Assembly (NCBI GenBank): GCA_002937455.1
Contig: PTJZ01000010.1
Location: 1-64,000, forward strand
Length of the DNA: 64,000 bases
From: Alphaproteobacteria bacterium MarineAlpha11_Bin1
Lineage (GTDB): Bacteria > Pseudomonadota > Alphaproteobacteria > MPNO01 > UBA830
Direction of reading: 5' to 3'
Below the pieces are notes generated by a model. It had not been told where the DNA came from and did no database searches. It saw nothing but the letters and a program-made list of their open reading frames with translations. The position numbers were made by a program, and so were the translations under genes. Within the stretch, counting starts at the first letter, position 1; every line of letters starts with the position of its first letter. Below are positions 1 through 64,000 of the stretch, piece by piece.

Positions 1-71
1 TTAAAAGGCATTATTGAAGAAATTTTTGGGTCTTGTCTAAAGCTTTATTGATTATAAAAACCAAGAGACGG

Positions 72-109
72 AAAAAAACGCCCGCATCAAAACGGAGACG
101 CGGGCGTTT
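72..109 (-). terminator. Rho-independent terminator of the TAXI gene
   Basis: Arms at 76-85 and 100-109 (AAACGCCCGC / GCGGGCGTTT) are perfectly complementary. Read on the minus strand, the stem runs into an uninterrupted T tract (complement of 72-78). It lies about 50 bases beyond the stop codon of the TAXI gene and would end that transcript. Confidence 0.9.
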
Positions 110-157
110 ATATGTCAGACCATTGCACCGTTTTTGATTTTTAACGGTGCGCCAACG

Positions 158-1123
158 TTATTTTAAAAGTCCTACTTCTTTGTAGTACTTTATAGCGGCG
201 GGATGATACGGAACATCGTCACCCTGAGACTTAGCAAGGCGCTTATTGGCCTCGAAAGAACGCCAAAGTGGGCCGCCTGCTTTAAGCTGTTTTTCCTGCG
301 TGTGCATGACCTTTGCCGTCTTATAAACAACCTCGTCAGACATTCCCTTATGGGTCCACAGCAGGTAGTCGTAGCTCACGAAATTAGTCGGTTCAACAAC
401 GCCGGTCAGACCCTTTCGTGGATTTACAACAGACCACTCTGTCTTCGGAAAATGTTTACGCATTTTCGCAAGTGAGGCCTCTCCTCTGGGGAAGCCTATA
501 TGGCGTATTCCACCATCAATCTTAGCTTGCATTTGCTTAGCAAAGCCGGACCCTGCTGCGACGACAGCGAAATCAATTTTGCCCGCCATAAACGCACGCC
601 AATGTTGCACAAGACCAACCATCGGCACCGACTTCATATCGCTAGCGGTCAAACCTCCGGTTGAAATGCCTCCATTATGGATGTTGACGAAAAGAGGGGC
701 CCCTTTGAAACCGGTTGCCATCCGCTTACCCCTCAAATCCGAAACCTTGGTAACACCAGATTTGATAGGAACAACGAAGCTTACAGTAAATTTCATCATC
801 GTTGTGATAAGACGGAGGTTATCGTATTTATTGCCTTTTGACAGGCCCGTACCTGTAATCGCCATGTAATATTGGGCGATATTAGAGATCCCAAAGCCGA
901 GTTCACCTGCGTTTACCACTGGAATGTACTGTTGTGTGCCACCCATAGTCTGCTTCCGCATTTGAACTCCGGGGGCGTGCTCTGACACGGCTTTTGAAAT
1001 TGTTGCAGTGATTTGCGAGACAGCACCGCCTTTTGTGGAGCCGATACCAACAGTTTGCGCAGAAGCCGACGCGGCAAATGCGATACCGGTAAACATACCG
1101 AGTGCAAGTTTTACGTAGTTCAT
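158..1123 (-). CDS. TAXI-family TRAP transporter solute-binding protein
   Basis: This is a periplasmic substrate receptor of the TAXI class of TRAP transporters. The protein starts with a short basic stretch, a hydrophobic signal peptide ending near ASASA, and then the family's GIGSTKGG-type N-terminal beta strand. A GGTQQYIPVVNAGE segment and a GKRMATGFKGAP region fit the binding-protein fold. I start at 1123 because GGGAGG lies seven bases before that ATG and the signal peptide begins there; the open frame runs upstream to 1306 but that part looks non-coding. It is divergent from the first Mo-hydroxylase gene and has its own terminator. No fused 4TM/12TM TAXI permease is present in the window, so its membrane partner must lie elsewhere. 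The ligand is unknown; aromatic or dicarboxylic acids are plausible from context only. Confidence 0.9.
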   Translation of the reverse strand: MNYVKLALGMFTGIAFAASASAQTVGIGSTKGGAVSQITATISKAVSEHAPGVQMRKQTMGGTQQYIPVVNAGELGFGISNIAQYYMAITGTGLSKGNKYDNLRLITTMMKFTVSFVVPIKSGVTKVSDLRGKRMATGFKGAPLFVNIHNGGISTGGLTASDMKSVPMVGLVQHWRAFMAGKIDFAVVAAGSGFAKQMQAKIDGGIRHIGFPRGEASLAKMRKHFPKTEWSVVNPRKGLTGVVEPTNFVSYDYLLWTHKGMSDEVVYKTAKVMHTQEKQLKAGGPLWRSFEANKRLAKSQGDDVPYHPAAIKYYKEVGLLK

Positions 1124-1352
1124 TAAGGAACCTCCCTGTAAAGGTCTATTATATCGATAATTCAATTTCAAAGTGTCTAACATAGCAAGATGTTTGTGTC
1201 GATTCATGGCAAAATCTCGGCCGTGGTCGCGAATAGACTGGGAAGGGGTGGTTATTATGCTTCTTGACAGTCTTTGTAGTTCCTTCCGATAGTTATCGTT
1301 CCACATACGGAGCGTCTTTTGGTGCCACCCTCATACTTATCGGATACTAACA

Positions 1353-3704
1353 GTGAACTCTGACATCAACGGATTAATCGGAGAGAGGATAAGCCGACCA
1401 AACGCTAAAAAGTTTGTGGCTGGACGGGGTCGCTACACCGATGATCTTCAGTTACCGCGTATGGTGCACGCGGCGTTTTTGCGGTCTCCGCACCCTCATG
1501 CAAAAATCGGGAACATTGACACCAGCAAGGCTGAAGGATTGGAAGGCGTAGTTTTTGTGCTGACCGGCCGGGCTCTCTCGGAAATCTGTACACCCTGGCA
1601 GGGTGGAGCGGCCCATATCGCCTCACTTCGTGTACACGACCAACACCCAATGGCGGTTGACGTCGCGCGTTGGCAGGGCGAACCGGTGGCCGTCGCGGTC
1701 GCGACTAGCAGGCCGATCGCCGAAGACGCCGTCGAAATGATCAATGTCGAATGGGAGCCGTTACCCGCTGTGTCGGATAGCCGAGAGGCTTTGTCTAGTG
1801 GCGCTCCGCCGGTCCATCCCGCGGATCCAGATAATCTCGCATTTGAGGCTAGGGCGGGTGGTGGTGAGATCACGACAGATACGAATATAGAGGTTTCGGC
1901 TGAATTCCGTTTTGGCCGTCATACAGGAGTATCCCTTGAAACCCGGGCTGCTATCGCCGACTGGAATCCCGGCGACGAGACACTGACCGTTTATGCCTCT
2001 CATCAAACCCCATGGCAGCAGCAAGACGTTTATAGCCGCCATCTTGGAATAGATGAACACAAGGTAAGGGTAGTCTGTCCAGATGTGGGGGGTGGTTTTG
2101 GGATCAAGCTACACGTGTATGGCGATGAAATCACCGTTGCTGCCTTAAGCAGGTTTCTCGATCGTCCCGTCAAATATATAGCCGACCGCCTAGAGTCATT
2201 CGTCAGTGACATGCATTCCCGCGATCATGTCGTGGCTGCCACTGCGAAGGCAGAGAACGGTGTGGTCCGGTCAATGTCGGTGGATGCAGTCGGTGGAATT
2301 GGTCCTTACTCAGCCTATCGACGTGTGTCTATCGGTGAAGGCATGATGAATTTGAATCTGACTGGCGCACCTTATGCCTTAGAAGAATATCAAGGGCATT
2401 TTAGAGCAGCTTTCCAGAACCGGCCGACCGTCGCAATGTATCGCGCAGTAGGGCAACCGATCGCGACGGCGGTCACAGAGCAGCTGATGGACCTAGCTGC
2501 AATAGAATCGGGGGTCGACCCTGCCGCGTTCCGGCGCCAAAGCTACATTAAGGACGAAGGGTTTCCGACTAAAACGTTGACCGGTGTACCGCTTTCCAGA
2601 CTGTCGTTGGTTGAATGCCTCGATCAGCTGATGGAAATGATGAACTACGACGCACTGCGTGCAGAACAGGCTAGTTTGCGGAAACAGAATAGATGGCGTG
2701 GAATCGGGTTGGCGACATTCGTCGAACTGACGGCGGTTGGGGGAGCTTATTATGGTCCAGCGCAGGCACGCGTTTCTACCCAAGATGGGGCGACGGTAAA
2801 GCTAGAACCGTCAGGTAAAATACAGATTATCACAAGCGCCACTGACCAGGGCCAGGGTACTTCTACGGGTATAATGCAAATTGTCGGTGACCGGCTCGGA
2901 ATTTCAATAGACGACATTTCTATTACCTTTTCTGGTGATACCGCCGTAACACCCTATGGTGGTGGCGCATGGGCATCCCGTGGTTTGACGATTGGGGGCG
3001 AAGCCGCGTGGAGAGCGGCTGATGCTCTAGCCGAGAATATATGCTCCCTCGCAGGGGCTATATTGCAAAGGGACTCTGACAGGCTGACTGTGTCCGGCGG
3101 CGCGATATGGGATAGCGATACCCACGAAAATAGAATGAGCCTTGCCGAGATTGCGGAGGCCGGTCATTTCCGCCACGATCTTTTGCCGCCGGGTACCCAG
3201 CCGGAGCTTGCGGCGACGCGTCATTATGCGCCGGCAGCACCTTTCTGTGTTGCCAATGGTATTCAGGGCGCGTTAGTCGATGTCGATACCGAAACAGGAA
3301 TCGTGAAACCTCTCGAGCATTGGGTTGTCGAGGATTGCGGTAGAGTGATCAACCCACTTCTTGTAGACGAACAAATCCGTGGTGGTGTTGTCCAAGGAAT
3401 TGGCGGTGCGCTGTTTGAGCACTGCGTCTACGATGATTATGCCAATCTGCTTAATGGCACCCTCGCTGATTATTTGGTGCCAATGGCGGCGGAGATGCCT
3501 GACATACATATTGGCCATGTTGAGACCCCCGTGGAAGGCACGCGATTAGGAGCAAAGGGCGCTGGAGAAGCCGGTACGGTCGGCGCTCCTGCAGCGATTA
3601 TGTGTGCCGTCAACGATGCGATTAGACCTTTTGGTGGGCTTGTCACCGAGATGCCGATCACACCAGAAACTGTTCTCTCGGCGCTAGCCAAGTCTGAACG
3701 ATAA
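1353..3704 (+). CDS. Xanthine-dehydrogenase-family molybdopterin-binding subunit (copy 1)
   Basis: Large, Mo-cofactor-binding subunit of a molybdenum hydroxylase (CoxL / aldehyde oxidase type), which inserts oxygen from water into an aromatic heterocycle or aldehyde. The 783-residue length is normal. Visible family marks are the N-terminal IGERISRP...GRGRYTDD segment, GGGFGIK at about 246-252, a TDQGQGTST cofactor loop, and GAKGAGEAGT carrying the catalytic Glu at about 739. The start is a GTG with no strong ribosome-binding site; it places the conserved N-terminus correctly. There is no FAD-binding (CoxM) or 2Fe-2S (CoxS) subunit gene beside it or anywhere in the window, which is unusual. 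It is followed by an amidohydrolase relic. The substrate cannot be told from sequence. Confidence 0.93.
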   Translation: MNSDINGLIGERISRPNAKKFVAGRGRYTDDLQLPRMVHAAFLRSPHPHAKIGNIDTSKAEGLEGVVFVLTGRALSEICTPWQGGAAHIASLRVHDQHPMAVDVARWQGEPVAVAVATSRPIAEDAVEMINVEWEPLPAVSDSREALSSGAPPVHPADPDNLAFEARAGGGEITTDTNIEVSAEFRFGRHTGVSLETRAAIADWNPGDETLTVYASHQTPWQQQDVYSRHLGIDEHKVRVVCPDVGGGFGIKLHVYGDEITVAALSRFLDRPVKYIADRLESFVSDMHSRDHVVAATAKAENGVVRSMSVDAVGGIGPYSAYRRVSIGEGMMNLNLTGAPYALEEYQGHFRAAFQNRPTVAMYRAVGQPIATAVTEQLMDLAAIESGVDPAAFRRQSYIKDEGFPTKTLTGVPLSRLSLVECLDQLMEMMNYDALRAEQASLRKQNRWRGIGLATFVELTAVGGAYYGPAQARVSTQDGATVKLEPSGKIQIITSATDQGQGTSTGIMQIVGDRLGISIDDISITFSGDTAVTPYGGGAWASRGLTIGGEAAWRAADALAENICSLAGAILQRDSDRLTVSGGAIWDSDTHENRMSLAEIAEAGHFRHDLLPPGTQPELAATRHYAPAAPFCVANGIQGALVDVDTETGIVKPLEHWVVEDCGRVINPLLVDEQIRGGVVQGIGGALFEHCVYDDYANLLNGTLADYLVPMAAEMPDIHIGHVETPVEGTRLGAKGAGEAGTVGAPAAIMCAVNDAIRPFGGLVTEMPITPETVLSALAKSER

Positions 3705-3843
3705 ATAACGCGAGGCATAGCTTGGAATGCTAGTATGATTAAGACCGCTATAATACCGTCCGCCCAAGCGATTTCCAGAAATTCCAGTCTTATGGATAGA
3801 GCCTATCTGGGTTGCCATTTATTCAACAAAGGCGTGACATTGA

Positions 3844-4137
3844 ATATTTGAAGAGGTCCTCCGAATCACCAACGTTAAGCGCTTGCCAACTGAATGTATC
3901 TCCGAGATGTATTTCACGTGCCAGCGTATGGAGCAGACCAACAAAAATACGCTGGAACCGACGTTTGATTCGATTAAGGCGCCGACCTAGCTACTTTACA
4001 CTTCGGATTGGCCAGATTTGTATCTCGATCTTCCGACGGTTATTGCTGATCCACCTGTCCTCGACGAGGAGGCTAAGAAACAGATTCTCGATCATAACGT
4101 CGCCAACTTGTTTATGCTGGAGATGATGGGGAAGTAG
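3844..4137 (+). pseudogene. Amidohydrolase (ACMSD-like) C-terminal relic
   Basis: In one frame this stretch translates as a recognisable C-terminus of a family-2 amidohydrolase (aminocarboxymuconate-semialdehyde-decarboxylase-like): VKRLPTECISEMYF, then after an in-frame TAG at 3988-3990, LLYTSDWPDLYLDLP and KQILDHNVANLF, ending at a TAG at 4135. Family members carry PSEYI, a SDYPHWD active-site motif and ILGxNAxxLF at these places, so the relic has lost conserved residues (for example the His of SDYPH) as well as its frame. Stops also occur just upstream at 3835 and 3841, and no N-terminal two-thirds was found. It lies between the Mo-hydroxylase gene and the end of iorB, so the cluster once held a decarboxylase or hydrolase here. 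Confidence 0.72.
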
Positions 4138-4177
4138 TGAACGCTTCAATCTCGAGGTATTCAGCGCGAGGTATTAT

Positions 4178-5728
4178 TCACTCCGCTGCGGCCACCTGAG
4201 GTCGATCGATCAGCTCTGAAAATGCTCTCTCTAGCGCATCGCCCTCCGGGTCAGTTAATGCCGCAGCACGAAGCTTCGAAATTGCGTCTGCTCCCCATGC
4301 AGGATCTCTCACTCCAGTCGAACACGGTATTGCCAATTCGTCCATAATCCGGGCGAAATTCTGCAAACCACGCTTGTGCGTGTCGGAATATCCCTTTCGC
4401 AGATTGGCGAGCTCTGCAATCTCGACGGCAAGTTGATAATGCTGTGTTGCAGCGCTCACAATAGTGTCGAGCCAAATCCCAATAGATTTCTGTTCTTCGC
4501 TATAGCGATAAGTTCTGGGGCGGTAGAATCTCAGCTTTGATAGCGCCCACAACCTCAAGAAACCGTTTATAGTGTTCGTCCGGACGCGCATTGCAAAATT
4601 ATAGTTGCTCGCCCATTCGTTCTCCCGTGCCCAGTTCATTATTGGTCGCCCCAACCAAGTTGGCATAACCGAGGTCATTTCATCAAAGCCAGGTTTTAAG
4701 AATTCAGTCACTTGGATTGGTTCGTCAGGTTTTGCAAGAACCTCCTCCCGGACGCGCTGGATACGGGAGCGTCGCGATTTAAGGTCGGCAACCCGGATGA
4801 TGTCTTCGTAAGACATCATCAGTGCCAAATACCTACCAGTTTCAACCGTGATCGCCCAGCTATTACGTTCTCCGCCCCTTTCGAGGTCAACTGCAAGAAC
4901 TTTGCGCATCCGGTCAGTATAAAGTTTGGCGTATTCAGGACTCTGATATTCTACCAACCGTTTGACGCCCTCCGTCATAATCGCATGGGTTTCGGCGGGG
5001 TAGTTCTCTTGTACGTCTGAGATTAAGTTTTTTGCACTGGGACGGGCTTTCTTTATCTTCTTCTCGGGTGCCGCATCCGGCAATAGGAATTCGCCGCTCA
5101 TATAGCTAAGGCCCAGCTCAAAACCTTTTAGGTTGGAGTCAATCGCTATGCCGGATTCCCGGATAGCTTCTCGGAAGTTATCAACTGGGATCGGGAGTTC
5201 ACCTGATCCGGCGATCACCCCCAATACGATCGCATTGAGAACTGTTCCTTCTTTTTCGGCGAGCATCGCCATATCGAAAAGAACAGCGCGCTTCGAGAGT
5301 TTTTGTGCCGCGTTATCAAGCTTGTCGGCACGGAACAGGCCGTCTCCCATCGCCGATTTCTCGACCACTGAATACACCCGGTGGGTCGAAGCGATCAGGG
5401 TCGTACGGTCCGGTGTAACCATCCCACTTTCGAGCATACGACCGGCTTCCATCAGCTCAGAAGTTACTACGATATCCATATTTCCGGGTGCGGGGTAAAG
5501 GGCCATAACCAACTCTTGGCCGGTTAAATCCTCGTGCGGGGCGGGAAAAATTTCAACATAATAAGTAGTCGCCCCGGTTCGCTGTGCGACGCCCGGGATA
5601 GAGGTTGATTGGGTCGGAAACCGACATATCTCCGCGGCCCGAACTATCCAGGTTGTAAGGACCCCGCCGCCCTCTCCTCCGAGGGCGCCGATGACCATTG
5701 AGATCGGTCGTTCGGGAAGCTTATTCAT
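4178..5728 (-). CDS. iorB: Indolepyruvate oxidoreductase beta subunit (long form)
   Basis: Gamma/beta-type subunit of a 2-oxoacid:ferredoxin oxidoreductase that converts arylpyruvates to aryl-acyl-CoA plus CO2. The first ~200 residues are the pyruvate/ketoisovalerate-oxidoreductase domain with the glycine-rich GALGGEGGGVLTTWIVRA start and the PGVAQRTGATTYYVE segment. The remaining ~300 residues form the extra C-terminal domain found in long IorB proteins. The ATG overlaps the iorA stop by four bases (ATGA), so the two are translationally coupled, consistent with a heteromeric complex. Substrate could be indolepyruvate, phenylpyruvate or another aryl-2-oxo acid; the flanking aromatic genes do not decide this. 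Confidence 0.9.
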   Translation of the reverse strand: MNKLPERPISMVIGALGGEGGGVLTTWIVRAAEICRFPTQSTSIPGVAQRTGATTYYVEIFPAPHEDLTGQELVMALYPAPGNMDIVVTSELMEAGRMLESGMVTPDRTTLIASTHRVYSVVEKSAMGDGLFRADKLDNAAQKLSKRAVLFDMAMLAEKEGTVLNAIVLGVIAGSGELPIPVDNFREAIRESGIAIDSNLKGFELGLSYMSGEFLLPDAAPEKKIKKARPSAKNLISDVQENYPAETHAIMTEGVKRLVEYQSPEYAKLYTDRMRKVLAVDLERGGERNSWAITVETGRYLALMMSYEDIIRVADLKSRRSRIQRVREEVLAKPDEPIQVTEFLKPGFDEMTSVMPTWLGRPIMNWARENEWASNYNFAMRVRTNTINGFLRLWALSKLRFYRPRTYRYSEEQKSIGIWLDTIVSAATQHYQLAVEIAELANLRKGYSDTHKRGLQNFARIMDELAIPCSTGVRDPAWGADAISKLRAAALTDPEGDALERAFSELIDRPQVAAAE

Positions 5729-7923
5729 TCTGCCGCAATCCTGACCTCGGCCGGGTCATCTTGGCTGGATTCACTATCTAGAGCATTCGGTTCGCCTTGC
5801 AGCATTTTGATGACGGCCCCACGGATTTTATAAGCGATTTTATCGATCACGTTAGGATTCTGGATGATCTTAGCCTGAAAAAACGACGGGCATAAAACTG
5901 CTGCATCAGATACCTCACCGCACAGCCCGCACCCTACGCAGGAGTTTAAAACGGTCGCTACCGGATCTTTTCGGAGGGGGTCGGGATTGGGTTTTACGGA
6001 AAGAGACGGGCATCCGGAGAGGCGAATACAAGAGTGGTCGCCAGTACAAGTGTCTTCATCTACACCAAAACGAGTGCGAACCACTCGTTTACCCGACTTA
6101 AGGAGTTTTGCAGAAATTGGTTTTTCGCGTCGTTGCTTGGCGACTTGGCATTCTGCCTCGGCAATGATGACTTTAAGTCCTTTTTCGGTCGACGTAAGCG
6201 CTTCCTTTATAAGGTTACGCATATGCCCCACCTGATAGGTGTATTGCTTCTTAATCCATTTAACACCTACGCCCTTCAGCGCTTTTTCTATAGGGACCAC
6301 CGTATCCGGTGGGCGCAAGCCGCCCGCGGTGGACGATGGTAGCTGTTGTTGTCCGGTTGCCGAGGAATAGCCATTAGCCATTACGATAAGTAAGTTATCG
6401 TGTTCATTGAATACCGCGCCGGTAATTCCCGTTGATAGCCCATTATGCCAAAAGCCGCCGTCCCCCATGATCGAGATTGTGTGGCCTTTAAGAGTGTCCT
6501 TTACACCCGCTGAGCTTGCGAGGCCGAGACCGTACCCGGTGACCGTGTTACCCATGTTAAAGGGCGGTAATGTGGAAAAGGTGTGGCACCCGATGTCTGC
6601 CGAAATGTGCATTTTGCCAATTTTTGGATCCTGCTGTACTAGCTTCAGGGCGGAGAAAACCGGTCGCTCTGGACATCCAGTACAGAACCCTGGAGGGCGT
6701 TTTGGTATCGGTGCCCCGAGCAGTTCTGCCGCATATGCCTTGTTATCGGCGACCGCCTTGATCACGTCGGTGATTGGCTTAAGGTCTATGCCCTTTGGCA
6801 ATGTGCCCTCGATGAATTTAGCAAGGCCGGTCATCATGACTTCGGATTGATATTCACCGGCCTTAGGGAAGACATCTTTGCCAACAACTGTCGTGTTTAT
6901 GTCTAATTTTCGGAGAGTCGCATTCAGCGCCTGTTCAAGGTAGTCCGGGAAGCCTTCTTCGACGATGCAGACGGATCGTTTGTCAGCGCAGAAGCGGGTA
7001 ACTTCGTCTGGCACCATAGGATAAGTAACGTTCATGCAGTAAATCGGGATACGTGAATTGCCGAAAGGGTCGGCAAGCCCCAACTGCTGAAGACCGCGAA
7101 TGACGGAGTTGTATAGGCCGCCTTGGCACATAATTCCTACCTCGTCGCATTCACCGTCAAAGAACTCATTCATCCCGTGTTCTTGGATAAACTTGATGGC
7201 GGCAGGAAAACGCTGCTCTACCTTCATTTTTTCCTGTAGATAAGTCGATGGAGGCAGGGCGATTCGGTCCAGATTATACTCCGGCTCCGGGATAGGGTCG
7301 TTCATCGAGAATTCGGGCTTCCTATTATCCTTTGTTGCGAAACGCCCGGTCACGTGACAGGCCCGGATACGGAACTCTACCATAACAGGGGTATTGCTAG
7401 TTTCCGACAGCTCAAATGATTTCTCGACCAATTCAACAATACGTGGATGATTGACCCTGGGGTCTACGAGCCAGACAGAGCATTTCATAGCGAAGGCGTG
7501 GCTACGTTCTTGAATGATGGATGATCCTTCGCCGTAATCTTCACCGAGGACAATGAGCGAGCCACCGATAACACCGACGGATGCAACATTTGATAGCGCA
7601 TCGGCAGCGACATTAGTACCGACCGTAGATTTCCATGTAACGGCCCCGCGGATTGGATAATTGACGGAAGCGGCTAACATCGCGCAAGCCGCTGCTTCGT
7701 TAGCACACACCTCAGTATGAACGCCCAATTCAGCCATCAAGCCCTTGGAGTCAGATGTTAAAACATCCATTAGATGGGAAACCGGTGCGCCTTGATAACC
7801 TCCGACATAAGAGACTCCCGATTGTAGAAGCGCTTTGGTAATAGCGAGGATGCCCTCGCCTTCAAAGTATTCGCCAGCACCCCGGCGTAGCATTTCAACT
7901 TCACGCGCGAACGTCCGTTCCAT
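5725..7923 (-). CDS. iorA: Indolepyruvate:ferredoxin oxidoreductase alpha subunit
   Basis: Catalytic thiamine-diphosphate subunit. It has an N-terminal pyrimidine-binding domain (GILAITKALLQSGVSYVGGYQGAP), a C-terminal ThDP-binding GDGGFWHNG...NGYSSATGQ motif near residue 487, and a ferredoxin-like tail at roughly 615-690 with two cysteine clusters (C-TGDHS-C-IRLSG-C-P and C-VG-C-GL-C...C-P) for [4Fe-4S] centres. I choose the ATG at 7923 because GGAG lies seven bases before it; an upstream in-frame ATG at 7947 lacks a ribosome-binding site. It is co-transcribed with iorB and divergent from Mo-hydroxylase copy 2. It needs CoA and ferredoxin; no separate ferredoxin gene is visible nearby. Confidence 0.92.
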   Translation of the reverse strand: MERTFAREVEMLRRGAGEYFEGEGILAITKALLQSGVSYVGGYQGAPVSHLMDVLTSDSKGLMAELGVHTEVCANEAAACAMLAASVNYPIRGAVTWKSTVGTNVAADALSNVASVGVIGGSLIVLGEDYGEGSSIIQERSHAFAMKCSVWLVDPRVNHPRIVELVEKSFELSETSNTPVMVEFRIRACHVTGRFATKDNRKPEFSMNDPIPEPEYNLDRIALPPSTYLQEKMKVEQRFPAAIKFIQEHGMNEFFDGECDEVGIMCQGGLYNSVIRGLQQLGLADPFGNSRIPIYCMNVTYPMVPDEVTRFCADKRSVCIVEEGFPDYLEQALNATLRKLDINTTVVGKDVFPKAGEYQSEVMMTGLAKFIEGTLPKGIDLKPITDVIKAVADNKAYAAELLGAPIPKRPPGFCTGCPERPVFSALKLVQQDPKIGKMHISADIGCHTFSTLPPFNMGNTVTGYGLGLASSAGVKDTLKGHTISIMGDGGFWHNGLSTGITGAVFNEHDNLLIVMANGYSSATGQQQLPSSTAGGLRPPDTVVPIEKALKGVGVKWIKKQYTYQVGHMRNLIKEALTSTEKGLKVIIAEAECQVAKQRREKPISAKLLKSGKRVVRTRFGVDEDTCTGDHSCIRLSGCPSLSVKPNPDPLRKDPVATVLNSCVGCGLCGEVSDAAVLCPSFFQAKIIQNPNVIDKIAYKIRGAVIKMLQGEPNALDSESSQDDPAEVRIAAE

Positions 7924-8018
7924 TGAGTGGCTCCTGATACGTTTCATCGCCCATTAAAGACGCGAGCCAGAACTATAAGACGTTCAGGTCACACCGGCAA
8001 AGACTTCGCGAGCACAAC

Positions 8019-8041
8019 TTGAGGGTAATTATCACTCTCAA
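8019..8041. promoter_or_regulatory. Candidate operator in the iorA / Mo-hydroxylase divergent region
   Basis: Arms TTGAG (8019-8023) and CTCAA (8037-8041) flank an AT-rich core that also pairs GT with AC, giving a 23-base quasi-palindrome. It sits in the 250-base divergent spacer, where both operons need promoters. The shape would suit a dimeric regulator (LysR, TetR or GntR class), but no regulator gene is encoded nearby, so the binder is unknown. Confidence 0.4.
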
Positions 8042-8174
8042 AATGCCATAAAGTTGGCAGTATCTAGCCACGGCAGCGTCAACGAAATAATCTCTCGCTT
8101 GATATCTAAGATTAATCGTTTTTTGCATAGTCGCGATATTGTCCCTTTAGGTCTATCCGCTTTATACCTGTCAA

Positions 8175-10526
8175 ATGGACCTCAGTAATTATGAACCACC
8201 TAGCCTAGGTAACCTTGTTGGTACGCCGGTATCGCGCATCGAAGATGGAGATCTTCTACGCGGTGCTGCGACTTTTCTCGAAGACTTAAACATTACAGGA
8301 CAAATGCATGCAGTATTCGTGCGTTCCGAACTAGCTTGCGCAGATATTATTCATATCGATACCGAAGCCGCGCTACAGACCGTGGGTGTTCTTTCTATAC
8401 TTACCGGTGCCGACCTTGAAGCGGACGGGATCGGAGGGGTGCCCTGGGAGGTTAGACCCGTGGTTGAGAAAACCGATATCGATGAACCAGTCGAACAAGG
8501 TGATCCATCCATTGCTCGCCCCGAACCGGCGATGCCGGCAAGGAAAACCGAGTATGTCGGCCAGATTCTTGCCATGGTCATAGCAGACACTCGAAACCAC
8601 GCCCTCGACGCCGCCGGAAAAGTTCATGTTTCCTACCGGGAGATAGAGCCGGTAATTGACGTAGAGACAGCGGTTTCTGGTAATGCGCCCACCGTCGATC
8701 CCGCGTTTCCTGACAATATTTGTTTTACCGTTGAAATCGGCGATAAGGATGCGACCGACGCCGTATTCGAGCGGGCGGCGCATGTCGTCCGCATACGTCA
8801 TGTTCAAAATAGGGGAGTCGGCGCACCCATCGAAACACGGGGTTATATTGGGGACTGGGATTCCGAGGCGGAGAAATTCACACTTTATGCTACCGCTGGA
8901 AAGCCGCACCCTGTTAGAAATACCTTGGCAAAGTTCTGCTTTTTTTGCGAACCAGAGAATATCCGTGTTTTAGTCCCTCGACTCGGCGGTGGTTTTGGGG
9001 CGAAGAATATTGTTTACGCCGAGGAGGTTCTGGTGCTCTGGGCAGCGCGAAGACTCGGCGTACCAGTACGATGGATTTCCGAGCGATCCGAGTCTTTTAT
9101 AAGCGATGTGCATACACGGGATATGGTTTCCGCGGCGGAGTATGCTCTCGATGAGGAATATAGGATCAAAGCCCTGCGGGTAAAAAATCTTGCGAGCTTG
9201 GGTGCTTATCTAGGACCCCGAGCAGGGAATCCTGTACGCAATTCAATCAAGATCGCACCGTCCGTGTATGACGTGCCAGTCGGTTATATGGAGGCGAGTG
9301 GAGTTTTAACGAATACCGTCCCCACTTGTCCTATCCGCGGGGCAGGAGAGCCGGAGGGACAATTTACGCCAGAACGACTTATGGACGAGGCTGCTCGACA
9401 ACTGAGCGTCGATAGGTTTGAACTTCGGCGTCGTAATCTGATCCGACCGGATTGCTTACCATACCGGACGATTTCCCAACTTGAATATGACTGTGGCGAT
9501 TTTGGCGCCAATTTCGAGCGTGCTCTCGAGCTGTCAGATCGACTGGGTTACGAGGAACGCCAAACCCATTCGGTCAATCAAGGTAAACTGAGGGGCTTTG
9601 CACTATGTAACACCATTGAGGCTCTGGGCTTCGGGCTTGACGAGGAAGCTGACATCCGTTGTTCGCCAGATGGGTCAGTAGAACTGAGGATTGGGTCGAT
9701 GTCTAACGGGCAAGGTCATGATACGATTTATGCTCAAATCATTGCCGGAAAGCTCGGCCTTCAGATGTCGTCGGTGAAGGTTATCCAGGGTGATACAGAT
9801 GATATCGCCTATGGAACTGGTACTGGTGCTTGTCGATCAATCATAGTTGGCGGATCTGCTGTGGTCTGCACAACGGAGCGGGTTATCGAAGCCGGTCTTG
9901 ATACAGCCGCAGGTATTTTGGAGGCAGCCAAGGAGGATATCGAATTTACAGAGGGCTCATACAGCGTCAAAGGTACCGATAGGACTGTTACCTTTCCGGT
10001 TGTTGTTGAAAAAAGCGGGGGTATAAACGCTTGTGATCGCTTTATGCCCAACGATTTCACTTATCCCAATGGTGCCCACTGCTGTGAGGTGGAACTTGAT
10101 CCAGAAACGGGCACTGTGGAGGTTGATCGCTACATAATGGTTCACGACTGCGGAACCCCCGTGAACCCCTCCCTTGTTGAGGGCCAATTGCATGGTGGCG
10201 TAGTGCATGGTTTAGGGCAAGCGTTTACCGAGCATGTAGTGTATGATCCCACGAGTGGCCAGGTGATGTCAGGATCCTTTTTGGATTATGGTCTGCCGAG
10301 AGCTGATGATGTACCTGTTTCAACGTTTGTCTGTGAATTGCGGCCGATACCCACACGGACAAATCCACTGGGTGCAAAGGCGGTCGGGGAGGCAGGAGTT
10401 GCGATTTCTCCGATAGTCGCGGTCAATGCTGTTCTTGATGCGCTGCGGCCGCTTGGGGTATCCGATATATCGATGCCCATGACCCCCGCCCGAATACGAG
10501 GCGCGATCGATATGGCAAACGGCTGA
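8175..10526 (+). CDS. Xanthine-dehydrogenase-family molybdopterin-binding subunit (copy 2)
   Basis: A second molybdenum-hydroxylase large subunit of 783 residues, clearly diverged from copy 1. It retains GGGFGAK at about 271-277, a SNGQGHDT cofactor loop, a GAGEPEG segment in the position of the usual GAGRPE, and GAKAVGEAG with the catalytic Glu near 739. The C-terminal domain ends in a normal way. It is transcribed divergently from iorA and is followed after 27 bases by the ring-hydroxylating dioxygenase alpha subunit, so it probably heads that operon. As with the other copies, no FAD or iron-sulphur partner subunit is adjacent. Likely cytoplasmic, hydroxylating an aromatic heterocycle or oxidising an aldehyde; the substrate is unknown. 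Confidence 0.92.
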   Translation: MDLSNYEPPSLGNLVGTPVSRIEDGDLLRGAATFLEDLNITGQMHAVFVRSELACADIIHIDTEAALQTVGVLSILTGADLEADGIGGVPWEVRPVVEKTDIDEPVEQGDPSIARPEPAMPARKTEYVGQILAMVIADTRNHALDAAGKVHVSYREIEPVIDVETAVSGNAPTVDPAFPDNICFTVEIGDKDATDAVFERAAHVVRIRHVQNRGVGAPIETRGYIGDWDSEAEKFTLYATAGKPHPVRNTLAKFCFFCEPENIRVLVPRLGGGFGAKNIVYAEEVLVLWAARRLGVPVRWISERSESFISDVHTRDMVSAAEYALDEEYRIKALRVKNLASLGAYLGPRAGNPVRNSIKIAPSVYDVPVGYMEASGVLTNTVPTCPIRGAGEPEGQFTPERLMDEAARQLSVDRFELRRRNLIRPDCLPYRTISQLEYDCGDFGANFERALELSDRLGYEERQTHSVNQGKLRGFALCNTIEALGFGLDEEADIRCSPDGSVELRIGSMSNGQGHDTIYAQIIAGKLGLQMSSVKVIQGDTDDIAYGTGTGACRSIIVGGSAVVCTTERVIEAGLDTAAGILEAAKEDIEFTEGSYSVKGTDRTVTFPVVVEKSGGINACDRFMPNDFTYPNGAHCCEVELDPETGTVEVDRYIMVHDCGTPVNPSLVEGQLHGGVVHGLGQAFTEHVVYDPTSGQVMSGSFLDYGLPRADDVPVSTFVCELRPIPTRTNPLGAKAVGEAGVAISPIVAVNAVLDALRPLGVSDISMPMTPARIRGAIDMANG

Positions 10527-10553
10527 GAAATACGAGCAAATCCGACGGAACCC

Positions 10554-11846
10554 ATGACAAAATACACCAGTGATCAAATCGTTTCTCTCATTCGTCCTAA
10601 CCAAGTACACCGAGACGTATATGAAGATCCTGATCTCTTCGATTTGGAAATGGATCGGATATTCGGTCGATCGTGGGTCTATTTGGGTCACGAAAGCCAG
10701 GTGCCCGAAGCAGGGGATTTTATCTGTAGTCGCATCGGTCGTCAGCCCGTCGTTATGACAAGACACACAGACGGGCAGGTATATGTCGTTTACAATCGCT
10801 GCGCTCATCGTGGTGTAAAAGTCGTCAATGAAGAATGTGGCAATACAGGCCGCTTCATGTGCATGTATCACGGCTGGACGTATGATACGAACGGCGATCT
10901 TGACTTCGTTACCCAGCCGGAAGGCTACACTGATTTCGAGTTTGATCTCGTAGAACATGGAATGGGGCGCGTTGCCCGTTGGGGCTCTCACCAGGGTTTT
11001 GTCTTCGCCAACCTTTCTTTGGAAGGTCCGGGATTAGAGGATTGGCTCGGAGAGAACGCCGATTTTCTTGACGATGTCGCGATGAGCGCACCAGATGGTG
11101 AGGTAGAGGTCACCGGCGGCGTACACCGCTATCTATATCACGGTAATTGGAAGATGCAGGTCGAAAACCTGATCGATATGTATCACCCCGCCTACAGTCA
11201 CGAGTCTTCAAGCGCTAAAGGTGGCCAACAGTTTTCAAGGCGGGGGGGGGACAAGGGAGGAATACAGTTTTTTGAAAAACGCGGCAGAGTAAAGTCAATG
11301 GATGACCTCGGTACTCACGCCCTTCCCAATGGTCACACTTGGCAGGGTGGACTACCGCCAGTCGAAAATACATCTGATGAACATATGGAGTATGTGGCGT
11401 CATTGGAGTTAAAGCACGGGCCGGAAAAAACAAAAGAGATCCTTATAAAGAAGCGCCACAACGTTATCTTCTATCCCAATATGGCGATGCAAGAGCTCAA
11501 TCCGCACATCCGTGTTATCCGTCCTCTTGCTGTTGATCGTACCGAAATATTTATTTACCCGGTCAAGCTAAAGGGTGCACCGGATAAAATGTTTACTGAT
11601 CAGCTTGTCAATTTGAATAGGACGCACTCGCCTACTTCTCTGGTTCAGACCGATGATGTCGAGGCGTTCGCCCGGGCGCAAGAAGGCATGCTGACATCGG
11701 GAAACGAGTGGATTTTATTAGCGCGAAAGGGTCCAAAAGAAGAATTTGATACCGGCCGTATCCGGACAACCGGTACGAGCGAGGAGGGCATGCGAAACCA
11801 ATTCCGTGCTTGGGTTAGATACATGTGCCTAGACGATTCATTATGA
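10554..11846 (+). CDS. Aromatic ring-hydroxylating dioxygenase, alpha subunit
   Basis: Catalytic subunit of a Rieske non-haem iron oxygenase. The N-terminal Rieske domain binds a 2Fe-2S cluster through C83-x-H85 and C103-xx-H106 (CAHRG and CMYHGW). The C-terminal domain holds the mononuclear iron motif N205..D208-xx-H211-xxxx-H216. The 430-residue length is typical. Its stop overlaps the beta-subunit start by four bases. No dedicated reductase or ferredoxin gene is visible in the window, so electrons must come from elsewhere. A run of nine G residues (11242-11250) lies inside the gene and keeps frame as given. Substrate is probably an aromatic acid. Confidence 0.93.
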   Translation: MTKYTSDQIVSLIRPNQVHRDVYEDPDLFDLEMDRIFGRSWVYLGHESQVPEAGDFICSRIGRQPVVMTRHTDGQVYVVYNRCAHRGVKVVNEECGNTGRFMCMYHGWTYDTNGDLDFVTQPEGYTDFEFDLVEHGMGRVARWGSHQGFVFANLSLEGPGLEDWLGENADFLDDVAMSAPDGEVEVTGGVHRYLYHGNWKMQVENLIDMYHPAYSHESSSAKGGQQFSRRGGDKGGIQFFEKRGRVKSMDDLGTHALPNGHTWQGGLPPVENTSDEHMEYVASLELKHGPEKTKEILIKKRHNVIFYPNMAMQELNPHIRVIRPLAVDRTEIFIYPVKLKGAPDKMFTDQLVNLNRTHSPTSLVQTDDVEAFARAQEGMLTSGNEWILLARKGPKEEFDTGRIRTTGTSEEGMRNQFRAWVRYMCLDDSL

Positions 11847-12355
11847 GCCGGAACCTTACATCTTCGCTCGATGAAATTTTGTTCGCAAAGGATGTTGAAT
11901 TATTCCTTTATCACGAACTTGAACTGCTTGATTCTAGGCGGTTTGAGGAATGGACCGATCTATTCACCGAAAAAGGATATTACTGGGCTCCAGCGACAGT
12001 CGATCAGGAAAACCCAACCTCGGGCGTATCTTTATTTTTCGATGATGTGCCTATGATGCGCACTCGGTTCGCTAGGTTAAATCACCCAAGGGTGCACTCC
12101 CAGATACCTGCTTCTCGGACCAGTCACATGGTTTCAAATATCGCGGCGAACACGCCAGATAAAGAGGGGAGATTTCAAGTGACCGCGAAGTTTGAAATGC
12201 TTGAATATCGCCCTGGCCATATACAACGCAGCTTCGGGGGAAAATATGACTACCAGCTGTTAGCGGAAGATAACCGCGTACTAAAAATTGTTTTTAAGAA
12301 AGCTACAATCATAAATTGCGATGACGTGCACCTGCCCATCGCCATTCCATTCTAA
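11843..12355 (+). CDS. Aromatic ring-hydroxylating dioxygenase, beta subunit
   Basis: Small structural subunit of the Rieske dioxygenase, 170 residues, with the SnoaL/NTF2-like fold typical of this family. Marks are the ELELLDSRRFEEWTDLF and YYWAPATVDQ segments at the N-terminus and a C-terminal KIVFKKATIINCD strand ending in PIAIPF. I start at 11843, where ATGA overlaps the alpha stop codon; the open frame extends six codons upstream but the overlap start is far more natural. With the alpha subunit it would form an alpha3beta3 oxygenase. About 280 bases separate it from the TRAP importer genes. Confidence 0.9.
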   Translation: MSRNLTSSLDEILFAKDVELFLYHELELLDSRRFEEWTDLFTEKGYYWAPATVDQENPTSGVSLFFDDVPMMRTRFARLNHPRVHSQIPASRTSHMVSNIAANTPDKEGRFQVTAKFEMLEYRPGHIQRSFGGKYDYQLLAEDNRVLKIVFKKATIINCDDVHLPIAIPF

Positions 12356-12410
12356 AGCATCAAATTTACATACATAACTAATTTGTCATTAACCCTATGT
12401 TAATTTTAAA

Positions 12411-12428
12411 CCATACCTTGCCGTATGG
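12411..12428. promoter_or_regulatory. Weak inverted repeat upstream of the TRAP operon
   Basis: CCATAC and GTATGG form six-base arms around a six-base spacer, about 200 bases before the TRAP binding-protein start, in an AT-rich spacer that should carry the operon promoter. The arms are short enough to be chance. No clear -35/-10 pair could be fixed by eye. Confidence 0.25.
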
Positions 12429-12631
12429 AGATCAGAAATTTTTGTATAATTATTTGCGCGTTTTCGACGATAATTGAGCTTAGAATGGCGAGATTCTGGT
12501 GTTTTTTGAGTTCCTTGGCCGATTGTCCTAGGTGTTTGACACGGCTTTATCCAACCGTCAGTATGTCCGCGAGAATGGCGGTCGGTTTTATCCTATCGCT
12601 GATAGCAAAAAACGTTCTATGGGAGACAACT

Positions 12632-13648
12632 ATGTCTAGACGGATTCTAGGTACCGCTATCGTCACTGCCGCTGCGCTTGCAGTAGCGCCGGCGCAAGCA
12701 AAAGATTTAGGGGCAGTGACCGCGCTTCAACAGACCAATACGTTGGCCAAAAGTTTTCTAAAAAACTTTATCGCGCCGGCCAATGAGGCAGGTGTGAAAA
12801 TAAAATACATCGGTGGTCAGGAAGTGGTTCCGCCTCGGAAAGCGGCAGGTGCACTGAAACGTGGTACCTTTGATGTATTGAGCGCACCAACTGCATATTA
12901 CATCGGCACCGTCCCTGAAGGGTTTGCCATGCTTGCAGCGAACCAAGGTCCGGCCGCAATGCGCAAGAACGGTGCTTGGGAAATCATGGAGGAGGTCTAC
13001 CTAAAAAAGGCTGGAGCAATTCTGCTCGCCTGGGGCGAGAATATGACGTCCTATAACACCTACCTCAACATGAAGCCTAAGATGGGTGCCGACGGTGTTC
13101 CAGACCTGACGGGAGTCAAGATGCGGGCGACCGGTACGTATCGCCCTCTGTTCCGCGCGCTTGGTGCATCAACGATTAACATCAAGTCGAGTGAGATCTT
13201 CACTGCGATCCAGCGTGGCACGGTTGCCGGCTTTGGTTTCCCTGATGTGGCGGTTGTCGCGATTGGGCTTCACAAGGCTATTAAGTATCGGGTGACGCCA
13301 AACTACTACCAGACTAATCAGGTAGTGACGGTGAACCCGGCAAGCTGGAAAGCGCTCAGCTCCGGCGATAAAAAGAAACTCAAGGATCTCGCGATCAAAT
13401 ACGAAACCACGTCAGTACTCTGGATGGAGAAAGCCCGTGTTGCCGAAGAAAAGCAACTGAAAGCAGCTGGTGTGAAAGATATTGCGCTCAAGGGGGCTGC
13501 CGCCGCCAAGTATCTTGATATCGCACATCAGGAAATCTGGAAGCAGCTAAAGGCTAAGTCAGAATATCATGACAAGCTCAAGCCGCTGATGTACGTGCCG
13601 GGTAAGCCAAATCGCCAGGCGGATCTTGGCCGGGCACTTCGTGATTAA
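12632..13648 (+). CDS. dctP: TRAP transporter substrate-binding protein (DctP)
   Basis: Periplasmic receptor of a TRAP (tripartite, sodium-driven) importer. The mature protein follows a signal peptide ending in VAPAQA. A GVKMRATGTYRPLFRALGAS segment and an EIFTAIQRGTVAGFGFPDV segment match the DctP/TAXI-like binding fold, including the ligand-carboxylate arginine region. I start at 12632, where GGGAG precedes the ATG by seven bases and the signal peptide begins; the open frame upstream to 12425 is not convincing. It is followed by the small and large membrane subunits in the usual DctPQM order. The ligand is most likely an organic or aromatic acid fed to the adjacent oxygenases. Confidence 0.92.
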   Translation: MSRRILGTAIVTAAALAVAPAQAKDLGAVTALQQTNTLAKSFLKNFIAPANEAGVKIKYIGGQEVVPPRKAAGALKRGTFDVLSAPTAYYIGTVPEGFAMLAANQGPAAMRKNGAWEIMEEVYLKKAGAILLAWGENMTSYNTYLNMKPKMGADGVPDLTGVKMRATGTYRPLFRALGASTINIKSSEIFTAIQRGTVAGFGFPDVAVVAIGLHKAIKYRVTPNYYQTNQVVTVNPASWKALSSGDKKKLKDLAIKYETTSVLWMEKARVAEEKQLKAAGVKDIALKGAAAAKYLDIAHQEIWKQLKAKSEYHDKLKPLMYVPGKPNRQADLGRALRD

Positions 13649-13669
13649 TCTGATCGCGAGCGATTAAGT

Positions 13670-14185
13670 ATGGAGGCCTTTGATAAGGCCCTAGAGAAAG
13701 TGGTGACGGCGCTGGCCTATTTGGCCAGCGCCTTCATCCCTTGTATATTTACGATGATCGTGATTGATGTATCCATCCGGACGATGGGTGTTACCCCGCC
13801 GCTGTTTACGTCGTCGATCGTCGAATATGGGTTATTGTACATTGCCATGTTTTCCGCGCCTTGGTTGGTTCGGCAGAAAGGACATGTTGCGATCGAGGCA
13901 CTGGTATCGATCCTTAGACCCGCTGTTCAACTAATTCTGGCGAAATTCATGTACATGATATGCGGCTTGGCCGCTTTGTTGTTTTCCTATTTCGCGCTTC
14001 AATTATTTCTTGACGCTGCGTACTCCGGACAGCTGGATGTTCGCGGCGTGGATATGCCCTACTGGGCACAGTTCTTGCCGATGACGATCGGTTTCTTTCT
14101 TGTATCTCTCGAATTTCTAATGTTCCTAGCCGGTCTTCGGCACTACTACAGTTACGACCTGAGCGAAATCAAGGACGAAGTCTGA
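13670..14185 (+). CDS. dctQ: TRAP transporter small permease subunit (DctQ)
   Basis: Inner-membrane protein of 171 residues with four predicted hydrophobic helices and the DctQ pattern SSIVEYGLLYIAMFSAPWLVRQKGHVAIEAL (shown in part). It docks with DctM. It starts 21 bases after the dctP stop and ends two bases before dctM, so the three are one transcription unit. The length is normal for the family. Confidence 0.9.
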   Translation: MEAFDKALEKVVTALAYLASAFIPCIFTMIVIDVSIRTMGVTPPLFTSSIVEYGLLYIAMFSAPWLVRQKGHVAIEALVSILRPAVQLILAKFMYMICGLAALLFSYFALQLFLDAAYSGQLDVRGVDMPYWAQFLPMTIGFFLVSLEFLMFLAGLRHYYSYDLSEIKDEV

Positions 14186-14187
14186 CT

Positions 14188-15537
14188 ATGGAATGGTATT
14201 GGGCAGGTGCACTACTATTAGGCTGCGTAATGGCAGGAATGGCCCTCGGCATACCGGTTGCGTTTACGTTTCTTCTGACCAATATTGTTGGCACTTGCGT
14301 GTTCGTAATTGGCCGCCAAGATTCTTTTGCAGCCTTTATCGACCGTTTTCTGTTGCAGGTGCCGCAGGTTGTTGACAATGCGCCGCAATTAATAACTTCG
14401 TTTACGCTATCGCCAATCCCAATGTTTATTCTGATGGGATCCCTATTTTTCCATACCGGGCTCGCGATTAAGGTATTTGATGCGCTAGACAAATTACTTG
14501 GTAAAATCCCCGGACGGCTTTGTTATTTAACGGTGATTGGTGGCTCTCTATTTTCTACCCTCACCGGTTCTACGATGGCTAATACGGCGATGCTCGGTTC
14601 TCTTTTGGTGCCGGAAATGCAGCGCCGCGGCTACAGCAAACATATGTCAATGGGGCCGATTCTTGGAACTGGTGGTTTGGCGATGATCATTCCACCGTCA
14701 TCGTTAGGCGTTCTCCTGGCCAGCATAGCGAGCGTAGATGTCGGAGCACTACTCATTGCGGGTTTGCTTCCTGGCTTTGTATTAGCGGGACTTTACGCCG
14801 GCATGATAACGCTAATGTTGGTGTTGAACCCAGACTCTGCACCGTCATATGAGATTGAACCGACAAACTGGAGTGAAAAGCTATATCAAGTTGTCGTTAA
14901 CATTTTACCGATGGGTTTCGTCATCTTTCTCGTCATCGGTTTTATCGTTCTCGGTTGGGCAACACCATCCGAGTCAGCGTCTTTTGGCGTCGTTGGGGTT
15001 GTTATCCTCGCAGTAGTGCGACGGGCCTTCACATGGGAGGCCTTCAAGACGTCGTTGATTGGAACGATCCGTGTGGTCGGTATGGTGTTCTTCATTTTAA
15101 TGAACTCTACCGTCTTCAGCCAATTGCTATCCTTCTCTGGTGCAAGTCGTGGATTCGTCGGATGGGCCACTGGGTTCGAGGTCGCTCCGCTGGTGATATT
15201 AGGCGCTATGTTCTTGGTACTGATCCTTCTTGGTATGTTTATGGATCCGGTATCAATGATGCTGATCACTGTTCCGATTTTCTATCCGATAGCCGGAGAG
15301 TTAGGTTATGATCTGATCTGGTTCTCACTGATAGTCCTGATGTCTCTCGAGATGAGTGCGACGACACCACCGTTCGGTTTATTGCTCTACATAATGATGG
15401 GCATGGTCAAAGGGACCACCTTAGGCCAAGTTTCTCTTGCGGCCGCACCCTATTTATTGTGTGACCTTATTCTTATCATAATTCTCATTATCTTTCCGAT
15501 GCTGGCACTTTATTTGCCAAGCCTCATGGGTGGCTAG
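14188..15537 (+). CDS. dctM: TRAP transporter large permease subunit (DctM)
   Basis: The sodium-coupled transport subunit, 449 residues, with about 12 hydrophobic segments. Family marks include the N-terminal GMALGIPVAFTFLL helix, the GSTMANTAMLGSLLVPEM loop, an IIPPSSLGVLLASIASV segment and the C-terminal MSATTPPFGLLLYIMMG motif. It completes a DctPQM importer placed between a Rieske dioxygenase and a Mo-hydroxylase gene, so it probably supplies their substrate. A weak hairpin follows it. Confidence 0.94.
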   Translation: MEWYWAGALLLGCVMAGMALGIPVAFTFLLTNIVGTCVFVIGRQDSFAAFIDRFLLQVPQVVDNAPQLITSFTLSPIPMFILMGSLFFHTGLAIKVFDALDKLLGKIPGRLCYLTVIGGSLFSTLTGSTMANTAMLGSLLVPEMQRRGYSKHMSMGPILGTGGLAMIIPPSSLGVLLASIASVDVGALLIAGLLPGFVLAGLYAGMITLMLVLNPDSAPSYEIEPTNWSEKLYQVVVNILPMGFVIFLVIGFIVLGWATPSESASFGVVGVVILAVVRRAFTWEAFKTSLIGTIRVVGMVFFILMNSTVFSQLLSFSGASRGFVGWATGFEVAPLVILGAMFLVLILLGMFMDPVSMMLITVPIFYPIAGELGYDLIWFSLIVLMSLEMSATTPPFGLLLYIMMGMVKGTTLGQVSLAAAPYLLCDLILIIILIIFPMLALYLPSLMGG

Positions 15538-15550
15538 AGCTTTCCATAGG

Positions 15551-15570
15551 GGGAGTCCGTCTGGATTCCC
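15551..15570 (+). terminator. Possible terminator after the TRAP operon
   Basis: GGGAGTCC and GGATTCCC pair as an eight-base stem with one G-U pair and a four-base loop, 14 bases after the dctM stop. The T tract that follows is short (GAATTTTATAG), so termination strength is uncertain. Confidence 0.4.
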
Positions 15571-15816
15571 GAATTTTATAGTTCTAGATGTGTTCTTCCG
15601 CGTTCGCGGGGTGTGTAAAATCGCGCGATAGCTAGTTTGAATCGAGGCGCGATCTGCAAAAGATTTAAACGTGACCAGCTCAAATATTTTGAAAGGGAAC
15701 TGAGCGCAATTTTAAAAGGTAAATATACGGAGCTGTGGAACGGCGGGCGATTGAAGAACTGATACAAATCGAGCGTTTGATCCAACATTTGGGTCTCGGC
15801 ATAAAAAGGGGGAGGG

Positions 15817-18144
15817 ATGAAGAATTGGCTTGGCGACTCACCCCGGCGAAAAGAAGACTGGAGACTTCTTACGGGCAGGGGGCAGTTCGCGGACGACAAT
15901 TCGTCTGATGGACAACTTTATGCCTTTATGCTTGCGTCCGTCCATGCACATGCCGAGCTATATGAAATCGATACTCTCGCAGCGAGGGCCGCGCCGGGAA
16001 TTGTAGAGATTCTGACCGGTGCTGATTGGCTCGCCGACGACCTGGGACCAATCCCTCATAATATGGGCTTTTCCAGCCCTCCTGATATTGTTCTTGAAAA
16101 TCGAGATGGGACGGACCGGTTCGTTGCCCCGCACTACCCGCTGCCAGCAGACCGAGTTCGTCATGTCGGGGAACCGGTCGCGATGGTGATCGCAGAAAGT
16201 TATTCTGAGGCGCGTGATGCTGCTGAACTGATCAAAGTCAATTATATGCCGCTTACGCCAATCATAGAAACCGACACTGCCGCTTCGGATACAGCGCCTA
16301 CGATATGGCCGGACCATGGTACCAATGTCGGCATTGATGCCGACGTGAACGACCGTTCTGAAACGACTCGGCTGCTTGAAAACGCCGAGCACGTTGTGAA
16401 ATTGAAGACTAAGCTGACCCGTGTCTCAGGTGTTGCAATGGAACCCCGATCGTCGCTGGGTGAATACGACGCTGACGGGCGATATACGCTTCAGACAACG
16501 GCTGGCAGCATATACCGATATAAGCGTGAGCTCGCTGAACTGTTGGGCTCGGAGGAAAAGGACGTCAGGATTATCATCCGCGATGCTGGTGGTTCCTATG
16601 GCCCACGAAATGCCTTGTATGTGGAGCATGCTCTTGTTCTATGGGCCGCGAAACGGCTGAAGCGACCTGTCAAGTGGACCTCCGACCGGACCGAGTCAAT
16701 GCTGACAGACTATCAGGCGCGTGACCTCGTGATCGATGCGACCATCGGGTTTGACAAAGACGGAAAAATCGTCGCGCTCGATACATATAACACGTCAAAT
16801 ATCGGTGCTCATTCCGCTTCCTGGATTCCATTAGTCAAGGGAATCGAGATAAGTACCGTACTCTACCGCGTGCCGTCTGCATCCGCACGCGCCGTTGCGG
16901 TGCAGACCAATACGCCACCGACTTATCCTTATCGCAGCGCTGGGCGGCCCGAGGTGATGTACGCGATGGAACGGATGATTGATATGGCGGCCGAAGTCAT
17001 TGGGCTAGATCGTATTGAGATCCGACGCATAAACTTGATCGCACCGGAGGATATTCCCTATACCAATAATTTTGGGCTGACCTATGACTCTGGTGACTAC
17101 CCTCAGGCTCTTGATGAAGCTGTTTTTTTGTCTGGTTGGCACGATTTCCAGGATCGTAGGGTAAATTCTGTTAAGCGTGGCAGGCTCCGTGGCATCGGCA
17201 TAGCTAATTATGCGGATCTGTCGACCGGTTATCCTCGCGAATGGACGGAGATTACCGTGCAACCCGAGGGAATAGTAGAGGTCCAGATTGGCACTATGCC
17301 GACCGGGCAGGGCCATCAGACCGCGTTCAGCCAGATGGTCGCCGAGGTATTGCAAGCGCCATACGAGACCATAGAGGTCGGCTATGGCGATACTGACCTA
17401 CTCAAAGACGGTGGCGGGACGCATTCCGGACGCAGTATGCGTATGGGAGCGATTGTACTTTCAGATGCTAGCGCGAAGTTAATATCTCGAGCTACTCGGA
17501 TCGCTGCCTATGCGTTTGAAGCAGCGGATACTGATATTGAATATTCTGACGCGATGTTCACTGTCATAGGCACGGATCGTAGGATCAGCTTGTTTGACAT
17601 AGCATTAATGGCACGTGATCGTTCTGACATACCCGAAGAACTGAAAGGTGACCTGAAGGAAGATGCCAGTATACATTTCCCACGTGCTGTGATCGGTTCG
17701 GGCTGCCATGTCTGCGAGGTTGAGATAGACCCGGAAACCGGATTAGTGGATATTCTCAATTGGACCGCAGTCGACGATGTTGGTCGCGCGATCAATCCGA
17801 TGACACTGGATGGGCAGACACACGGGAGCGTTATGCAGGGTGTCGGCCAGGCGTTGATGGAAGATTGCGCTTACGACATCGAAACCGGTCAGATGATCGG
17901 TGCGACATTTGCAGATTATGCTATGCCTAGAGCAGACACTTCGCCACCGTTTCAAACTAAGCTACTAGAAATCCCAAGTCCATCGAACCCGCTGGGAATT
18001 AAGCCGGGCAGCGAAGGTGGTACGGCGGTGGCACCGGCGGCGGTCGCAAATGCGATCGTCGATGCACTAAAGGAATATGGTGTCGACCATATCGAATTGC
18101 CTGCGACCCCGGAGCGGGTGTGGCGGGCAATAAATAGATGTTGA
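15817..18144 (+). CDS. Xanthine-dehydrogenase-family molybdopterin-binding subunit (copy 3)
   Basis: Third molybdenum-hydroxylase large subunit, 775 residues. The N-terminal GDSPRRKEDWRLLTGRGQF segment, the TGQGHQT loop and YRSAGRPE are typical. The catalytic Glu (about 733) lies in GSEGGT rather than GxGExG. The usual GGGFGxK motif is altered to GGSYGPR at about 258-264, a change in the cofactor-binding loop. A purine-rich GGGGGAGGG lies directly before the ATG, with tight spacing. The gene stands alone after the TRAP operon and converges on an enoyl-CoA hydratase gene six bases away. No small subunits are adjacent. Could be an active hydroxylase with different specificity or one with modified cofactor handling. 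Confidence 0.9.
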   Translation: MKNWLGDSPRRKEDWRLLTGRGQFADDNSSDGQLYAFMLASVHAHAELYEIDTLAARAAPGIVEILTGADWLADDLGPIPHNMGFSSPPDIVLENRDGTDRFVAPHYPLPADRVRHVGEPVAMVIAESYSEARDAAELIKVNYMPLTPIIETDTAASDTAPTIWPDHGTNVGIDADVNDRSETTRLLENAEHVVKLKTKLTRVSGVAMEPRSSLGEYDADGRYTLQTTAGSIYRYKRELAELLGSEEKDVRIIIRDAGGSYGPRNALYVEHALVLWAAKRLKRPVKWTSDRTESMLTDYQARDLVIDATIGFDKDGKIVALDTYNTSNIGAHSASWIPLVKGIEISTVLYRVPSASARAVAVQTNTPPTYPYRSAGRPEVMYAMERMIDMAAEVIGLDRIEIRRINLIAPEDIPYTNNFGLTYDSGDYPQALDEAVFLSGWHDFQDRRVNSVKRGRLRGIGIANYADLSTGYPREWTEITVQPEGIVEVQIGTMPTGQGHQTAFSQMVAEVLQAPYETIEVGYGDTDLLKDGGGTHSGRSMRMGAIVLSDASAKLISRATRIAAYAFEAADTDIEYSDAMFTVIGTDRRISLFDIALMARDRSDIPEELKGDLKEDASIHFPRAVIGSGCHVCEVEIDPETGLVDILNWTAVDDVGRAINPMTLDGQTHGSVMQGVGQALMEDCAYDIETGQMIGATFADYAMPRADTSPPFQTKLLEIPSPSNPLGIKPGSEGGTAVAPAAVANAIVDALKEYGVDHIELPATPERVWRAINRC

Positions 18145-18150
18145 GCTTGA

Positions 18151-18930
18151 TTATTTATCGAAGCGGATGTCACGCTTTTCAAGGAATGCCCGCATACCTT
18201 CTTTAGCATCGTCGGACGCTTGGGTGAGCGCCGAGGCTAGGGACTCTACGAAATAACCCTCACTTTCACCCATCCTGTCGATTCGTTGGATAGTATTCAG
18301 CATCATCTTATTAGCCAGCGGGGCGTTACCGGAGATCGTTTCAGCGAGTTCCATCGCTTTGTCAAACGCTTCGCCATCTCCGACTCGGTAATGGGAAAGG
18401 CCAAGCTGCTGACCTTCTTCTGCGGATATGCGCCGTCCTGTCAACATTATTTCTGTCATACGGCCTGGCCCGATCACTCGCGCAACCCGAATACTGGCGC
18501 CGCCGCCGACGTATATCCCGCGCCGACCCTCCGGAAGCTGGTAGATAGTCGATGGTTCGGCAATTCGGACGTGGGCCGCAGTCGCGAGTTCTAGACCGCC
18601 GCCCATAACGGCGCCATGCATTGCAGCAACAACTGGGATACCACCATACTGAATCAGATCAAACGTTTGGTGCCAATAGCGCGATATATTAAACGCCTCG
18701 TCCACATCACGTTCCTTGTGTTGCGAAAGATCAAGACCTGCACAGAAATGGTCTCCATTGGCGCGCAGCACCACGACTAAAGCCTCTTTAGGCGGTGCAT
18801 TGAAAAACCGATTGATATCCTCGATCAGGTTTTCGTTGACCGCGTTCCTCTTTTCTGGCCGGTCCAGTGTTAGGATGGCTATCTTGCCGCGCATCTCGAA
18901 ATTGATCAGATTGGATGAAAAGGCGATCAC
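18151..18930 (-). CDS. Enoyl-CoA hydratase/isomerase family protein
   Basis: Crotonase-fold enzyme of 259 residues that hydrates or isomerises a CoA thioester. It shows the oxyanion-hole segments DHFCAGLDLS and GAVMGGGLELATA, and the PEG...GGGAS region that carries the second catalytic acid. I start at the GTG at 18930, preceded by GGAGG at eight bases; this gives the usual family length, whereas the open frame to 19011 adds an unlikely N-terminus and leaves only 38 bases for a divergent promoter. With the neighbouring SDR and feruloyl-CoA-synthase-type ligase it would handle a side-chain CoA ester, possibly as a hydratase-lyase of hydroxycinnamoyl-CoA type, though that specificity is not proven. 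Confidence 0.9.
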   Translation of the reverse strand: MIAFSSNLINFEMRGKIAILTLDRPEKRNAVNENLIEDINRFFNAPPKEALVVVLRANGDHFCAGLDLSQHKERDVDEAFNISRYWHQTFDLIQYGGIPVVAAMHGAVMGGGLELATAAHVRIAEPSTIYQLPEGRRGIYVGGGASIRVARVIGPGRMTEIMLTGRRISAEEGQQLGLSHYRVGDGEAFDKAMELAETISGNAPLANKMMLNTIQRIDRMGESEGYFVESLASALTQASDDAKEGMRAFLEKRDIRFDK

Positions 18931-19049
18931 GGGTTGATCCTCCGTGGCTAGATGGACAGTCGATAAGACGCCTCTATAAGTGGCCCGGTTCGCGGTGTAA
19001 ACTGCGTTCAATAAAGGAATGCTATCAAGGCCACCGAGGGAGAGACAGG

Positions 19050-19814
19050 ATGGATATTAGCGGGCAAGGTGCCATTGTTGCGGGTGGCGCATCCGGGTTA
19101 GGCGCTGCGACGGCACGGGCCTTGGCGGCGGCAGGCGGACGCGTCGCGATCCTAGATGTCAACATTGAAATCGCGCAGGAAATGGCGGGTGAAGTTGGGG
19201 GTATCGCCGTTGAATGCGATGTTACTAATTCTGAATTTGCCCATGCCGCGATTGAAAAGGCGGTTTTGGAAGTGGGGGATCCGCGAGTACTCGTGAACTG
19301 CGCGGGAATTGGACCGGCGGAGCGTATCCTGGGCCGCGAGGGACCTCAGGCTCTTGATAGTTATGCTCGTTGTATCAACGTGAACGTTGTAGGTACCTTC
19401 AATATGTTGCGGCTCGTCGCGCATAAGATGAGTCAGACCAAAACGATGGACGACGACGGTGAGCGCGGTGTGATCGTGAACACTTCTTCGGTCGCCGCCT
19501 ATGATGGTCAGATTGGACAAGCGGCTTATTCATCTTCAAAAGGAGCAATCGCAGGATTAACCTTACCGGCAGCACGCGAACTTGCGCGGTTTGGAATTCG
19601 CGTCATCGCAATCGCACCCGGCGTGTTCGAAACGCCGATGTTACGTGGACTTCCGCAACAGGCGCAGGAGTCGTTGGAGGTGGCAACACCGTTTCCGTCG
19701 CGGCTTGGTACACCGGATGAATATGCGAATTTCGTGATGTGTATTCTTGGCAATAAGATGCTGAATGGCGAAATCGTCCGTCTAGATGGTGCGCTGCGAC
19801 TGGCTCACGGCTGA
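19050..19814 (+). CDS. SDR oxidoreductase, 3-hydroxyacyl-CoA dehydrogenase type 2-like
   Basis: Short-chain dehydrogenase of 254 residues. GGASGLGAATARAL is the nucleotide-binding motif, NCAGIG the structural motif, and NTSSV...YSSSK supplies the catalytic Ser-Tyr-Lys. The C-terminal PFPSRLGTPDEYANFV and NGEIVRLDGALR match the 17-beta-HSD10 / 3-hydroxyacyl-CoA dehydrogenase type. I start at 19050 with GAGGGAGAGACAGG just upstream; the longer open frame overlaps the divergent hydratase. It is followed after 12 bases by the CoA ligase, so oxidation of a beta-hydroxyacyl-CoA in side-chain shortening is the likely role. Confidence 0.88.
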   Translation: MDISGQGAIVAGGASGLGAATARALAAAGGRVAILDVNIEIAQEMAGEVGGIAVECDVTNSEFAHAAIEKAVLEVGDPRVLVNCAGIGPAERILGREGPQALDSYARCINVNVVGTFNMLRLVAHKMSQTKTMDDDGERGVIVNTSSVAAYDGQIGQAAYSSSKGAIAGLTLPAARELARFGIRVIAIAPGVFETPMLRGLPQQAQESLEVATPFPSRLGTPDEYANFVMCILGNKMLNGEIVRLDGALRLAHG

Positions 19815-19826
19815 TGGGAGTTGATG

Positions 19827-21656
19827 ATGTCTGACCTCGCACCTGTGAATATGAATTCATTTGGTGTAGATATCGAGCGGCGCGGCGACGGTACTATCAT
19901 CCTCAATTGTCCCGAACCGCTTGATGAATTGCCATCCAGTATAGTTGCTATGTTACGGGCTCATGCCGCGGCTCACCCGAACCGGGATTTTCTCTGTGAG
20001 CGGGACGCCAACAGAAAATGGCGTCGAGTAACCTATGATGACGTTCTAAAAGCAGCTAACTCAATCGGCCAGGCGCTGCTTGACAGCGGTCACGGTGTTG
20101 ATCGTCCATTAGCCATCTTATCGGATAATTCTATCGATCAGGCTTTCGTTATATTTGGATGTATGACGGTCGGTGTTCCAGTAATGCCAGTATCACCGGC
20201 CTATTCGCTGATGAGCCAGGATCATGAGAAACTAAAAAACGTGATATGGCATAACGACCCGTCGGCAATTTTCATCGAAAATCCCGAGACGTTCGAGGGG
20301 GCGATTGACGCCCTTGATTGGTCCGGAAGAACTCTCGTGACAAGCAAAGGTACTGCCGGAATAAAAGGCGCGGTGTCCCTGTCCGAGTGGTTATCAGTGA
20401 TGCCCCGAACGGCACTCGAAAATGCAGCATCACGGATTGATCTGGATACAATTGGTAAAATTCTGCTTACGTCAGGTTCCACGGGTTTGCCAAAAGGGGT
20501 GTTAAATACCCATCGTATGATGGTGTCTAATCAAGTCTCTATTGCGCAGATATATGAATTTTTGCGTGATGAGCCTCCGGTGTTTCTGGATTGGTTGCCT
20601 TGGAACCATACTTTTGGTGGTAATTACAATTTCAATATGGTTCTGCATAACGGTGGTACTTTGTATATCGACGAAGGTCGCCCGGTACCTGGTCTTGTTG
20701 AGGCGACGATCGACAATCTGCGAGAGATTTCACCGACACTATATCTCAATGTGCCGCGGGGCTATGATCTTATGCTGCCGCTTCTGGAGCAGGACGAAGC
20801 AGCACGGAATGGTTTGTTCAGAAATCTAAAGAAATTCTTTTTCGCTGGTGCGGCGCTTCCCGCAAATGTATGGGAGAGACTAGATGCGCTGGCCGTCGAA
20901 GCCCGTGGCGAGCGCCTACCCATAACTACATCGCTTGGATCGACAGAAACTGCGCCTGGCGCAACCTATTTAAACTGGTTACCAGAATCGGCTGGAAATA
21001 TTGGTCTCCCGATGCCGGGCCATGAGGTAAAATTGATCCCGAATGGTGATAAACTAGAAATTCGTATGCGCGGGCCAAATATTACGCCCGGATATTATAA
21101 GCAGGAAGATCTGACGAAAAAGGCTTTTGACGAAGAGAATTTTTTTTGTATCGGGGATGCTGGAAAATTTGAAGATGACCAAGACCCGTCAAAAGGGATC
21201 GTTTTTGATGGCCGCGTCGCAGAGAACTTTAAGCTCCTATCCGGAACCTGGGTACATGCGGGTCAGCTTCGCTTACAGGTGATTGCAGCTGCTTCCCCCG
21301 CCATTCAGGATGCCGTTGTCACTGGGCAGGACCAGAACGAAGTTGGGCTTCTTGTGTTTCCGAGCAACGCCGGTTGTCAGTCTATTGCTGGAGCAGGATT
21401 TGGTTTGGATGAAGTCAGTTCTAGTGCGGCTGTTAAGGAACACATTCGTGGTGGATTGATGGCGCACAATGAGGAAAATCCGGGTAGCTCGACCCGTATC
21501 CAGAGGGTATTAATTATGTCAGAACCGCCGCAAATTGATGCCGGAGAAATTACCGATAAAGGTTATATCAACCAACGAGCGGTTCTCGAACGCCGCGCAG
21601 CGCTGGTAGATAGACTTTACAAAGGGGATCATGACGATATCGTTATCGTCAAATAG
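19827..21656 (+). CDS. fcs: Feruloyl-CoA synthase-type acyl-CoA ligase
   Basis: Adenylate-forming ligase of 609 residues, the length of feruloyl-CoA synthases rather than the shorter 4-coumarate ligases. The P-loop-like TSGSTGLPKG lies at 215-224, followed by VLNTHRMM. A PWNHTFGGNYNFNMVL segment, a LGSTETAPGATYLNW segment and GRVAENFKLLSGTWVHAGQLR (in part) are characteristic of the Fcs subgroup, and the C-terminal GEITDKGYINQRAVLERR holds the catalytic lysine. GGGAG precedes the ATG at 19827 by six bases; the ATG at 19824 is also possible. It would activate a hydroxycinnamate-like aromatic acid with CoA, AMP and PPi, upstream of the hydratase and SDR beside it. Confidence 0.87.
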   Translation: MSDLAPVNMNSFGVDIERRGDGTIILNCPEPLDELPSSIVAMLRAHAAAHPNRDFLCERDANRKWRRVTYDDVLKAANSIGQALLDSGHGVDRPLAILSDNSIDQAFVIFGCMTVGVPVMPVSPAYSLMSQDHEKLKNVIWHNDPSAIFIENPETFEGAIDALDWSGRTLVTSKGTAGIKGAVSLSEWLSVMPRTALENAASRIDLDTIGKILLTSGSTGLPKGVLNTHRMMVSNQVSIAQIYEFLRDEPPVFLDWLPWNHTFGGNYNFNMVLHNGGTLYIDEGRPVPGLVEATIDNLREISPTLYLNVPRGYDLMLPLLEQDEAARNGLFRNLKKFFFAGAALPANVWERLDALAVEARGERLPITTSLGSTETAPGATYLNWLPESAGNIGLPMPGHEVKLIPNGDKLEIRMRGPNITPGYYKQEDLTKKAFDEENFFCIGDAGKFEDDQDPSKGIVFDGRVAENFKLLSGTWVHAGQLRLQVIAAASPAIQDAVVTGQDQNEVGLLVFPSNAGCQSIAGAGFGLDEVSSSAAVKEHIRGGLMAHNEENPGSSTRIQRVLIMSEPPQIDAGEITDKGYINQRAVLERRAALVDRLYKGDHDDIVIVK

Positions 21657-21686
21657 TTGAAATTAGGGGTTTTTAGGAGAAATTAG

Positions 21687-22628
21687 ATGATCAAGGTTGA
21701 GGATATCGCATTTGGCCGCCTTCAGTCACCCGATCTGGATATCGCGGAAGAATTTCTTCTGAATTTCGGAATGACTCGGGCGGAGCGAACAAAAGATACT
21801 TTGTATATGCGGGGTACGGATCCGATGCCATTTATTCACGTCACACATCTAGGTGATGCTAAATTTATTGGGCTGGCTTTTCGAGCGCAGAGTGAAGAAG
21901 ACTTGGAAAAAATTTCGAAGGCTGATGGCGCATCGGAAATCGAGAATCTCGATGAACCGGGCGGTGGCAAACGCGTCAGACTGACTGAACCGAACGGTTA
22001 TCAGATTGAAATTGTGTTCGGTCAGGTAAATGTAGAACCGATACCGGTGCCACGGTTTGGCGTGAACACCGCGGCGGCTCGTGAATCTAGGCTCGGTGAA
22101 CTGACCCGTATCAAGCGTGGACCATCGCACGTTAAACGGTTGGGCCATGCTGTGATAATGACTCCCGATGTTGCTGGCGGAACCAAATGGTTTCGGGAGA
22201 CGTTGGGTCTTGTTTCGTCAGACGATGTCTATGCCGGCGAAAAAGATAACATTATCGCTACCTTTAATCGCATCGATGGTGGAGAACGTTTCGTGGACCA
22301 TCATACATTTTTATGCATTGGTGGGGAAAACGCGGGCCTTAATCATATGGCCTTCGAAGTCCATGATATAGATGATGTGTTTATGGGGCATTTTCATCTG
22401 AGCGAGATGGATAAATACGATCACATGTGGGGTCTTGGCCGTCATGTTTTAGGTAGCCAGGTATACGATTACTGGCAGGATCCGTGGGGCCGCGTGCATG
22501 AGCACTGGACAGATAGCGATCGTCTTAACGACAAGAATCCACCTAACCTTATAGCTGCGGAAGACGGTCTGGATTCGCAGTGGGGTGAACCTGTGCCGGA
22601 ACGCTTTATCAGTCACTCGACACCATAA
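21687..22628 (+). CDS. Type I extradiol dioxygenase-like VOC protein
   Basis: Two-domain vicinal-oxygen-chelate protein of 313 residues. The C-terminal domain has a full 2-His-1-carboxylate set in the expected order: H154 (LGHAVIM), H220 (GLNHMAFEV) and E272 (GRVHEHWTD), as in catechol 2,3-dioxygenase and 2,3-dihydroxybiphenyl 1,2-dioxygenase. A ribosome-binding AGGAG precedes the start. It would open a catechol-like ring meta to the hydroxyls. It lies 30 bases after the CoA ligase and 27 before an enol-lactonase-like hydrolase, in one operon. Confidence 0.87.
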   Translation: MIKVEDIAFGRLQSPDLDIAEEFLLNFGMTRAERTKDTLYMRGTDPMPFIHVTHLGDAKFIGLAFRAQSEEDLEKISKADGASEIENLDEPGGGKRVRLTEPNGYQIEIVFGQVNVEPIPVPRFGVNTAAARESRLGELTRIKRGPSHVKRLGHAVIMTPDVAGGTKWFRETLGLVSSDDVYAGEKDNIIATFNRIDGGERFVDHHTFLCIGGENAGLNHMAFEVHDIDDVFMGHFHLSEMDKYDHMWGLGRHVLGSQVYDYWQDPWGRVHEHWTDSDRLNDKNPPNLIAAEDGLDSQWGEPVPERFISHSTP

Positions 22629-22655
22629 CACGGCATTTTAGAGGAGAATATTAAG

Positions 22656-23450
22656 ATGAAAGCCAAAATAAACGGAGTTGAGCTGAACTACGAATTATCA
22701 GGTAATCCGGACAAGCCTTGGTTAACATTTTCGAACTCTCTAGCTACCAACTTACATATGTGGGACGATCAAGAAGCTGCGCTTAACACGCATTTTCGTA
22801 TCCTTCGGTATGACAAGCGTGGCCATGGACAGTCTGAACCGGTACCCGGCGCATACAGCTTCGACGATCTTATCGCCGACATTGTGGGACTGTGGGACCA
22901 TCTAGGCATCAGAAAGACCCACTTCGTGGGTTTATCGATCGGCGGTATGACGGTCCAGGGCATAATGCTTAAGCATCCCGAGCGGTTATTATCGGTAGTA
23001 ATTGCTAATTCTATGGGAAAGGTGGCATCCGAATTTATCAGCGCCTGGCAGGATCGGATTGATCTATCAAATGAAAAAGGTATGGACCCTCTAATCGAGC
23101 CGACAATGGAGCGATGGTTTACAGAAGAATTTCGGAGGAAAGGTACCACCGAAGCTCAGAAGATCGCTGATATGATTGCAACCACCTCGGTAAATGGTTA
23201 CGCCGGGTGCGCGGCCGCGATTCAAAATCTCGACTATCTGGACAGTCTCGGGCAGATATCTGGTATTCCGGTATTATTTATAGCCGGTGCTCAGGATGCA
23301 GGAACACCACCCGCCGGGATGGCGGCGATGCATGCTAATATGTCCGGATCGGAATACGTGCTGCTTAATCCAGCGGCACATATTTCTAACGTAGAACGAG
23401 CCGAGGATTTTACCGAGACGTTGTCTACTTTTTTGGCAAAACATTGTTAG
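22656..23450 (+). CDS. Alpha/beta hydrolase, 3-oxoadipate enol-lactonase-like
   Basis: 264-residue alpha/beta-hydrolase. The nucleophile is S94 in VGLSIGGM, the acid probably lies in AGAQDAGTPP near 211, and H242 in NPAAHISNVE completes the triad. The opening INGVELNYELSG and the YDKRGHGQSEPVPGAYSFDDL stretch match the PcaD-type family. After an extradiol dioxygenase a ring-fission hydrolase (carbon-carbon or lactone) would also fit; sequence resemblance favours the enol-lactonase group. It ends the compact operon that begins with the SDR at 19050. Confidence 0.85.
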   Translation: MKAKINGVELNYELSGNPDKPWLTFSNSLATNLHMWDDQEAALNTHFRILRYDKRGHGQSEPVPGAYSFDDLIADIVGLWDHLGIRKTHFVGLSIGGMTVQGIMLKHPERLLSVVIANSMGKVASEFISAWQDRIDLSNEKGMDPLIEPTMERWFTEEFRRKGTTEAQKIADMIATTSVNGYAGCAAAIQNLDYLDSLGQISGIPVLFIAGAQDAGTPPAGMAAMHANMSGSEYVLLNPAAHISNVERAEDFTETLSTFLAKHC

Positions 23451-23804
23451 GTGGGTGACCGGGCAGTGGCGGTCTATATAGGAAGGATTAAATGCTGGGT
23501 GCTGCTGGGGTGATCGGTCTTGAAAATATGGTTGCCGCGGTAACGCACCTTATAACGAACCTTACCGAGCGACTTTCTACGGTGGTGGTGAGAAAGGATA
23601 TAACGACTACCCATTTTAGGACGATAACAGTTGAGGGTTACTTCAATACGTTCACCTTCGTCCTGTCTCGATAATCTTTCTAAGATGGAATATGAATATT
23701 AGGGTTTTGCGATCGAGGATAGATTTAAGCCACTCGTTGATATAGCAAATATCGCTGTATATTCTGCTTCCTCTGGTTTTGGGGAAAATCATAGGGGAAG
23801 ACGA
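23451..23804 (+). other. 354-base spacer with a doubtful 60-codon ORF
   Basis: The spacer holds an ORF at 23492-23674 with a good GGAAGG ribosome-binding site seven bases before its ATG. Its first residues (MLGAAGVIGLENMV) faintly recall the region after the active site in threonine-aldolase-type proteins, but the rest does not align by eye, so it may be a decayed fragment or chance. The final 80 bases are AT-rich and probably carry the promoter of the isochorismatase-like gene. No clear hairpin was found. Confidence 0.3.
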
Positions 23805-24500
23805 ATGGTCCACCCGGTTAGCGTCCGGCAGGAAATCATCGATCGCGTATTGAAGCGGCGGGGTCGCTATCACCTGTATGAGTCCTTGAACCCGGAGCAA
23901 ACTGCTTTTGTCGTAATCGATATGCAGAACATGTTCTGCGAACCTGGTGCCCCGGCGGAGGTACCGGCTTCTAGGGCTGTCTGTGGGCCGATCAACCGGC
24001 TTTGCGGGGAACTCCGAGATTTGGGTGGGTTGATAATCTGGATCACCAGTGCGACTACATCCACCAACGGAAAGAGCGATTGGGAGCACTTTATTCGCAA
24101 TTTCGTTGCGGAAGAGGTCCAAGAACGTACGATAGAGGCGCTGAAACCCGGTGGACATGGCGAAAAGATCTGGAAGGATCTTGTTGTTAAAGAAGAAGAC
24201 CTGGTTGTTCGAAAAAATCGGTATTCGTGCCTAACGCCAGGGTCTTCTATTTTGCAAAGCATTCTTTCCAGCCACGATATCCGGAATGTGTTGATAGGTG
24301 GTACTAAAACTAATATCTGCTGCGAAAGTGCCTGTCGTGACGCCATGATGCTCGACTATAACGTCGTAATGGTTGAAGACTGTAACGGGGCACTCTCTGA
24401 TGAGGAGCACAGATCTGCTCTAGAGAATGTGATCCAGCAGTTCGGCGATGTTTTAACCGTTGACGAAGTAACGGCCATCTTAAAATATCGCCAGAACTAA
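23805..24500 (+). CDS. Isochorismatase-family cysteine hydrolase
   Basis: 231-residue hydrolase with the catalytic triad visible: D39 in VVIDMQNMF, K137 in VVRKNRYS and C172 in GTKTNICCES. Relatives hydrolyse amides or imides such as maleamate, N-carbamoylsarcosine, biuret or nicotinamide. GGGGAAG lies just before the start codon. It is followed by an orphan dioxygenase beta subunit in the same direction. In a cluster with Mo-hydroxylases and a possible aminomuconate deaminase an amidase acting on a nitrogen-containing ring-cleavage product is reasonable, but the exact substrate is unknown. Confidence 0.86.
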   Translation: MVHPVSVRQEIIDRVLKRRGRYHLYESLNPEQTAFVVIDMQNMFCEPGAPAEVPASRAVCGPINRLCGELRDLGGLIIWITSATTSTNGKSDWEHFIRNFVAEEVQERTIEALKPGGHGEKIWKDLVVKEEDLVVRKNRYSCLTPGSSILQSILSSHDIRNVLIGGTKTNICCESACRDAMMLDYNVVMVEDCNGALSDEEHRSALENVIQQFGDVLTVDEVTAILKYRQN

Positions 24501-24511
24501 TATAATTTGTC

Positions 24512-24994
24512 ATGAATAACGATGCCGCATTGGTCCGAAATATCGAAGTCTTCATATTCCGAGAAGCCTATCTTCTAGACGAGCGTCGGTTTGAAGAGTG
24601 GATGTCTTTGTTTGCTCTGGATGGCATATACTGGATCCCGGCGACGCCTGGCCAGACGGACCCGCTTGGCGAGGTGTCGATAGCGTATGAAGATCTTCAG
24701 TTGATAGATGTACGAGTAAGGCGCCTCGGACATCCGGAGAATTACGCTGATCAGCCGACTGTCAGAACCCGTCGGATTATCGGTAATCTAATGATTGATC
24801 AGGTAGGCGAAGAGTCGATTATTGCTAGGTCTAACTTCAGCTTGGCCGATCTTCAAGGTGACGATCAGCGTATGTTCTTTGGGGAATATGTGCACACATT
24901 ACGCCCTATTAACGATGGCTATGAGATCGTTCAGAAACGCGTAAACTTGCTGAATTGTGATGCCCCTTTGGGGGGCATCGTGGTACCGTTCTAA
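24512..24994 (+). CDS. Ring-hydroxylating dioxygenase beta subunit without an alpha partner
   Basis: 160-residue SnoaL/NTF2-like small subunit of a Rieske dioxygenase, with the family's RREAYLLDERRFEEWMSLF-type opening, YWIPATPGQTDP and a C-terminal VQKRVNLLNCD strand. It is related to, but diverged from, the beta subunit at 11843. No alpha subunit is adjacent: the nearest upstream gene is an isochorismatase-like hydrolase and the next gene is an SDR whose ATG overlaps the stop by one base (TAATG). It might pair with the alpha subunit at 10554 or with one outside the window, or have a different role. Confidence 0.85.
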   Translation: MNNDAALVRNIEVFIFREAYLLDERRFEEWMSLFALDGIYWIPATPGQTDPLGEVSIAYEDLQLIDVRVRRLGHPENYADQPTVRTRRIIGNLMIDQVGEESIIARSNFSLADLQGDDQRMFFGEYVHTLRPINDGYEIVQKRVNLLNCDAPLGGIVVPF

Positions 24995-25722
24995 TGGCTG
25001 ACCAAGGGGCGGCTATTGTAATTGGCGCCGGAGACGCGCTGGGTGGTGCTATATCACGCCGTTTCGCTAGGGGCGGATTAGTGGCGGTCCCATGCCGTCG
25101 GAAGGTAGAGCCGTTAGATAAATTGGTAGCCCAGATCAGGGCCGCCGGTGACCATGCCACGGGTATACCGTGCGATGCGCGCGACGAAGAGGCAGTAATT
25201 GCGATGTTTGATCGCGTTGAGGAAGAAATCGGTGCGGTGGAGGTACTCGTGTTTAACATGGGTGCGCAGCATCGTTCCTCTATCCTCGATATGACTACGC
25301 GTATTTATCGACAGGTTTGGGAAAGCGCGACGTTGGCAGGTTTCGTTACAGGTCGAGAAGCGGCACGACGCATGGTAGTACAGGGGGGCGGCACAATTAT
25401 CTTTACCGGCGCTACCGCCAGTGTACGCGGTGGTGCGAATTTCGCGTCATTCGCTAGTGCAAAACATGCTCTTCGTGCGTTATCGCAGTCTATGGCGAGG
25501 GAACTCGGTCCAATGGGTGTTCACGTGGGGCATATCATCGTCGACGGAATGATTGATTCCGAGGCGGTTAGGATGAAATTTCCGGAAGAAACTGATGCGT
25601 TACCCGAAGGTGGCATGTTGGACCCGGATCATATTGCGGAGGCGTACTGGTCGATGTATGTCCAACCGAGGGATGCTTGGACGTTCGAAATGGATATTCG
25701 TCCTTCTGTTGAGCGGTGGTAG
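24994..25722 (+). CDS. SDR-fold protein lacking the catalytic tyrosine
   Basis: 242-residue short-chain-dehydrogenase-fold protein. The dinucleotide loop is present but atypical (GAGDALGGAI), the usual NNAG reads FNMG, and the YxxxK motif reads F-ASA-K, with phenylalanine in place of the catalytic tyrosine. A TGATASVRGG stretch retains the serine. The C-terminal MYVQPRDAWTFEMDIRP is typical of a group of SDRs with this tail. It overlaps the orphan beta subunit by one base, implying coupling. It may be a non-canonical reductase or a binding protein rather than a normal dehydrogenase. Confidence 0.82.
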   Translation: MADQGAAIVIGAGDALGGAISRRFARGGLVAVPCRRKVEPLDKLVAQIRAAGDHATGIPCDARDEEAVIAMFDRVEEEIGAVEVLVFNMGAQHRSSILDMTTRIYRQVWESATLAGFVTGREAARRMVVQGGGTIIFTGATASVRGGANFASFASAKHALRALSQSMARELGPMGVHVGHIIVDGMIDSEAVRMKFPEETDALPEGGMLDPDHIAEAYWSMYVQPRDAWTFEMDIRPSVERW

Positions 25723-25772
25723 TCACGTTTTACAAAGTCTTGACCAACCCAAACCATAAGTCCGAGGAAACC

Positions 25773-25805
25773 GTGACGCAGGATTACGTGCAGTCACTGT
25801 TTTTT
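25773..25805 (+). terminator. Possible terminator after the SDR
   Basis: GTGACGCA and TGC-A-GTCAC form a stem with one bulged base (25773-25797), followed by a tract of six T residues from 25800. This would separate the isochorismatase/beta/SDR unit from the VOC gene downstream. Confidence 0.5.
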
Positions 25806-25829
25806 AAGATATGATCCCATCACTATGTG

Positions 25830-26312
25830 ATGACTGAAACCTTGGGGGAGTATACTATTATCGAGACAAATGGCATCGTTCATTTCACCATCTCTGTGAC
25901 TGATCCAGAGGTCAGCGAAAAGTTCTATCGTAAGGTTCTCGGTCTAGAGACCGTCCAGGTAATTCCGCCAATCGGTATGGTATTTATGAGGTCGGGAGAA
26001 GACTTCGTGATACTAACCAAAAGTAAGACCCCCGTGGAGCCGAACCCCGGTGACGAATTCTTCGTCCACCATGCATTCAGGGTCGACGTTGACAAATATG
26101 AACAGGCGAAGCGGCACTTGGCGGAACACGGCGTTGACCTTATTTTCGAAGAGGATCGTCACGAGGGCATTTTTCATGGAAAGCAGTGTTACTTTCACGA
26201 TCCGGATCGGAATGTCATAGAAATCATTGGTTTGGAGGGGATTGGCGAGGGGTTTGCACCGGAAAATATAAAGGACGGTTTTTCACCCTTTTTGCAAGAC
26301 CGCAGTAGTTGA
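25830..26312 (+). CDS. Single-domain VOC (glyoxalase-fold) protein
   Basis: 160-residue vicinal-oxygen-chelate protein with two beta-alpha-beta-beta-beta repeats. Possible metal ligands are the His in IVHFTISV, the His pair in FFVHHAFRVDV and the Glu in NVIEIIGLE. It could be a dioxygenase, isomerase or lyase; VOC proteins cannot be assigned from sequence alone. A GTG directly before the chosen ATG is an alternative start; no strong ribosome-binding site precedes either. It lies between an SDR unit and the multi-rhodanese gene. Confidence 0.78.
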   Translation: MTETLGEYTIIETNGIVHFTISVTDPEVSEKFYRKVLGLETVQVIPPIGMVFMRSGEDFVILTKSKTPVEPNPGDEFFVHHAFRVDVDKYEQAKRHLAEHGVDLIFEEDRHEGIFHGKQCYFHDPDRNVIEIIGLEGIGEGFAPENIKDGFSPFLQDRSS

Positions 26313-26474
26313 AGGTCGCAATCTTGTATGTGTTTTAATAACTTTTGTTTTGTGTTGTCCGGATATTAGAAGAGCAAGAGAGCAATTATAGGTGCGTCTA
26401 ACTCATAATACCACTTACTTGCCTTCGCCTCCTTCAAGTGCCACCTGCCGCACCCTCTGATATAGATTGGGAAG

Positions 26475-28061
26475 ATGGAAAAATTAATTGACGCAAAGAC
26501 CCTAAAATCGTGGATTAATGACGCCGAAGAGATAGCGCTACTTGACGTTCGTGAGGCGGGTCAGTTTGGTGCAGATCACATGCTGCACTCTATCCCGTGT
26601 CCCTACAGTATTCTCGAAACGCGTGTACCGATCTTGGCACCCCGCCGTTCGGTGAGAGTTGCGCTGGTCGATGCAGATGATGGAACCGCTCAAAAAGCAG
26701 CGCGGCGATTGGCGGGAATCGGCTACAAAAATATATCGATTCTCCGTGGTGGAAACGCAGCGTGGGCGGCGGCAGGTTTTGAGGTCTTCCAGGGAGTTAA
26801 TGTCCCGTCAAAGGCATTTGGTGAGGTAGTTGAGTATGTTACAAAAACCCCCAATATTCCGGCTGAAGAGCTTAAGGAGATGATGGAGGCGGGCGAAAAT
26901 ATGGTGATCGTCGACGGTCGAACGCCGATGGAACATCATAATATGTCAATCCCGGGTGGCGTAAGCATGCCCAATGCCGAAATGATCTATCGAATTCATG
27001 ATTTAGCTCCAGACCCCGACACTACTATCGTCGTGAACTGTGCAGGACGCACCCGATCGATAATCGGCGCTCAGGCCCTGATAAACGCGGGTCTTCCAAA
27101 CCGTATCGTAGCGCTTAAGGCTGGTACTATGGGATGGGGACTGGCAGGGTTTCAACTTGATCACGGTTCTTCACTCAGTTATGCGGGAAAACCCAGTTTA
27201 GACGGTGCCCGTAAAGCGGCAGCATATGCCGACTATATTATTGAGAGGTTCCACATTTCGACGGTTAACAGAGAAACATTGTCGGAATGGAAAGGCGATG
27301 AGACCCGCACCTTGTTCCTGCTAGATATACGGGCCGAGGGAGAATATATCGACGGACACCTTCCGGGTTCGGTGAATGCCCCGGGTGGGCAATTAGTTCA
27401 GGCGACAGACCAGTGGTGCGGGGTTTGGAAGGCCCGAGTCGTTCTGATTGATACGGCTCCTTGCTCCCGTGCTGCAATTACGGCCCACTGGCTGAAACAG
27501 ATGGGCTGGGATGTTTATATCCTTGAGAGTGGACTTGACAGTTCTGAGGCTACTGAACAAGGGACTATACCTCAAATCGATAGAGGTATGATGGACCTGA
27601 ATACCCTGACACCTCTTGAGCTTTCAAATGCTATCACCTCGGGTTCAGCCTTTGTGGTCGACGTTGATAATTCGATGGATTATCGGGAGGGCCATCTACC
27701 TGGCGCGGTGTGGTGTACCCGGTCGCGGATCGAGCGCCTTAAGGTGCCGGATGGAGTAACGGTCGTGCTCTATTCCGAGCATGAAACGCGCGCCAGACTA
27801 GCGGCGATCGATCTGTCGGAGGAGGTCGGCGGACCTATTGCTATTTTGGAAGGCGGCCGCGACGCCTGGAATGCAGGGAGTTTTCCGATTGAGGCATCGC
27901 CAGAAATACCTATGGATGCGGACTGTATAGATTATCTTTTTTGGGTTTCGCGTCGCCATATGGGTAGCGATGAAGCGGCGCTTGCCTATCTAGAATGGGA
28001 AGAAAACTTGCCAGCCCAAATCGAAGCGGACGGGGATGCGAGATTCTCTGTGATGACATGA
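26475..28061 (+). CDS. Four-domain rhodanese-like protein
   Basis: 528-residue protein that appears to contain four tandem rhodanese (sulphurtransferase) domains at roughly 5-105, 125-230, 260-355 and 378-475. Only the second has a standard active-site cysteine (C189 in VVNCAGRTRS); the first loop reads ALVDADDG, the fourth VLYSEHETR, and the third has a shifted cysteine (C330, DTAPCSR). A single active site with three structural or regulatory repeats is therefore likely. It would move sulphane sulphur to cyanide, a thiol or a cofactor. GGGAAG precedes the ATG. It is followed 21 bases on by an LLM flavin oxidoreductase; a link to sulphur-containing or molybdenum-cofactor chemistry in the cluster is only inference. 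Confidence 0.85.
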   Translation: MEKLIDAKTLKSWINDAEEIALLDVREAGQFGADHMLHSIPCPYSILETRVPILAPRRSVRVALVDADDGTAQKAARRLAGIGYKNISILRGGNAAWAAAGFEVFQGVNVPSKAFGEVVEYVTKTPNIPAEELKEMMEAGENMVIVDGRTPMEHHNMSIPGGVSMPNAEMIYRIHDLAPDPDTTIVVNCAGRTRSIIGAQALINAGLPNRIVALKAGTMGWGLAGFQLDHGSSLSYAGKPSLDGARKAAAYADYIIERFHISTVNRETLSEWKGDETRTLFLLDIRAEGEYIDGHLPGSVNAPGGQLVQATDQWCGVWKARVVLIDTAPCSRAAITAHWLKQMGWDVYILESGLDSSEATEQGTIPQIDRGMMDLNTLTPLELSNAITSGSAFVVDVDNSMDYREGHLPGAVWCTRSRIERLKVPDGVTVVLYSEHETRARLAAIDLSEEVGGPIAILEGGRDAWNAGSFPIEASPEIPMDADCIDYLFWVSRRHMGSDEAALAYLEWEENLPAQIEADGDARFSVMT

Positions 28062-28082
28062 TAAGAAAAAAAGGAATGAGAA

Positions 28083-29024
28083 ATGAGTCTACAACTCGGA
28101 TATTTACTTCCGACCCGTGAACGGATCATGGTTGGCAATCATGATGTTCAGGAAATTCTCGCGCTTGGCGATCTTGCGGAGGATCTTGGGGTTGATAGTG
28201 TGTGGATAGGCGATTCCTTATTAGCAAAGCCGCGGCACGATCCCCTGACTTTGATTGGTGCTATTGCTGGCCGTACAAACCGAGTGAAGATAGGCACTGC
28301 TGTTTTACTTCCGATGCTGCGCAACCCAGTTCTTTTGGCCCACCAAGTAGCAACGTTAGATCAAATTTCGGAAGGACGTATTATACTTGGTATCGGAACT
28401 GCTCGCGACGTTCCTGCTATTCGTAACGAATTCGACGCCGCCGGCGTACCTTTCGATAAACGCATTGGTCGTATGCTTGAACAGATGCGCCTGTGCCGGT
28501 CCCTCTGGGACGGTCAACCGGTTGAATGGGATGGTCTGTGGACTTTTAAAAAGAGTGAGCTAGCACCCCGGCCCTTTACCGTAGGAGGTCCAGCCATCTG
28601 GTCCGGCGGTGGTGTTGAGGCAGCGCTAAAAAGATCGGGACGTTATTTCAATGGGTGGTTTCCATCCGGCGCCGGCAACGGTAAGGATTGGTCGGAAGGA
28701 TGGCAAGGCGTACAGCGATTCGCCAAAGAAGCGGACCGAGATCCGGCGGATATTATTGGGGCCGCATACGTGACCCTCGCGGTCAATGAAAAACATTCTA
28801 CGGCGGATGCGGAGCTAAATGCGTATCTGGAGGGCTATTACCTTCGCCCGGCGGACGAAATCCGGAAACAACAGTACTGTTTTGCCGGCACTCTTGCGGG
28901 CGCTGTCGAATGGTTAGGTGAATTTGTCGCCGCAGGCGCATCGCACATGTGTATCCGTTTCACCGGTAGCAACGACGCGGCGCAAATGGAACAACTGATT
29001 AGAATTCGTGAGGAATTGGCATAA
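28083..29024 (+). CDS. LLM-class flavin-dependent oxidoreductase
   Basis: 313-residue luciferase-like (bacterial luciferase / F420-dependent reductase) TIM-barrel protein. The opening QLGYLLPTRERI, the SVWIGDSLLAKPRHDPLTLIG segment, RVKIGTAVLLPMLRNPVLLAHQ (in part) and SEGRIILGIGTA are standard for the class. It would use FMN or F420 to oxidise or reduce a carbon substrate. It is co-directional with the rhodanese gene and converges on the MTHFR-like gene. Exact chemistry is not determinable. Confidence 0.9.
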   Translation: MSLQLGYLLPTRERIMVGNHDVQEILALGDLAEDLGVDSVWIGDSLLAKPRHDPLTLIGAIAGRTNRVKIGTAVLLPMLRNPVLLAHQVATLDQISEGRIILGIGTARDVPAIRNEFDAAGVPFDKRIGRMLEQMRLCRSLWDGQPVEWDGLWTFKKSELAPRPFTVGGPAIWSGGGVEAALKRSGRYFNGWFPSGAGNGKDWSEGWQGVQRFAKEADRDPADIIGAAYVTLAVNEKHSTADAELNAYLEGYYLRPADEIRKQQYCFAGTLAGAVEWLGEFVAAGASHMCIRFTGSNDAAQMEQLIRIREELA

Positions 29025-29156
29025 GGGCTAATTGCTCTAAAGAGCCTCTATATCTGGTTAGCGAAACACCCGTTAAAAATTTATCTCCAAGCGGTTTGGC
29101 TCCTTGATACGCTTGGCCAATCGGTTTGAGGGGTTTGCCCATATAACGTTCACCGA

Positions 29157-30056
29157 TTAATGGCGCACACCGGACTTTTCTATGGCTATTGGTATGGCAT
29201 CAACCCCAAGTGGCGCCATGAGGTGAACACCAGAGATTCCCTCGATCGTTGAATAGTTGGCAATAAGCTCGGCACAGATATCTATGCCTTCCGCCTTTTG
29301 GTTTTCAGCACCCTCAAGCCGATCAATTAGTTCGTCCGGAATGGTCGTCCCCCATAGATTCTCCCGCATCCATCGTGCAGATTTGGCTGAGGCAAGGGGA
29401 CCGATCCCGATCAATACCCCGGCTTTTTCTGATATTCCTTGCTCAATTAGCCCCACGGCGTATTCCCGCACAATTTCCGGATCGAAGCAGAACTGCGTTT
29501 GTAGAAAACCGGCGCCGGCGTTAATTTTGGCAATAAGCGCTTCAGGATTCCAGCGATCGTCTGCTGGATTCATAGGCGTGTCTGCGCCGCCGATAAAAAG
29601 CTTCGGAGGCACTTTTATCTCCCGCCCTGAAGGGAGAGTCGCATCGCTCCGCATCTGATGTGCACATTCCATAAGTTCGCGGCTTTTGTAGTCGAAGACA
29701 GGTTTGGCGTCGGGCTGATCGCCAGCCGATGGGTCATCTCCCCCGAGGATCAATAAATTTTCAACACCAAGCGCTGCTGCACCAAGCATGTCGGATTGTA
29801 ACGCTATTCGATTTCGGTCCCGGCAGGTCAGCTGCAACACCGGTTCTATCCCAGACTGTAATAGTAGGTATGCCGCAGCGACGCTCGACATATGTGCTCG
29901 GGCACTCGCGCCATCGGTCACGTTGACGGCATCGACTTTGCCTTTCAGAACATCGCTTTTTGCTAGAAGGTCTATCGGATTTGCCGAAAGTGGTGGGGTT
30001 ATCTCTGCCGTAATTGCAAAATGACCGGCTGCGATGGTATCAGAAAGTGCGCTCAT
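29157..30056 (-). CDS. Methylenetetrahydrofolate reductase-family protein
   Basis: 299-residue TIM-barrel protein of the MetF family, which reduces 5,10-methylene-THF with FAD. Marks are FAITAEITPP near the start, AVNVTDGASARAHMSS, VLQLTCRDRNR, NLLILGGDDP and GAGFLQTQFCFDPEIV. I start at the ATG at 30056, nine bases after GGAG; an ATG at 30065 abuts that site and is less likely. It is the only minus-strand gene between 19 and 33 kb. In clusters that demethylate methoxy-aromatics such proteins recycle C1 units; that fits the VanA-type oxygenase at 35277, but no tetrahydrofolate-dependent demethylase is present in the window. Confidence 0.85.
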   Translation of the reverse strand: MSALSDTIAAGHFAITAEITPPLSANPIDLLAKSDVLKGKVDAVNVTDGASARAHMSSVAAAYLLLQSGIEPVLQLTCRDRNRIALQSDMLGAAALGVENLLILGGDDPSAGDQPDAKPVFDYKSRELMECAHQMRSDATLPSGREIKVPPKLFIGGADTPMNPADDRWNPEALIAKINAGAGFLQTQFCFDPEIVREYAVGLIEQGISEKAGVLIGIGPLASAKSARWMRENLWGTTIPDELIDRLEGAENQKAEGIDICAELIANYSTIEGISGVHLMAPLGVDAIPIAIEKSGVRH

Positions 30057-30435
30057 CAGTAGCATCTCCGTGAAATAACGAAGGACTTATCGTTAAACAA
30101 AAGTCCAATGCATTCCTGTGTCACTTCGCCCGCGACTGGCGGTTAGATTTGGTCCCTTCGAGTAGTTCCTACTCAATTAAAGAAACATATACGTGTACGT
30201 TTTACTCAGCCCAAGCCACTTTTTTATACAAACACTATTGGGATATGTCACATTCTTGATTTTCAACTTTTTAAGGTCTCTTTTTATGTTGCAGCATTGG
30301 TTGACCATCTCCTTTAACTGAAAAATACATACCTTCTAATTCGGCATATATGATTAGAAAATAATAACGGGATATCGCGAAGATACCACGTTAATGAGTT
30401 TCTGAAATTTATACTTCGAACAGCAGATAGAATAT
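30057..30435. other. AT-rich spacer between divergent genes
   Basis: No gene, terminator or RNA was recognised in this stretch. It is rich in A and T, has several short T runs, and should contain the divergent promoters of the MTHFR-like gene and the CoA ligase at 30508. Confidence 0.6.
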
Positions 30436-30453
30436 CAACCACAACTGTGGTTG
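30436..30453. promoter_or_regulatory. Palindromic candidate operator before the CoA ligase
   Basis: CAACCACAACTGTGGTTG has perfect eight-base arms around AC, 55 bases upstream of the ligase start codon. The position suits a repressor site overlapping or just downstream of a promoter. No regulator gene is adjacent, so the binding protein is unknown. Confidence 0.5.
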
Positions 30454-30507
30454 CCGATGAAACCGTGGCTTGGTTATGATGAAGTTAAATAGGGGGAAAT
30501 CGCCAAT

Positions 30508-32043
30508 ATGGGTGTTCAGACTGTATGGGATCACGTTCGGCTCGCTGCGGATAGGACGCCCGACCGTATTGCGGTCGTCGACGATAAAAGTGACAGTACA
30601 TTTACATTTGCGAGCTTAATACAGGAGGTGGAATCGGCTGCTGCTGGTCTTGCGGAAATTGGCGTCGAACCTGGGCAGTACGTTGCGACTATCCTGCCTA
30701 ATGTCCTCCAACACGTGATCTCTATACTTGCTCTGCATCGCCTCGGGGCGGTTGTTTGCATGATTAATCCGCGGTTGAAACCCAATGAGGCCAAACAACT
30801 CATCGTAGATGCAAAAATGTCAGGGGTCATTTGTTCGCCCAATGACGAAATCGTGAAGGCAGCCGTTAGGTCGCTGCCGCACGGCGCGCCGATCTTGGTG
30901 GTGGGTGATGCAGAAGGAAGTTCTTCGGCGTTCGAAATGTGCCGCGCTGATCCTAGTCTATTGCCCGATTGGAAGCATCCTGATCCGGAGACCGTGGCGT
31001 TCATTTTATATACTTCTGGCACTACCGGCTTGCCAAAAGGTGTGATGATTCCACACCGGGCGACGGATAGCCGTGTATTGTTTGCCCCCGTCCAGTGCGG
31101 CCTGCGTCATGGGATACATAATAAAGCTCTTGGCCTGATGCCACTTTTTCACGCTGTGGGGTTCTACTCCTCACTCGTCACGACGCTGTCACTCAACGGC
31201 ACGTATTATGTTCATTCCGCGTTTGACCCCCCCGCCGCGGTAGAAGCGATCAAAACCCAAGGCATCACATACGTATTTGGTGCGCCGGCACATTTTTATG
31301 GAATGTTGGGTGTTCCTGGTTTTGTCTCAGAAGACATGTCTTCTGTGGAGACGTTGGCATATGCTGGTGCAGTAATGCCGGCGCCACTTTTAAAAAGGGT
31401 GAAATCCGCCTTCCCTAATGCCGAGATTACTAACATATATGGAACGACCGAGGTTATGAATGCACTTTATATGCCAAATCCGGTCGGTAGACCGCTTCAG
31501 TTCCGTCCTGGCTTTTATTCTAACGTCCGCGTCGTACGAATTGGTGGAGTCATCGATGACGTTTGTGGTACAGGCGAAGAGGGAGAGCTAATAGTTGATG
31601 CTTCCGCCGACGCGACATTTCTCGGGTATCTTAACCGGCCAGAGGCTACTGCGGAAAAACTGACCCGGGGCTGGTACTGGACAGGAGATATAGTATTTCG
31701 ACGTCAGGATGGAGATCTTGAACTTTGTGGACGGGTCGACGATATGATTGTATCCGGTGGCGAAAATATTCACCCGGAAGAGGTCGAAACCGTGTTGATG
31801 CAGCATGAAGCCGTTCGTGAAGTAGCTGTGATCGGTGTGCCTGACGATCAGTGGTCGGAAAGGGTGGTCGCATGCGTGGTGGGTCAAGGTGTTGATCACG
31901 AGGCCTTAGATGCCTGGTGCCGAGACTCTGTCCTCGCTAACTATAAACGTCCGAGGGAATATGCATTTCTTGATTCGATACCACGTAACGCGGCCAACAA
32001 AGTGTTACGGCGTGAGCTGAAGGAAGTTTTGAGAACCCGCTGA
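30508..32043 (+). CDS. Acyl/aryl-CoA ligase (AMP-forming)
   Basis: 511-residue adenylate-forming enzyme of the 4-coumarate/long-chain acyl-CoA ligase group. TSGTTGLPKG starts at 169, IYGTTEVMNA is the A5-type motif, GWYWTGDIVFR and GRVDDMIVSGGENIHPEEVE (core motifs) follow, and the C-terminal NAANKVLRRELKE holds the catalytic lysine. GGGG lies upstream of the ATG. It would activate an aromatic or aliphatic carboxylate. It differs from the feruloyl-CoA-synthase-type enzyme at 19827 and is followed, after a 550-base spacer, by an MFS carrier. Confidence 0.9.
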   Translation: MGVQTVWDHVRLAADRTPDRIAVVDDKSDSTFTFASLIQEVESAAAGLAEIGVEPGQYVATILPNVLQHVISILALHRLGAVVCMINPRLKPNEAKQLIVDAKMSGVICSPNDEIVKAAVRSLPHGAPILVVGDAEGSSSAFEMCRADPSLLPDWKHPDPETVAFILYTSGTTGLPKGVMIPHRATDSRVLFAPVQCGLRHGIHNKALGLMPLFHAVGFYSSLVTTLSLNGTYYVHSAFDPPAAVEAIKTQGITYVFGAPAHFYGMLGVPGFVSEDMSSVETLAYAGAVMPAPLLKRVKSAFPNAEITNIYGTTEVMNALYMPNPVGRPLQFRPGFYSNVRVVRIGGVIDDVCGTGEEGELIVDASADATFLGYLNRPEATAEKLTRGWYWTGDIVFRRQDGDLELCGRVDDMIVSGGENIHPEEVETVLMQHEAVREVAVIGVPDDQWSERVVACVVGQGVDHEALDAWCRDSVLANYKRPREYAFLDSIPRNAANKVLRRELKEVLRTR

Positions 32044-32593
32044 CCTCGATCCGCGTGCCGCCGTCGACGCTATTTTTTCCTTCATTATCTCATCCGGACT
32101 TTGACTGTAATAGCTATAGCCGGAAGCAAAAAACGAGTGTCCACGAACCCTGTAAGGAGAGGAAAATTATTTACGCTACAAACTACGTTTGAGTCCGGTC
32201 TTCATTGTCCGATGGGGTGATGTTAATGGCTTAGTGTTGGAATCTATGCCCGACCCTGATAATTACCTCGGTAATGATATCCAAGGTCTTATTGAGGCTT
32301 GCGTATTTTTAATCCGGGTTACGAAGAAACGCGTGAGAGTGATGTTCCGCTTTCCAAACACATTTTTAGTCTCGCAATAAGCTTAGATGTGCCATATCGA
32401 CTTTGAACGAGGGCACACTGTCGATGCTCACTTAAATGTGGCTGACGATCCATAGTTGATTGAGGTATTATATGCCCGTAATTAGAACACGTTTAACCAG
32501 AACACGTTCAGATTTTCCAAGAATGTGAGAGACTAATTCGCCATCAACAGCTTGCAGAGTTAGTTTCCAGATTTCTCGGCTTGGATTTCTGAC
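32044..32593. other. 550-base spacer, possibly a decayed gene
   Basis: No intact gene is supported. A 63-codon ORF at 32189-32380 has no ribosome-binding site and its product is not recognised. Protein-like stretches occur in different frames (for example LESMPDPDNYLGNDIQGLIE near 32240 and RGHTVDAHLNVADDP near 32410), each broken by stops, which could be a frame-shifted relic or chance. The last 110 bases hold a tandem direct repeat. Confidence 0.35.
32484..32508. repeat. Tandem direct repeat upstream of the MFS gene
   Basis: AGAACACGTT occurs twice, at 32484-32493 and 32499-32508, spaced 15 bases start to start, about 86 bases before the MFS start codon. Tandem half-sites of this kind can serve as operators; the exact ten-base match is notable but no binder is known. 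Confidence 0.45.
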
Positions 32594-33853
32594 GTGGCAA
32601 ACGAGGCCACTCCCATAGGTTCTAGCAAAAGCACTATCGACGGTCGTTACGCTTGGTTCCGTCTCGGTGTATCAGTCGCTATCGGCACGCTAGGAAGCAT
32701 CGGATTCTGGGGCGTTGTCGTCATCCTGCCGGCGGTACAGTCAGAATTCGGCGTCGACCGAGGCGATGCATCCCTTCCCTATACGCTTACCATGATCGGC
32801 TTTGCTGCAGGTAATGTTCTGTTTGGTAGGTATGTAGATCGTCTGGGGATCGTAGCGCCGTTGATAGCCGCTTCGATCGCCATGGCCGCGGGATTTGCGG
32901 CTGCGGCTGCTGCAACCCAAATTTGGGTTTTTGCGATTATTCAGGGCGTTTTTATTGGTATCGGTACGGCCGCAAGCTTCGGCCCTTTGATAGCTGACAT
33001 TTCTCATTGGTTCAATCGGCGACGTGGGGTTGCGGTCGCGCTGTGCGCGTGTGGAAACTATATCGGGGGCACGATTTGGCCTCTGGTAGTTCAGTCGTTG
33101 ATGGATGGGAACGGGTGGCGATTCACATATATTATTATCGCAGTTGTTGTCTTGTCTACTATGATCCCGCTTGCTTTGATACTCCGCCGCCGGCCGCCAC
33201 TAAATGAAGAACGGGCTGCCGTTTCGGTTGGATCTTCAATCACTGACCGAAAGACCATTGATCTGTCGCATCGCTCTCTGATGATACTTTTGTCTATCGC
33301 GGGGATCGCTTGCTGCGTCGCCATGTCGATGCCGCAGGTTCATATCGTGGCTTATTGCACAGACCTCGGGTTTGGTTCTGCACGCGGGGCAGAGATGCTT
33401 TCCTTAATGTTGGCAGGAGGCGCGATAACGCGTGTGGTATCGGGATTTATTGCTGATTATATCGGCGGCGTACGCACTTTGCTGATTGGCTCTATTTTAC
33501 AGGGGTTAGCGCTGTTTTTCTATTTGCCCTTCGACGGGCTGATGTCGCTCTACATAATTTCTCTTATGTTTGGACTTTCGCAGGGCGGCATCGTACCAAG
33601 TTATGCAATCATTGTCCGGGAATACATGCCCGCAAAAATAGCTGCTGAACGCGTTGGTTTTCTTATCATGATGACCATTGTTGGGATGGCGTTTGGTGGA
33701 TGGGTGTCTGGATGGATTTTCGACGCGTCGGGCTCTTACCAAGCGGCATTTATCCACGGAATAGCTTGGAACGCTTTACATGTCGGAATAATGGTGATGA
33801 TGTTGATTCGTTTAAGGAAATCGCCGCATTACAACAAGGCAACTCAAATTTGA
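32594..33853 (+). CDS. MFS transporter (OFA / monocarboxylate type)
   Basis: 419-residue inner-membrane carrier with about 12 hydrophobic helices. GRYVDRLG after helix 2 is the MFS signature loop, and HWFNRRRGVAVALCACG and SFGLSQGGIVPSYAIIVREY-type segments place it in the oxalate:formate / monocarboxylate branch. The start is a GTG. It would import or export a carboxylate related to the neighbouring ligase and oxygenases. It converges with hpnD 38 bases downstream. Confidence 0.87.
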   Translation: MANEATPIGSSKSTIDGRYAWFRLGVSVAIGTLGSIGFWGVVVILPAVQSEFGVDRGDASLPYTLTMIGFAAGNVLFGRYVDRLGIVAPLIAASIAMAAGFAAAAAATQIWVFAIIQGVFIGIGTAASFGPLIADISHWFNRRRGVAVALCACGNYIGGTIWPLVVQSLMDGNGWRFTYIIIAVVVLSTMIPLALILRRRPPLNEERAAVSVGSSITDRKTIDLSHRSLMILLSIAGIACCVAMSMPQVHIVAYCTDLGFGSARGAEMLSLMLAGGAITRVVSGFIADYIGGVRTLLIGSILQGLALFFYLPFDGLMSLYIISLMFGLSQGGIVPSYAIIVREYMPAKIAAERVGFLIMMTIVGMAFGGWVSGWIFDASGSYQAAFIHGIAWNALHVGIMVMMLIRLRKSPHYNKATQI

Positions 33854-33891
33854 CTACTTCGGTTTCGTGCTGCGGGTTTTTTTAATATCCG

Positions 33892-34767
33892 TTACATCAC
33901 ACCGTAGCGGAGAGTAATCCATAATTTCCGCGCTTTGGAAAGGCTAGCGTCATCATCGAGATTCTGCCATCGCCCGGCGATCAGGCGATCTAAAATTCGC
34001 CGGTAGCTCATCATCATCACAACCGCTGGTTTAAGTGCTTGGGCGTTCGACCGGGCCAGCATTTTTTCGGCCTCCGAGTATTTTTCCTGCGCACGGCGTG
34101 CTAATGAGTCACACAGTTCAGGTAGATTTGGATGAGATAAAATGTCGTTAGGCCTAACGATCGATACACCATGAAGGTCTAACTGTTCGCGGGGAAGATA
34201 AAGCCGTCCCATAAGTGCATCATCTTTTACGTCACGTAAGATATTTGTGAGTTGCAAAGCTGTTCCCAAAGTAATCGCGAAGGACCTTGCGGGATTGCCA
34301 TAATCACCAAAAATTTTGATAGACAACAATCCAACAGCACCGGCGACACGCTCACAGTAGAGTTGTAACAGTGCACAGCTCGGCATTAGCATGGAGCCAT
34401 CCGTATCCATTTCCATGCCCGCAATGATCTCAAAAAAATCATCCTTTTCGAGATTGTAAATCGAGATCGCCTGTGCGAGGGCTCGCAAAAGATGACTTTT
34501 CGGCGCCGCAGAAATTGGGGTATATAAAGCGTCAATATTCTGTCGCCACTGATCCAGTCGGGCACGTTTTTCGGCAATCGTCATATCGCTATCTGCAATG
34601 TCATCGACCTCTCGACAAAATGCGTAAACCGCGAATATAGCGTCTCTTTTCGGTTCCGGAAGAAGCCGCATCCCCCAGTAAAACGAGGAGCCCGCGGCAC
34701 GAGTAACCTCCCGCACGTAAAGCCGCGCGGTGAGACTTGGATCGTTGGCTGTTCCCCGATTAGCCAT
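33892..34767 (-). CDS. hpnD: Presqualene diphosphate synthase-like (squalene/phytoene synthase family)
   Basis: 291-residue head-to-head prenyl synthase. The SSFYWGMRLLP opening, the first aspartate-rich motif CREVDDIAD (D55-D59), and the second motif NILRDVKDDALMGRLYLPRE match HpnD, which makes presqualene diphosphate from two farnesyl diphosphates in bacterial squalene and hopanoid synthesis. The partners hpnC and hpnE are not in the window, so this gene is isolated within a catabolic region. A phytoene-type activity cannot be excluded. Confidence 0.85.
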   Translation of the reverse strand: MANRGTANDPSLTARLYVREVTRAAGSSFYWGMRLLPEPKRDAIFAVYAFCREVDDIADSDMTIAEKRARLDQWRQNIDALYTPISAAPKSHLLRALAQAISIYNLEKDDFFEIIAGMEMDTDGSMLMPSCALLQLYCERVAGAVGLLSIKIFGDYGNPARSFAITLGTALQLTNILRDVKDDALMGRLYLPREQLDLHGVSIVRPNDILSHPNLPELCDSLARRAQEKYSEAEKMLARSNAQALKPAVVMMMSYRRILDRLIAGRWQNLDDDASLSKARKLWITLRYGVM

Positions 34768-34797
34768 CTGCTAATTGTATCGATGTACCTATCGAAT

Positions 34798-34829
34798 CAA
34801 AATTGAGCGTTTTAGATATCTCAATTTTG
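34798..34829. promoter_or_regulatory. Long inverted repeat in the hpnD / Rieske divergent spacer
   Basis: CAAAATTGAG and CTCAATTTTG are perfect ten-base arms around a 12-base spacer. The repeat begins 31 bases upstream of the hpnD start and lies 126 bases before the small HTH-like gene. It could be a shared operator or an mRNA leader hairpin. Confidence 0.5.
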
Positions 34830-34954
34830 GTTATCTTTGAACTAAATAGGAAAACATGTGTCATTTACGAAACGAGTGTCTGATATATGATATAAAGATT
34901 AATATGCTATGTGGATCCCAGTAATCTCGGGTTAAATAGCAGCAGGAGTAGGTA

Positions 34955-35191
34955 ATGGAACAGGCAGCGCGAATACAGGAACCTAAAAATACGGTATGGC
35001 AAACTCGGGGCCATGAACAAACGGAATTCGAGCATAAATTGTCACTCGCGATGGAAAAGGCGTTTGCCGACGGTGTAACAGAGCTTGACGCCTTGGTGGA
35101 TCGGTTGAACGAAGACGGCGTTCTGGATGAACAGGATTTGGAGTGGACGGTCGGCAGTTTTCGGACGCTGATGGCAGAGCTTGGAGCATGA
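34955..35191 (+). CDS. Small protein resembling recombinase-like helix-turn-helix proteins
   Basis: 78-residue acidic protein. The pattern VWQTRG, then FEHKLSLAMEKAFADGVTELDALVDRLNEDGV (in part), then LEWTVGSFRTLMAELGA resembles short proteins, annotated as recombinase-like HTH domain proteins, that lie beside Rieske oxygenase genes. GGAGTAGG precedes the ATG. It is followed 85 bases on by a Rieske oxygenase. It might be a small regulator or an oxygenase-associated protein; the family has no established role that I can name. Confidence 0.68.
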   Translation: MEQAARIQEPKNTVWQTRGHEQTEFEHKLSLAMEKAFADGVTELDALVDRLNEDGVLDEQDLEWTVGSFRTLMAELGA

Positions 35192-35276
35192 CTTAATGTC
35201 TCGTGCTTCATTTTATTCCGAGTATCAACAATAGAATGTAGGTGCGAGTAACGGTGCTCTGACCAAGGGAAGTAAT

Positions 35277-36332
35277 ATGAACGACATAGAAATTTCCGCT
35301 AAAGACATTGAGAGGCGCGTTGCGCTTGGCCCGCTTAATCGCTGGTGGCCTGTAGCGGCAAGCTGGATGGTGACTGACGATCCGCAGGGTTTGACCCGCC
35401 TTGGAGAAAGGATTGTTCTCTGGCGCGACAGGGACGGCACGATTCACTGTGTCGAGGATCGGTGCCCGCATCGCGGCGCACGACTTTCCATGGGCTGGAA
35501 TCTCGGAGACCGCCTTGCATGCTGGTATCACGGAGTAGAGGTAGGGGGCGATGGCGTCGTAAAGTCGGTTCCGGCCATTTCGGAATGCCCAATGGTCGGA
35601 GACAAGATGGTAAAGGCTTACCCATGCTTTGAAAAAATGGGGGGGATATTTGTTTGGTTCGGTGACGAGTTGCACGAGGAGGCGGAAGCGTTCGAACTTC
35701 CCGAGGAGTTCGTGTCTGATGAATGGGCGGCGATGCTTTGTACAGCGCATTGGAAATGTAACTGGACGTATGCATTTGATAATGTAATGGATCCCATGCA
35801 TGGGGCGTATCTACATGCCATTTCACACTCGATGGCGGAAGGAGATACTACAGCCAAGATGCAGCTAGACAAGACGGACACAGGTTTCATCTTCGGGAAA
35901 TCGGGCCAGCGTGACATTAACTTTGATTGGATAGAATTTGGAGATACCGGCGCATTCTGGCTGCGGGTTTCTCCACTGCCATACCGTAAGGAGGCTGGAC
36001 CCGGCGGAAATTTCAGCATTATGGGTTTCGTTACGCCGATTGATGAAGATAACTGTCGTGTTTTTTTCTGGCGGACTCGGAAGGTGTCGGGTTGGCAGCG
36101 TGACGTCTGGAAGTTCATGTACCGTAACCGGCTTGAAACCCTCCACTGGGATGTACTGGAACAGGATCGCGTCGTCCTTGAGGGTATGGCTTCCGACGCA
36201 AGGGATAAGGAATTTCTTTATCAGCATGATACTGGTCTGGCGCGTGCACGCCGTGTCCTGTCCAAGGAGGCGGAAGCTCAGCTGATATCAGTTGCAGCCC
36301 ACGTCGGCGGAGCTATGGAGGCGGCTGAGTAG
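35277..36332 (+). CDS. VanA-type Rieske oxygenase
   Basis: 351-residue single-component-type oxygenase of the vanillate O-demethylase / phthalate dioxygenase group. The Rieske cluster is bound by C63-x-H65 and C82-xx-H85 (CPHRG, CWYHG). The mononuclear iron motif reads N169..D172-xx-H175-xxxx-H180. The opening NRWWPVAAS is typical of this group. It would O- or N-demethylate, or hydroxylate, an aromatic acid. The cognate reductase (VanB type) is not found in the window. It heads an operon with SDR, cupin and hydrolase genes. Confidence 0.92.
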   Translation: MNDIEISAKDIERRVALGPLNRWWPVAASWMVTDDPQGLTRLGERIVLWRDRDGTIHCVEDRCPHRGARLSMGWNLGDRLACWYHGVEVGGDGVVKSVPAISECPMVGDKMVKAYPCFEKMGGIFVWFGDELHEEAEAFELPEEFVSDEWAAMLCTAHWKCNWTYAFDNVMDPMHGAYLHAISHSMAEGDTTAKMQLDKTDTGFIFGKSGQRDINFDWIEFGDTGAFWLRVSPLPYRKEAGPGGNFSIMGFVTPIDEDNCRVFFWRTRKVSGWQRDVWKFMYRNRLETLHWDVLEQDRVVLEGMASDARDKEFLYQHDTGLARARRVLSKEAEAQLISVAAHVGGAMEAAE

Positions 36333-36363
36333 GTGCGCTGAGCTAAGCAGCAGGACTAATAAT

Positions 36364-37122
36364 ATGGGATCGATATCGCTTACGAATAAACGTGTTGTTG
36401 TCACAGGCGGAGCTCGAGGGCTTGGCCGAGCTTTCGCGGAAGCGGCAATCGTCGCCGGCGCAAGGGTCATAGTGGCCGACATTCTCGAGGACGTTGGGAG
36501 GGCAACTGTTGGAGCATTGTCAACGAATGGCGAAGCGTATTTCGAACCGGTCGACCTTTCCGATCCCGATAGTATCATTGCACTTGCGGATCATGCCTCT
36601 GATCTTCTTGGTGGCGTCGATGGATTGGTCAATTGTGCTGCGATCGCCACTGGAATCGGTGGGAAAGTGGCTGAAGAGATTGATATCGAGACCTGGGATC
36701 GGGTGATGACGGTCAATGTGCGTGGTACCTGGCTTGCTATAACGGCGTTTTCTACTTTGCTACGGGCTGCCGGTAACGGAAAAATAGTAAATATTGCCTC
36801 TGATACCGCGATGTGGGGCGCTCCAAGATTGCTCCACTACGTCGCGTCAAAGGGTGCCGTTATTTCTATGACTCGGTCTCTGGCCCGCGAACTCGGGAAT
36901 GATGGGATTGCTGTAAACGCTATTGCGCCGGGTCTTACTTTAGTGGAAGCGACGGAATACGTGCCAGAAGAGAGGCGCCGTCGATACATCGATGGCCGAG
37001 CGATGAACCGTGAACAACAGCCAGATGACGTCACGGGAGCGGTGATGTACCTCTTGTCAGACGCGGCGGATTTCGTGACCGGTCAATTATTACCGGTCAA
37101 TGGCGGGTTCGTTTTCAATTAG
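36364..37122 (+). CDS. SDR oxidoreductase
   Basis: 252-residue short-chain dehydrogenase with all standard motifs: TGGARGLGRAF (nucleotide loop), NCAA, IASDTAMWG, and Y-VAS-K (catalytic pair), ending in LLPVNGGFVFN. The chosen ATG at 36364 follows GCAGGAC; the open frame begins upstream inside the Rieske gene but that part is not coding. It sits 31 bases after the oxygenase and 15 before the cupin, so it may oxidise a cis-diol or alcohol produced by the oxygenase. Confidence 0.9.
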   Translation: MGSISLTNKRVVVTGGARGLGRAFAEAAIVAGARVIVADILEDVGRATVGALSTNGEAYFEPVDLSDPDSIIALADHASDLLGGVDGLVNCAAIATGIGGKVAEEIDIETWDRVMTVNVRGTWLAITAFSTLLRAAGNGKIVNIASDTAMWGAPRLLHYVASKGAVISMTRSLARELGNDGIAVNAIAPGLTLVEATEYVPEERRRRYIDGRAMNREQQPDDVTGAVMYLLSDAADFVTGQLLPVNGGFVFN

Positions 37123-37137
37123 TCCGAGGAGAGACTT

Positions 37138-37704
37138 ATGGATGGAGATGCAGTGATAAAAAAGGGCGCCGATGGTCGTAATGAAGATAAGCCCGGCTGG
37201 CATCAGGAAGACGGACAGTCCTTCCAAGACTGGATGGACACTCGCGTGGCCCGATACCGGACACGTCAATATGATTGGGATGTTCTTAAATTTCAGGCTG
37301 ATTTTGATCCTAAATATCGGCGAGCACAGATGCGTTATATGGGTACTGGCGGGGCTGGTAAAAGTTCTGACAATAACACTGTTCCTTCTGAGCATTTTAC
37401 GTTCTCGACGATGGTGTTGCCTCCCGGCTGCGAAGGCCCGCAGCATATTCATACCGACGTAGAGGAGGTATTTTTCATGCTGCGTGGCAGTATTCACCTA
37501 ACTGTCATAGAAGGTGACAACACGTGGGAAACAGTTCTCATGGAGCGGGACCTGATATCGGTGCCGCCGGGCGTTTATCGCGGGCTTGTGAACGATGGTC
37601 AGGAGGAGGCGTTGATGTGTGTTATGCTTGGAGCAACGAAACCGGTAACGCCGACCTATCCTCCAGATCACCCACTCGCTTCAATTAAGCGGAATAAGAA
37701 ATAG
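37138..37704 (+). CDS. Cupin-domain protein
   Basis: 188-residue single-cupin protein. The metal-binding motif is seen as H103-x-H105 with E109 or E110 (PQHIHTDVEE), followed by VFFMLRG and the second-half DLISVPPGVYRGLVND. GAGGAGAG precedes the start. Cupins of this size act as ring-cleavage dioxygenases, isomerases or sensors; position between an SDR and a hydrolase in an oxygenase operon suggests a catabolic role. The N-terminal 70 residues are not recognised. Confidence 0.82.
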   Translation: MDGDAVIKKGADGRNEDKPGWHQEDGQSFQDWMDTRVARYRTRQYDWDVLKFQADFDPKYRRAQMRYMGTGGAGKSSDNNTVPSEHFTFSTMVLPPGCEGPQHIHTDVEEVFFMLRGSIHLTVIEGDNTWETVLMERDLISVPPGVYRGLVNDGQEEALMCVMLGATKPVTPTYPPDHPLASIKRNKK

Positions 37705-37767
37705 CAATTCTGTCCGGGGGGATCGACTGGGTTTGAGATCCGTCGCAGACGTAACTTAGAAATATTT

Positions 37768-38574
37768 ATGAAAGCTGTACAAAGAACGGTCGAGACACAC
37801 TGCGGGATAGTCTCTTACCTAGAAGCTGGTGAGGGTACTGCCCTCGTCCTATTGCATGGTATCGGTTCTGGTGCGGCATCCTGGACATCCCAACTCGAGG
37901 TATTTTCGGAATGCTATCGTGTGGTCGCGTGGAATGCGCCCGGCTATGGTACCTCTGATCCGGTCGGATCAGAGGTACCAACTTCTGCAGAATATGCAAT
38001 GCATCTCAAAGCTCTGCTAGATGCGCTTGAGATTCCCGATTGCCATTTGGTCGGACATTCTCTGGGTGCGATTATAGCCACCGGATTTGCCGGGATGTGT
38101 ATTGACAGGTTGAAAAGTCTGATGCTCGCATCGCCAGCATCAGGATACGGTTCCGCAGGCGCGGAGATTCAGGAACAGAGACGAACAGGACGAATGTCGA
38201 TGATGAGAGATCTTGGTCCGGAAGGGTTAGCCCGCGAGCGCCATGGAAATCTTTTGTCAGAAAACGCTCCGCAATGGGCGCGGGACCGTGTCCGTGGAGT
38301 GATGGAGCAACTTAACCCTGATGGATATCGACAAGCGGTTGAACTCTTGGTCAACAGCGATATTAATGCGGATGCCTATGGATTTCCTATGCCTGTCACC
38401 GTGGTGGTTGGGGAATCAGACTCCGTCACGTCGCCCAAGGACTGTAAATTTATCGCCAAGATTTTTGCAGAGCACTACTTTGAGATTCTTCCCGGGCTTG
38501 GCCATGCCAGTTACGTCGAAGGGCCCGATTTGTTCAATCTTGCACTTGATAATCATCTAGAGAGGAACAGATGA
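37768..38574 (+). CDS. Alpha/beta hydrolase
   Basis: 268-residue alpha/beta-hydrolase with S98 as nucleophile in LVGHSLGAI, a likely acid in VGESDSVTSP and the histidine in GLGHASYVEGP. The HGIGSGAASWTSQ segment supplies the oxyanion hole. It resembles ring-fission-product hydrolases and enol-lactonases. Its coding sequence contains a 32-base near-perfect palindrome (37948-37979). Its stop codon overlaps the start of a 59-codon ORF (ATGA). Confidence 0.86.
   Translation: MKAVQRTVETHCGIVSYLEAGEGTALVLLHGIGSGAASWTSQLEVFSECYRVVAWNAPGYGTSDPVGSEVPTSAEYAMHLKALLDALEIPDCHLVGHSLGAIIATGFAGMCIDRLKSLMLASPASGYGSAGAEIQEQRRTGRMSMMRDLGPEGLARERHGNLLSENAPQWARDRVRGVMEQLNPDGYRQAVELLVNSDINADAYGFPMPVTVVVGESDSVTSPKDCKFIAKIFAEHYFEILPGLGHASYVEGPDLFNLALDNHLERNR
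37948..37979. repeat. Perfect 15-base inverted repeat inside the hydrolase gene
   Basis: GGTACCTCTGATCCG and CGGATCAGAGGTACC are fully complementary, with only GT between them. The sequence encodes YGTSDPVGSEVPT in the hydrolase. A cruciform or very stable mRNA hairpin is possible. Chance alone makes a 30-base match in coding DNA unlikely. Confidence 0.9.
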
Positions 38575-38750
38575 GAGGGCGTGCAGCAAATAGACTTGTA
38601 TCTTTGGTGCCGGTGCTCCAACGACGGTTGTTTTTTCGCCAGAACGATCCTTCCAACAAATCTCTGCGAGAGTATTCGCAAAACAATGTTCGGAGTATTG
38701 TTAATGCATATGGTGCGCCACCTAAATATGAGGGATGCAAAACGAAATGA
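38571..38750 (+). CDS. Small coupled protein of unknown function (59 aa)
   Basis: A 59-residue ORF whose ATG overlaps the hydrolase stop (ATGA at 38571) and whose TGA overlaps the next SDR start (ATGA at 38747). Both junctions are the classic translational-coupling form and the ORF fills the whole gap between two real genes. The product is basic at the N-terminus (MRGRAANRLVSLVPVLQRR), then has NDPSNKSLREYSQNNV and ends AYGAPPKYEGCKTK. It has no signal peptide or membrane helix. I do not recognise it. It is below usual 60-residue cut-offs, so it is easily missed. Confidence 0.68.
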   Translation: MRGRAANRLVSLVPVLQRRLFFRQNDPSNKSLREYSQNNVRSIVNAYGAPPKYEGCKTK

Positions 38751-39562
38751 CTGCAAATATGGGTAATAAAGTTGTGGTTATTACCGGTGGATCCTCGGGA
38801 ATCGGTATGGCAGCAGCTGCAGCATTTCTTCGTGAGGGAGCGAAGGTTGCGATTTGCGGTCGCGATCAAGGTCGGCTGAATTCTGCTGCGGAAAGCCTAA
38901 CCGAAATATCAGGGTCTCACAGTGTTTACGCACATCCCTGTGATGTACTGGACGAAGAAGCCGTTGCCGGTCTCTCTAGTGCCGTTAAAAACTGTTTCGG
39001 TCGCTGCGACGCGCTCATATGTAATGCCGGCCAAGCACGGACAAGCAATTTTTATACGACCAGAGATAAGGATTGGCTTGATGAATTTGAGCTAAAGTTT
39101 TTTTCTGTGTTGAGGCCTGTTAGAGCATTCATTGATCTTCTGGAAGCCTCGGGTGCCGGCTCAATAGTGTGCACTAGTGCGATGCTTGCGCGAACGCCAG
39201 AGCCGTTCCTAATCGCGACAGGCGCTACCAGGGCCGGTCAACTCAACTTACTAAAATCTCTCTCACGCGAATTTGCGCCGAGAAATGTACGGGTTAATGC
39301 GGTTCTGATTGGTCTTGTCGACTCTGGGCAATGGAGCAGCCGATATGAAAGAGGTGAAGGACCAGACGGGACAAAAATTCCGGACGGGATGTCAAAGGAA
39401 GACTGGTTTAAAGAACTAGCAAATTCCCGCCATATTCCGATGGGCCGAATTGGCACGCCTTCAGAAGCCGCAAACGCGATCCTTTTCTTTGCATCTCCAA
39501 TGGCATCCTATATCACCGGGGAGACGATCGAGGTCACAGGGGGGCAGGCAAGGAATGTCTGA
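38747..39562 (+). CDS. Atypical SDR without the Tyr-Lys pair
   Basis: 271-residue SDR-fold protein. The nucleotide loop TGGSSGIGMAAA and the CNAG motif are normal, but where YxxxK is expected the sequence reads T-GAT-R (ATGATRAGQLNLLKSL), so both the catalytic tyrosine and lysine are replaced. Such proteins form a known divergent SDR group. I choose the ATG at 38747, which overlaps the stop of the 59-aa ORF; an ATG at 38735 is possible but has its GAGGG too close. Its end overlaps the start of the ThDP enzyme by eight bases. Confidence 0.84.
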   Translation: MTANMGNKVVVITGGSSGIGMAAAAAFLREGAKVAICGRDQGRLNSAAESLTEISGSHSVYAHPCDVLDEEAVAGLSSAVKNCFGRCDALICNAGQARTSNFYTTRDKDWLDEFELKFFSVLRPVRAFIDLLEASGAGSIVCTSAMLARTPEPFLIATGATRAGQLNLLKSLSREFAPRNVRVNAVLIGLVDSGQWSSRYERGEGPDGTKIPDGMSKEDWFKELANSRHIPMGRIGTPSEAANAILFFASPMASYITGETIEVTGGQARNV

Positions 39563-41216
39563 TCGGGTAACCGCCGGCGAAATTGCCGCAATTTTTCTTG
39601 AAAGTTGCGATGTCAAACATGCCTTCGGTGTGATTAGCATCCACAATATGCCTATCCTTGATGCGATCGCGCGCCGCAATAATATCAATTTCGTTGCGGC
39701 TCGGTCCGAGGGTGGTTCAGTCAACATGGCAGATGCCAATGCCCGGGTGCGTGGCGGTCTTGGGGTAGCAATTTCTAGCACAGGAACAGCGGCTGGAAAC
39801 GCTTGTGGTGCTATCGTTGAGGCTTTGTCGGCGGGGACGCCGCTACTCCATTTGACCGGACAGATCGAGAGCGAGCACTTAGATAGGAATAAGGGTTTTA
39901 TTCACGAAGCACCTGATCAGGCGAGGATGCTGAGTGCGGCAGGGAAAGGTGCTTTCCGGGTTTGGTCAGCCGACACCATGGTCGGCACCCTAAAGGAAGC
40001 CGTTCGTCTAGCATTTACTCCGCCTATGGGTCCAGTCAGTGTTGAAATACCAATAGACGTACAAAAAGATTTGACAACAATTCCTGCAAGCATAGAGACG
40101 TTAGAGGTGCCAAGATCTGCACCAAACACGGCATCGGTTGACGCACTCGCCGAAGCGCTCGCCCAGAAGAAACGGGTCATGTTGTGGCTAGGCGGTGGCG
40201 CGCGCCATGCAAGTGATCCGGTAGCGCGACTCGCCAAGATAGGTTTTGGGATAGTTACAAGCGTTCAAGGTCGCGGCGTGCTGCCAGGCGACGATCATCA
40301 GTCATTAGGCGCATTCAACTTGCAGCCAGCCTCGGAGGAGTTCTACCAAACTTGTGATGCGATGCTTGTTGTGGGTTCTAGGCTACGGTCCAACGAGACA
40401 CTGACCTATAAGTTACAGCTGCCAGAGCCACTTTATCAGATTGACGCTGATCCGCTGGCAGGAGGTCGAGCCTATCCAGTGGAAATGTTTGTTTGTGGGG
40501 ATTCCAAGCGTACCCTTGAAATGTTAGCTGATCGACTAAAAAATAGGTTTGTCCCGGATAAGTCCTTCACTAAGGATATCCTTGTGGCCCAACAGCGTGC
40601 CGAGAGGGAAGTGCGCGATGCATTGGGCCCCTATGATGGCATAGTTGACGCAGTGATTGATGCAGTCCCGAGAGACTTTGTCTGGGTTCGAGATATAACT
40701 CTGTCGAACACTATTTGGGGGAACCGGTTACCACTACTTGATGGACCGCGTGACGGAGTACATGCTCTCGGCGGTGGGATTGGACAGGGATTACCGATGG
40801 GAATCGGCGCAGCGCTAGGTGTGCAGGAGGAAGGGCGCAAGACACTGGTTCTAATAGGTGATGGCGGGTTTGCAGTTACCCTTGGTGAGTTCGCAACGGC
40901 CAAACAGGAAAATGCTGATATCGTGATCATTTTGATGAATGACGGTGGATACGGGGTGATCAAGAATATAGCCGATGCGCATTTCGGTGGACGCCGCGCC
41001 TACGTGGATATCCTTGGACCCGACTGGGGAAAGCTCTGTGGGTCGTTAGATATCCCCTATTGGCGAGTGGGAGAGGCGGAGGATTTCCCCGAACTCCTTA
41101 AAGGCGCCATTACAAAGAATGGTCCTTCATTGATCGAAATAGACATGGCCTCGATTGGTCAATTCGCGCACGCCTTCGCCGGGCCACCGTCAAAAACGAA
41201 GTCTGATAGCACATGA
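39555..41216 (+). CDS. Thiamine-diphosphate-dependent enzyme (acetolactate synthase/benzoylformate decarboxylase family)
   Basis: 553-residue ThDP enzyme. The N-terminal pyrimidine domain has HAFGVISIHNMPILDA and RSEGGSVNMADA (the conserved Glu that activates ThDP), the middle domain lies around 180-340, and the C-terminal domain has GDGGFAVTLGEF near 436 with NDGGYG, the Mg/diphosphate-binding motif. Relatives decarboxylate 2-oxo acids or carboligate. GGCAAGGA precedes the ATG at 39555, within the end of the SDR. Its stop overlaps the next gene by four bases. A 2-oxo acid from aromatic breakdown is a plausible substrate. Confidence 0.88.
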   Translation: MSDRVTAGEIAAIFLESCDVKHAFGVISIHNMPILDAIARRNNINFVAARSEGGSVNMADANARVRGGLGVAISSTGTAAGNACGAIVEALSAGTPLLHLTGQIESEHLDRNKGFIHEAPDQARMLSAAGKGAFRVWSADTMVGTLKEAVRLAFTPPMGPVSVEIPIDVQKDLTTIPASIETLEVPRSAPNTASVDALAEALAQKKRVMLWLGGGARHASDPVARLAKIGFGIVTSVQGRGVLPGDDHQSLGAFNLQPASEEFYQTCDAMLVVGSRLRSNETLTYKLQLPEPLYQIDADPLAGGRAYPVEMFVCGDSKRTLEMLADRLKNRFVPDKSFTKDILVAQQRAEREVRDALGPYDGIVDAVIDAVPRDFVWVRDITLSNTIWGNRLPLLDGPRDGVHALGGGIGQGLPMGIGAALGVQEEGRKTLVLIGDGGFAVTLGEFATAKQENADIVIILMNDGGYGVIKNIADAHFGGRRAYVDILGPDWGKLCGSLDIPYWRVGEAEDFPELLKGAITKNGPSLIEIDMASIGQFAHAFAGPPSKTKSDST

Positions 41217-42019
41217 TGGATGTCCTGCTAATCGGGTATGGTGCAATAGCGCAAGAGGTTCTGAAGCGGATCCAGCCTGGTGAGGCGGCCAATATCAACT
41301 CGATACTTGTTAGAGCCAACCGTGTTTCTGAGGTTCGCGATACTGTCTCGTCACGCGGGATAGAAGTCGTTTCTTCGTTAAGCGAACTTTCTGCCAAACC
41401 AGACTTGATAGCGGAGTGCGCTGGGCATTCAGGGGTACGGGAATATGGCGTCGAAGCGTTACGTAGTGGGACTGATTTTCTAGTGATCTCTATTGGAGCC
41501 CTCGCAGACACTGAACTTTTTGCAGCTCTCACCTTGGCGGCCAAAGAAGCTGGTTCAAAATTGATTCTAGCTGCCGGTGCCGTCGCTGGCGCGGATGCGC
41601 TGGCCGCCGCCCGCGTAGGTGGTTTGAACCGGGTAAAATATACGTCGCGAAAGCCGCCCAAGGCCTGGAAGGGCACGCCGGCGGAGGATGTCGCAAACCT
41701 TGATGAACTGACGGAGGAAATAACGCTATACCAAGGCAGTGCAGCAGAAGCCGCAAAGCGGTACCCACAGAATGCAAATGTAGCAGCAACTATAGCCCTG
41801 GCAGGGGTAGGTTTTGCCAAGACTGAGGTGCGTTTAGTTGCCGATCCTACCAGAGATGGTAACCTTCATCAGGTGCGCGCAGAAGGAGCATTCGGTTCCG
41901 TAGATATTGAAATTCTCGGTAATCCGCTGCCCGATAATCCGAAGACATCGACGCTCGCGGCCCATTCTGTGATCGCGGAAATCCGGCGCCGAGCAGAACC
42001 AGTCGAAATTGGCGGATAG
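41213..42019 (+). CDS. Aspartate dehydrogenase-like protein
   Basis: 268-residue NAD(P)-binding protein of the aspartate dehydrogenase (NadX) family. The Rossmann motif IGYGAIAQ is at 7-14; ECAGHSGVREYGVEAL and LAAGAVAGADALAAARVGGL match the family, as does KPPKAWKGTPAE and NANVAATIALAG. It would interconvert L-aspartate (or a similar amino acid) and the 2-oxo/imino acid. Translational overlap (ATGA) with the ThDP enzyme gene links it to catabolism here instead of NAD synthesis; nadA and nadC are absent. The true substrate may be another amino or imino acid. Confidence 0.86.
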   Translation: MMDVLLIGYGAIAQEVLKRIQPGEAANINSILVRANRVSEVRDTVSSRGIEVVSSLSELSAKPDLIAECAGHSGVREYGVEALRSGTDFLVISIGALADTELFAALTLAAKEAGSKLILAAGAVAGADALAAARVGGLNRVKYTSRKPPKAWKGTPAEDVANLDELTEEITLYQGSAAEAAKRYPQNANVAATIALAGVGFAKTEVRLVADPTRDGNLHQVRAEGAFGSVDIEILGNPLPDNPKTSTLAAHSVIAEIRRRAEPVEIGG

Positions 42020-42073
42020 AGACAGATAGATTTCACTCTTGTGAGATGGGCGGTGTGATTTCGTACCTCATTT

Positions 42074-42092
42074 CGATAATATCATATTATCG
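42074..42092. promoter_or_regulatory. Palindromic candidate operator upstream of the AhpD-like gene
   Basis: CGATAATATCATATTATCG is a perfect nine-base palindrome around a central C, 104 bases before the start of the AhpD-like gene. It is AT-rich and suits a dimeric repressor. Confidence 0.45.
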
Positions 42093-42195
42093 GGACTGTG
42101 TGTTTCTATTCGGGAATTGCAGAGCAGAACTAGTTCCTGTGTAATAGGTGACTTATAATTATCCCTGATTGTGAGCAGGATGAAGGCCCCCTTAT

Positions 42196-42822
42196 ATGAC
42201 TTCTAGTAACCGCAGCGGTGAAACTCCTGAACAATTAAACGGAATTGGCGCACTGCCCGTTCCGGATCCGGAAACGCTGGATATTGATCTTCAGAAATAT
42301 ATGGAAATCTGTGAACAAAAACTTGGTCACATCCCTAATGTTGTAAAAGTTTTTTCATTGCGTCCTGCGAAATTGAGAACCTTCATTGCTAAATACAATG
42401 AGATGATGCTCTCCGATGAAAGTGGATTAAGCCGACTAGAAAGAGAAATGATTGCTGTTGTTGTTTCATGCGTAAACCGATGCGTTTACTGCGTCACATC
42501 TCACAGTCAGGCTGTGCGAGAGTTCTCCGGCGACCCGGTGCTAGGCGATATATTGATGGTCAACTATCGTGAGGCCAATTTGACGCCACGCCAGCGTGCA
42601 ATCCTTGACCACGCTTGGAAGATGACTTCAGTTCCGGGTGAGACTGGCGAAGCGGACAGGCAAACCTTGGCTGACGCCGGATTGAGCCCTGAAGAGATTT
42701 TTGATCTTACCGACGTCATCGCCTACTTTAACTACACCAATAGAATGGCACACGGTCTCGGTATGCAGCCAAATGAATATTACTTCGGACGTAACCGATT
42801 GCCCGATCCAGAGTCAGAATAG
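42196..42822 (+). CDS. AhpD-like / carboxymuconolactone-decarboxylase-family peroxidase-related protein
   Basis: 208-residue all-helical protein with the peroxidase-related AhpD motif C96-VY-C99-x3-H103 inside MIAVVVSCVNRCVYCVTSH (in part), as in the uncharacterised peroxidase-related (YciW/YnjA-type) branch. The CxxC pair would reduce peroxides or organic hydroperoxides. It could protect iron-dependent oxygenases in this cluster. It begins a new unit that continues with a GroEL paralogue. Confidence 0.85.
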   Translation: MTSSNRSGETPEQLNGIGALPVPDPETLDIDLQKYMEICEQKLGHIPNVVKVFSLRPAKLRTFIAKYNEMMLSDESGLSRLEREMIAVVVSCVNRCVYCVTSHSQAVREFSGDPVLGDILMVNYREANLTPRQRAILDHAWKMTSVPGETGEADRQTLADAGLSPEEIFDLTDVIAYFNYTNRMAHGLGMQPNEYYFGRNRLPDPESE

Positions 42823-42989
42823 ATTATCTTAGTTGGTATCACCAATCACCTTTATAGAGAACTGATCCTATAACGCTAGCCCGCTTTAGCTTGAATTCCA
42901 AGGCCGTATATTTGTCGAAGGTAGTGTATTTATGGAGTATCCTATTTCTATGCATTCACAGAGGTTGGAGTTTGCGTTAAACCGGGCTA

Positions 42990-44666
42990 ATGGCAACCGT
43001 CGCTATAAAGTTCGGGTTAGAGGCACAGCGCGAGATGCTTCGAGGAATCAATCTGCTTACCCGAACGGTGGCAGCAACGTTGGGTCCCAAGGGGAGAAAC
43101 GTTCTGATCGAATCGGAGGGTGGTATTGGACCTCCCCGCATTACCAAGGACGGCGTGACCGTATCCGATTCTCTTCAAGTCGATGGACAATATGATCAAA
43201 TAGGGCTTCGTCTGATCCGGCGGGCTGGCCAGCGTGTAGGCGAAGAGTTTGGGGACGGTACCACGACAACAATTGTATTGGCAGGAGTATTGGCTTCCGA
43301 GGGCCTTAAGGCTGTAACGGCAGGGTATGACCCTATGGAGCTAAGGCTGGCCTTAAATGATGGAGTAAATACGATTATCGACGAACTGCGACAACTGGCA
43401 CAACCTGTTGGAGGACGTAGTGACTTGGAGCGTATTGCGACGGTTTCGGCTAACGGTGACGGTAATCTTGGTAGTATCATTGCTGCGGCCTTTGATAGTG
43501 TAGGCGTTGATGGGGTGGTTACCGTCGAGGGTGGTGAAGGCTTCTATACAACTTGGGAAAAATTGAATGGACTTCAATGGGAAGGAGGATACGTCTCCCC
43601 TTATTTTATGACTGACACAACAACTACCGAGTGTCGATATGAGAAACCACTGATTCTGCTTACCGAGCATACACTAGAGCAGCACACTCAACTGTTAAAA
43701 CTGCTTGAGGTATCGGTCAGGGAGAACCGCCCGTTGCTGATAGTGGCAGAGGCAGTGAAAGGAGAGGCCCTTCAGACACTGACCGTCAATAAAATAAAAA
43801 ACAACCTTCGGGTGGTGGCCGGTAAGGGACCCTTTTTCGGCGATCGTCGTAGAGAAACTATGGAAGACTTAGCGCTTTTGACGGGTGCTACGCTTGTATC
43901 CGAGAGCCGGGGTACTAACAAATCAACTATAGACCCTGGGGTTCTGGGTACTGCTGACCGGGTCATTTTAAATAAGGATACTACTACGATCATAGGTGCC
44001 GCAGGAGATTCAAGAGATGTTGCACGCCGCGCTAATAGCGTCAGGGCTGAGCAGGGGGCGAAGCGGAATACCCCGTTTCAGGAAAAGATACTCCGCGAAC
44101 GTCTTGCTAGACTCACTGGCGGGGTGGTGGTGGTGCGGATCGGAGGCGCCAGCGAGATAGAAATTAAAGAGCGTCGAGAACGCGCCGATGATGCCGTGAG
44201 CGCGGTCCGCGCCGCTCCACTTGAGGGTATTTTACCAGGCGGAGGCGCGGGGTATATCCACGCGACTCGCCGGCTAACAAATGATGATACAGAATTAGGA
44301 AGCGTTGCTGTAGGTATTTTGCGTCGAGTTCTAGCATCGCCCGCGGAGCGCATCGCTTTTAACGCCGGTTATGATGGCAGAATGATTTCTGCGAAGCTGG
44401 CGGGATTTATGGATCCGTGCCAAGGTTTTGATGCTCAGGAGGGAGAATTTCGCGACCTATTCAAGGCCGGTATCGTTGATCCAGCGAGGATCGCGATCGC
44501 GGCGTTAGAAGCAGCGAATTCAGTAGCTTCCCTTTTCCTTACAGCGGCGGCCGTGATTAGCAAGCCGCTCCCGGAGCGGCCGACAAGTTCGGGTAATATT
44601 CCTTTTGGTCCGGAGGCTAAAGATATGACTTCAGAAGAGGCAGGTCACTTCGGACTTCTGTCATGA
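42990..44666 (+). CDS. groEL: Divergent GroEL-family chaperonin (no GroES partner)
   Basis: 558-residue group I chaperonin. ATP-binding and hydrolysis sites are kept: TLGPKGRNV at 30-38, GDGTTT at 88-93, the ADDAVSAVRAA segment with the catalytic Asp, LPGGGAGYI and KAGIVDPARI. The apical domain and several contacts differ strongly from housekeeping GroEL, and the C-terminal GGM-repeat tail is absent (ends in EEAGHFGLLS). There is no groES next to it and no CIRCE element upstream, so it is not the cell's main chaperonin. It lies inside the catabolic region between an AhpD-like gene and a DMT carrier. Dedicated chaperonins of this kind are known to fold certain monooxygenases (for example the propane-monooxygenase-linked MimG), and such a role fits. 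Confidence 0.88.
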   Translation: MATVAIKFGLEAQREMLRGINLLTRTVAATLGPKGRNVLIESEGGIGPPRITKDGVTVSDSLQVDGQYDQIGLRLIRRAGQRVGEEFGDGTTTTIVLAGVLASEGLKAVTAGYDPMELRLALNDGVNTIIDELRQLAQPVGGRSDLERIATVSANGDGNLGSIIAAAFDSVGVDGVVTVEGGEGFYTTWEKLNGLQWEGGYVSPYFMTDTTTTECRYEKPLILLTEHTLEQHTQLLKLLEVSVRENRPLLIVAEAVKGEALQTLTVNKIKNNLRVVAGKGPFFGDRRRETMEDLALLTGATLVSESRGTNKSTIDPGVLGTADRVILNKDTTTIIGAAGDSRDVARRANSVRAEQGAKRNTPFQEKILRERLARLTGGVVVVRIGGASEIEIKERRERADDAVSAVRAAPLEGILPGGGAGYIHATRRLTNDDTELGSVAVGILRRVLASPAERIAFNAGYDGRMISAKLAGFMDPCQGFDAQEGEFRDLFKAGIVDPARIAIAALEAANSVASLFLTAAAVISKPLPERPTSSGNIPFGPEAKDMTSEEAGHFGLLS

Positions 44667-44832
44667 ATCGGCAACGTCCTAGGGTGTTAACTAAGCGTTT
44701 GGACGGTTTAAGACCAAGATCAATCCTTGTTCGACTAGAGCGGTCGACATAATGCCCGGCTGTTTCGGGCGTCTAATAGGTCGGGTTACTCCTGTGCAAA
44801 TGAAATTCATCATTCATTAAAAGGCATGTCTC

Positions 44833-45726
44833 TTGCCGGCCCATTTTATTCTTTCACTCTATAGTACTTGGCTTCGTCTGCCGCCCAACTTACGAGGCAT
44901 TCTCTGGCTTAGCATTGGCACATTTATGTTCGCCATTGTGGACGTGTTTGTTAAATCACTGGGTGGTCGGTTTGATCCCCTGCAAATTTCCTTTTTTCGT
45001 TATAGCTGCGGTCTGATTTTTTTAATGCCGTTATTTATTAGGCTTGGTGCGTCGAATCTGAGGACTGGTCGCCTACCTCTTCATCTGATGCGAATGTGTC
45101 TCGCTTTTGCAGCCCAGTTAGGAATTTTTATCACTGTTATCCATATGCCATTGGCCGAGGCGACGGCATTAATGTTCTCCAAACCATTGTTTACGACACT
45201 AATCGCGGTGATCCTTCTGCACGAGGTGGTCGGGCGGCGGCGCTGGGTAGCGACGATCTTAGGCTTCATGGGGGTCTTGGTCTTGGTCCGCCCGGGAGCG
45301 GAGGCGTTTGATCCCATTGCCTTGGTCGCGGTTACATCAGCATTAACGTTTGCTGTTGCAAACGTTCTTATTCGCAAGATGTCAACGACCGAGCCAACAG
45401 GCCGCATTTTATTTTACTATCATATTGGAGGCGTGACCGTATTTGCCCTTCCTACCTGGTGGGTTTGGAATTTACCAGATTTAATTGACTGGCTAAAGTT
45501 GATCGGTATTGGAGGTCTCACGACGCTTGGTATATTTTGCTTTATGCGGGCGTTCGCGGTTGGTGAGGCTAATGCTGTGGGACCGGTTGAAAACGTTAGG
45601 CTGATTTATGCTGTTTTGTTTGGTTATTTACTCTTCGCGGAAATTCCTTCTATCTGGACTGCGGTAGGTGCTCTTATAATCGTGGGTAGTACCTACTACA
45701 TCGCGCGGGGAGAGGCGCGAGAGTGA
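44833..45726 (+). CDS. EamA/DMT-family transporter
   Basis: 297-residue inner-membrane protein with about ten hydrophobic helices and two EamA repeats. The MPLAEATALMFSKPLFTTL and ENVRLIYAVLFGYLLFAEIP segments are typical of S-adenosylmethionine/metabolite carriers of this family. The start is uncertain; a TTG with AAAAGG about nine bases before it is the only in-frame choice near the expected N-terminus. Substrate unknown. Confidence 0.83.
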   Translation: MPAHFILSLYSTWLRLPPNLRGILWLSIGTFMFAIVDVFVKSLGGRFDPLQISFFRYSCGLIFLMPLFIRLGASNLRTGRLPLHLMRMCLAFAAQLGIFITVIHMPLAEATALMFSKPLFTTLIAVILLHEVVGRRRWVATILGFMGVLVLVRPGAEAFDPIALVAVTSALTFAVANVLIRKMSTTEPTGRILFYYHIGGVTVFALPTWWVWNLPDLIDWLKLIGIGGLTTLGIFCFMRAFAVGEANAVGPVENVRLIYAVLFGYLLFAEIPSIWTAVGALIIVGSTYYIARGEARE

Positions 45727-45781
45727 TATTGATAGAACTTCAAACTGTCGATACCGTTCGAATTCAATAAAAGGAAGCAAT

Positions 45782-46537
45782 ATGACAGAAACAGCTATAT
45801 TCGAACCCGGCGGTTATAGGTATGTCCGGGGACCGTTCCAGTATTCCGGTGGGGTTGTTGCAGAGGTTGGATTTGCGCTAGAGCGGGTTCGGTTTCAGAC
45901 GCCATTACCTCTGGAGGAAGGATTTGCACGAATCGAAAGCCACCTGGACCGGATTGGACGGCCATACACCTCTTTTGCTGCCTGCGAGTTACGTTCGCCG
46001 GAACCGTTTTCCGAGCAAGGCTTCATTGATTTTAACCGGGTCTATGTCGGCACGTTGGAACGTTGGGGGCTGTTTAAAGATGAGGAAAACCCGGTTGCGC
46101 GTTCGAATGTCTGTCCTGAAATCGATGCTCCACCTGAGCCCAGTTTCCATGCCTTCAGTTATACAGTCCCAGCCGCGGCTGATCAGTCACGGAGTTTCGT
46201 GATCGCCGGGTCTGCAGAATCACCCGAGGGCGGCGCGACTTACGAGGAACGAATTATTCGATTAGGGGAGACGTCCGAAGATGCGCTACTTGAAAAAGCG
46301 CAATATGTAATACAAGCGATGGAAAAACGTATGTCGGCGCTGGACGTTGGTTGGGAAGATGCCACAGTGACCCATGCTTACACGGTTCATGACCTTCACC
46401 CTTTTCTTGGTGACGAACTCGTATCCCGCGGTGCGGCCGACGCCGGCTTAACTTGGGTCTATGCTAGGCCGCCGGTAATTGGTCTAGAATATGAGATGGA
46501 CGTCCGCGGCGTGCATACCGAGTATGTCATGGTCTGA
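45782..46537 (+). CDS. 2-amino(-5-chloro)muconate deaminase-like (CnbZ-type) protein
   Basis: 251-residue soluble protein. GGYRYVRGPFQYSGGV, FAACELRSPEPFSEQGF, ARSNVCPEI and GLTWVYARPPVIGLEYEMDVRG recall the CnbZ family, which deaminates 2-amino-5-chloromuconate in chloronitrobenzene degradation; the fold belongs near the RidA group. The match is from memory, so confidence is moderate. It ends the catabolic region, 296 bases before recA. If correct, it implies a pathway through an amino-substituted ring-cleavage product. Confidence 0.66.
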   Translation: MTETAIFEPGGYRYVRGPFQYSGGVVAEVGFALERVRFQTPLPLEEGFARIESHLDRIGRPYTSFAACELRSPEPFSEQGFIDFNRVYVGTLERWGLFKDEENPVARSNVCPEIDAPPEPSFHAFSYTVPAAADQSRSFVIAGSAESPEGGATYEERIIRLGETSEDALLEKAQYVIQAMEKRMSALDVGWEDATVTHAYTVHDLHPFLGDELVSRGAADAGLTWVYARPPVIGLEYEMDVRGVHTEYVMV

Positions 46538-46758
46538 TGGTGACGTTAAACCTATGCATCCGCTTACAACTCAGTTTCCCGCTTAGGCGTGAAGCCGGTT
46601 GTCTTTTCGGTCTATTTTCTTGAGCGGGAACACCGAATCATTCGGATGATACACCAGCTTAAGTTGGAAAACAGCAGCTCGATCAGGCGAGAACAAAACA
46701 GGAAAACTGCGAGAAATTCTATTTATTTTCAATTTATTGGTTTTTTTATTGAAGAAAA

Positions 46759-46773
46759 GAACAAAAGGAGTAC
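46759..46773. promoter_or_regulatory. Candidate LexA box upstream of recA
   Basis: GAAC-N7-GTAC (reverse GTAC-N7-GTTC) differs at one base from the alphaproteobacterial SOS box GTTC-N7-GTTC and lies 60 bases before the recA start. A second near match, GAAC-N7-GAAA, is at 46691-46705. The rest of the 46538-46833 spacer is AT-rich, and a 66-codon ORF in it has no support. Confidence 0.45.
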
Positions 46774-46833
46774 ATTGGGTTCATTATAGAAGATTGCACC
46801 CATAACATCGGTATGGAATAAGGAGAGGTTGAG

Positions 46834-47940
46834 ATGGCTGAGGCGAACCTGAGAGTGGTTGACGGAGAAAACATGGACAGATCCGAAGCGGACAAGAATA
46901 AGGCGCTTGAAGCAGCATTGAGCCAGATCGAGCGCGCCCATGGCAAAGGTTCAATCATGAAGCTTGGCGACGGTTCAAATCCTGTAGATATTGAGGCGAT
47001 CTCAACCGGTTCTATTGGGCTTGATATTGCACTTGGTATTGGAGGCGTGCCGCGCGGCCGCATCGTCGAAATTTACGGGCCGGAGAGTTCTGGAAAGACA
47101 ACGTTGGCACTTCACATAGTGGCAGAAGCTCAAAAAAAAGGAGGTAATTGTGCCTTCATTGACGCAGAACACGCACTTGACCCGGTTTATGCCCGCAAAC
47201 TAAACGTCGACGTTGAAGAATTGTTGATCTCTCAGCCTGACGCCGGCGAGCAGGCACTTGAAATTGCAGATACATTGGTTCGGTCAGGTGCGATAGACGT
47301 GATTGTGATTGACTCTGTCGCAGCGCTGGTACCAAGAGCGGAACTTGAAGGAGAGATGGGCGACACTCATGTTGGATTGCAGGCCCGGCTTATGAGCCAA
47401 GCACTGCGCAAACTGACCGGCTCTATAAACCGATCCCAATGCCTAATAATATTTATTAACCAAATTCGTATGAAAATCGGAGTAATGTTTGGTAGCCCGG
47501 AAACCACCACAGGTGGCAATGCCCTTAAATTTTATTCTTCTGTGCGTCTAGATATCCGACGGATAGGTGCGATTAAAGATCGAGACGAGATTGTTGGTAA
47601 TCAGACTAGAGTCAAAGTCGTTAAAAATAAGATGGCGCCACCTTTTAAAACGATTGAATTTGATATCATGTATGGTGAGGGTATCTCGAAGATGGGTGAA
47701 TTGGTTGATCTTGGGGTCAAGGCTGGACTTGTTGAAAAATCGGGATCATGGTTTTCTTATGGTGATCAGCGGATTGGGCAAGGGCGAGAAAATGCCAAGA
47801 CATTCTTGCTAGAGAATCGGGATATATCCGATCAACTTCAGCAAAAAATTCTTGAGCATGCCGGTGTGCTCAATGAAGCGGCGATGACCGATCCACCCGG
47901 GATTATTTCAGATGAAGATGAAGAGGGAGCAGATTCATAA
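46834..47940 (+). CDS. recA: Recombinase A
   Basis: 368-residue DNA recombinase and LexA coprotease. Walker A is GPESSGKTT at 82-90, followed by the conserved [34 protein letters not shown] (in part), loop L2 with [35 protein letters not shown] (in part), and an acidic tail. GGAGAGG lies before the ATG. An LexA-box-like site and its own terminator bracket the gene. The long N-terminus (before the [12 protein letters not shown] region) is typical of alphaproteobacterial RecA. Confidence 0.98.
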
Positions 47941-47967
47941 AAACGATAAACAGAAAAATTACAGATA

Positions 47968-47993
47968 AACAGGCTCCGGTGGCGGAGCCTGTT
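47968..47993 (+). terminator. Hairpin terminator after recA
   Basis: AACAGGCTCCG and CGGAGCCTGTT form an 11-base perfect stem with a GTGG loop, 28 bases after the recA stop. The tail (CTGTGTCT) has only scattered T residues, so it may be a weak terminator or an mRNA-end hairpin. Confidence 0.6.
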
Positions 47994-48061
47994 CTGTGTC
48001 TGGACAGTGTCGATTTGGACCGTTAAAAAAAAGCGCTTTCCGGCCGGTCTTAGGCAATGTT

Positions 48062-48071
48062 CCCCCCCCCC
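48062..48071. repeat. C10 homopolymer before alaS
   Basis: Ten consecutive C residues lie 37 bases before the alaS start, in the leader. Tracts of this length are prone to slippage and to sequencing error; a length change could alter promoter spacing or leader structure. Confidence 0.9.
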
Positions 48072-48107
48072 GTTGGCCGGTGAACTGAACAGGCGAATTT
48101 CGGACTA

Positions 48108-50756
48108 ATGACGGCGACAACAAACGATATCCGGGCGAAGTTTCTCGATTATTTTGGCCAGAACGATCACGAGATCGTGGCGTCATCGCCATTGGTGCCG
48201 AATAATGATCCGACGCTTCTGTTTACCAATGCCGGTATGGTGCAGTTCAAGAACGTTTTCACGGGCTTGGAAACGCGTCGATATAAGCGAGCGACCACAT
48301 CGCAAAAGTGCGTTCGCGCTGGCGGGAAACACAACGATTTGGAGAATGTCGGCTACACAGCTCGTCACCATACTTTTTTTGAAATGCTGGGTAATTTTTC
48401 GTTCGGCGATTATTTCAAAGAGGTTGCGATAGAGCATGCTTGGAACCTTGTGACAAAAGAGTATGGCCTTCCGGCCGAAAAATTGTTGGTAACCGTATTT
48501 TCAGAGGATAATGAGGCATATGATCTGTGGCGGAAGATTGGTGGCCTCTCCGGAGATCGCATAATCCGTATCCCAACGAGCGATAATTTTTGGTCTATGG
48601 GCGATACAGGTCCTTGCGGACCCTGTTCAGAAATTTTCTACGATCACGGCGACGAGATTCCGGGCGGACCACCCGGGAGCCCTGACGAGGATGGGGATAG
48701 GTTTATTGAAATCTGGAACCTAGTGTTTATGCAGTTTGAGCAGATCGACGCCGATACCCGTGAACACCTACCCAAACCATCTATTGATACGGGAATGGGG
48801 CTGGAACGTATGTCGGCTGTTCTACAGGGTAAACACAACAATTACGAAATTGACTTGATGCGTAACCTGATCGAGGCCTCAGCCGAAGCTTCGGACGTCC
48901 CGACGGGCGGGGATAATCTCTTCTCCCACCGCGTTATTGCCGACCACTTGCGTGCGTCAAGTTTTCTGATATCCGATGGGGTACTGCCGTCAAATGAGGG
49001 CCGCGGCTACGTGCTCCGGCGCATAATGCGTCGCGCCATGCGGCATGCGCACATAATGGGCTGTGACGAACCTCTATTATGGAAACTCGTCCCGGCTTTA
49101 ATTAACGAAATGGGCGCGGCCTTTCCGGAGTTGGAGAGAGCCGAGGCGCTTGTAAGTGAGACGCTTAAGCTTGAGGAAGCCCGGTTTAAAGAAACGCTAG
49201 GCCGTGGCCTGCGTTTGTTAGAGGATGAAACAAAAAAATTGGGCGACGGAGAGGAACTCGACGGGAACATCGCTTTCCGTCTTTATGACACCTATGGTTT
49301 CCCACTCGATCTGACCGAAGATGTCCTTCGAAGTCAGGGCCGCACACTAGATAAGCTCGGTTTTGATGCCGCAATGGAACGACAGCGGGCCGAGGCGCGA
49401 AAGAACTGGACTGGCTCAGGGTCAGCGGCGGATGAGACCGTGTGGTTTGACATTCGTGAGCGCGTGGGGGCAACCGAGTTCTTGGGATACACTACGGAGC
49501 AGGCTGACGGTATAATCGCTGCGATGTTAATGGATGGCGCTGAGGTCGAAGAAGCCACCAAAGGAACAAAAATCGAGTTAGTGGCTAACCAGACGCCGTT
49601 CTACGGCGAGTCCGGGGGCCAAATAGGCGACGCAGGCAAGCTTACAACTGATGGCGCGGAGGTTGTCGTTATCGATACCCAGAAGAAGCTTGGCGACGTT
49701 CACGTCCATGTTGGAATTGTTTCCAAGGGGACGATTAAGATTGGAGATGCCGGCGTATTCGTAGTCGAAAATGGTCGCAGGTCAGGACTCAGAGCGCATC
49801 ACTCAGCCACTCACCTACTACATGAAGCACTCCGCCGCGGTCTCGGGGAACACGTGACCCAGAAGGGATCACTGGTAGCACCCGACCGGCTGCGGTTCGA
49901 TATTTCGCACCCGCGAGCAATCCAGGCTGATGAACTTCGGGTTATAGAAAGAGAGGTAAACGCGAGGATCCGCCTTAATACTCCAGTTGATACATGGCTA
50001 ATGTCTCCAGATGAAGCAATTGAACAGGGAGCTATGGCTTTATTTGGCGAAAAATACGGCGAGGAGGTTAGGGTCGTTTCTATGGGTGGTGATGGAGAAC
50101 AATTCTCAGTTGAACTCTGTGGCGGAACCCACGTTTCGCGAACCGGTGATATTGGTTTTTTCCAGATTGTTGGTGAAGGAGCGGTGGCATCTGGTGTTCG
50201 TCGCATCGAGGCATTGGCCGGTGAGACTGCGGAAGTTTTTGCCCGCGAACAAGAAGATTTACTAGGTCAGGCGGCGCAGGAACTTAAGACGGGTGCGGAG
50301 AATGTGCCTAGTCGGGTCAAGGGACTGCTGGACGAGCGGAAGAATTTTGAGAGAGAACTGTCGGATTTGCGCCGAAAGTTGGCGGCGGGTGTATCCGATG
50401 CAAGTGGCCGCCGTGATGACGAGCGAAAAATTTCTGACCTGATATTCTCTCCGCGAATAATGGAGGGAATCCCGGGCAAAGAGCTAAAACCCATGGCTGA
50501 CGAGATAAAGAAACGGATCGGATCCGGCGTGACCGTGATTGTGTCCGTTGATGAGGGAAAAGCGTCAATCGTTGTTGGTGTAACTGATGATTTAACGGAG
50601 CGGATAAGTGCAGTTGATCTGGTCCGACTTGGTTCCGTAGCCTTGGGCGGAAAGGGGGGAGGCGGTCGTCCTGATATGGCTCAGGCGGGTGGTCCCGATG
50701 GTGCGGCCGCCCAAGCGGCAGTTGACGCGATAGCGGAGGCAATTGCCGACGCATAA
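48108..50756 (+). CDS. alaS: Alanyl-tRNA synthetase
   Basis: 882-residue class II aminoacyl-tRNA synthetase. The catalytic core begins with the usual [18 protein letters not shown] region; the editing domain has [12 protein letters not shown] (zinc His pair) and [13 protein letters not shown], and the C-terminal glycine-rich [16 protein letters not shown] tail is complete. The length is normal and the gene is intact. Directly downstream of recA, as in many alphaproteobacteria. The start has only GGA as ribosome-binding site. Confidence 0.98.
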
Positions 50757-50776
50757 TTTCATTTTTATAAATTTAC

Positions 50777-50795
50777 GGCTGGGGTTACCCGAGCC
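50777..50795 (+). terminator. Possible terminator after alaS
   Basis: GGCTGGGG and CCCGAGCC form an eight-base stem with one internal G-G mismatch and a TTA loop, 20 bases after the alaS stop; only three T residues follow. Confidence 0.35.
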
Positions 50796-50910
50796 TTTAC
50801 AGACCGTCCGCCAAAACGCATTTTATAGTTATCCTTTCCAGCGGCGATCGTAACCGGCGCCCTTCCGATCACTACTGTCACAATGAATAAGCCCGTTAGG
50901 AGACCCGAAT

Positions 50911-52284
50911 ATGTTTGATCTTTTGTCTATTGCACGTACAGAGGCTGATGGAGGCGACCTGTTCAGCGTACTCAACGGCTTGTTCGAAACAGCCGACGTT
51001 AAGCCCGAAGGTTTCGACGACGCTGTCGTATGGAAGGGAGGAAATTTTGTTGGTAACGTTAATCCAGTAGCGCATTCGTTCACCGATGCTTATGCCCTTC
51101 TTGGAACGCTTGCGGCCATCGACGTGCTAAAACTTCCATTTTATGCCGTGCCTATGTGGTCTCAATATCGTCACGATACCGAACTCGCCCCGCTAAGTTG
51201 GTTTGGCAATATGCCATGCACATCGATAAAGTGGTCGACGGCAGGCGATGCTTATGTAAACGATGGAAAAGGTGGGAAAGTCGTCGTAATGGGCAAGTCG
51301 GCTAATGCGCCTTTGCGTACCCAGGCGGGGGTCTACTGTAACGTGCGACCCTACGGACCGATTACGGTGGTTCGTTGTATGCCGTGCTTGCCATACTCTC
51401 AGAACAAGAAAGTATTCAACGTTGACGACATGGGCATTGTACATTCCGAGATGAATACACCTGGCGTTCAGCTTGCCTATGCCAATCGCCTGTTCCTTAA
51501 AATGGTGCACGAAACCGGTCGTCTTGGACGAGTCGCGACAAAACCAACCCAAGCAATGGAAGATGGTATCAACGCGGGGCTCCATTCTTGGCTGTTGCAA
51601 GGCACTAAGTTCGAGGTTGGGCGTAAATACGCTGTTGACCCCTATGAGGAACACAAGGATCGAATCGAGAAAATTGTGGCATTGCTACCGTCCGACTTCA
51701 AAGACGGCATGGAGAATTGGGGTGGTCGTATCGAACAGCATATCGCTGATACAAATTACGGATTGCTGCTGTGGGACCTGATAGAAAAGCGCGATACCAT
51801 AGTGCTTGCAACCGACCTTGACGGCGATCGTCTGACGGATCTTCTTGCAGATGTTTCAGACCCTTTGCGTACTTTCGGCGGTATGGTTGCCAAACATCTC
51901 GGCCGAGAAGTTGATATTAGGGAGATGTGGTCCGAAATGGGTTATACCACCGGTAACGGCCGCGATATGACGTCCGTCATGTATCGTATGGATGGCCCCC
52001 CGATCCACGAACAAACCCTTGGCTCCGCCGATGCGATGCTCCTGCGGCTTCTGGATGGGGATGAATCTATGGGCGGAACAAAGCAACCTTACGACCCACG
52101 AATCCATTTCGTACTAATCCGGGACGCGTATCTAGATGCTAACCCGGAAAACGTCGACCTGCGTAAGTGGCTCGATGATGCCTTAGAAAAATTTGACGCG
52201 GTCTACAGTGGAAATCGACCAGGTTTCATAGAGGGTTATGCTGCGCTCAAGGAGGCAATCAAACCTTGGGGTAATACGGTTTGA
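50911..52284 (+). CDS. Protein of unknown function (457 aa)
   Basis: Long intact gene with coding character throughout and AGGAGA before its ATG, so a real protein, but I do not recognise the family. It is soluble, with no signal peptide or membrane helix. Notable features are a cysteine-bearing stretch (VYCNVRPYGP, then VRCMPCLPYSQNKK with CxxC), the segments TQAMEDGINAGLHSWLLQGTKF (in part) and VLATDLDGDRLTDLLADV, and the C-terminal PYDPRIHFVLIRDAYLD. The CxxC could bind a metal or act as a redox pair. It occupies the place downstream of alaS where many relatives have icd, yet it shows none of the isocitrate dehydrogenase motifs. Confidence 0.85.
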   Translation: MFDLLSIARTEADGGDLFSVLNGLFETADVKPEGFDDAVVWKGGNFVGNVNPVAHSFTDAYALLGTLAAIDVLKLPFYAVPMWSQYRHDTELAPLSWFGNMPCTSIKWSTAGDAYVNDGKGGKVVVMGKSANAPLRTQAGVYCNVRPYGPITVVRCMPCLPYSQNKKVFNVDDMGIVHSEMNTPGVQLAYANRLFLKMVHETGRLGRVATKPTQAMEDGINAGLHSWLLQGTKFEVGRKYAVDPYEEHKDRIEKIVALLPSDFKDGMENWGGRIEQHIADTNYGLLLWDLIEKRDTIVLATDLDGDRLTDLLADVSDPLRTFGGMVAKHLGREVDIREMWSEMGYTTGNGRDMTSVMYRMDGPPIHEQTLGSADAMLLRLLDGDESMGGTKQPYDPRIHFVLIRDAYLDANPENVDLRKWLDDALEKFDAVYSGNRPGFIEGYAALKEAIKPWGNTV

Positions 52285-52324
52285 AGCCCTCAAGAAAGAA
52301 ACTTTTGAAAGCCCCTCCCCGGAT

Positions 52325-52879
52325 TTATTGTTTGACTAAGCGATCAATGGCTGTCGATGGGTCTGCAACTGAGCAAAAATGGGCGAGAGCGTTGGTGTGA
52401 GCGAACCCATTCTCGACAACATTGCGTACCAGGCTGTCAAAGGGTTCCCAGTAGTCGTCGGTACTAATCAGGATGATTGGTTTTACGTGTTGGTCAAGTC
52501 GACGCCAAGTGATCATTTCGAAAACTTCTTCAAGTGTTCCCAATCCGCCCGGGAGGGCGATGAAAGCGTCAGACAATTCGAACATCATGCGTTTACGCGT
52601 ATGCATACTGTCAACAATATGAAGTTCTGTCAGCCCCTTATGGGCAAGTTCTCGATCGCATAAAAATTCCGGAATCACACCGATTGCTTCTCCGCAATTG
52701 GCCAGTACGGCGTCTGCAACTGCACCCATCATTCCTACATTGCCGCCGCCGAACACCAACCGGATATCATTCTCGGCTAATTGTCTGCCAAGGTCTTCCG
52801 CCGCAGTTCGAAAAACCGGGTATTTACCCTCGGAAGCGCCGCAGAATACGCATACAGATTTTATTGAAGAGTCGCGCAT
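52325..52879 (-). CDS. LOG-family (TIGR00730) nucleoside-monophosphate phosphoribohydrolase
   Basis: 184-residue Rossmann-fold protein. VCVFCGAS at 9-16, VFGGGNVGMMGAVADA, MHTRKRMM and PGGLGTLEE at 110-118 are the family signature; the last is the catalytic and phosphate-binding motif. Members release the base from cytokinin riboside 5'-monophosphate or AMP-like nucleotides. It converges with the unknown 457-residue gene. In bacteria the physiological role is usually nucleotide salvage or house-cleaning. Confidence 0.9.
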   Translation of the reverse strand: MRDSSIKSVCVFCGASEGKYPVFRTAAEDLGRQLAENDIRLVFGGGNVGMMGAVADAVLANCGEAIGVIPEFLCDRELAHKGLTELHIVDSMHTRKRMMFELSDAFIALPGGLGTLEEVFEMITWRRLDQHVKPIILISTDDYWEPFDSLVRNVVENGFAHTNALAHFCSVADPSTAIDRLVKQ

Positions 52880-52999
52880 GTGGAGTATCCTTTATTTTTT
52901 TCGAGTCTAATGATCAGGAGGCCTTGACCCCAAACTACAAAACACGAATATCAAGTGTCATCAAGTCGACGTTTTAATCCGGCTTGGAGAGGCTCGAGA

Positions 53000-53878
53000 A
53001 TGAGTTATAGACAATTTTTGTTCGCTTGCATCTCGGTTCTAGTGTTCGTCGTGATCGGGTTCTCCGTCCGTGGTGAGCAAACTGATGAAATTAGAAGTGG
53101 CAAATATCTGATAATCGCCGGCGGTTGTTTTAGCTGCCATACCGATTTCAAAGCCAAGGGACAGCCGTTTGCGGGGGGCGCGCCGATAAAAACACCTTTC
53201 GGGACTTTTATTTCTCCGAATATAACACCGAGTAAGGATCATGGGATTGGGAATTGGTCAGATGCCGATTTCATTCGCGCCATGCGCGAAGGTATAAATC
53301 CGGATGGCGACCACTATTTTCCCGTCTTCCCCTATACGTCCTATACAGGGATCACAACCCCCGATTTGAGAGCAATGAAGGCCTACTTATTTACGCTAGA
53401 CCCCATAGAAAAGTCGGCCGATTCGCATGATATTCCACTCCCTTTTCGCTGGCGATTTCTCCAATTCGTATGGAAACTCTTATTTTTCCGCGAAGGGGGT
53501 CGAAAGCCAAATCCGAAGTGGTCGATTGAGGTTAAACGGGGCGCGTATCTTGCTAATACCCTCGGGCATTGTGGTGAATGCCATACTCCCCGTAATAAAC
53601 TGGGGGGGCTAGATTACGAGAGTTGGATGTCCGGCTCTGTAATCGGGCCCGATGATAAAAATATTCCAAATATCACTCCGGATCTTGAGACCGGCTTAAA
53701 CTTTTCAGTGCCGCAGATCGTTGAGTACTTGAAAACCGGTGCAACTCCTGATTTCGACTTCGCGGGCTCGATGATGGCAGACGTGATAGCGCACAGCACA
53801 GGTAAGATGACCGATGAAGATCTGAAAGCGATCGCATTGTATCTGAAGTCGTTACCGCCACTTAAACAAACGTTCTAA
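53000..53878 (+). CDS. Membrane-anchored dihaem cytochrome c
   Basis: 292-residue c-type cytochrome with two haem motifs, C43-FS-C46-H47 and C191-GE-C194-H195, each near the start of a cytochrome domain, and an N-terminal hydrophobic signal/anchor (about 5-25). The pattern IAGGCFSCHTD...GGAPIKTPFGTFISPNITP is that of the subunit that accepts electrons from periplasmic dehydrogenases. I start at 53000, with GGAGAGG upstream. No dehydrogenase gene is adjacent, so the partner is unknown. Confidence 0.9.
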   Translation: MSYRQFLFACISVLVFVVIGFSVRGEQTDEIRSGKYLIIAGGCFSCHTDFKAKGQPFAGGAPIKTPFGTFISPNITPSKDHGIGNWSDADFIRAMREGINPDGDHYFPVFPYTSYTGITTPDLRAMKAYLFTLDPIEKSADSHDIPLPFRWRFLQFVWKLLFFREGGRKPNPKWSIEVKRGAYLANTLGHCGECHTPRNKLGGLDYESWMSGSVIGPDDKNIPNITPDLETGLNFSVPQIVEYLKTGATPDFDFAGSMMADVIAHSTGKMTDEDLKAIALYLKSLPPLKQTF

Positions 53879-53953
53879 TAGACTTATTACTCTACGTGAG
53901 ATTTTTCGTGCGATTCCACGGTTTTTGCCTATGTTCGGTAGAATAACTTAATA

Positions 53954-55063
53954 TTGAATGGTGTTCGCAGGGTGAATAGGCCGCTGATCGTTGGTATCGC
54001 AGGTGCATTAGTCGTTCTGGTGGCGATACTGATGACGTTTTTTGTTGATCGCGAGCCCGATAGACCGCTGGCGCCGACACCGAAAGTGGATGAGCCGATA
54101 TCCAGCCAGCCTAACGAGGTTGCACCTAAACAACCGGCTTCTAAGAAACAAGTTACCCCCAAAGCGGGTAATGCCAGTCGTGCGAGCGATAATTTTAATG
54201 TGGAACACGATCCTGCGGGCTCCCTAATGGTCAAACCGTCCTTTGATATTGTTCGGGTAGATCCGCAGGGGAACGCGGTAATTGCAGGGCGGGCTGTGCC
54301 AAATTCACTTATCTCGGTCCGAAAGGGAAATGAAGTCATTGGCACCGTAAAGGCGGATAAGCGAGGACAGTGGGTTCTGTTGCCAGAAAATATTCTATCA
54401 AGTGGCACGCATGAACTCACCGTCATGGCGACGGGTCCTGACGGGACGGAGGTATTTTCCGAGAAGAGGTTGATCTTAGTCGTGCCGGATTCGGGTAATG
54501 TTATTGCCGATCAACCTGGATCAAGAGACACAGGCTCGATTGCTGTTGCTATTCCGAATTCCGCTGAAGAAACTCCCTTTATTTTATCGAACACCGGCGA
54601 CATTAGCGCTGTGAAACTAACACTGGACGTTATTGACTATGGGGCCCGCGTTGACGCGATATTGTTATCGGGACGAGCAAAACCCCACACCGAGGTTAGG
54701 GTTTACCTTGATAACAATTACATCGGGCGCACCGGCGCGGACGGAAAGGGGACTTGGCGTCTCAATCTCAGTGTTGATATTCCAACCGGATTGTATCGGT
54801 TGCGCGTTGATCGTGTAGGCCCCGATGGTCAAACGCTTGAGCGGGTCGAGTTACCGTTTCTGCGGGCGATACCTGTCGGTGATATACCAGACAGCGAGGT
54901 GGTCTTCGTTCAACCAGGCAATAGCCTTTGGCGTCTTGCCCGTAATGTGTACGGGAGCGGATTACGCTATACCGAAATCTATAAGGCCAATAAGGATCAG
55001 ATCCGAGACCCGGACTTAATTTACCCCGGTCAGGTCTTTTTTCTGCCTAAGACCGCCAAGTAG
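53954..55063 (+). CDS. LysM-domain envelope protein
   Basis: About 369-residue protein with an N-terminal membrane helix (IVGIAGALVVLVAILMTFF), a low-complexity proline/lysine linker (30-90), two Ig-like/Bap-type repeats ending in VIGTVKADKRGQWVL and YIGRTGADGKGTWRLNL, and a C-terminal LysM motif (VQPGNSLWRLARNVYG...YPGQVFFLP) that binds peptidoglycan. Start codon is uncertain: TTG at 53954 or GTG at 53972. It probably faces the periplasm. This architecture is common as a lone gene in alphaproteobacteria. Confidence 0.85.
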   Translation: MNGVRRVNRPLIVGIAGALVVLVAILMTFFVDREPDRPLAPTPKVDEPISSQPNEVAPKQPASKKQVTPKAGNASRASDNFNVEHDPAGSLMVKPSFDIVRVDPQGNAVIAGRAVPNSLISVRKGNEVIGTVKADKRGQWVLLPENILSSGTHELTVMATGPDGTEVFSEKRLILVVPDSGNVIADQPGSRDTGSIAVAIPNSAEETPFILSNTGDISAVKLTLDVIDYGARVDAILLSGRAKPHTEVRVYLDNNYIGRTGADGKGTWRLNLSVDIPTGLYRLRVDRVGPDGQTLERVELPFLRAIPVGDIPDSEVVFVQPGNSLWRLARNVYGSGLRYTEIYKANKDQIRDPDLIYPGQVFFLPKTAK

Positions 55064-55136
55064 TGCGGTGTGAGCCGTAGCTCTGTCAATATGTTCAACA
55101 AGGAATTGTTGCGTTGATTATGGATTGCAAGCAAAG

Positions 55137-55150
55137 GATTAAATTTAATC
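55137..55150. repeat. 14-base perfect palindrome
   Basis: GATTAAATTTAATC is self-complementary and lies between two convergent genes, so a regulatory role is less likely than in a promoter; it is AT-rich and may be chance. Confidence 0.4.
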
Positions 55151-55234
55151 AACTCCCCTAGAACTATGCGTAAAGACACAGGGTTATGTTGTTATTGGTA
55201 TATCCACGCCTGCAGAGATAGAAAATCGTTTGCT

Positions 55235-56821
55235 TTAGATTTTTTTAGATTCCGCCCAGATGTCCTTTAAATCTTCGCGTCGCACTTTGCCACGGTCAGA
55301 CTTTGGCAAATCCTCCATAAAGAATATTTGATTTGGCATTTTGAAATCTGGTAGAGAATCCGAGCACCAAGATTTTACTTCCTCCTCGCTAAGACTTTCT
55401 CCACGTTTTAAGGAAAGATAGACGACGATCTCCTCGCCGTAGATCTGGTCTGGTACACCAACGGCGGCAGCTTCCCGCACCTTGGGGTTTCGAAGTAGGA
55501 CATTATCGATTTCGAGCGGTGCGATATTCACGCCACCTCGTATAATAAGATCTTTTGTCCGCCCTGTAACCGTTACGAAACCGTCACCATCCGTTGAACC
55601 AAGATCACCGGTATGTATTCTTGTGTTTGAAAGATCCTCAAATTTCCCCTCCGGGGAAATTGTACCGATACATGTTTGGGGGCCGCCAATGGTGATCTCA
55701 CCCTCTGTATTGGAAGGGCATATTCGACCGTCGGGATCGAGAATTTTGAATTCTTGATGTTTTGCCGGCGGTCCGACCGTTCCCATTTGCCTACGGTAGT
55801 GCCGGTTACCGCAGATCCAACCGGCTTCCGACATGCCATATAGCTGCAACAGGGTTACCCCGTACATAGACTCAAAAAGTTTCCATTGATCTGGCGACAG
55901 TGGCGCGGTGGAGCAGGTCATCAGTCGCAGAGATGGTAGGTCACGGTCCGACTCTGGCGGAGGTTCGTTGAGTAGCATATTTACGACCGTTGGAACCCCG
56001 GCGGCGAATGTTATGCCATGATCACGAATCCAGCTGAAAAACCGAGAGCGGGAGAAACGTTGCGCGATATGCATTGTTAAACCGGTTTGAAGCCAAGGCA
56101 TCAGGCTCAGTATTTGAGCGGAATTCCAACCGAAAGACCGATATTCAAGGGTCCGGTCATCTGCTGTTAACCCCAGCATATCCAATGTGTTAAGACCATT
56201 TAGCCAGTAAGCCATGTGATTGTAGACAACGCTTTTGGGTTTGGATGTGGTCCCGGATGTACAAAAAATACATGAAAGATCTTCAGCACTGTTTTCGCTA
56301 TCGATATTTTGGCCAGCTCCAGTTTCATATCCCGCGAGTATTGAGAAAAGTTCATCGGGGTCTGTTTCGACGGATTTTTCTTTGTCCCAGCCGGCAAAGC
56401 GGACAGACGGCATTTTAAGCGCTGCCGTGATAGTATGGGCGTTAAGGTCCGCATGCCAGAAGGTGAGAGCAGGATCGATACCTTCGATGATCTCTACCAG
56501 GTGAATTTCATTCATTTCTACATTAAGAGGGCAGATTGCCGCGCCATACCGCCAGACACCTATCCAGACGATTAGTTTTTCGATATTTTCATCAGACAAA
56601 AGCGCTACTTTATCACCCGGCCGAATACCCTTTTCCTTCAGGAAGAGTGCTACTCGGTCTGCTTCTATAGCTAGTTGGCCCCAAGTTATCTTTTTACTTT
56701 CCTGATCTAAATCGACGATAGCGGCCTTCTCAGCATCACGGTCAGTCCACTTTTTCAATAAGCCACGAGTCGACTCGAATGGGAGGTCTAGTTCAGGCTG
56801 TTGGGACATATCAATTGGCAT
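55235..56821 (-). CDS. Acyl-CoA ligase (AMP-forming)
   Basis: 528-residue adenylate-forming enzyme. TSGTTSKPKS at 188-197 is the P-loop-like motif, LYGMSEAGWICG the aromatic/acyl pocket motif, GRTKDLIIRGGVNIAPLEID the A8 motif and SDRGKVRREDL the catalytic lysine. It lies 88 bases after the RND pump gene on the same strand, so it may be co-transcribed with it. It likely activates a fatty or aromatic acid; the pump may export a product or the acid. No strong ribosome-binding site precedes the first ATG. Confidence 0.87.
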   Translation of the reverse strand: MPIDMSQQPELDLPFESTRGLLKKWTDRDAEKAAIVDLDQESKKITWGQLAIEADRVALFLKEKGIRPGDKVALLSDENIEKLIVWIGVWRYGAAICPLNVEMNEIHLVEIIEGIDPALTFWHADLNAHTITAALKMPSVRFAGWDKEKSVETDPDELFSILAGYETGAGQNIDSENSAEDLSCIFCTSGTTSKPKSVVYNHMAYWLNGLNTLDMLGLTADDRTLEYRSFGWNSAQILSLMPWLQTGLTMHIAQRFSRSRFFSWIRDHGITFAAGVPTVVNMLLNEPPPESDRDLPSLRLMTCSTAPLSPDQWKLFESMYGVTLLQLYGMSEAGWICGNRHYRRQMGTVGPPAKHQEFKILDPDGRICPSNTEGEITIGGPQTCIGTISPEGKFEDLSNTRIHTGDLGSTDGDGFVTVTGRTKDLIIRGGVNIAPLEIDNVLLRNPKVREAAAVGVPDQIYGEEIVVYLSLKRGESLSEEEVKSWCSDSLPDFKMPNQIFFMEDLPKSDRGKVRREDLKDIWAESKKI

Positions 56822-56909
56822 AAGCGCTCACGTTGTTTTTGGATCGGTGACGGTTGCTTCTCTTCCGCCGAATCTACTTACCGGCGTTAGTTGGGTCAGG
56901 TCAAGCGGG

Positions 56910-59900
56910 CTAGCTTTTGCTCTGAGCCAGTTGATAATCTTCTTTCCGACGCTGACGCCAGGCCAGTAAATTGGCGCGGACCATCAGTAACGACGGCGTA
57001 ACAAACATCGTCAAAAGGGTAGCGAACGCTAATCCAAACGCAATCGCTGTCGATAATTGCTGCCACCATTGGGTCGAAGGAGCACCAACAGAAATTTCTC
57101 GGGTCACGAAATCGATATTGACCCGAGTAACCATAGGTAGAAGACCGAAAATTGTTGTTGTGGTCGTCAATAGTACTGGGCGAAGGCGCTGCGCACCGGT
57201 TCGAATGATAGCTTCGCGCGGTGACGCCCCTTTTTTGACAATACGGTCGAATGTGTCAATCAGCACAATGTTATTGTTGACAACAATCCCTGCTAGCGCG
57301 ATGACGCCAACTCCGCTCATCACAATACCGAATGGTTGCTCGATTAAAAGAAGACCTAACATTACCCCAACGGTCGACATGATGACTGCGGAGAGGATCA
57401 AGAAAGCAGAATAGAACCGGTTGAACTGTGTAACCAGAATAATAGCCATGAGGAACAGCGCCACCCCGAATGCCCGACCTAGAAATGCTGAAGCTTTTTT
57501 CTGTTCCTCGTCTTCACCCTTAAACATGACTTGGACGCGAGGATCGATATTAGCTTCCTCATTAATCCACGATTGAATTTCCTTATTCTTAATATCAGCG
57601 AGGACCCCTGGTAAGACGTCTGCTTTAATGCTCATTGAGCGGCGAGTATCTGTTCTGCGTAATTCGGTAGTCCGATACTTTGGAACTCGCTGGATGAAAT
57701 TACTCAAAGGGATTAACCCTTTGGGTGTTTGTAACCGGATTTGGTCAAGCTGTCCGAGCGTACGTTTATCCTCCGGAAAGCGAATTACGATGTCGACCTC
57801 TTGGTCGGCGTCATCGGGTTGAAACTCGGAAATCTTCAGGCCATTAGTTACTAACCGTATTATTTGCCCTATTGCGGTGACATCGGCTGCGTATTTCGAG
57901 GCTTGAGCACGGTCGACCTTGAGTTGCCACTCGACCCCCGGAATCGGCCGCCCATCTTCAATATCTTTAAGCCCTGTAAGGGTGTTTAATTTTGCGCGAA
58001 TTTTTGAAACGGCAGGTTGAATAGTCTCCGGGTAGCGGGATGAGACTAGAATGTGGATCGGTTTTCCGACTGGTGGACCAGCCTCCTCTTTGGCCGTTTC
58101 GACGTAAATCCCGGCAAGTTCACGCGAGCGATTTACTATGTCTGCAAGGATTAGATCGGCATTGCGGCGCGAATCCCATTTCGCGAATTCTAAATTAATC
58201 GTGCCTATAATGTCAGCGGGAGTGTCGTCGCGACGTTGTTGTTTTCCCGAAAGGACGTAAATTGCGCTGAATTCCCCGCGTTCTCTTTGAATATCACGAA
58301 TGTGGCTTTCTACGTCGGCAACAAGAGATGCCTTCTCGTCTACGGACATGTTACCACGTGCGAAAACCTTCATAATTGCGCGATCAGGTTCAACCTTTGG
58401 AAAAAACTCGAATCCTCGCCCGAAATTTGCGTATACAACCCAAACAACGATTAAAGACACAACGCCAAGGAAAACTATCTTTGCCGGATGATTCAAGATG
58501 CCATTTAGGCACTTAATATAAAAACCGGTGAAGCCGCGGACATTACTAATGTCGCCATCTTCCATTAACGACATTTGTTCTACAGTTTTTCTGTCAAGTG
58601 CCCCTGGTTTGCCAAACTGGGCTCCTAGAGTTGGTACAAATATAAGGGCCATTGCCAGTGATGCTACGAGCACGGCGATCAGAGTTATAGGAAGAAATTT
58701 CATAAACTCCCCAACGATGCCAGGCCAAAATAACAGCGGTAAGAATGCAGCGAGAGTAGTCACGGTCGATGTAATTATAGGCCAGGACATACGTTTGGCC
58801 GCTTCATTGTATGCGTTCCGTCGGGATATGCCTTCTATCATTTTTCTGTCGGCATACTCTGTGACGACAATCGCGCCGTCGACAAGAAGGCCGACCGAGA
58901 GGATTAGGGCGAAAAGAACTACTATGTTGACAGTTAGGCCAAAGGCCCCGAGCACAAGGATACCGGTCAGGAAAGATCCGGGAATCGCAAGCCCCACTAA
59001 AAATCCAGCCCGAACGCCAAGCGCTGCGACAATGATGATCATGACTAAAAGGACAGCTGACAGGACATTGTTCTGAAGATCCGAAAGCATGTTTCGAATG
59101 TTCTTGGAATCATCGCCAGAGAAAGTGACGTTTATCGCTCGGGGCCAGCTATTCCGTTCCTGTTCAACCAGTGCTTTAACCGCTTTCACAGTCTCTACGA
59201 TATTTTCGCCAGTTCGTTTTTTTACTTGCAAGGAAATGGCTGATTTACCATTCAGGCGAGCATAGGTTTCACGGTCCTCGAAAGTGCGTTGTACCGATGC
59301 GATGTCGCCTACAGTTACAACGGAATCGCCTTTTGTTTTAAGGGGCATTTTCAGGATATCGCCCACATTCTCGAATAGGCCGGGTACTTTCAACGCATAG
59401 CTGCCCTTTTTACTATTTAAAGAACCGGCTGCAATCACCCTGTTAGAGCGGTTAATAGCGTCCAGTACCAGTCGCGGGTCTAGGCCATAAGAGTCTAAAA
59501 GAAGGGGATTTATTATGATTTCGACCTGCTCATCCCTGTCACCACCAATTTTTGCCTCAAGAACCGAAGATATACTCTCTATCTTTTCTTGAAGAATTCG
59601 GCCCAGTTTAAGCAGTGTTCGTTCTGGCACGTCACCGCCAAGTGTTACGGTTATGATAGGGAAGAGGCTAAGATTAACTTCCATAACCTTTGGCTCTTCT
59701 GCGTCTTCCGGCAATTCCGCCTTCGCGATATCGACCTTCTCGCGAACATCATTAATTGCCCTGTCAGAATTGAATCCTGCTTCGAATTCAAGCAATACAT
59801 TGGCACCACCCAGATACCCGCTTGACCGTATTTCCTTAATGCCTTCAATCGATTTGAGCTCGCCCTCCATGGGACGTACAAGTAGGCGGTCACTATCTTC

Positions 59901-60068
59901 TGGCGCTATACCTTTCAGTGACATGGAAACGTATATAATCGGGATGTTTACATCTGGCCGAGCCTCCTTAGGAATGCCCATATAGGTCGAGAACCCGGAG
60001 ATCAGTATTAGAATGAGAAGCGCAATAATCGTGCGAGATCGCGACATTGCGAGATCAATAATAGTCAT
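56910..60068 (-). CDS. RND-family efflux permease
   Basis: 1052-residue inner-membrane proton-driven pump of the HAE-1/AcrB group. The LSVGLLVDGAIVVTEYADRK segment in helix 4 carries the proton-relay aspartates; GIPKEARPDVNIPIIYVS starts the first porter loop, and VIALAGIVVNNNIVLIDTFDR is in the second half. About 12 transmembrane helices with two large periplasmic loops are expected. The ATG overlaps the adaptor stop (ATGA). The outer-membrane channel is not encoded here. Confidence 0.95.
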   Translation of the reverse strand: MTIIDLAMSRSRTIIALLILILISGFSTYMGIPKEARPDVNIPIIYVSMSLKGIAPEDSDRLLVRPMEGELKSIEGIKEIRSSGYLGGANVLLEFEAGFNSDRAINDVREKVDIAKAELPEDAEEPKVMEVNLSLFPIITVTLGGDVPERTLLKLGRILQEKIESISSVLEAKIGGDRDEQVEIIINPLLLDSYGLDPRLVLDAINRSNRVIAAGSLNSKKGSYALKVPGLFENVGDILKMPLKTKGDSVVTVGDIASVQRTFEDRETYARLNGKSAISLQVKKRTGENIVETVKAVKALVEQERNSWPRAINVTFSGDDSKNIRNMLSDLQNNVLSAVLLVMIIIVAALGVRAGFLVGLAIPGSFLTGILVLGAFGLTVNIVVLFALILSVGLLVDGAIVVTEYADRKMIEGISRRNAYNEAAKRMSWPIITSTVTTLAAFLPLLFWPGIVGEFMKFLPITLIAVLVASLAMALIFVPTLGAQFGKPGALDRKTVEQMSLMEDGDISNVRGFTGFYIKCLNGILNHPAKIVFLGVVSLIVVWVVYANFGRGFEFFPKVEPDRAIMKVFARGNMSVDEKASLVADVESHIRDIQRERGEFSAIYVLSGKQQRRDDTPADIIGTINLEFAKWDSRRNADLILADIVNRSRELAGIYVETAKEEAGPPVGKPIHILVSSRYPETIQPAVSKIRAKLNTLTGLKDIEDGRPIPGVEWQLKVDRAQASKYAADVTAIGQIIRLVTNGLKISEFQPDDADQEVDIVIRFPEDKRTLGQLDQIRLQTPKGLIPLSNFIQRVPKYRTTELRRTDTRRSMSIKADVLPGVLADIKNKEIQSWINEEANIDPRVQVMFKGEDEEQKKASAFLGRAFGVALFLMAIILVTQFNRFYSAFLILSAVIMSTVGVMLGLLLIEQPFGIVMSGVGVIALAGIVVNNNIVLIDTFDRIVKKGASPREAIIRTGAQRLRPVLLTTTTTIFGLLPMVTRVNIDFVTREISVGAPSTQWWQQLSTAIAFGLAFATLLTMFVTPSLLMVRANLLAWRQRRKEDYQLAQSKS

Positions 60069-61150
60069 GCCCCGTTCTTTGTTTGCTCGAGAACTGGCCT
60101 AACTTTCTGGCCTGCTTTGACGTACTCGTGACCCACCGTGATTAGCCGTTGACCATCTCTCAGCCCGATAACCCAGATACCGTCGGTTGTATCAGATATT
60201 ATTTTGATGGTCATGAAACGCACAATGTCGCCATCATCAACAATTCTAACACCAATCTTACCGCTATCCGCGAGTGTTAGGACGGACGGAGAAATAACAT
60301 GGACGGAAACCGGATTTAGTGGAAGTTTAAGTTTTCCCGTTAGGCCGGAGCGGATTTTGTAATCGGAATTCGGTATTTCCAATTCTACTCTAAATGTTCT
60401 TGTCTCCCTGTCTGCTACAGCCGAGATAAAACGCAATTTACCGTCAGCGATCTGTCCGTTGACCAAGGTAACTGTACCGAGCTGACCCACTTCCAAGGAT
60501 TCGATGTGGCGCTCAGATACGAAACCGACTGCGAGGATTGGGTCAAGGTCAACGACTTTTGCGATATTGTCGCCGATCTTTACAAAATTACCATTTTCGA
60601 CATACCGATTCTCAAGAATCCCCTGAAATGGTGTCTTAATAGTTGTTCTCGCAAGATCCAGACGGATCGTTTTTGCTTGAGCGAGCGCAGAACTTACCAG
60701 AGCATGCGCTTCAGCGAGTTTCGCGTCAGACCTAAAGCCCTTTTTGGCAAGCTTTTTGGCAGCCTCAAACTCGATCTCGCGCTGCCGGACAAGTGCGGTT
60801 TTTTCGATAAGCCTAGAATTTCGGTCGCCGATATCCTGCCGCGCAATAATCTCACCGGCTTTGACTATCCTTCCCTCTTTTTCAGAAACAGTTTTGATTA
60901 GGCCAGCGGTTTCCGCTCGTATTATAATCCTTCGTGACTCCTCAGTCTGCCCGTTCACTATGACAGCGTTCTGCTCCGTTCGCGAATGTAATTCGCGCAC
61001 TCGGACAGAGACTAATTCTATAGAATTTTGTTTTGTTGCTCTGAAGTCATTCGTGTTTGTAAGATTTTTGTGACCGCCAATTTGTCCAGAGATAATCCAG
61101 ACTATAGACCCGACCGCTAAAACACCTGCGAAAATCACTGACCGTCTCAT
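60065..61150 (-). CDS. RND efflux periplasmic adaptor (membrane-fusion protein)
   Basis: 361-residue HlyD/AcrA-type adaptor. A membrane anchor (VIFAGVLAVGSIVWIISGQI) is followed by the lipoyl/beta-barrel halves (RAETAGLIKTVSEKEGRIVKAGEIIARQD, in part), a helical hairpin region, and FQGILENRYVENGNFVKIGDNIAKV (in part). I start at 61150, preceded by AGGA; the TTG at 61156 is less likely. It is coupled to the pump gene. Confidence 0.93.
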   Translation of the reverse strand: MRRSVIFAGVLAVGSIVWIISGQIGGHKNLTNTNDFRATKQNSIELVSVRVRELHSRTEQNAVIVNGQTEESRRIIIRAETAGLIKTVSEKEGRIVKAGEIIARQDIGDRNSRLIEKTALVRQREIEFEAAKKLAKKGFRSDAKLAEAHALVSSALAQAKTIRLDLARTTIKTPFQGILENRYVENGNFVKIGDNIAKVVDLDPILAVGFVSERHIESLEVGQLGTVTLVNGQIADGKLRFISAVADRETRTFRVELEIPNSDYKIRSGLTGKLKLPLNPVSVHVISPSVLTLADSGKIGVRIVDDGDIVRFMTIKIISDTTDGIWVIGLRDGQRLITVGHEYVKAGQKVRPVLEQTKNGA

Positions 61151-61505
61151 TCTCAAATCCTAGAACATTGATGCGAGTAGGAGGGGGCGCAGATTACTGC
61201 GGATGATATTATCCAAGTTCTCTGCGAGAACCTTTAAAAGGATAGGCATGGTTTCCATCAAGATTTATTCTCCTGACTGTTTATGAGCGAAAATGTCATT
61301 CTTCGGGTGGCTCGCTCGTTTTAATTTGGAAGGCGGTCAGGTCGATTCTTTCACGAGTTTGTTCAAAGAATTACATTTTGAACCGCGACAAATCGTTATG
61401 AAACCTCTGTTTGAACCATGACTAAGCCTGTCAGAGCCGCTCATTCTGCAATCAGACTATTCCCCAACAGATTGCTATCACTTCCGACTATGCAAGGGGC
61501 GGTGT
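61151..61505. other. Spacer upstream of the efflux operon
   Basis: No gene recognised. This divergent spacer must hold the efflux-operon promoter. It contains no long ORF on a credible frame. Confidence 0.55.
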
Positions 61506-61533
61506 GATTATCATACAGTTTTGTATGATAATC
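61506..61533. promoter_or_regulatory. 12-base-arm inverted repeat in the efflux / Ppx spacer
   Basis: GATTATCATACA and TGTATGATAATC are perfect arms around GTTT, about 360 bases before the efflux genes and 145 before the Ppx start. The site resembles operators of TetR- or MarR-type repressors, common for RND pumps, yet no such gene is adjacent. No T tract follows, so it is not a terminator. Confidence 0.55.
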
Positions 61534-61654
61534 GCCTATACGCGTTTTTAAATAAGTTCTTCAGTCCTGACAAAAATTCCTTCGCAACCGAATTATTCGT
61601 CGATATAGTCGGTATACTAGATAAACATTTATGATATGCATCGCCTTGCCCGAG

Positions 61655-61679
61655 ACGTTGCATAGTGGAGAGGCAACGT
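61655..61679 (+). promoter_or_regulatory. Hairpin enclosing the Ppx ribosome-binding site
   Basis: ACGTTGC (61655-61661) pairs with GCAACGT (61673-61679). The loop contains the GGAGAGG ribosome-binding site and the 3' arm covers the first two bases of the GTG start codon. This could lower initiation and respond to a signal, or may be chance. Confidence 0.35.
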
Positions 61680-62751
61680 GTCGGCATCGCCGCCACATCA
61701 TAAAAATCGCCCGGAGAAAACGGGTAATAACGCGGTAGGCAGAAAAGACGTCGATCGTAAAGAACGCCTGTTCGCCGCACTGGACTTGGGAACCAATAAC
61801 TGTAGGTTGTTGATTGCCCAGCCTGAAGGGTGCGGATTCCGAGTAATTGACGGTTTTTCGCGTGTAGTTCGACTTGGCGAGGGTGTCGGCGAAGCAGGGA
61901 CGCTTTCTGAGGCGGCCATAGAGAGAACGATTGATGCCCTCAAAATCTGCGCCAACAAAATATCCCGCCGTCGGGTATCGAATGGTCGGTACGTTGCCAC
62001 ACAAGCAGCCCGATCGGCCCGAAATAGCGATTATTTTATTCGCAGGGTAAAGGATGAAACCGGGATAGAAATGGAAATCATTTCTTCTCGCGAGGAGGCA
62101 GAGCTAACACTAACAGGATGTTTCTCTCTTTTGGAGCCTTCATACGAGTATGTACTGATGTTTGATGTTGGCGGGGGAAGTGCGGAATTTGTGTGGGCAC
62201 GGATATTAAAAATGGGAGGGGCACAGATCCTAGGGTGGACGTCTCTTCCCTGTGGAGTTGTCACGTTGACAGAGACGCATGGTAGTAAAGAGTTTGCCCC
62301 TTTAGAGTATAAGTCTTTGGTATCTAGCGTGGTCGAAATAGTACGACCATTCGATTTGGAGTTTGGGATATCGGATAACATCGCCCGGGGTAGAGTGCAG
62401 ATGGTTGGCACCGCTGGAACGGTGACGACGGTGGCGGGTCTCGATATGTGTTTAGCACGATACGACCGTTCGCGTGTTGACGGAAGCTGGTTAAGTTTTG
62501 ATTCAGTCGGGCGTATTAGCCAAGCTCTTTCGACTCAGTCTTATGATGAACGTGCAGCTAATCCATGTATCGGTCACAACCGAGCGGATTTGGTCGTTGC
62601 TGGATGCGCCGTACTTGAGGCGGTTTGCCGAATTTGGCCTGCTGGGCGATTAAGAGTCGCGGACCGCGGCGTCCGAGAAGGGCTTCTCAGCGTGATGTCT
62701 GGACAGTCCAAGGCGACCTGCGATGGTGCGGCGACATTCGCCGCAGAATAG
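61678..62751 (+). CDS. Ppx/GppA-family phosphatase
   Basis: 357-residue exopolyphosphatase / guanosine-pentaphosphate phosphatase. FAALDLGTNNCRLLIAQP is the first actin-like phosphate loop, FDVGGGSAEF the second, TAGTVTTVAG the third; a helical domain follows. The start is a GTG seven bases after GGAGAGG. It would turn over polyphosphate or pppGpp. It is followed 9 bases on by rlmE, as in many alphaproteobacteria. Confidence 0.92.
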   Translation: MSASPPHHKNRPEKTGNNAVGRKDVDRKERLFAALDLGTNNCRLLIAQPEGCGFRVIDGFSRVVRLGEGVGEAGTLSEAAIERTIDALKICANKISRRRVSNGRYVATQAARSARNSDYFIRRVKDETGIEMEIISSREEAELTLTGCFSLLEPSYEYVLMFDVGGGSAEFVWARILKMGGAQILGWTSLPCGVVTLTETHGSKEFAPLEYKSLVSSVVEIVRPFDLEFGISDNIARGRVQMVGTAGTVTTVAGLDMCLARYDRSRVDGSWLSFDSVGRISQALSTQSYDERAANPCIGHNRADLVVAGCAVLEAVCRIWPAGRLRVADRGVREGLLSVMSGQSKATCDGAATFAAE

Positions 62752-62760
62752 AGAGCTAGT

Positions 62761-63501
62761 ATGGCTCGGCACTCCGGAAAAAAAGGTGGAAAGAAGAGAA
62801 AGCGCGTGGCGAGCGAGTTGACCGGGCGTAATATGCGTGTTCGCGTGAAGTCCGCACGCGGACGTAAATCCTCATCGACGCGCTGGCTCGACCGGCAACT
62901 TAATGACCCTTATGTTCATGAAGCGCGCAAGCGCGGTTACCGCTCGCGCGCTGCTTTCAAATTGCTGCAGCTCGATGAGCGATTCAATTTTCTTAAACGT
63001 GGACAACGCGTAGTCGACCTTGGCGCTGCCCCTGGAGGGTGGACCCAGATAGTGATGGAGAAAACCAAGCCATCGGAGAGCGGCGGTAAATTAATTGCGG
63101 TTGATATTCAGGAAATGGAAAGCCTAGTCGGGGTAGATACCTTGGTTCTTGATATCTGCTTACCCGAATCATCCCGTACCCTTCGAGAGCTTCTAGGAGC
63201 TCCTGCTGACGTCATTCTTAGTGATATGGCTGCTACCATCACCGGGCATAAGTCTACCGATCACCTACGGACAATGGCACTTTGCGAAGAAGCTCACACC
63301 TTGGCTACGGAGACGCTAGTGGATGGTGGTATACTAGTAATGAAGGCATTCGCCGGTGGCGCCCATGCTGACTTGATGCGATCCCTGAACCGGGATTTTA
63401 ATAAGTTACATACTGTCAAGCCGGATGCATCGCGACCAGAAAGCGCGGAGACCTATATAGTCGCAACTGGATTCAGGTCTCGTCAAGAGAGGGATTCCTA
63501 A
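62761..63501 (+). CDS. rlmE: 23S rRNA (uridine-2552 2'-O) methyltransferase
   Basis: 246-residue FtsJ/RrmJ methyltransferase. The catalytic K-D-K-E tetrad is visible as K67 (RAAFKLLQ), D155 (VILSDMAAT), K195 (LVMKAFAGG) and E230 (ESAETYIV). DLGAAPGGWTQ at 86-96 binds S-adenosylmethionine. A basic N-terminus suits ribosome binding. It acts on the large ribosomal subunit. Confidence 0.96.
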   Translation: MARHSGKKGGKKRKRVASELTGRNMRVRVKSARGRKSSSTRWLDRQLNDPYVHEARKRGYRSRAAFKLLQLDERFNFLKRGQRVVDLGAAPGGWTQIVMEKTKPSESGGKLIAVDIQEMESLVGVDTLVLDICLPESSRTLRELLGAPADVILSDMAATITGHKSTDHLRTMALCEEAHTLATETLVDGGILVMKAFAGGAHADLMRSLNRDFNKLHTVKPDASRPESAETYIVATGFRSRQERDS

Positions 63502-63597
63502 AGACCCTCAGTTTTGATTCCCTAGGAACACCAATTTATTTGGGATTCGACTCGCCTGTGTATATTATAAAACGCCACTCAAACAATAGGTGGTGGG

Positions 63598-64000
63598 ATG
63601 AAAATCCGCGACGCACTTACCTTCGACGATATACTTTTGGTGCCCGCAGAATCGGCCATCCTCCCCCACGAAGCAGAGACACGTACGAGGCTGACCCGCT
63701 CTATCGAGCTTGGTATTCCTCTCGTATCGGCGGCAATGGATACAGTTACTGAGGCTAATATGGCTATCGCCATGGCCCAGGCTGGTGGTATCGGGGTCCT
63801 GCATAAGAATATGAATATTTCTGCGCAAGCGGATCAAGTTCGGGCAGTAAAGAAATTCGAATCAGGAATGGTGGTGAATCCGGTAACGATCGCGCCGGAC
63901 CAAACTCTAGCGGATGCCCTGGCACTGATGGAGGGTTATCGTATTTCCGGTATTCCCGTCGTGGAACGCAAGGGCGGTAAGCTAGTTGGAATTTTAACGA
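63598..64000 (+). CDS. guaB: IMP dehydrogenase, 5' part (runs off the window)
   Basis: The first 134 codons of IMP dehydrogenase, continuing beyond the window. [19 protein letters not shown] (in part), [19 protein letters not shown] and [14 protein letters not shown] are the N-terminal barrel motifs, and the [17 protein letters not shown] region begins the CBS domains. It oxidises IMP to XMP in guanine nucleotide synthesis. GGTGG lies before the ATG. Confidence 0.95.

Follow-up and report, generated by a model that had tools for sequence, protein, structure and literature searches.

The GroEL paralogue P0001, encoded in a 64,000-nucleotide stretch of contig PTJZ01000010.1 from Alphaproteobacteria bacterium MarineAlpha11_Bin1 (the window), is placed by sequence comparison neither with the housekeeping GroELs nor with MimG-like chaperonins, but in a two-branch clade marked by a conserved C-terminal peptide. 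We call its members tail-GroELs. Operon-borne GroEL paralogues are already known; what is new here is the clade with its peptide, and our literature search, a text search that takes no sequence motif, found no description of either. The replacement of the GGM tail by a near-invariant peptide makes a narrow partner set probable, and P0001 probably serves such a set. The explanation that we prefer, to which we give about an even chance as a whole, is that P0001, a group I chaperonin resident in an operon, has become specialised: it would contact a narrow set of clients with its tail and assist the neighbouring catabolic enzymes.

Identity and fold of the window GroEL

The open reading frame of P0001 runs exactly from 42990 to 44666 on the forward strand, ATG to stop, and encodes 558 residues (Table 1). 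Judged by profile and fold over the full length, P0001 is a Cpn60 group I chaperonin. It matches Cpn60_TCP1 (PF00118) in Pfam with 204.6 bits against a cut-off of 34.3 over residues 23–524. Its score for the NCBIfam GroEL equivalog TIGR02348 is 523 bits, below the cut-off of 582.1, whereas the housekeeping GroEL of a relative (L044), taken as a control, reaches 874.2 bits. The AlphaFold2 monomer model has a mean pLDDT of 84.7, and a Foldseek search with this model leads to GroEL/Hsp60, with TMq values up to 0.86 among the 50 matches listed. As to a phage or plasmid origin of P0001, viral contigs gave no match, and phages and plasmids gave only matches below 60% identity.

Table 1. Features of the GroEL locus, with positions in the window.
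Feature	Position	Strand	Basis
Rieske (VanA_C-type) oxygenase, first gene of linked operon	35277..36332	+	Pfam, recurrence
SDR oxidoreductase 1	36364..37122	+	Pfam, recurrence
Cupin_2 protein	37138..37704	+	Pfam, recurrence
Alpha/beta hydrolase	37768..38574	+	Pfam, recurrence
SDR oxidoreductase 2 (PRK07062)	38735..39562	+	Profile, recurrence
Thiamine pyrophosphate enzyme (PRK07064)	39549..41216	+	Profile, recurrence
L-Aspartate dehydrogenase family protein (PRK13303)	41213..42019	+	Profile, recurrence
AhpD/CMD-like peroxidase-related protein (TIGR01926)	42196..42822	+	Profile, recurrence
15-nt leader element TTGCGTTAAACCGGG / TTGCGNTANACCNGC, directly before GroEL start codon	42972..42986	+	Conservation across loci
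GroEL paralogue P0001, group I chaperonin, 558 aa, tail-GroEL branch I	42990..44666	+	Profiles, trees
Codon Asp54 (E. coli D52), catalytic	43149..43151	+	Alignment
Codon Asp89 (E. coli D87), catalytic	43254..43256	+	Alignment
Codon His232 (E. coli I230), apical groove; His in 130/130 clade members aligned	43683..43685	+	Alignment
Codon Asp401 (E. coli D398), catalytic; lost elsewhere in tail-GroEL clade	44190..44192	+	Alignment, tree
Conserved C-terminal tail IPFGPEAKDMTSEEAGHFGLLS, residues 537–558, replaces GGM repeats	44598..44663	+	Alignments, codon comparison; low pLDDT in monomer model
EamA transporter	44833..45726	+	Pfam, recurrence
CnbZ-like 2-amino-5-chloromuconate deaminase	45782..46537	+	Profile/recurrence

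We compared P0001 with the housekeeping alphaproteobacterial GroEL represented by TIGR02348. Both share the Cpn60 fold, the length, the ATP-site motifs and the core apical hydrophobic residues; P0001 differs in its fixed tail, in the substitutions I230H, R197G and R452 to Glu, and in that no groES, CIRCE element or GGM tail was found. First, the equivalents of D52, D87 and D398 are all Asp in P0001, and the ATPase residues are thus kept, as the original prediction held. Second, the apical domain, which had been described as diverged, is as close to the housekeeping proteins as the rest of the molecule: the mean identity to 32 housekeeping GroELs (every fourth of 127) is 42.5% (apical), 40.5% (equatorial) and 46.0% (intermediate), and the core apical residues Tyr199, Tyr203, Phe204, Leu234, Leu237 and Leu259 (E. 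coli numbering) are unchanged, with Ile230 replaced by His. Finally, the alignment shows R197G in most of branch I and the loss of the inter-ring Arg452 (Glu in P0001), which suggests a weakened double ring in this branch.

The absence of groES that had been predicted was confirmed: eight GroES proteins of relatives, used as queries, gave no window match below E 0.31 and no match at E 1e-3 in 10 related loci. A second groEL was not found in the window either (E up to 1). The question whether P0001 is the only GroEL was followed in the genomes of five relatives carrying a branch I gene. Three of these have a separate housekeeping groESL; the other two, both MAGs, show neither groES nor a second groEL, and their assemblies are probably incomplete. 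For a heptameric, GroES-dependent working of P0001, no linked groES was found, and one or two groES genes lie elsewhere in three of the five genomes.

A clade apart from housekeeping GroEL

A search with P0001 (about 5.8 billion proteins; 7999 candidates scored) returned about 105 relatives among the 120 listed, mostly with 53–72% identity. These form branch I, beyond which the identity falls to about 44%. Branch II is a second group of about 29 proteins, with a mean identity of 47.9% to branch I. Housekeeping GroELs show a mean identity of 44–45% to either branch and about 40–44% to P0001. In a 52-row tree, branches I and II join with a support of 100/99, apart from 25 housekeeping GroELs, which are weakly supported as one group (88/62), and from two monooxygenase-linked GroELs, L127 and L140. 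The separation of the two branches from housekeeping GroEL has a support of 100 when the tails are cut off and the two monooxygenase-linked rows are left out. For the 52-row tree the program flagged long branches and uneven composition, so the exact placement of the clade is less sure than its separateness.

The original prediction was of a cluster-embedded paralogue, to be checked by phylogeny; P0001 does not cluster with housekeeping GroEL in these trees, and the operon linkage recurs in three other genomes (G005, G007 and G006). Fragments were dropped before the counts given below (P0088, P0099, P0100, P0103, P0110 and P0111 in branch I; P0140, P0147 and P0149 in branch II), as were P0104 and P0112, which are other GroELs. 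No branch I protein was found in 384 other genomes of the class, with at most three candidates scored per genome.

MimG, PrmG and MmoG are the names of the chaperonins of soluble di-iron monooxygenase operons. Like P0001, they come from a lone groEL in a catabolic operon and have a non-GGM tail, and the shared arrangement, in which a lone groEL ends an oxygenase operon, would fit an orthologue of these proteins, the type to which P0001 had been likened. However, P0001 is only 33–34% identical to L127 and L140, which served as proxies from other Alphaproteobacteria in place of MimG itself and were the only two such GroELs found in 20 stretches around PF02332 genes. P0001 also lies outside their branch, its tail differs, its operon enzymes are others, and a Pfam scan of 30 window ORFs gave no match to PF02332 (di-iron monooxygenase). 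The 52-row tree contradicts orthology, which we consider very improbable, and membership of the MimG type was rejected. PMC6849523 cites a mycobacterial monooxygenase that requires a GroEL-like protein when placed in a foreign host, and the soluble di-iron monooxygenase operons are described in PMC4428276.

The L127 and L140 GroELs (L127:10729–12363 and L140:13245–14882), which are encoded beside di-iron monooxygenase genes, share a tail of their own, DPTAG...GAEK. Fixed tails may thus be general in operon-dedicated chaperonins.

The C-terminal tail

The GGM tail is absent from P0001, as had been noted from the sequence; the conserved peptide that replaces it had been missed. The branch I tail reads PFGPEAKDMTx(D/E)EAxx(F/Y)GL, and all 16 diverse members aligned share PFGPEAKDMT unchanged. 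The branch II tail is related to it (consensus FGPTxPDFxADELxGxGLA), and P0001 carries the C-terminal mark of the clade, FGP-x3-D ... GL. Of the sequences counted, 103 of 104 in branch I and 26 of 26 in branch II carry the tail, as against none of 127 housekeeping ones; P0084, which is without the tail end, was entered as the miss. Conservation after residue 525 falls in housekeeping GroEL (57.5% against 76.7% in the body), whereas it rises in branch I (86.9% against 73.6%).

At the DNA level, the amino-acid identity of the tail among six branch I genes is 0.89, compared with 0.58–0.73 in the other segments, and the synonymous codon change is 0.62, compared with 0.59–0.65. Since the synonymous codons vary as much as elsewhere while the peptide is conserved, conservation of the DNA itself or a recent spread is ruled out, and the tail peptide is under purifying selection. 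The tail has a pLDDT below 50 in the AlphaFold2 monomer model and is predicted to be disordered, as expected of a flexible contact peptide. A search of the PDB gave two chance-level matches only (best E 0.072). We also searched with the tail alone in 12 of the 27 genomes of the order, which include only G004 and G018 of the nine that have a Rieske relative without a detected tail-GroEL. Strong matches fall only on tail-GroELs, with the next best at E 0.1, and a motif shared between tail and client is ruled out for these 12 genomes.

Other bacterial paralogues have non-GGM tails that are His-rich, Gln-rich or pattern-less, as described in PMC11978752 and PMC5904260. These paralogues likewise stand beside a GGM-tailed copy; the tail of tail-GroEL, unlike theirs, is near-invariant in sequence. 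The function of the GroEL C-terminal tail is still debated, according to PMC11978752. In Myxococcus xanthus, where GroEL is duplicated as well (GroEL1/GroEL2), client preference is attributed to the apical and C-terminal equatorial regions in PMC3578752. There, the GGM tail of GroEL1 matters, whereas P0001 has a conserved peptide instead and is encoded in an enzyme operon.

Loss of catalytic aspartates

As in P0001, the Asp residues equivalent to D52, D87 and D398 are intact in 127 of 127 housekeeping and 98 of 104 branch I sequences. The remaining 6 branch I proteins and 20 of 26 in branch II have lost one or more of them (26 of 130 clade members). All 26, in which D52 or D398 is missing, still carry the tail; the divergent members P0101 and P0105–P0109 also combine a lost catalytic Asp with a retained tail. 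A 43-row tree requires four changes at D398, so this residue went missing on at least four occasions. Such losses are odd for a simple ATP-driven foldase and count against the explanation that we prefer. They are accommodated by a scaffold or holdase in which the tail, not an ATP-driven cycle, does the work: seven docking peptides would organise or hold a partner, and hydrolysis would be dispensable and decay in some lineages. The repeated loss of D398 with the tail retained, the retention of all three residues in housekeeping GroEL and the finding that a segment predicted to be disordered is the most conserved one all argue for this. P0001 and most of branch I keep the full set, however, and the losses could mark decaying genes, although the tail would then be expected to drift. 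We regard a scaffold or holdase as a real but lesser possibility.

Operon and neighbourhood

The row Rieske–SDR–cupin–hydrolase–SDR–TPP–AspDH–AhpD has the P0001 gene at its 3′ end. In G005 and G007, the row from Rieske to AspDH (with AhpD in G007) precedes GroEL on one contig, and EamA and then the CnbZ-type deaminase follow it. In G006 the same row from the Rieske operon to GroEL falls on two contigs, the break lying within the hydrolase gene. G002 keeps the order AhpD, MCP, GroEL, EamA and CnbZ, with the Rieske operon on another contig, and in G001, which consists of short contigs, an MCP gene precedes GroEL and the Rieske operon is on a different contig. The AhpD-like gene lies directly before GroEL in three of six loci and one gene away in a fourth. 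Beyond CnbZ, an aldolase II, an enolase-like, a glyoxalase and a second Rieske oxygenase gene are common to G002, G005, G006 and G007; this second Rieske gene lies 6.3–8.4 kb downstream of GroEL, and its copies are 77–82% identical to that of G002. In the window it is absent beyond CnbZ, where recA and alaS are found instead. These conclusions on neighbours come from tblastn and Pfam, as the quick ORF caller gives shadow genes in high-GC loci.

EamA and CnbZ (44833–46537 in the window) are paired in eight genomes (L177–L181, L188, L189 and L191), all with tail-GroEL. The pair is not within the fetched flank in seven genomes without tail-GroEL, and five further CnbZ genomes stand outside this count. 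In the window, a squalene/phytoene synthase gene (33892–34767) points away from the Rieske operon, and its homologue lies beside a Rieske gene in L038, L111, L114–L118, L124 and L125. At 26475–28061, the window encodes a protein with four rhodanese-domain matches.

The branch II GroEL lies between an alpha/beta hydrolase gene and a 3-hydroxyisobutyrate-dehydrogenase-like gene with DUF1330. This order is the same in four genomes and partly kept in a fifth, on a truncated contig. In L039, L040 and L042, a ring-opening dioxygenase of the LigB type is encoded about 7 kb from GroEL; next to it, L039 also shows a weak VanA_C match that stays below the cut-off. Branch II thus sits with a different gene set, so one client shared by both branches is not obvious from these operons. 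The branch II reading frame in L042 (8262–9972) is split in the MAG, by assembly error or decay.

A 15-nt leader element precedes the start codon in the window, L001, L002, L038 and L048, and in weaker form in L037. It is non-coding in the window (in-frame TAA), and within one mismatch it occurs only before the GroEL start in all loci covered by the search. The element may be an operator or a translation signal. A CIRCE-like element was found neither in the window nor in nine related loci with the upstream side present (L043, whose contig ends inside the gene, is outside the CIRCE count), compared with 26 of 28 housekeeping groEL stretches (up to 4 substitutions).

This difference bears on whether P0001 could be a general stress or back-up chaperonin that hitch-hikes beside the operon, its tail marking the family and serving a structural purpose, for instance ring closure. 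The existence of the operon without GroEL in relatives and the retention of the key apical hydrophobic residues would agree with a back-up function. The missing CIRCE-like element does not, nor do the same catabolic surroundings in four genomes and the absence of a detected groES alongside, and we consider a back-up chaperonin quite unlikely.

Oxygenases and molybdenum enzymes as possible clients

A relative of the Rieske oxygenase is present in 19 of the 27 genomes of the order, 10 with tail-GroEL and nine with none detected, where the Rieske relatives are 59–78% identical. Every one of the 10 tail-GroEL genomes carries a Rieske relative, and tail-GroEL is missing from all eight genomes that gave no Rieske match. 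This correlation is not independent evidence, because the genomes are related and kinship was left uncorrected. For G010, G018 and G025, absence means fragmentary GroEL matches or none. In G004 the two Rieske types are neighbours, without a tail-GroEL. Outside the order, five Alphaproteobacteria have a Rieske relative at 60–65% identity, and branch I was not found there. The Rieske operon thus does not need this GroEL in general.

The original prediction proposed a dedicated chaperonin for a Rieske oxygenase and named co-occurrence of the two as a check. The linkage part of this stands: the genes are linked in the window, G005, G007 and, across the contig break, G006, and the second downstream Rieske gene gives the idea some weight, as do the Rieske relatives in all 10 tail-GroEL genomes found and, in branch II, the LigB-type dioxygenases and the weak VanA_C match. 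The converse does not hold in the nine Rieske-positive genomes without a detected tail-GroEL, among them G004 with both types; the window is without the second gene; and nothing singles out Rieske proteins among the linked enzymes. A Rieske client is thus possible but not favoured over the other linked enzymes taken together, and a chaperonin dedicated to it is unlikely.

Molybdenum enzymes had been proposed as clients as well. The three molybdenum-hydroxylase large-subunit genes of the window (1353–3704, 8175–10526 and 15817–18144) lie 25–42 kb upstream of GroEL, and no homologue of them was found in the 10 tail-GroEL stretches (E 1e-10), and this client was rejected. Against the rejection, three branch II genomes, G009, G012 and G020 (loci L114, L115 and L118), do carry homologues at about 40% identity; these are found on the opposite strand roughly 1 kb beyond the Rieske operon and not near the GroEL of these genomes. 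In the window, the molybdenum-hydroxylase genes form another catabolic island together with a Rieske oxygenase gene (10554) and TRAP transporter genes.

Proposed function

In the explanation that we prefer, an old duplication of GroEL would have given rise to a specialised, operon-resident group I chaperonin. Tail-GroEL would form a GroEL-like ring, with seven tails rising from the cavity floor, where the GGM tails of GroEL sit. These tails may make sequence-specific contacts, either with a restricted group of clients or with the ring itself. The ring would hold and fold, or assemble, one or more enzymes of the neighbouring catabolic genes; ATP would be used in the window member, with housekeeping GroES or without a lid. 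Enzymes of its own catabolic island are plausible clients because of the gene linkage. The separate clade, the recurrence of the island, the selection on the tail, its restriction to GroEL in the 12 genomes searched and the operon-borne position of branch II, also beside metabolic enzymes, support this explanation, and the Myxococcus and mycobacterial cases are precedents for it. Against it stand the 9 of 19 Rieske genomes without tail-GroEL, the five Alphaproteobacteria outside the order with a Rieske relative but no branch I protein found, the different gene set around branch II, and G001 and G002, where GroEL and operon are on different contigs.

A bolder form can be offered tentatively, in which the tail is the functional core: seven docking peptides would make a sequence-specific assembly platform for catabolic enzymes, perhaps Rieske oxygenases, with hydrolysis optional and repeatedly lost. 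The ring may then be a single one, since branch I no longer has the Arg452 contact between rings.

In summary, the retention of the tail despite the loss of catalytic aspartates offers a natural separation-of-function system, in which tail contact and ATP hydrolysis could be studied separately, and client choice may prove to be tail-dependent. If confirmed, this would extend operon-dedicated chaperonins beyond the di-iron monooxygenases.
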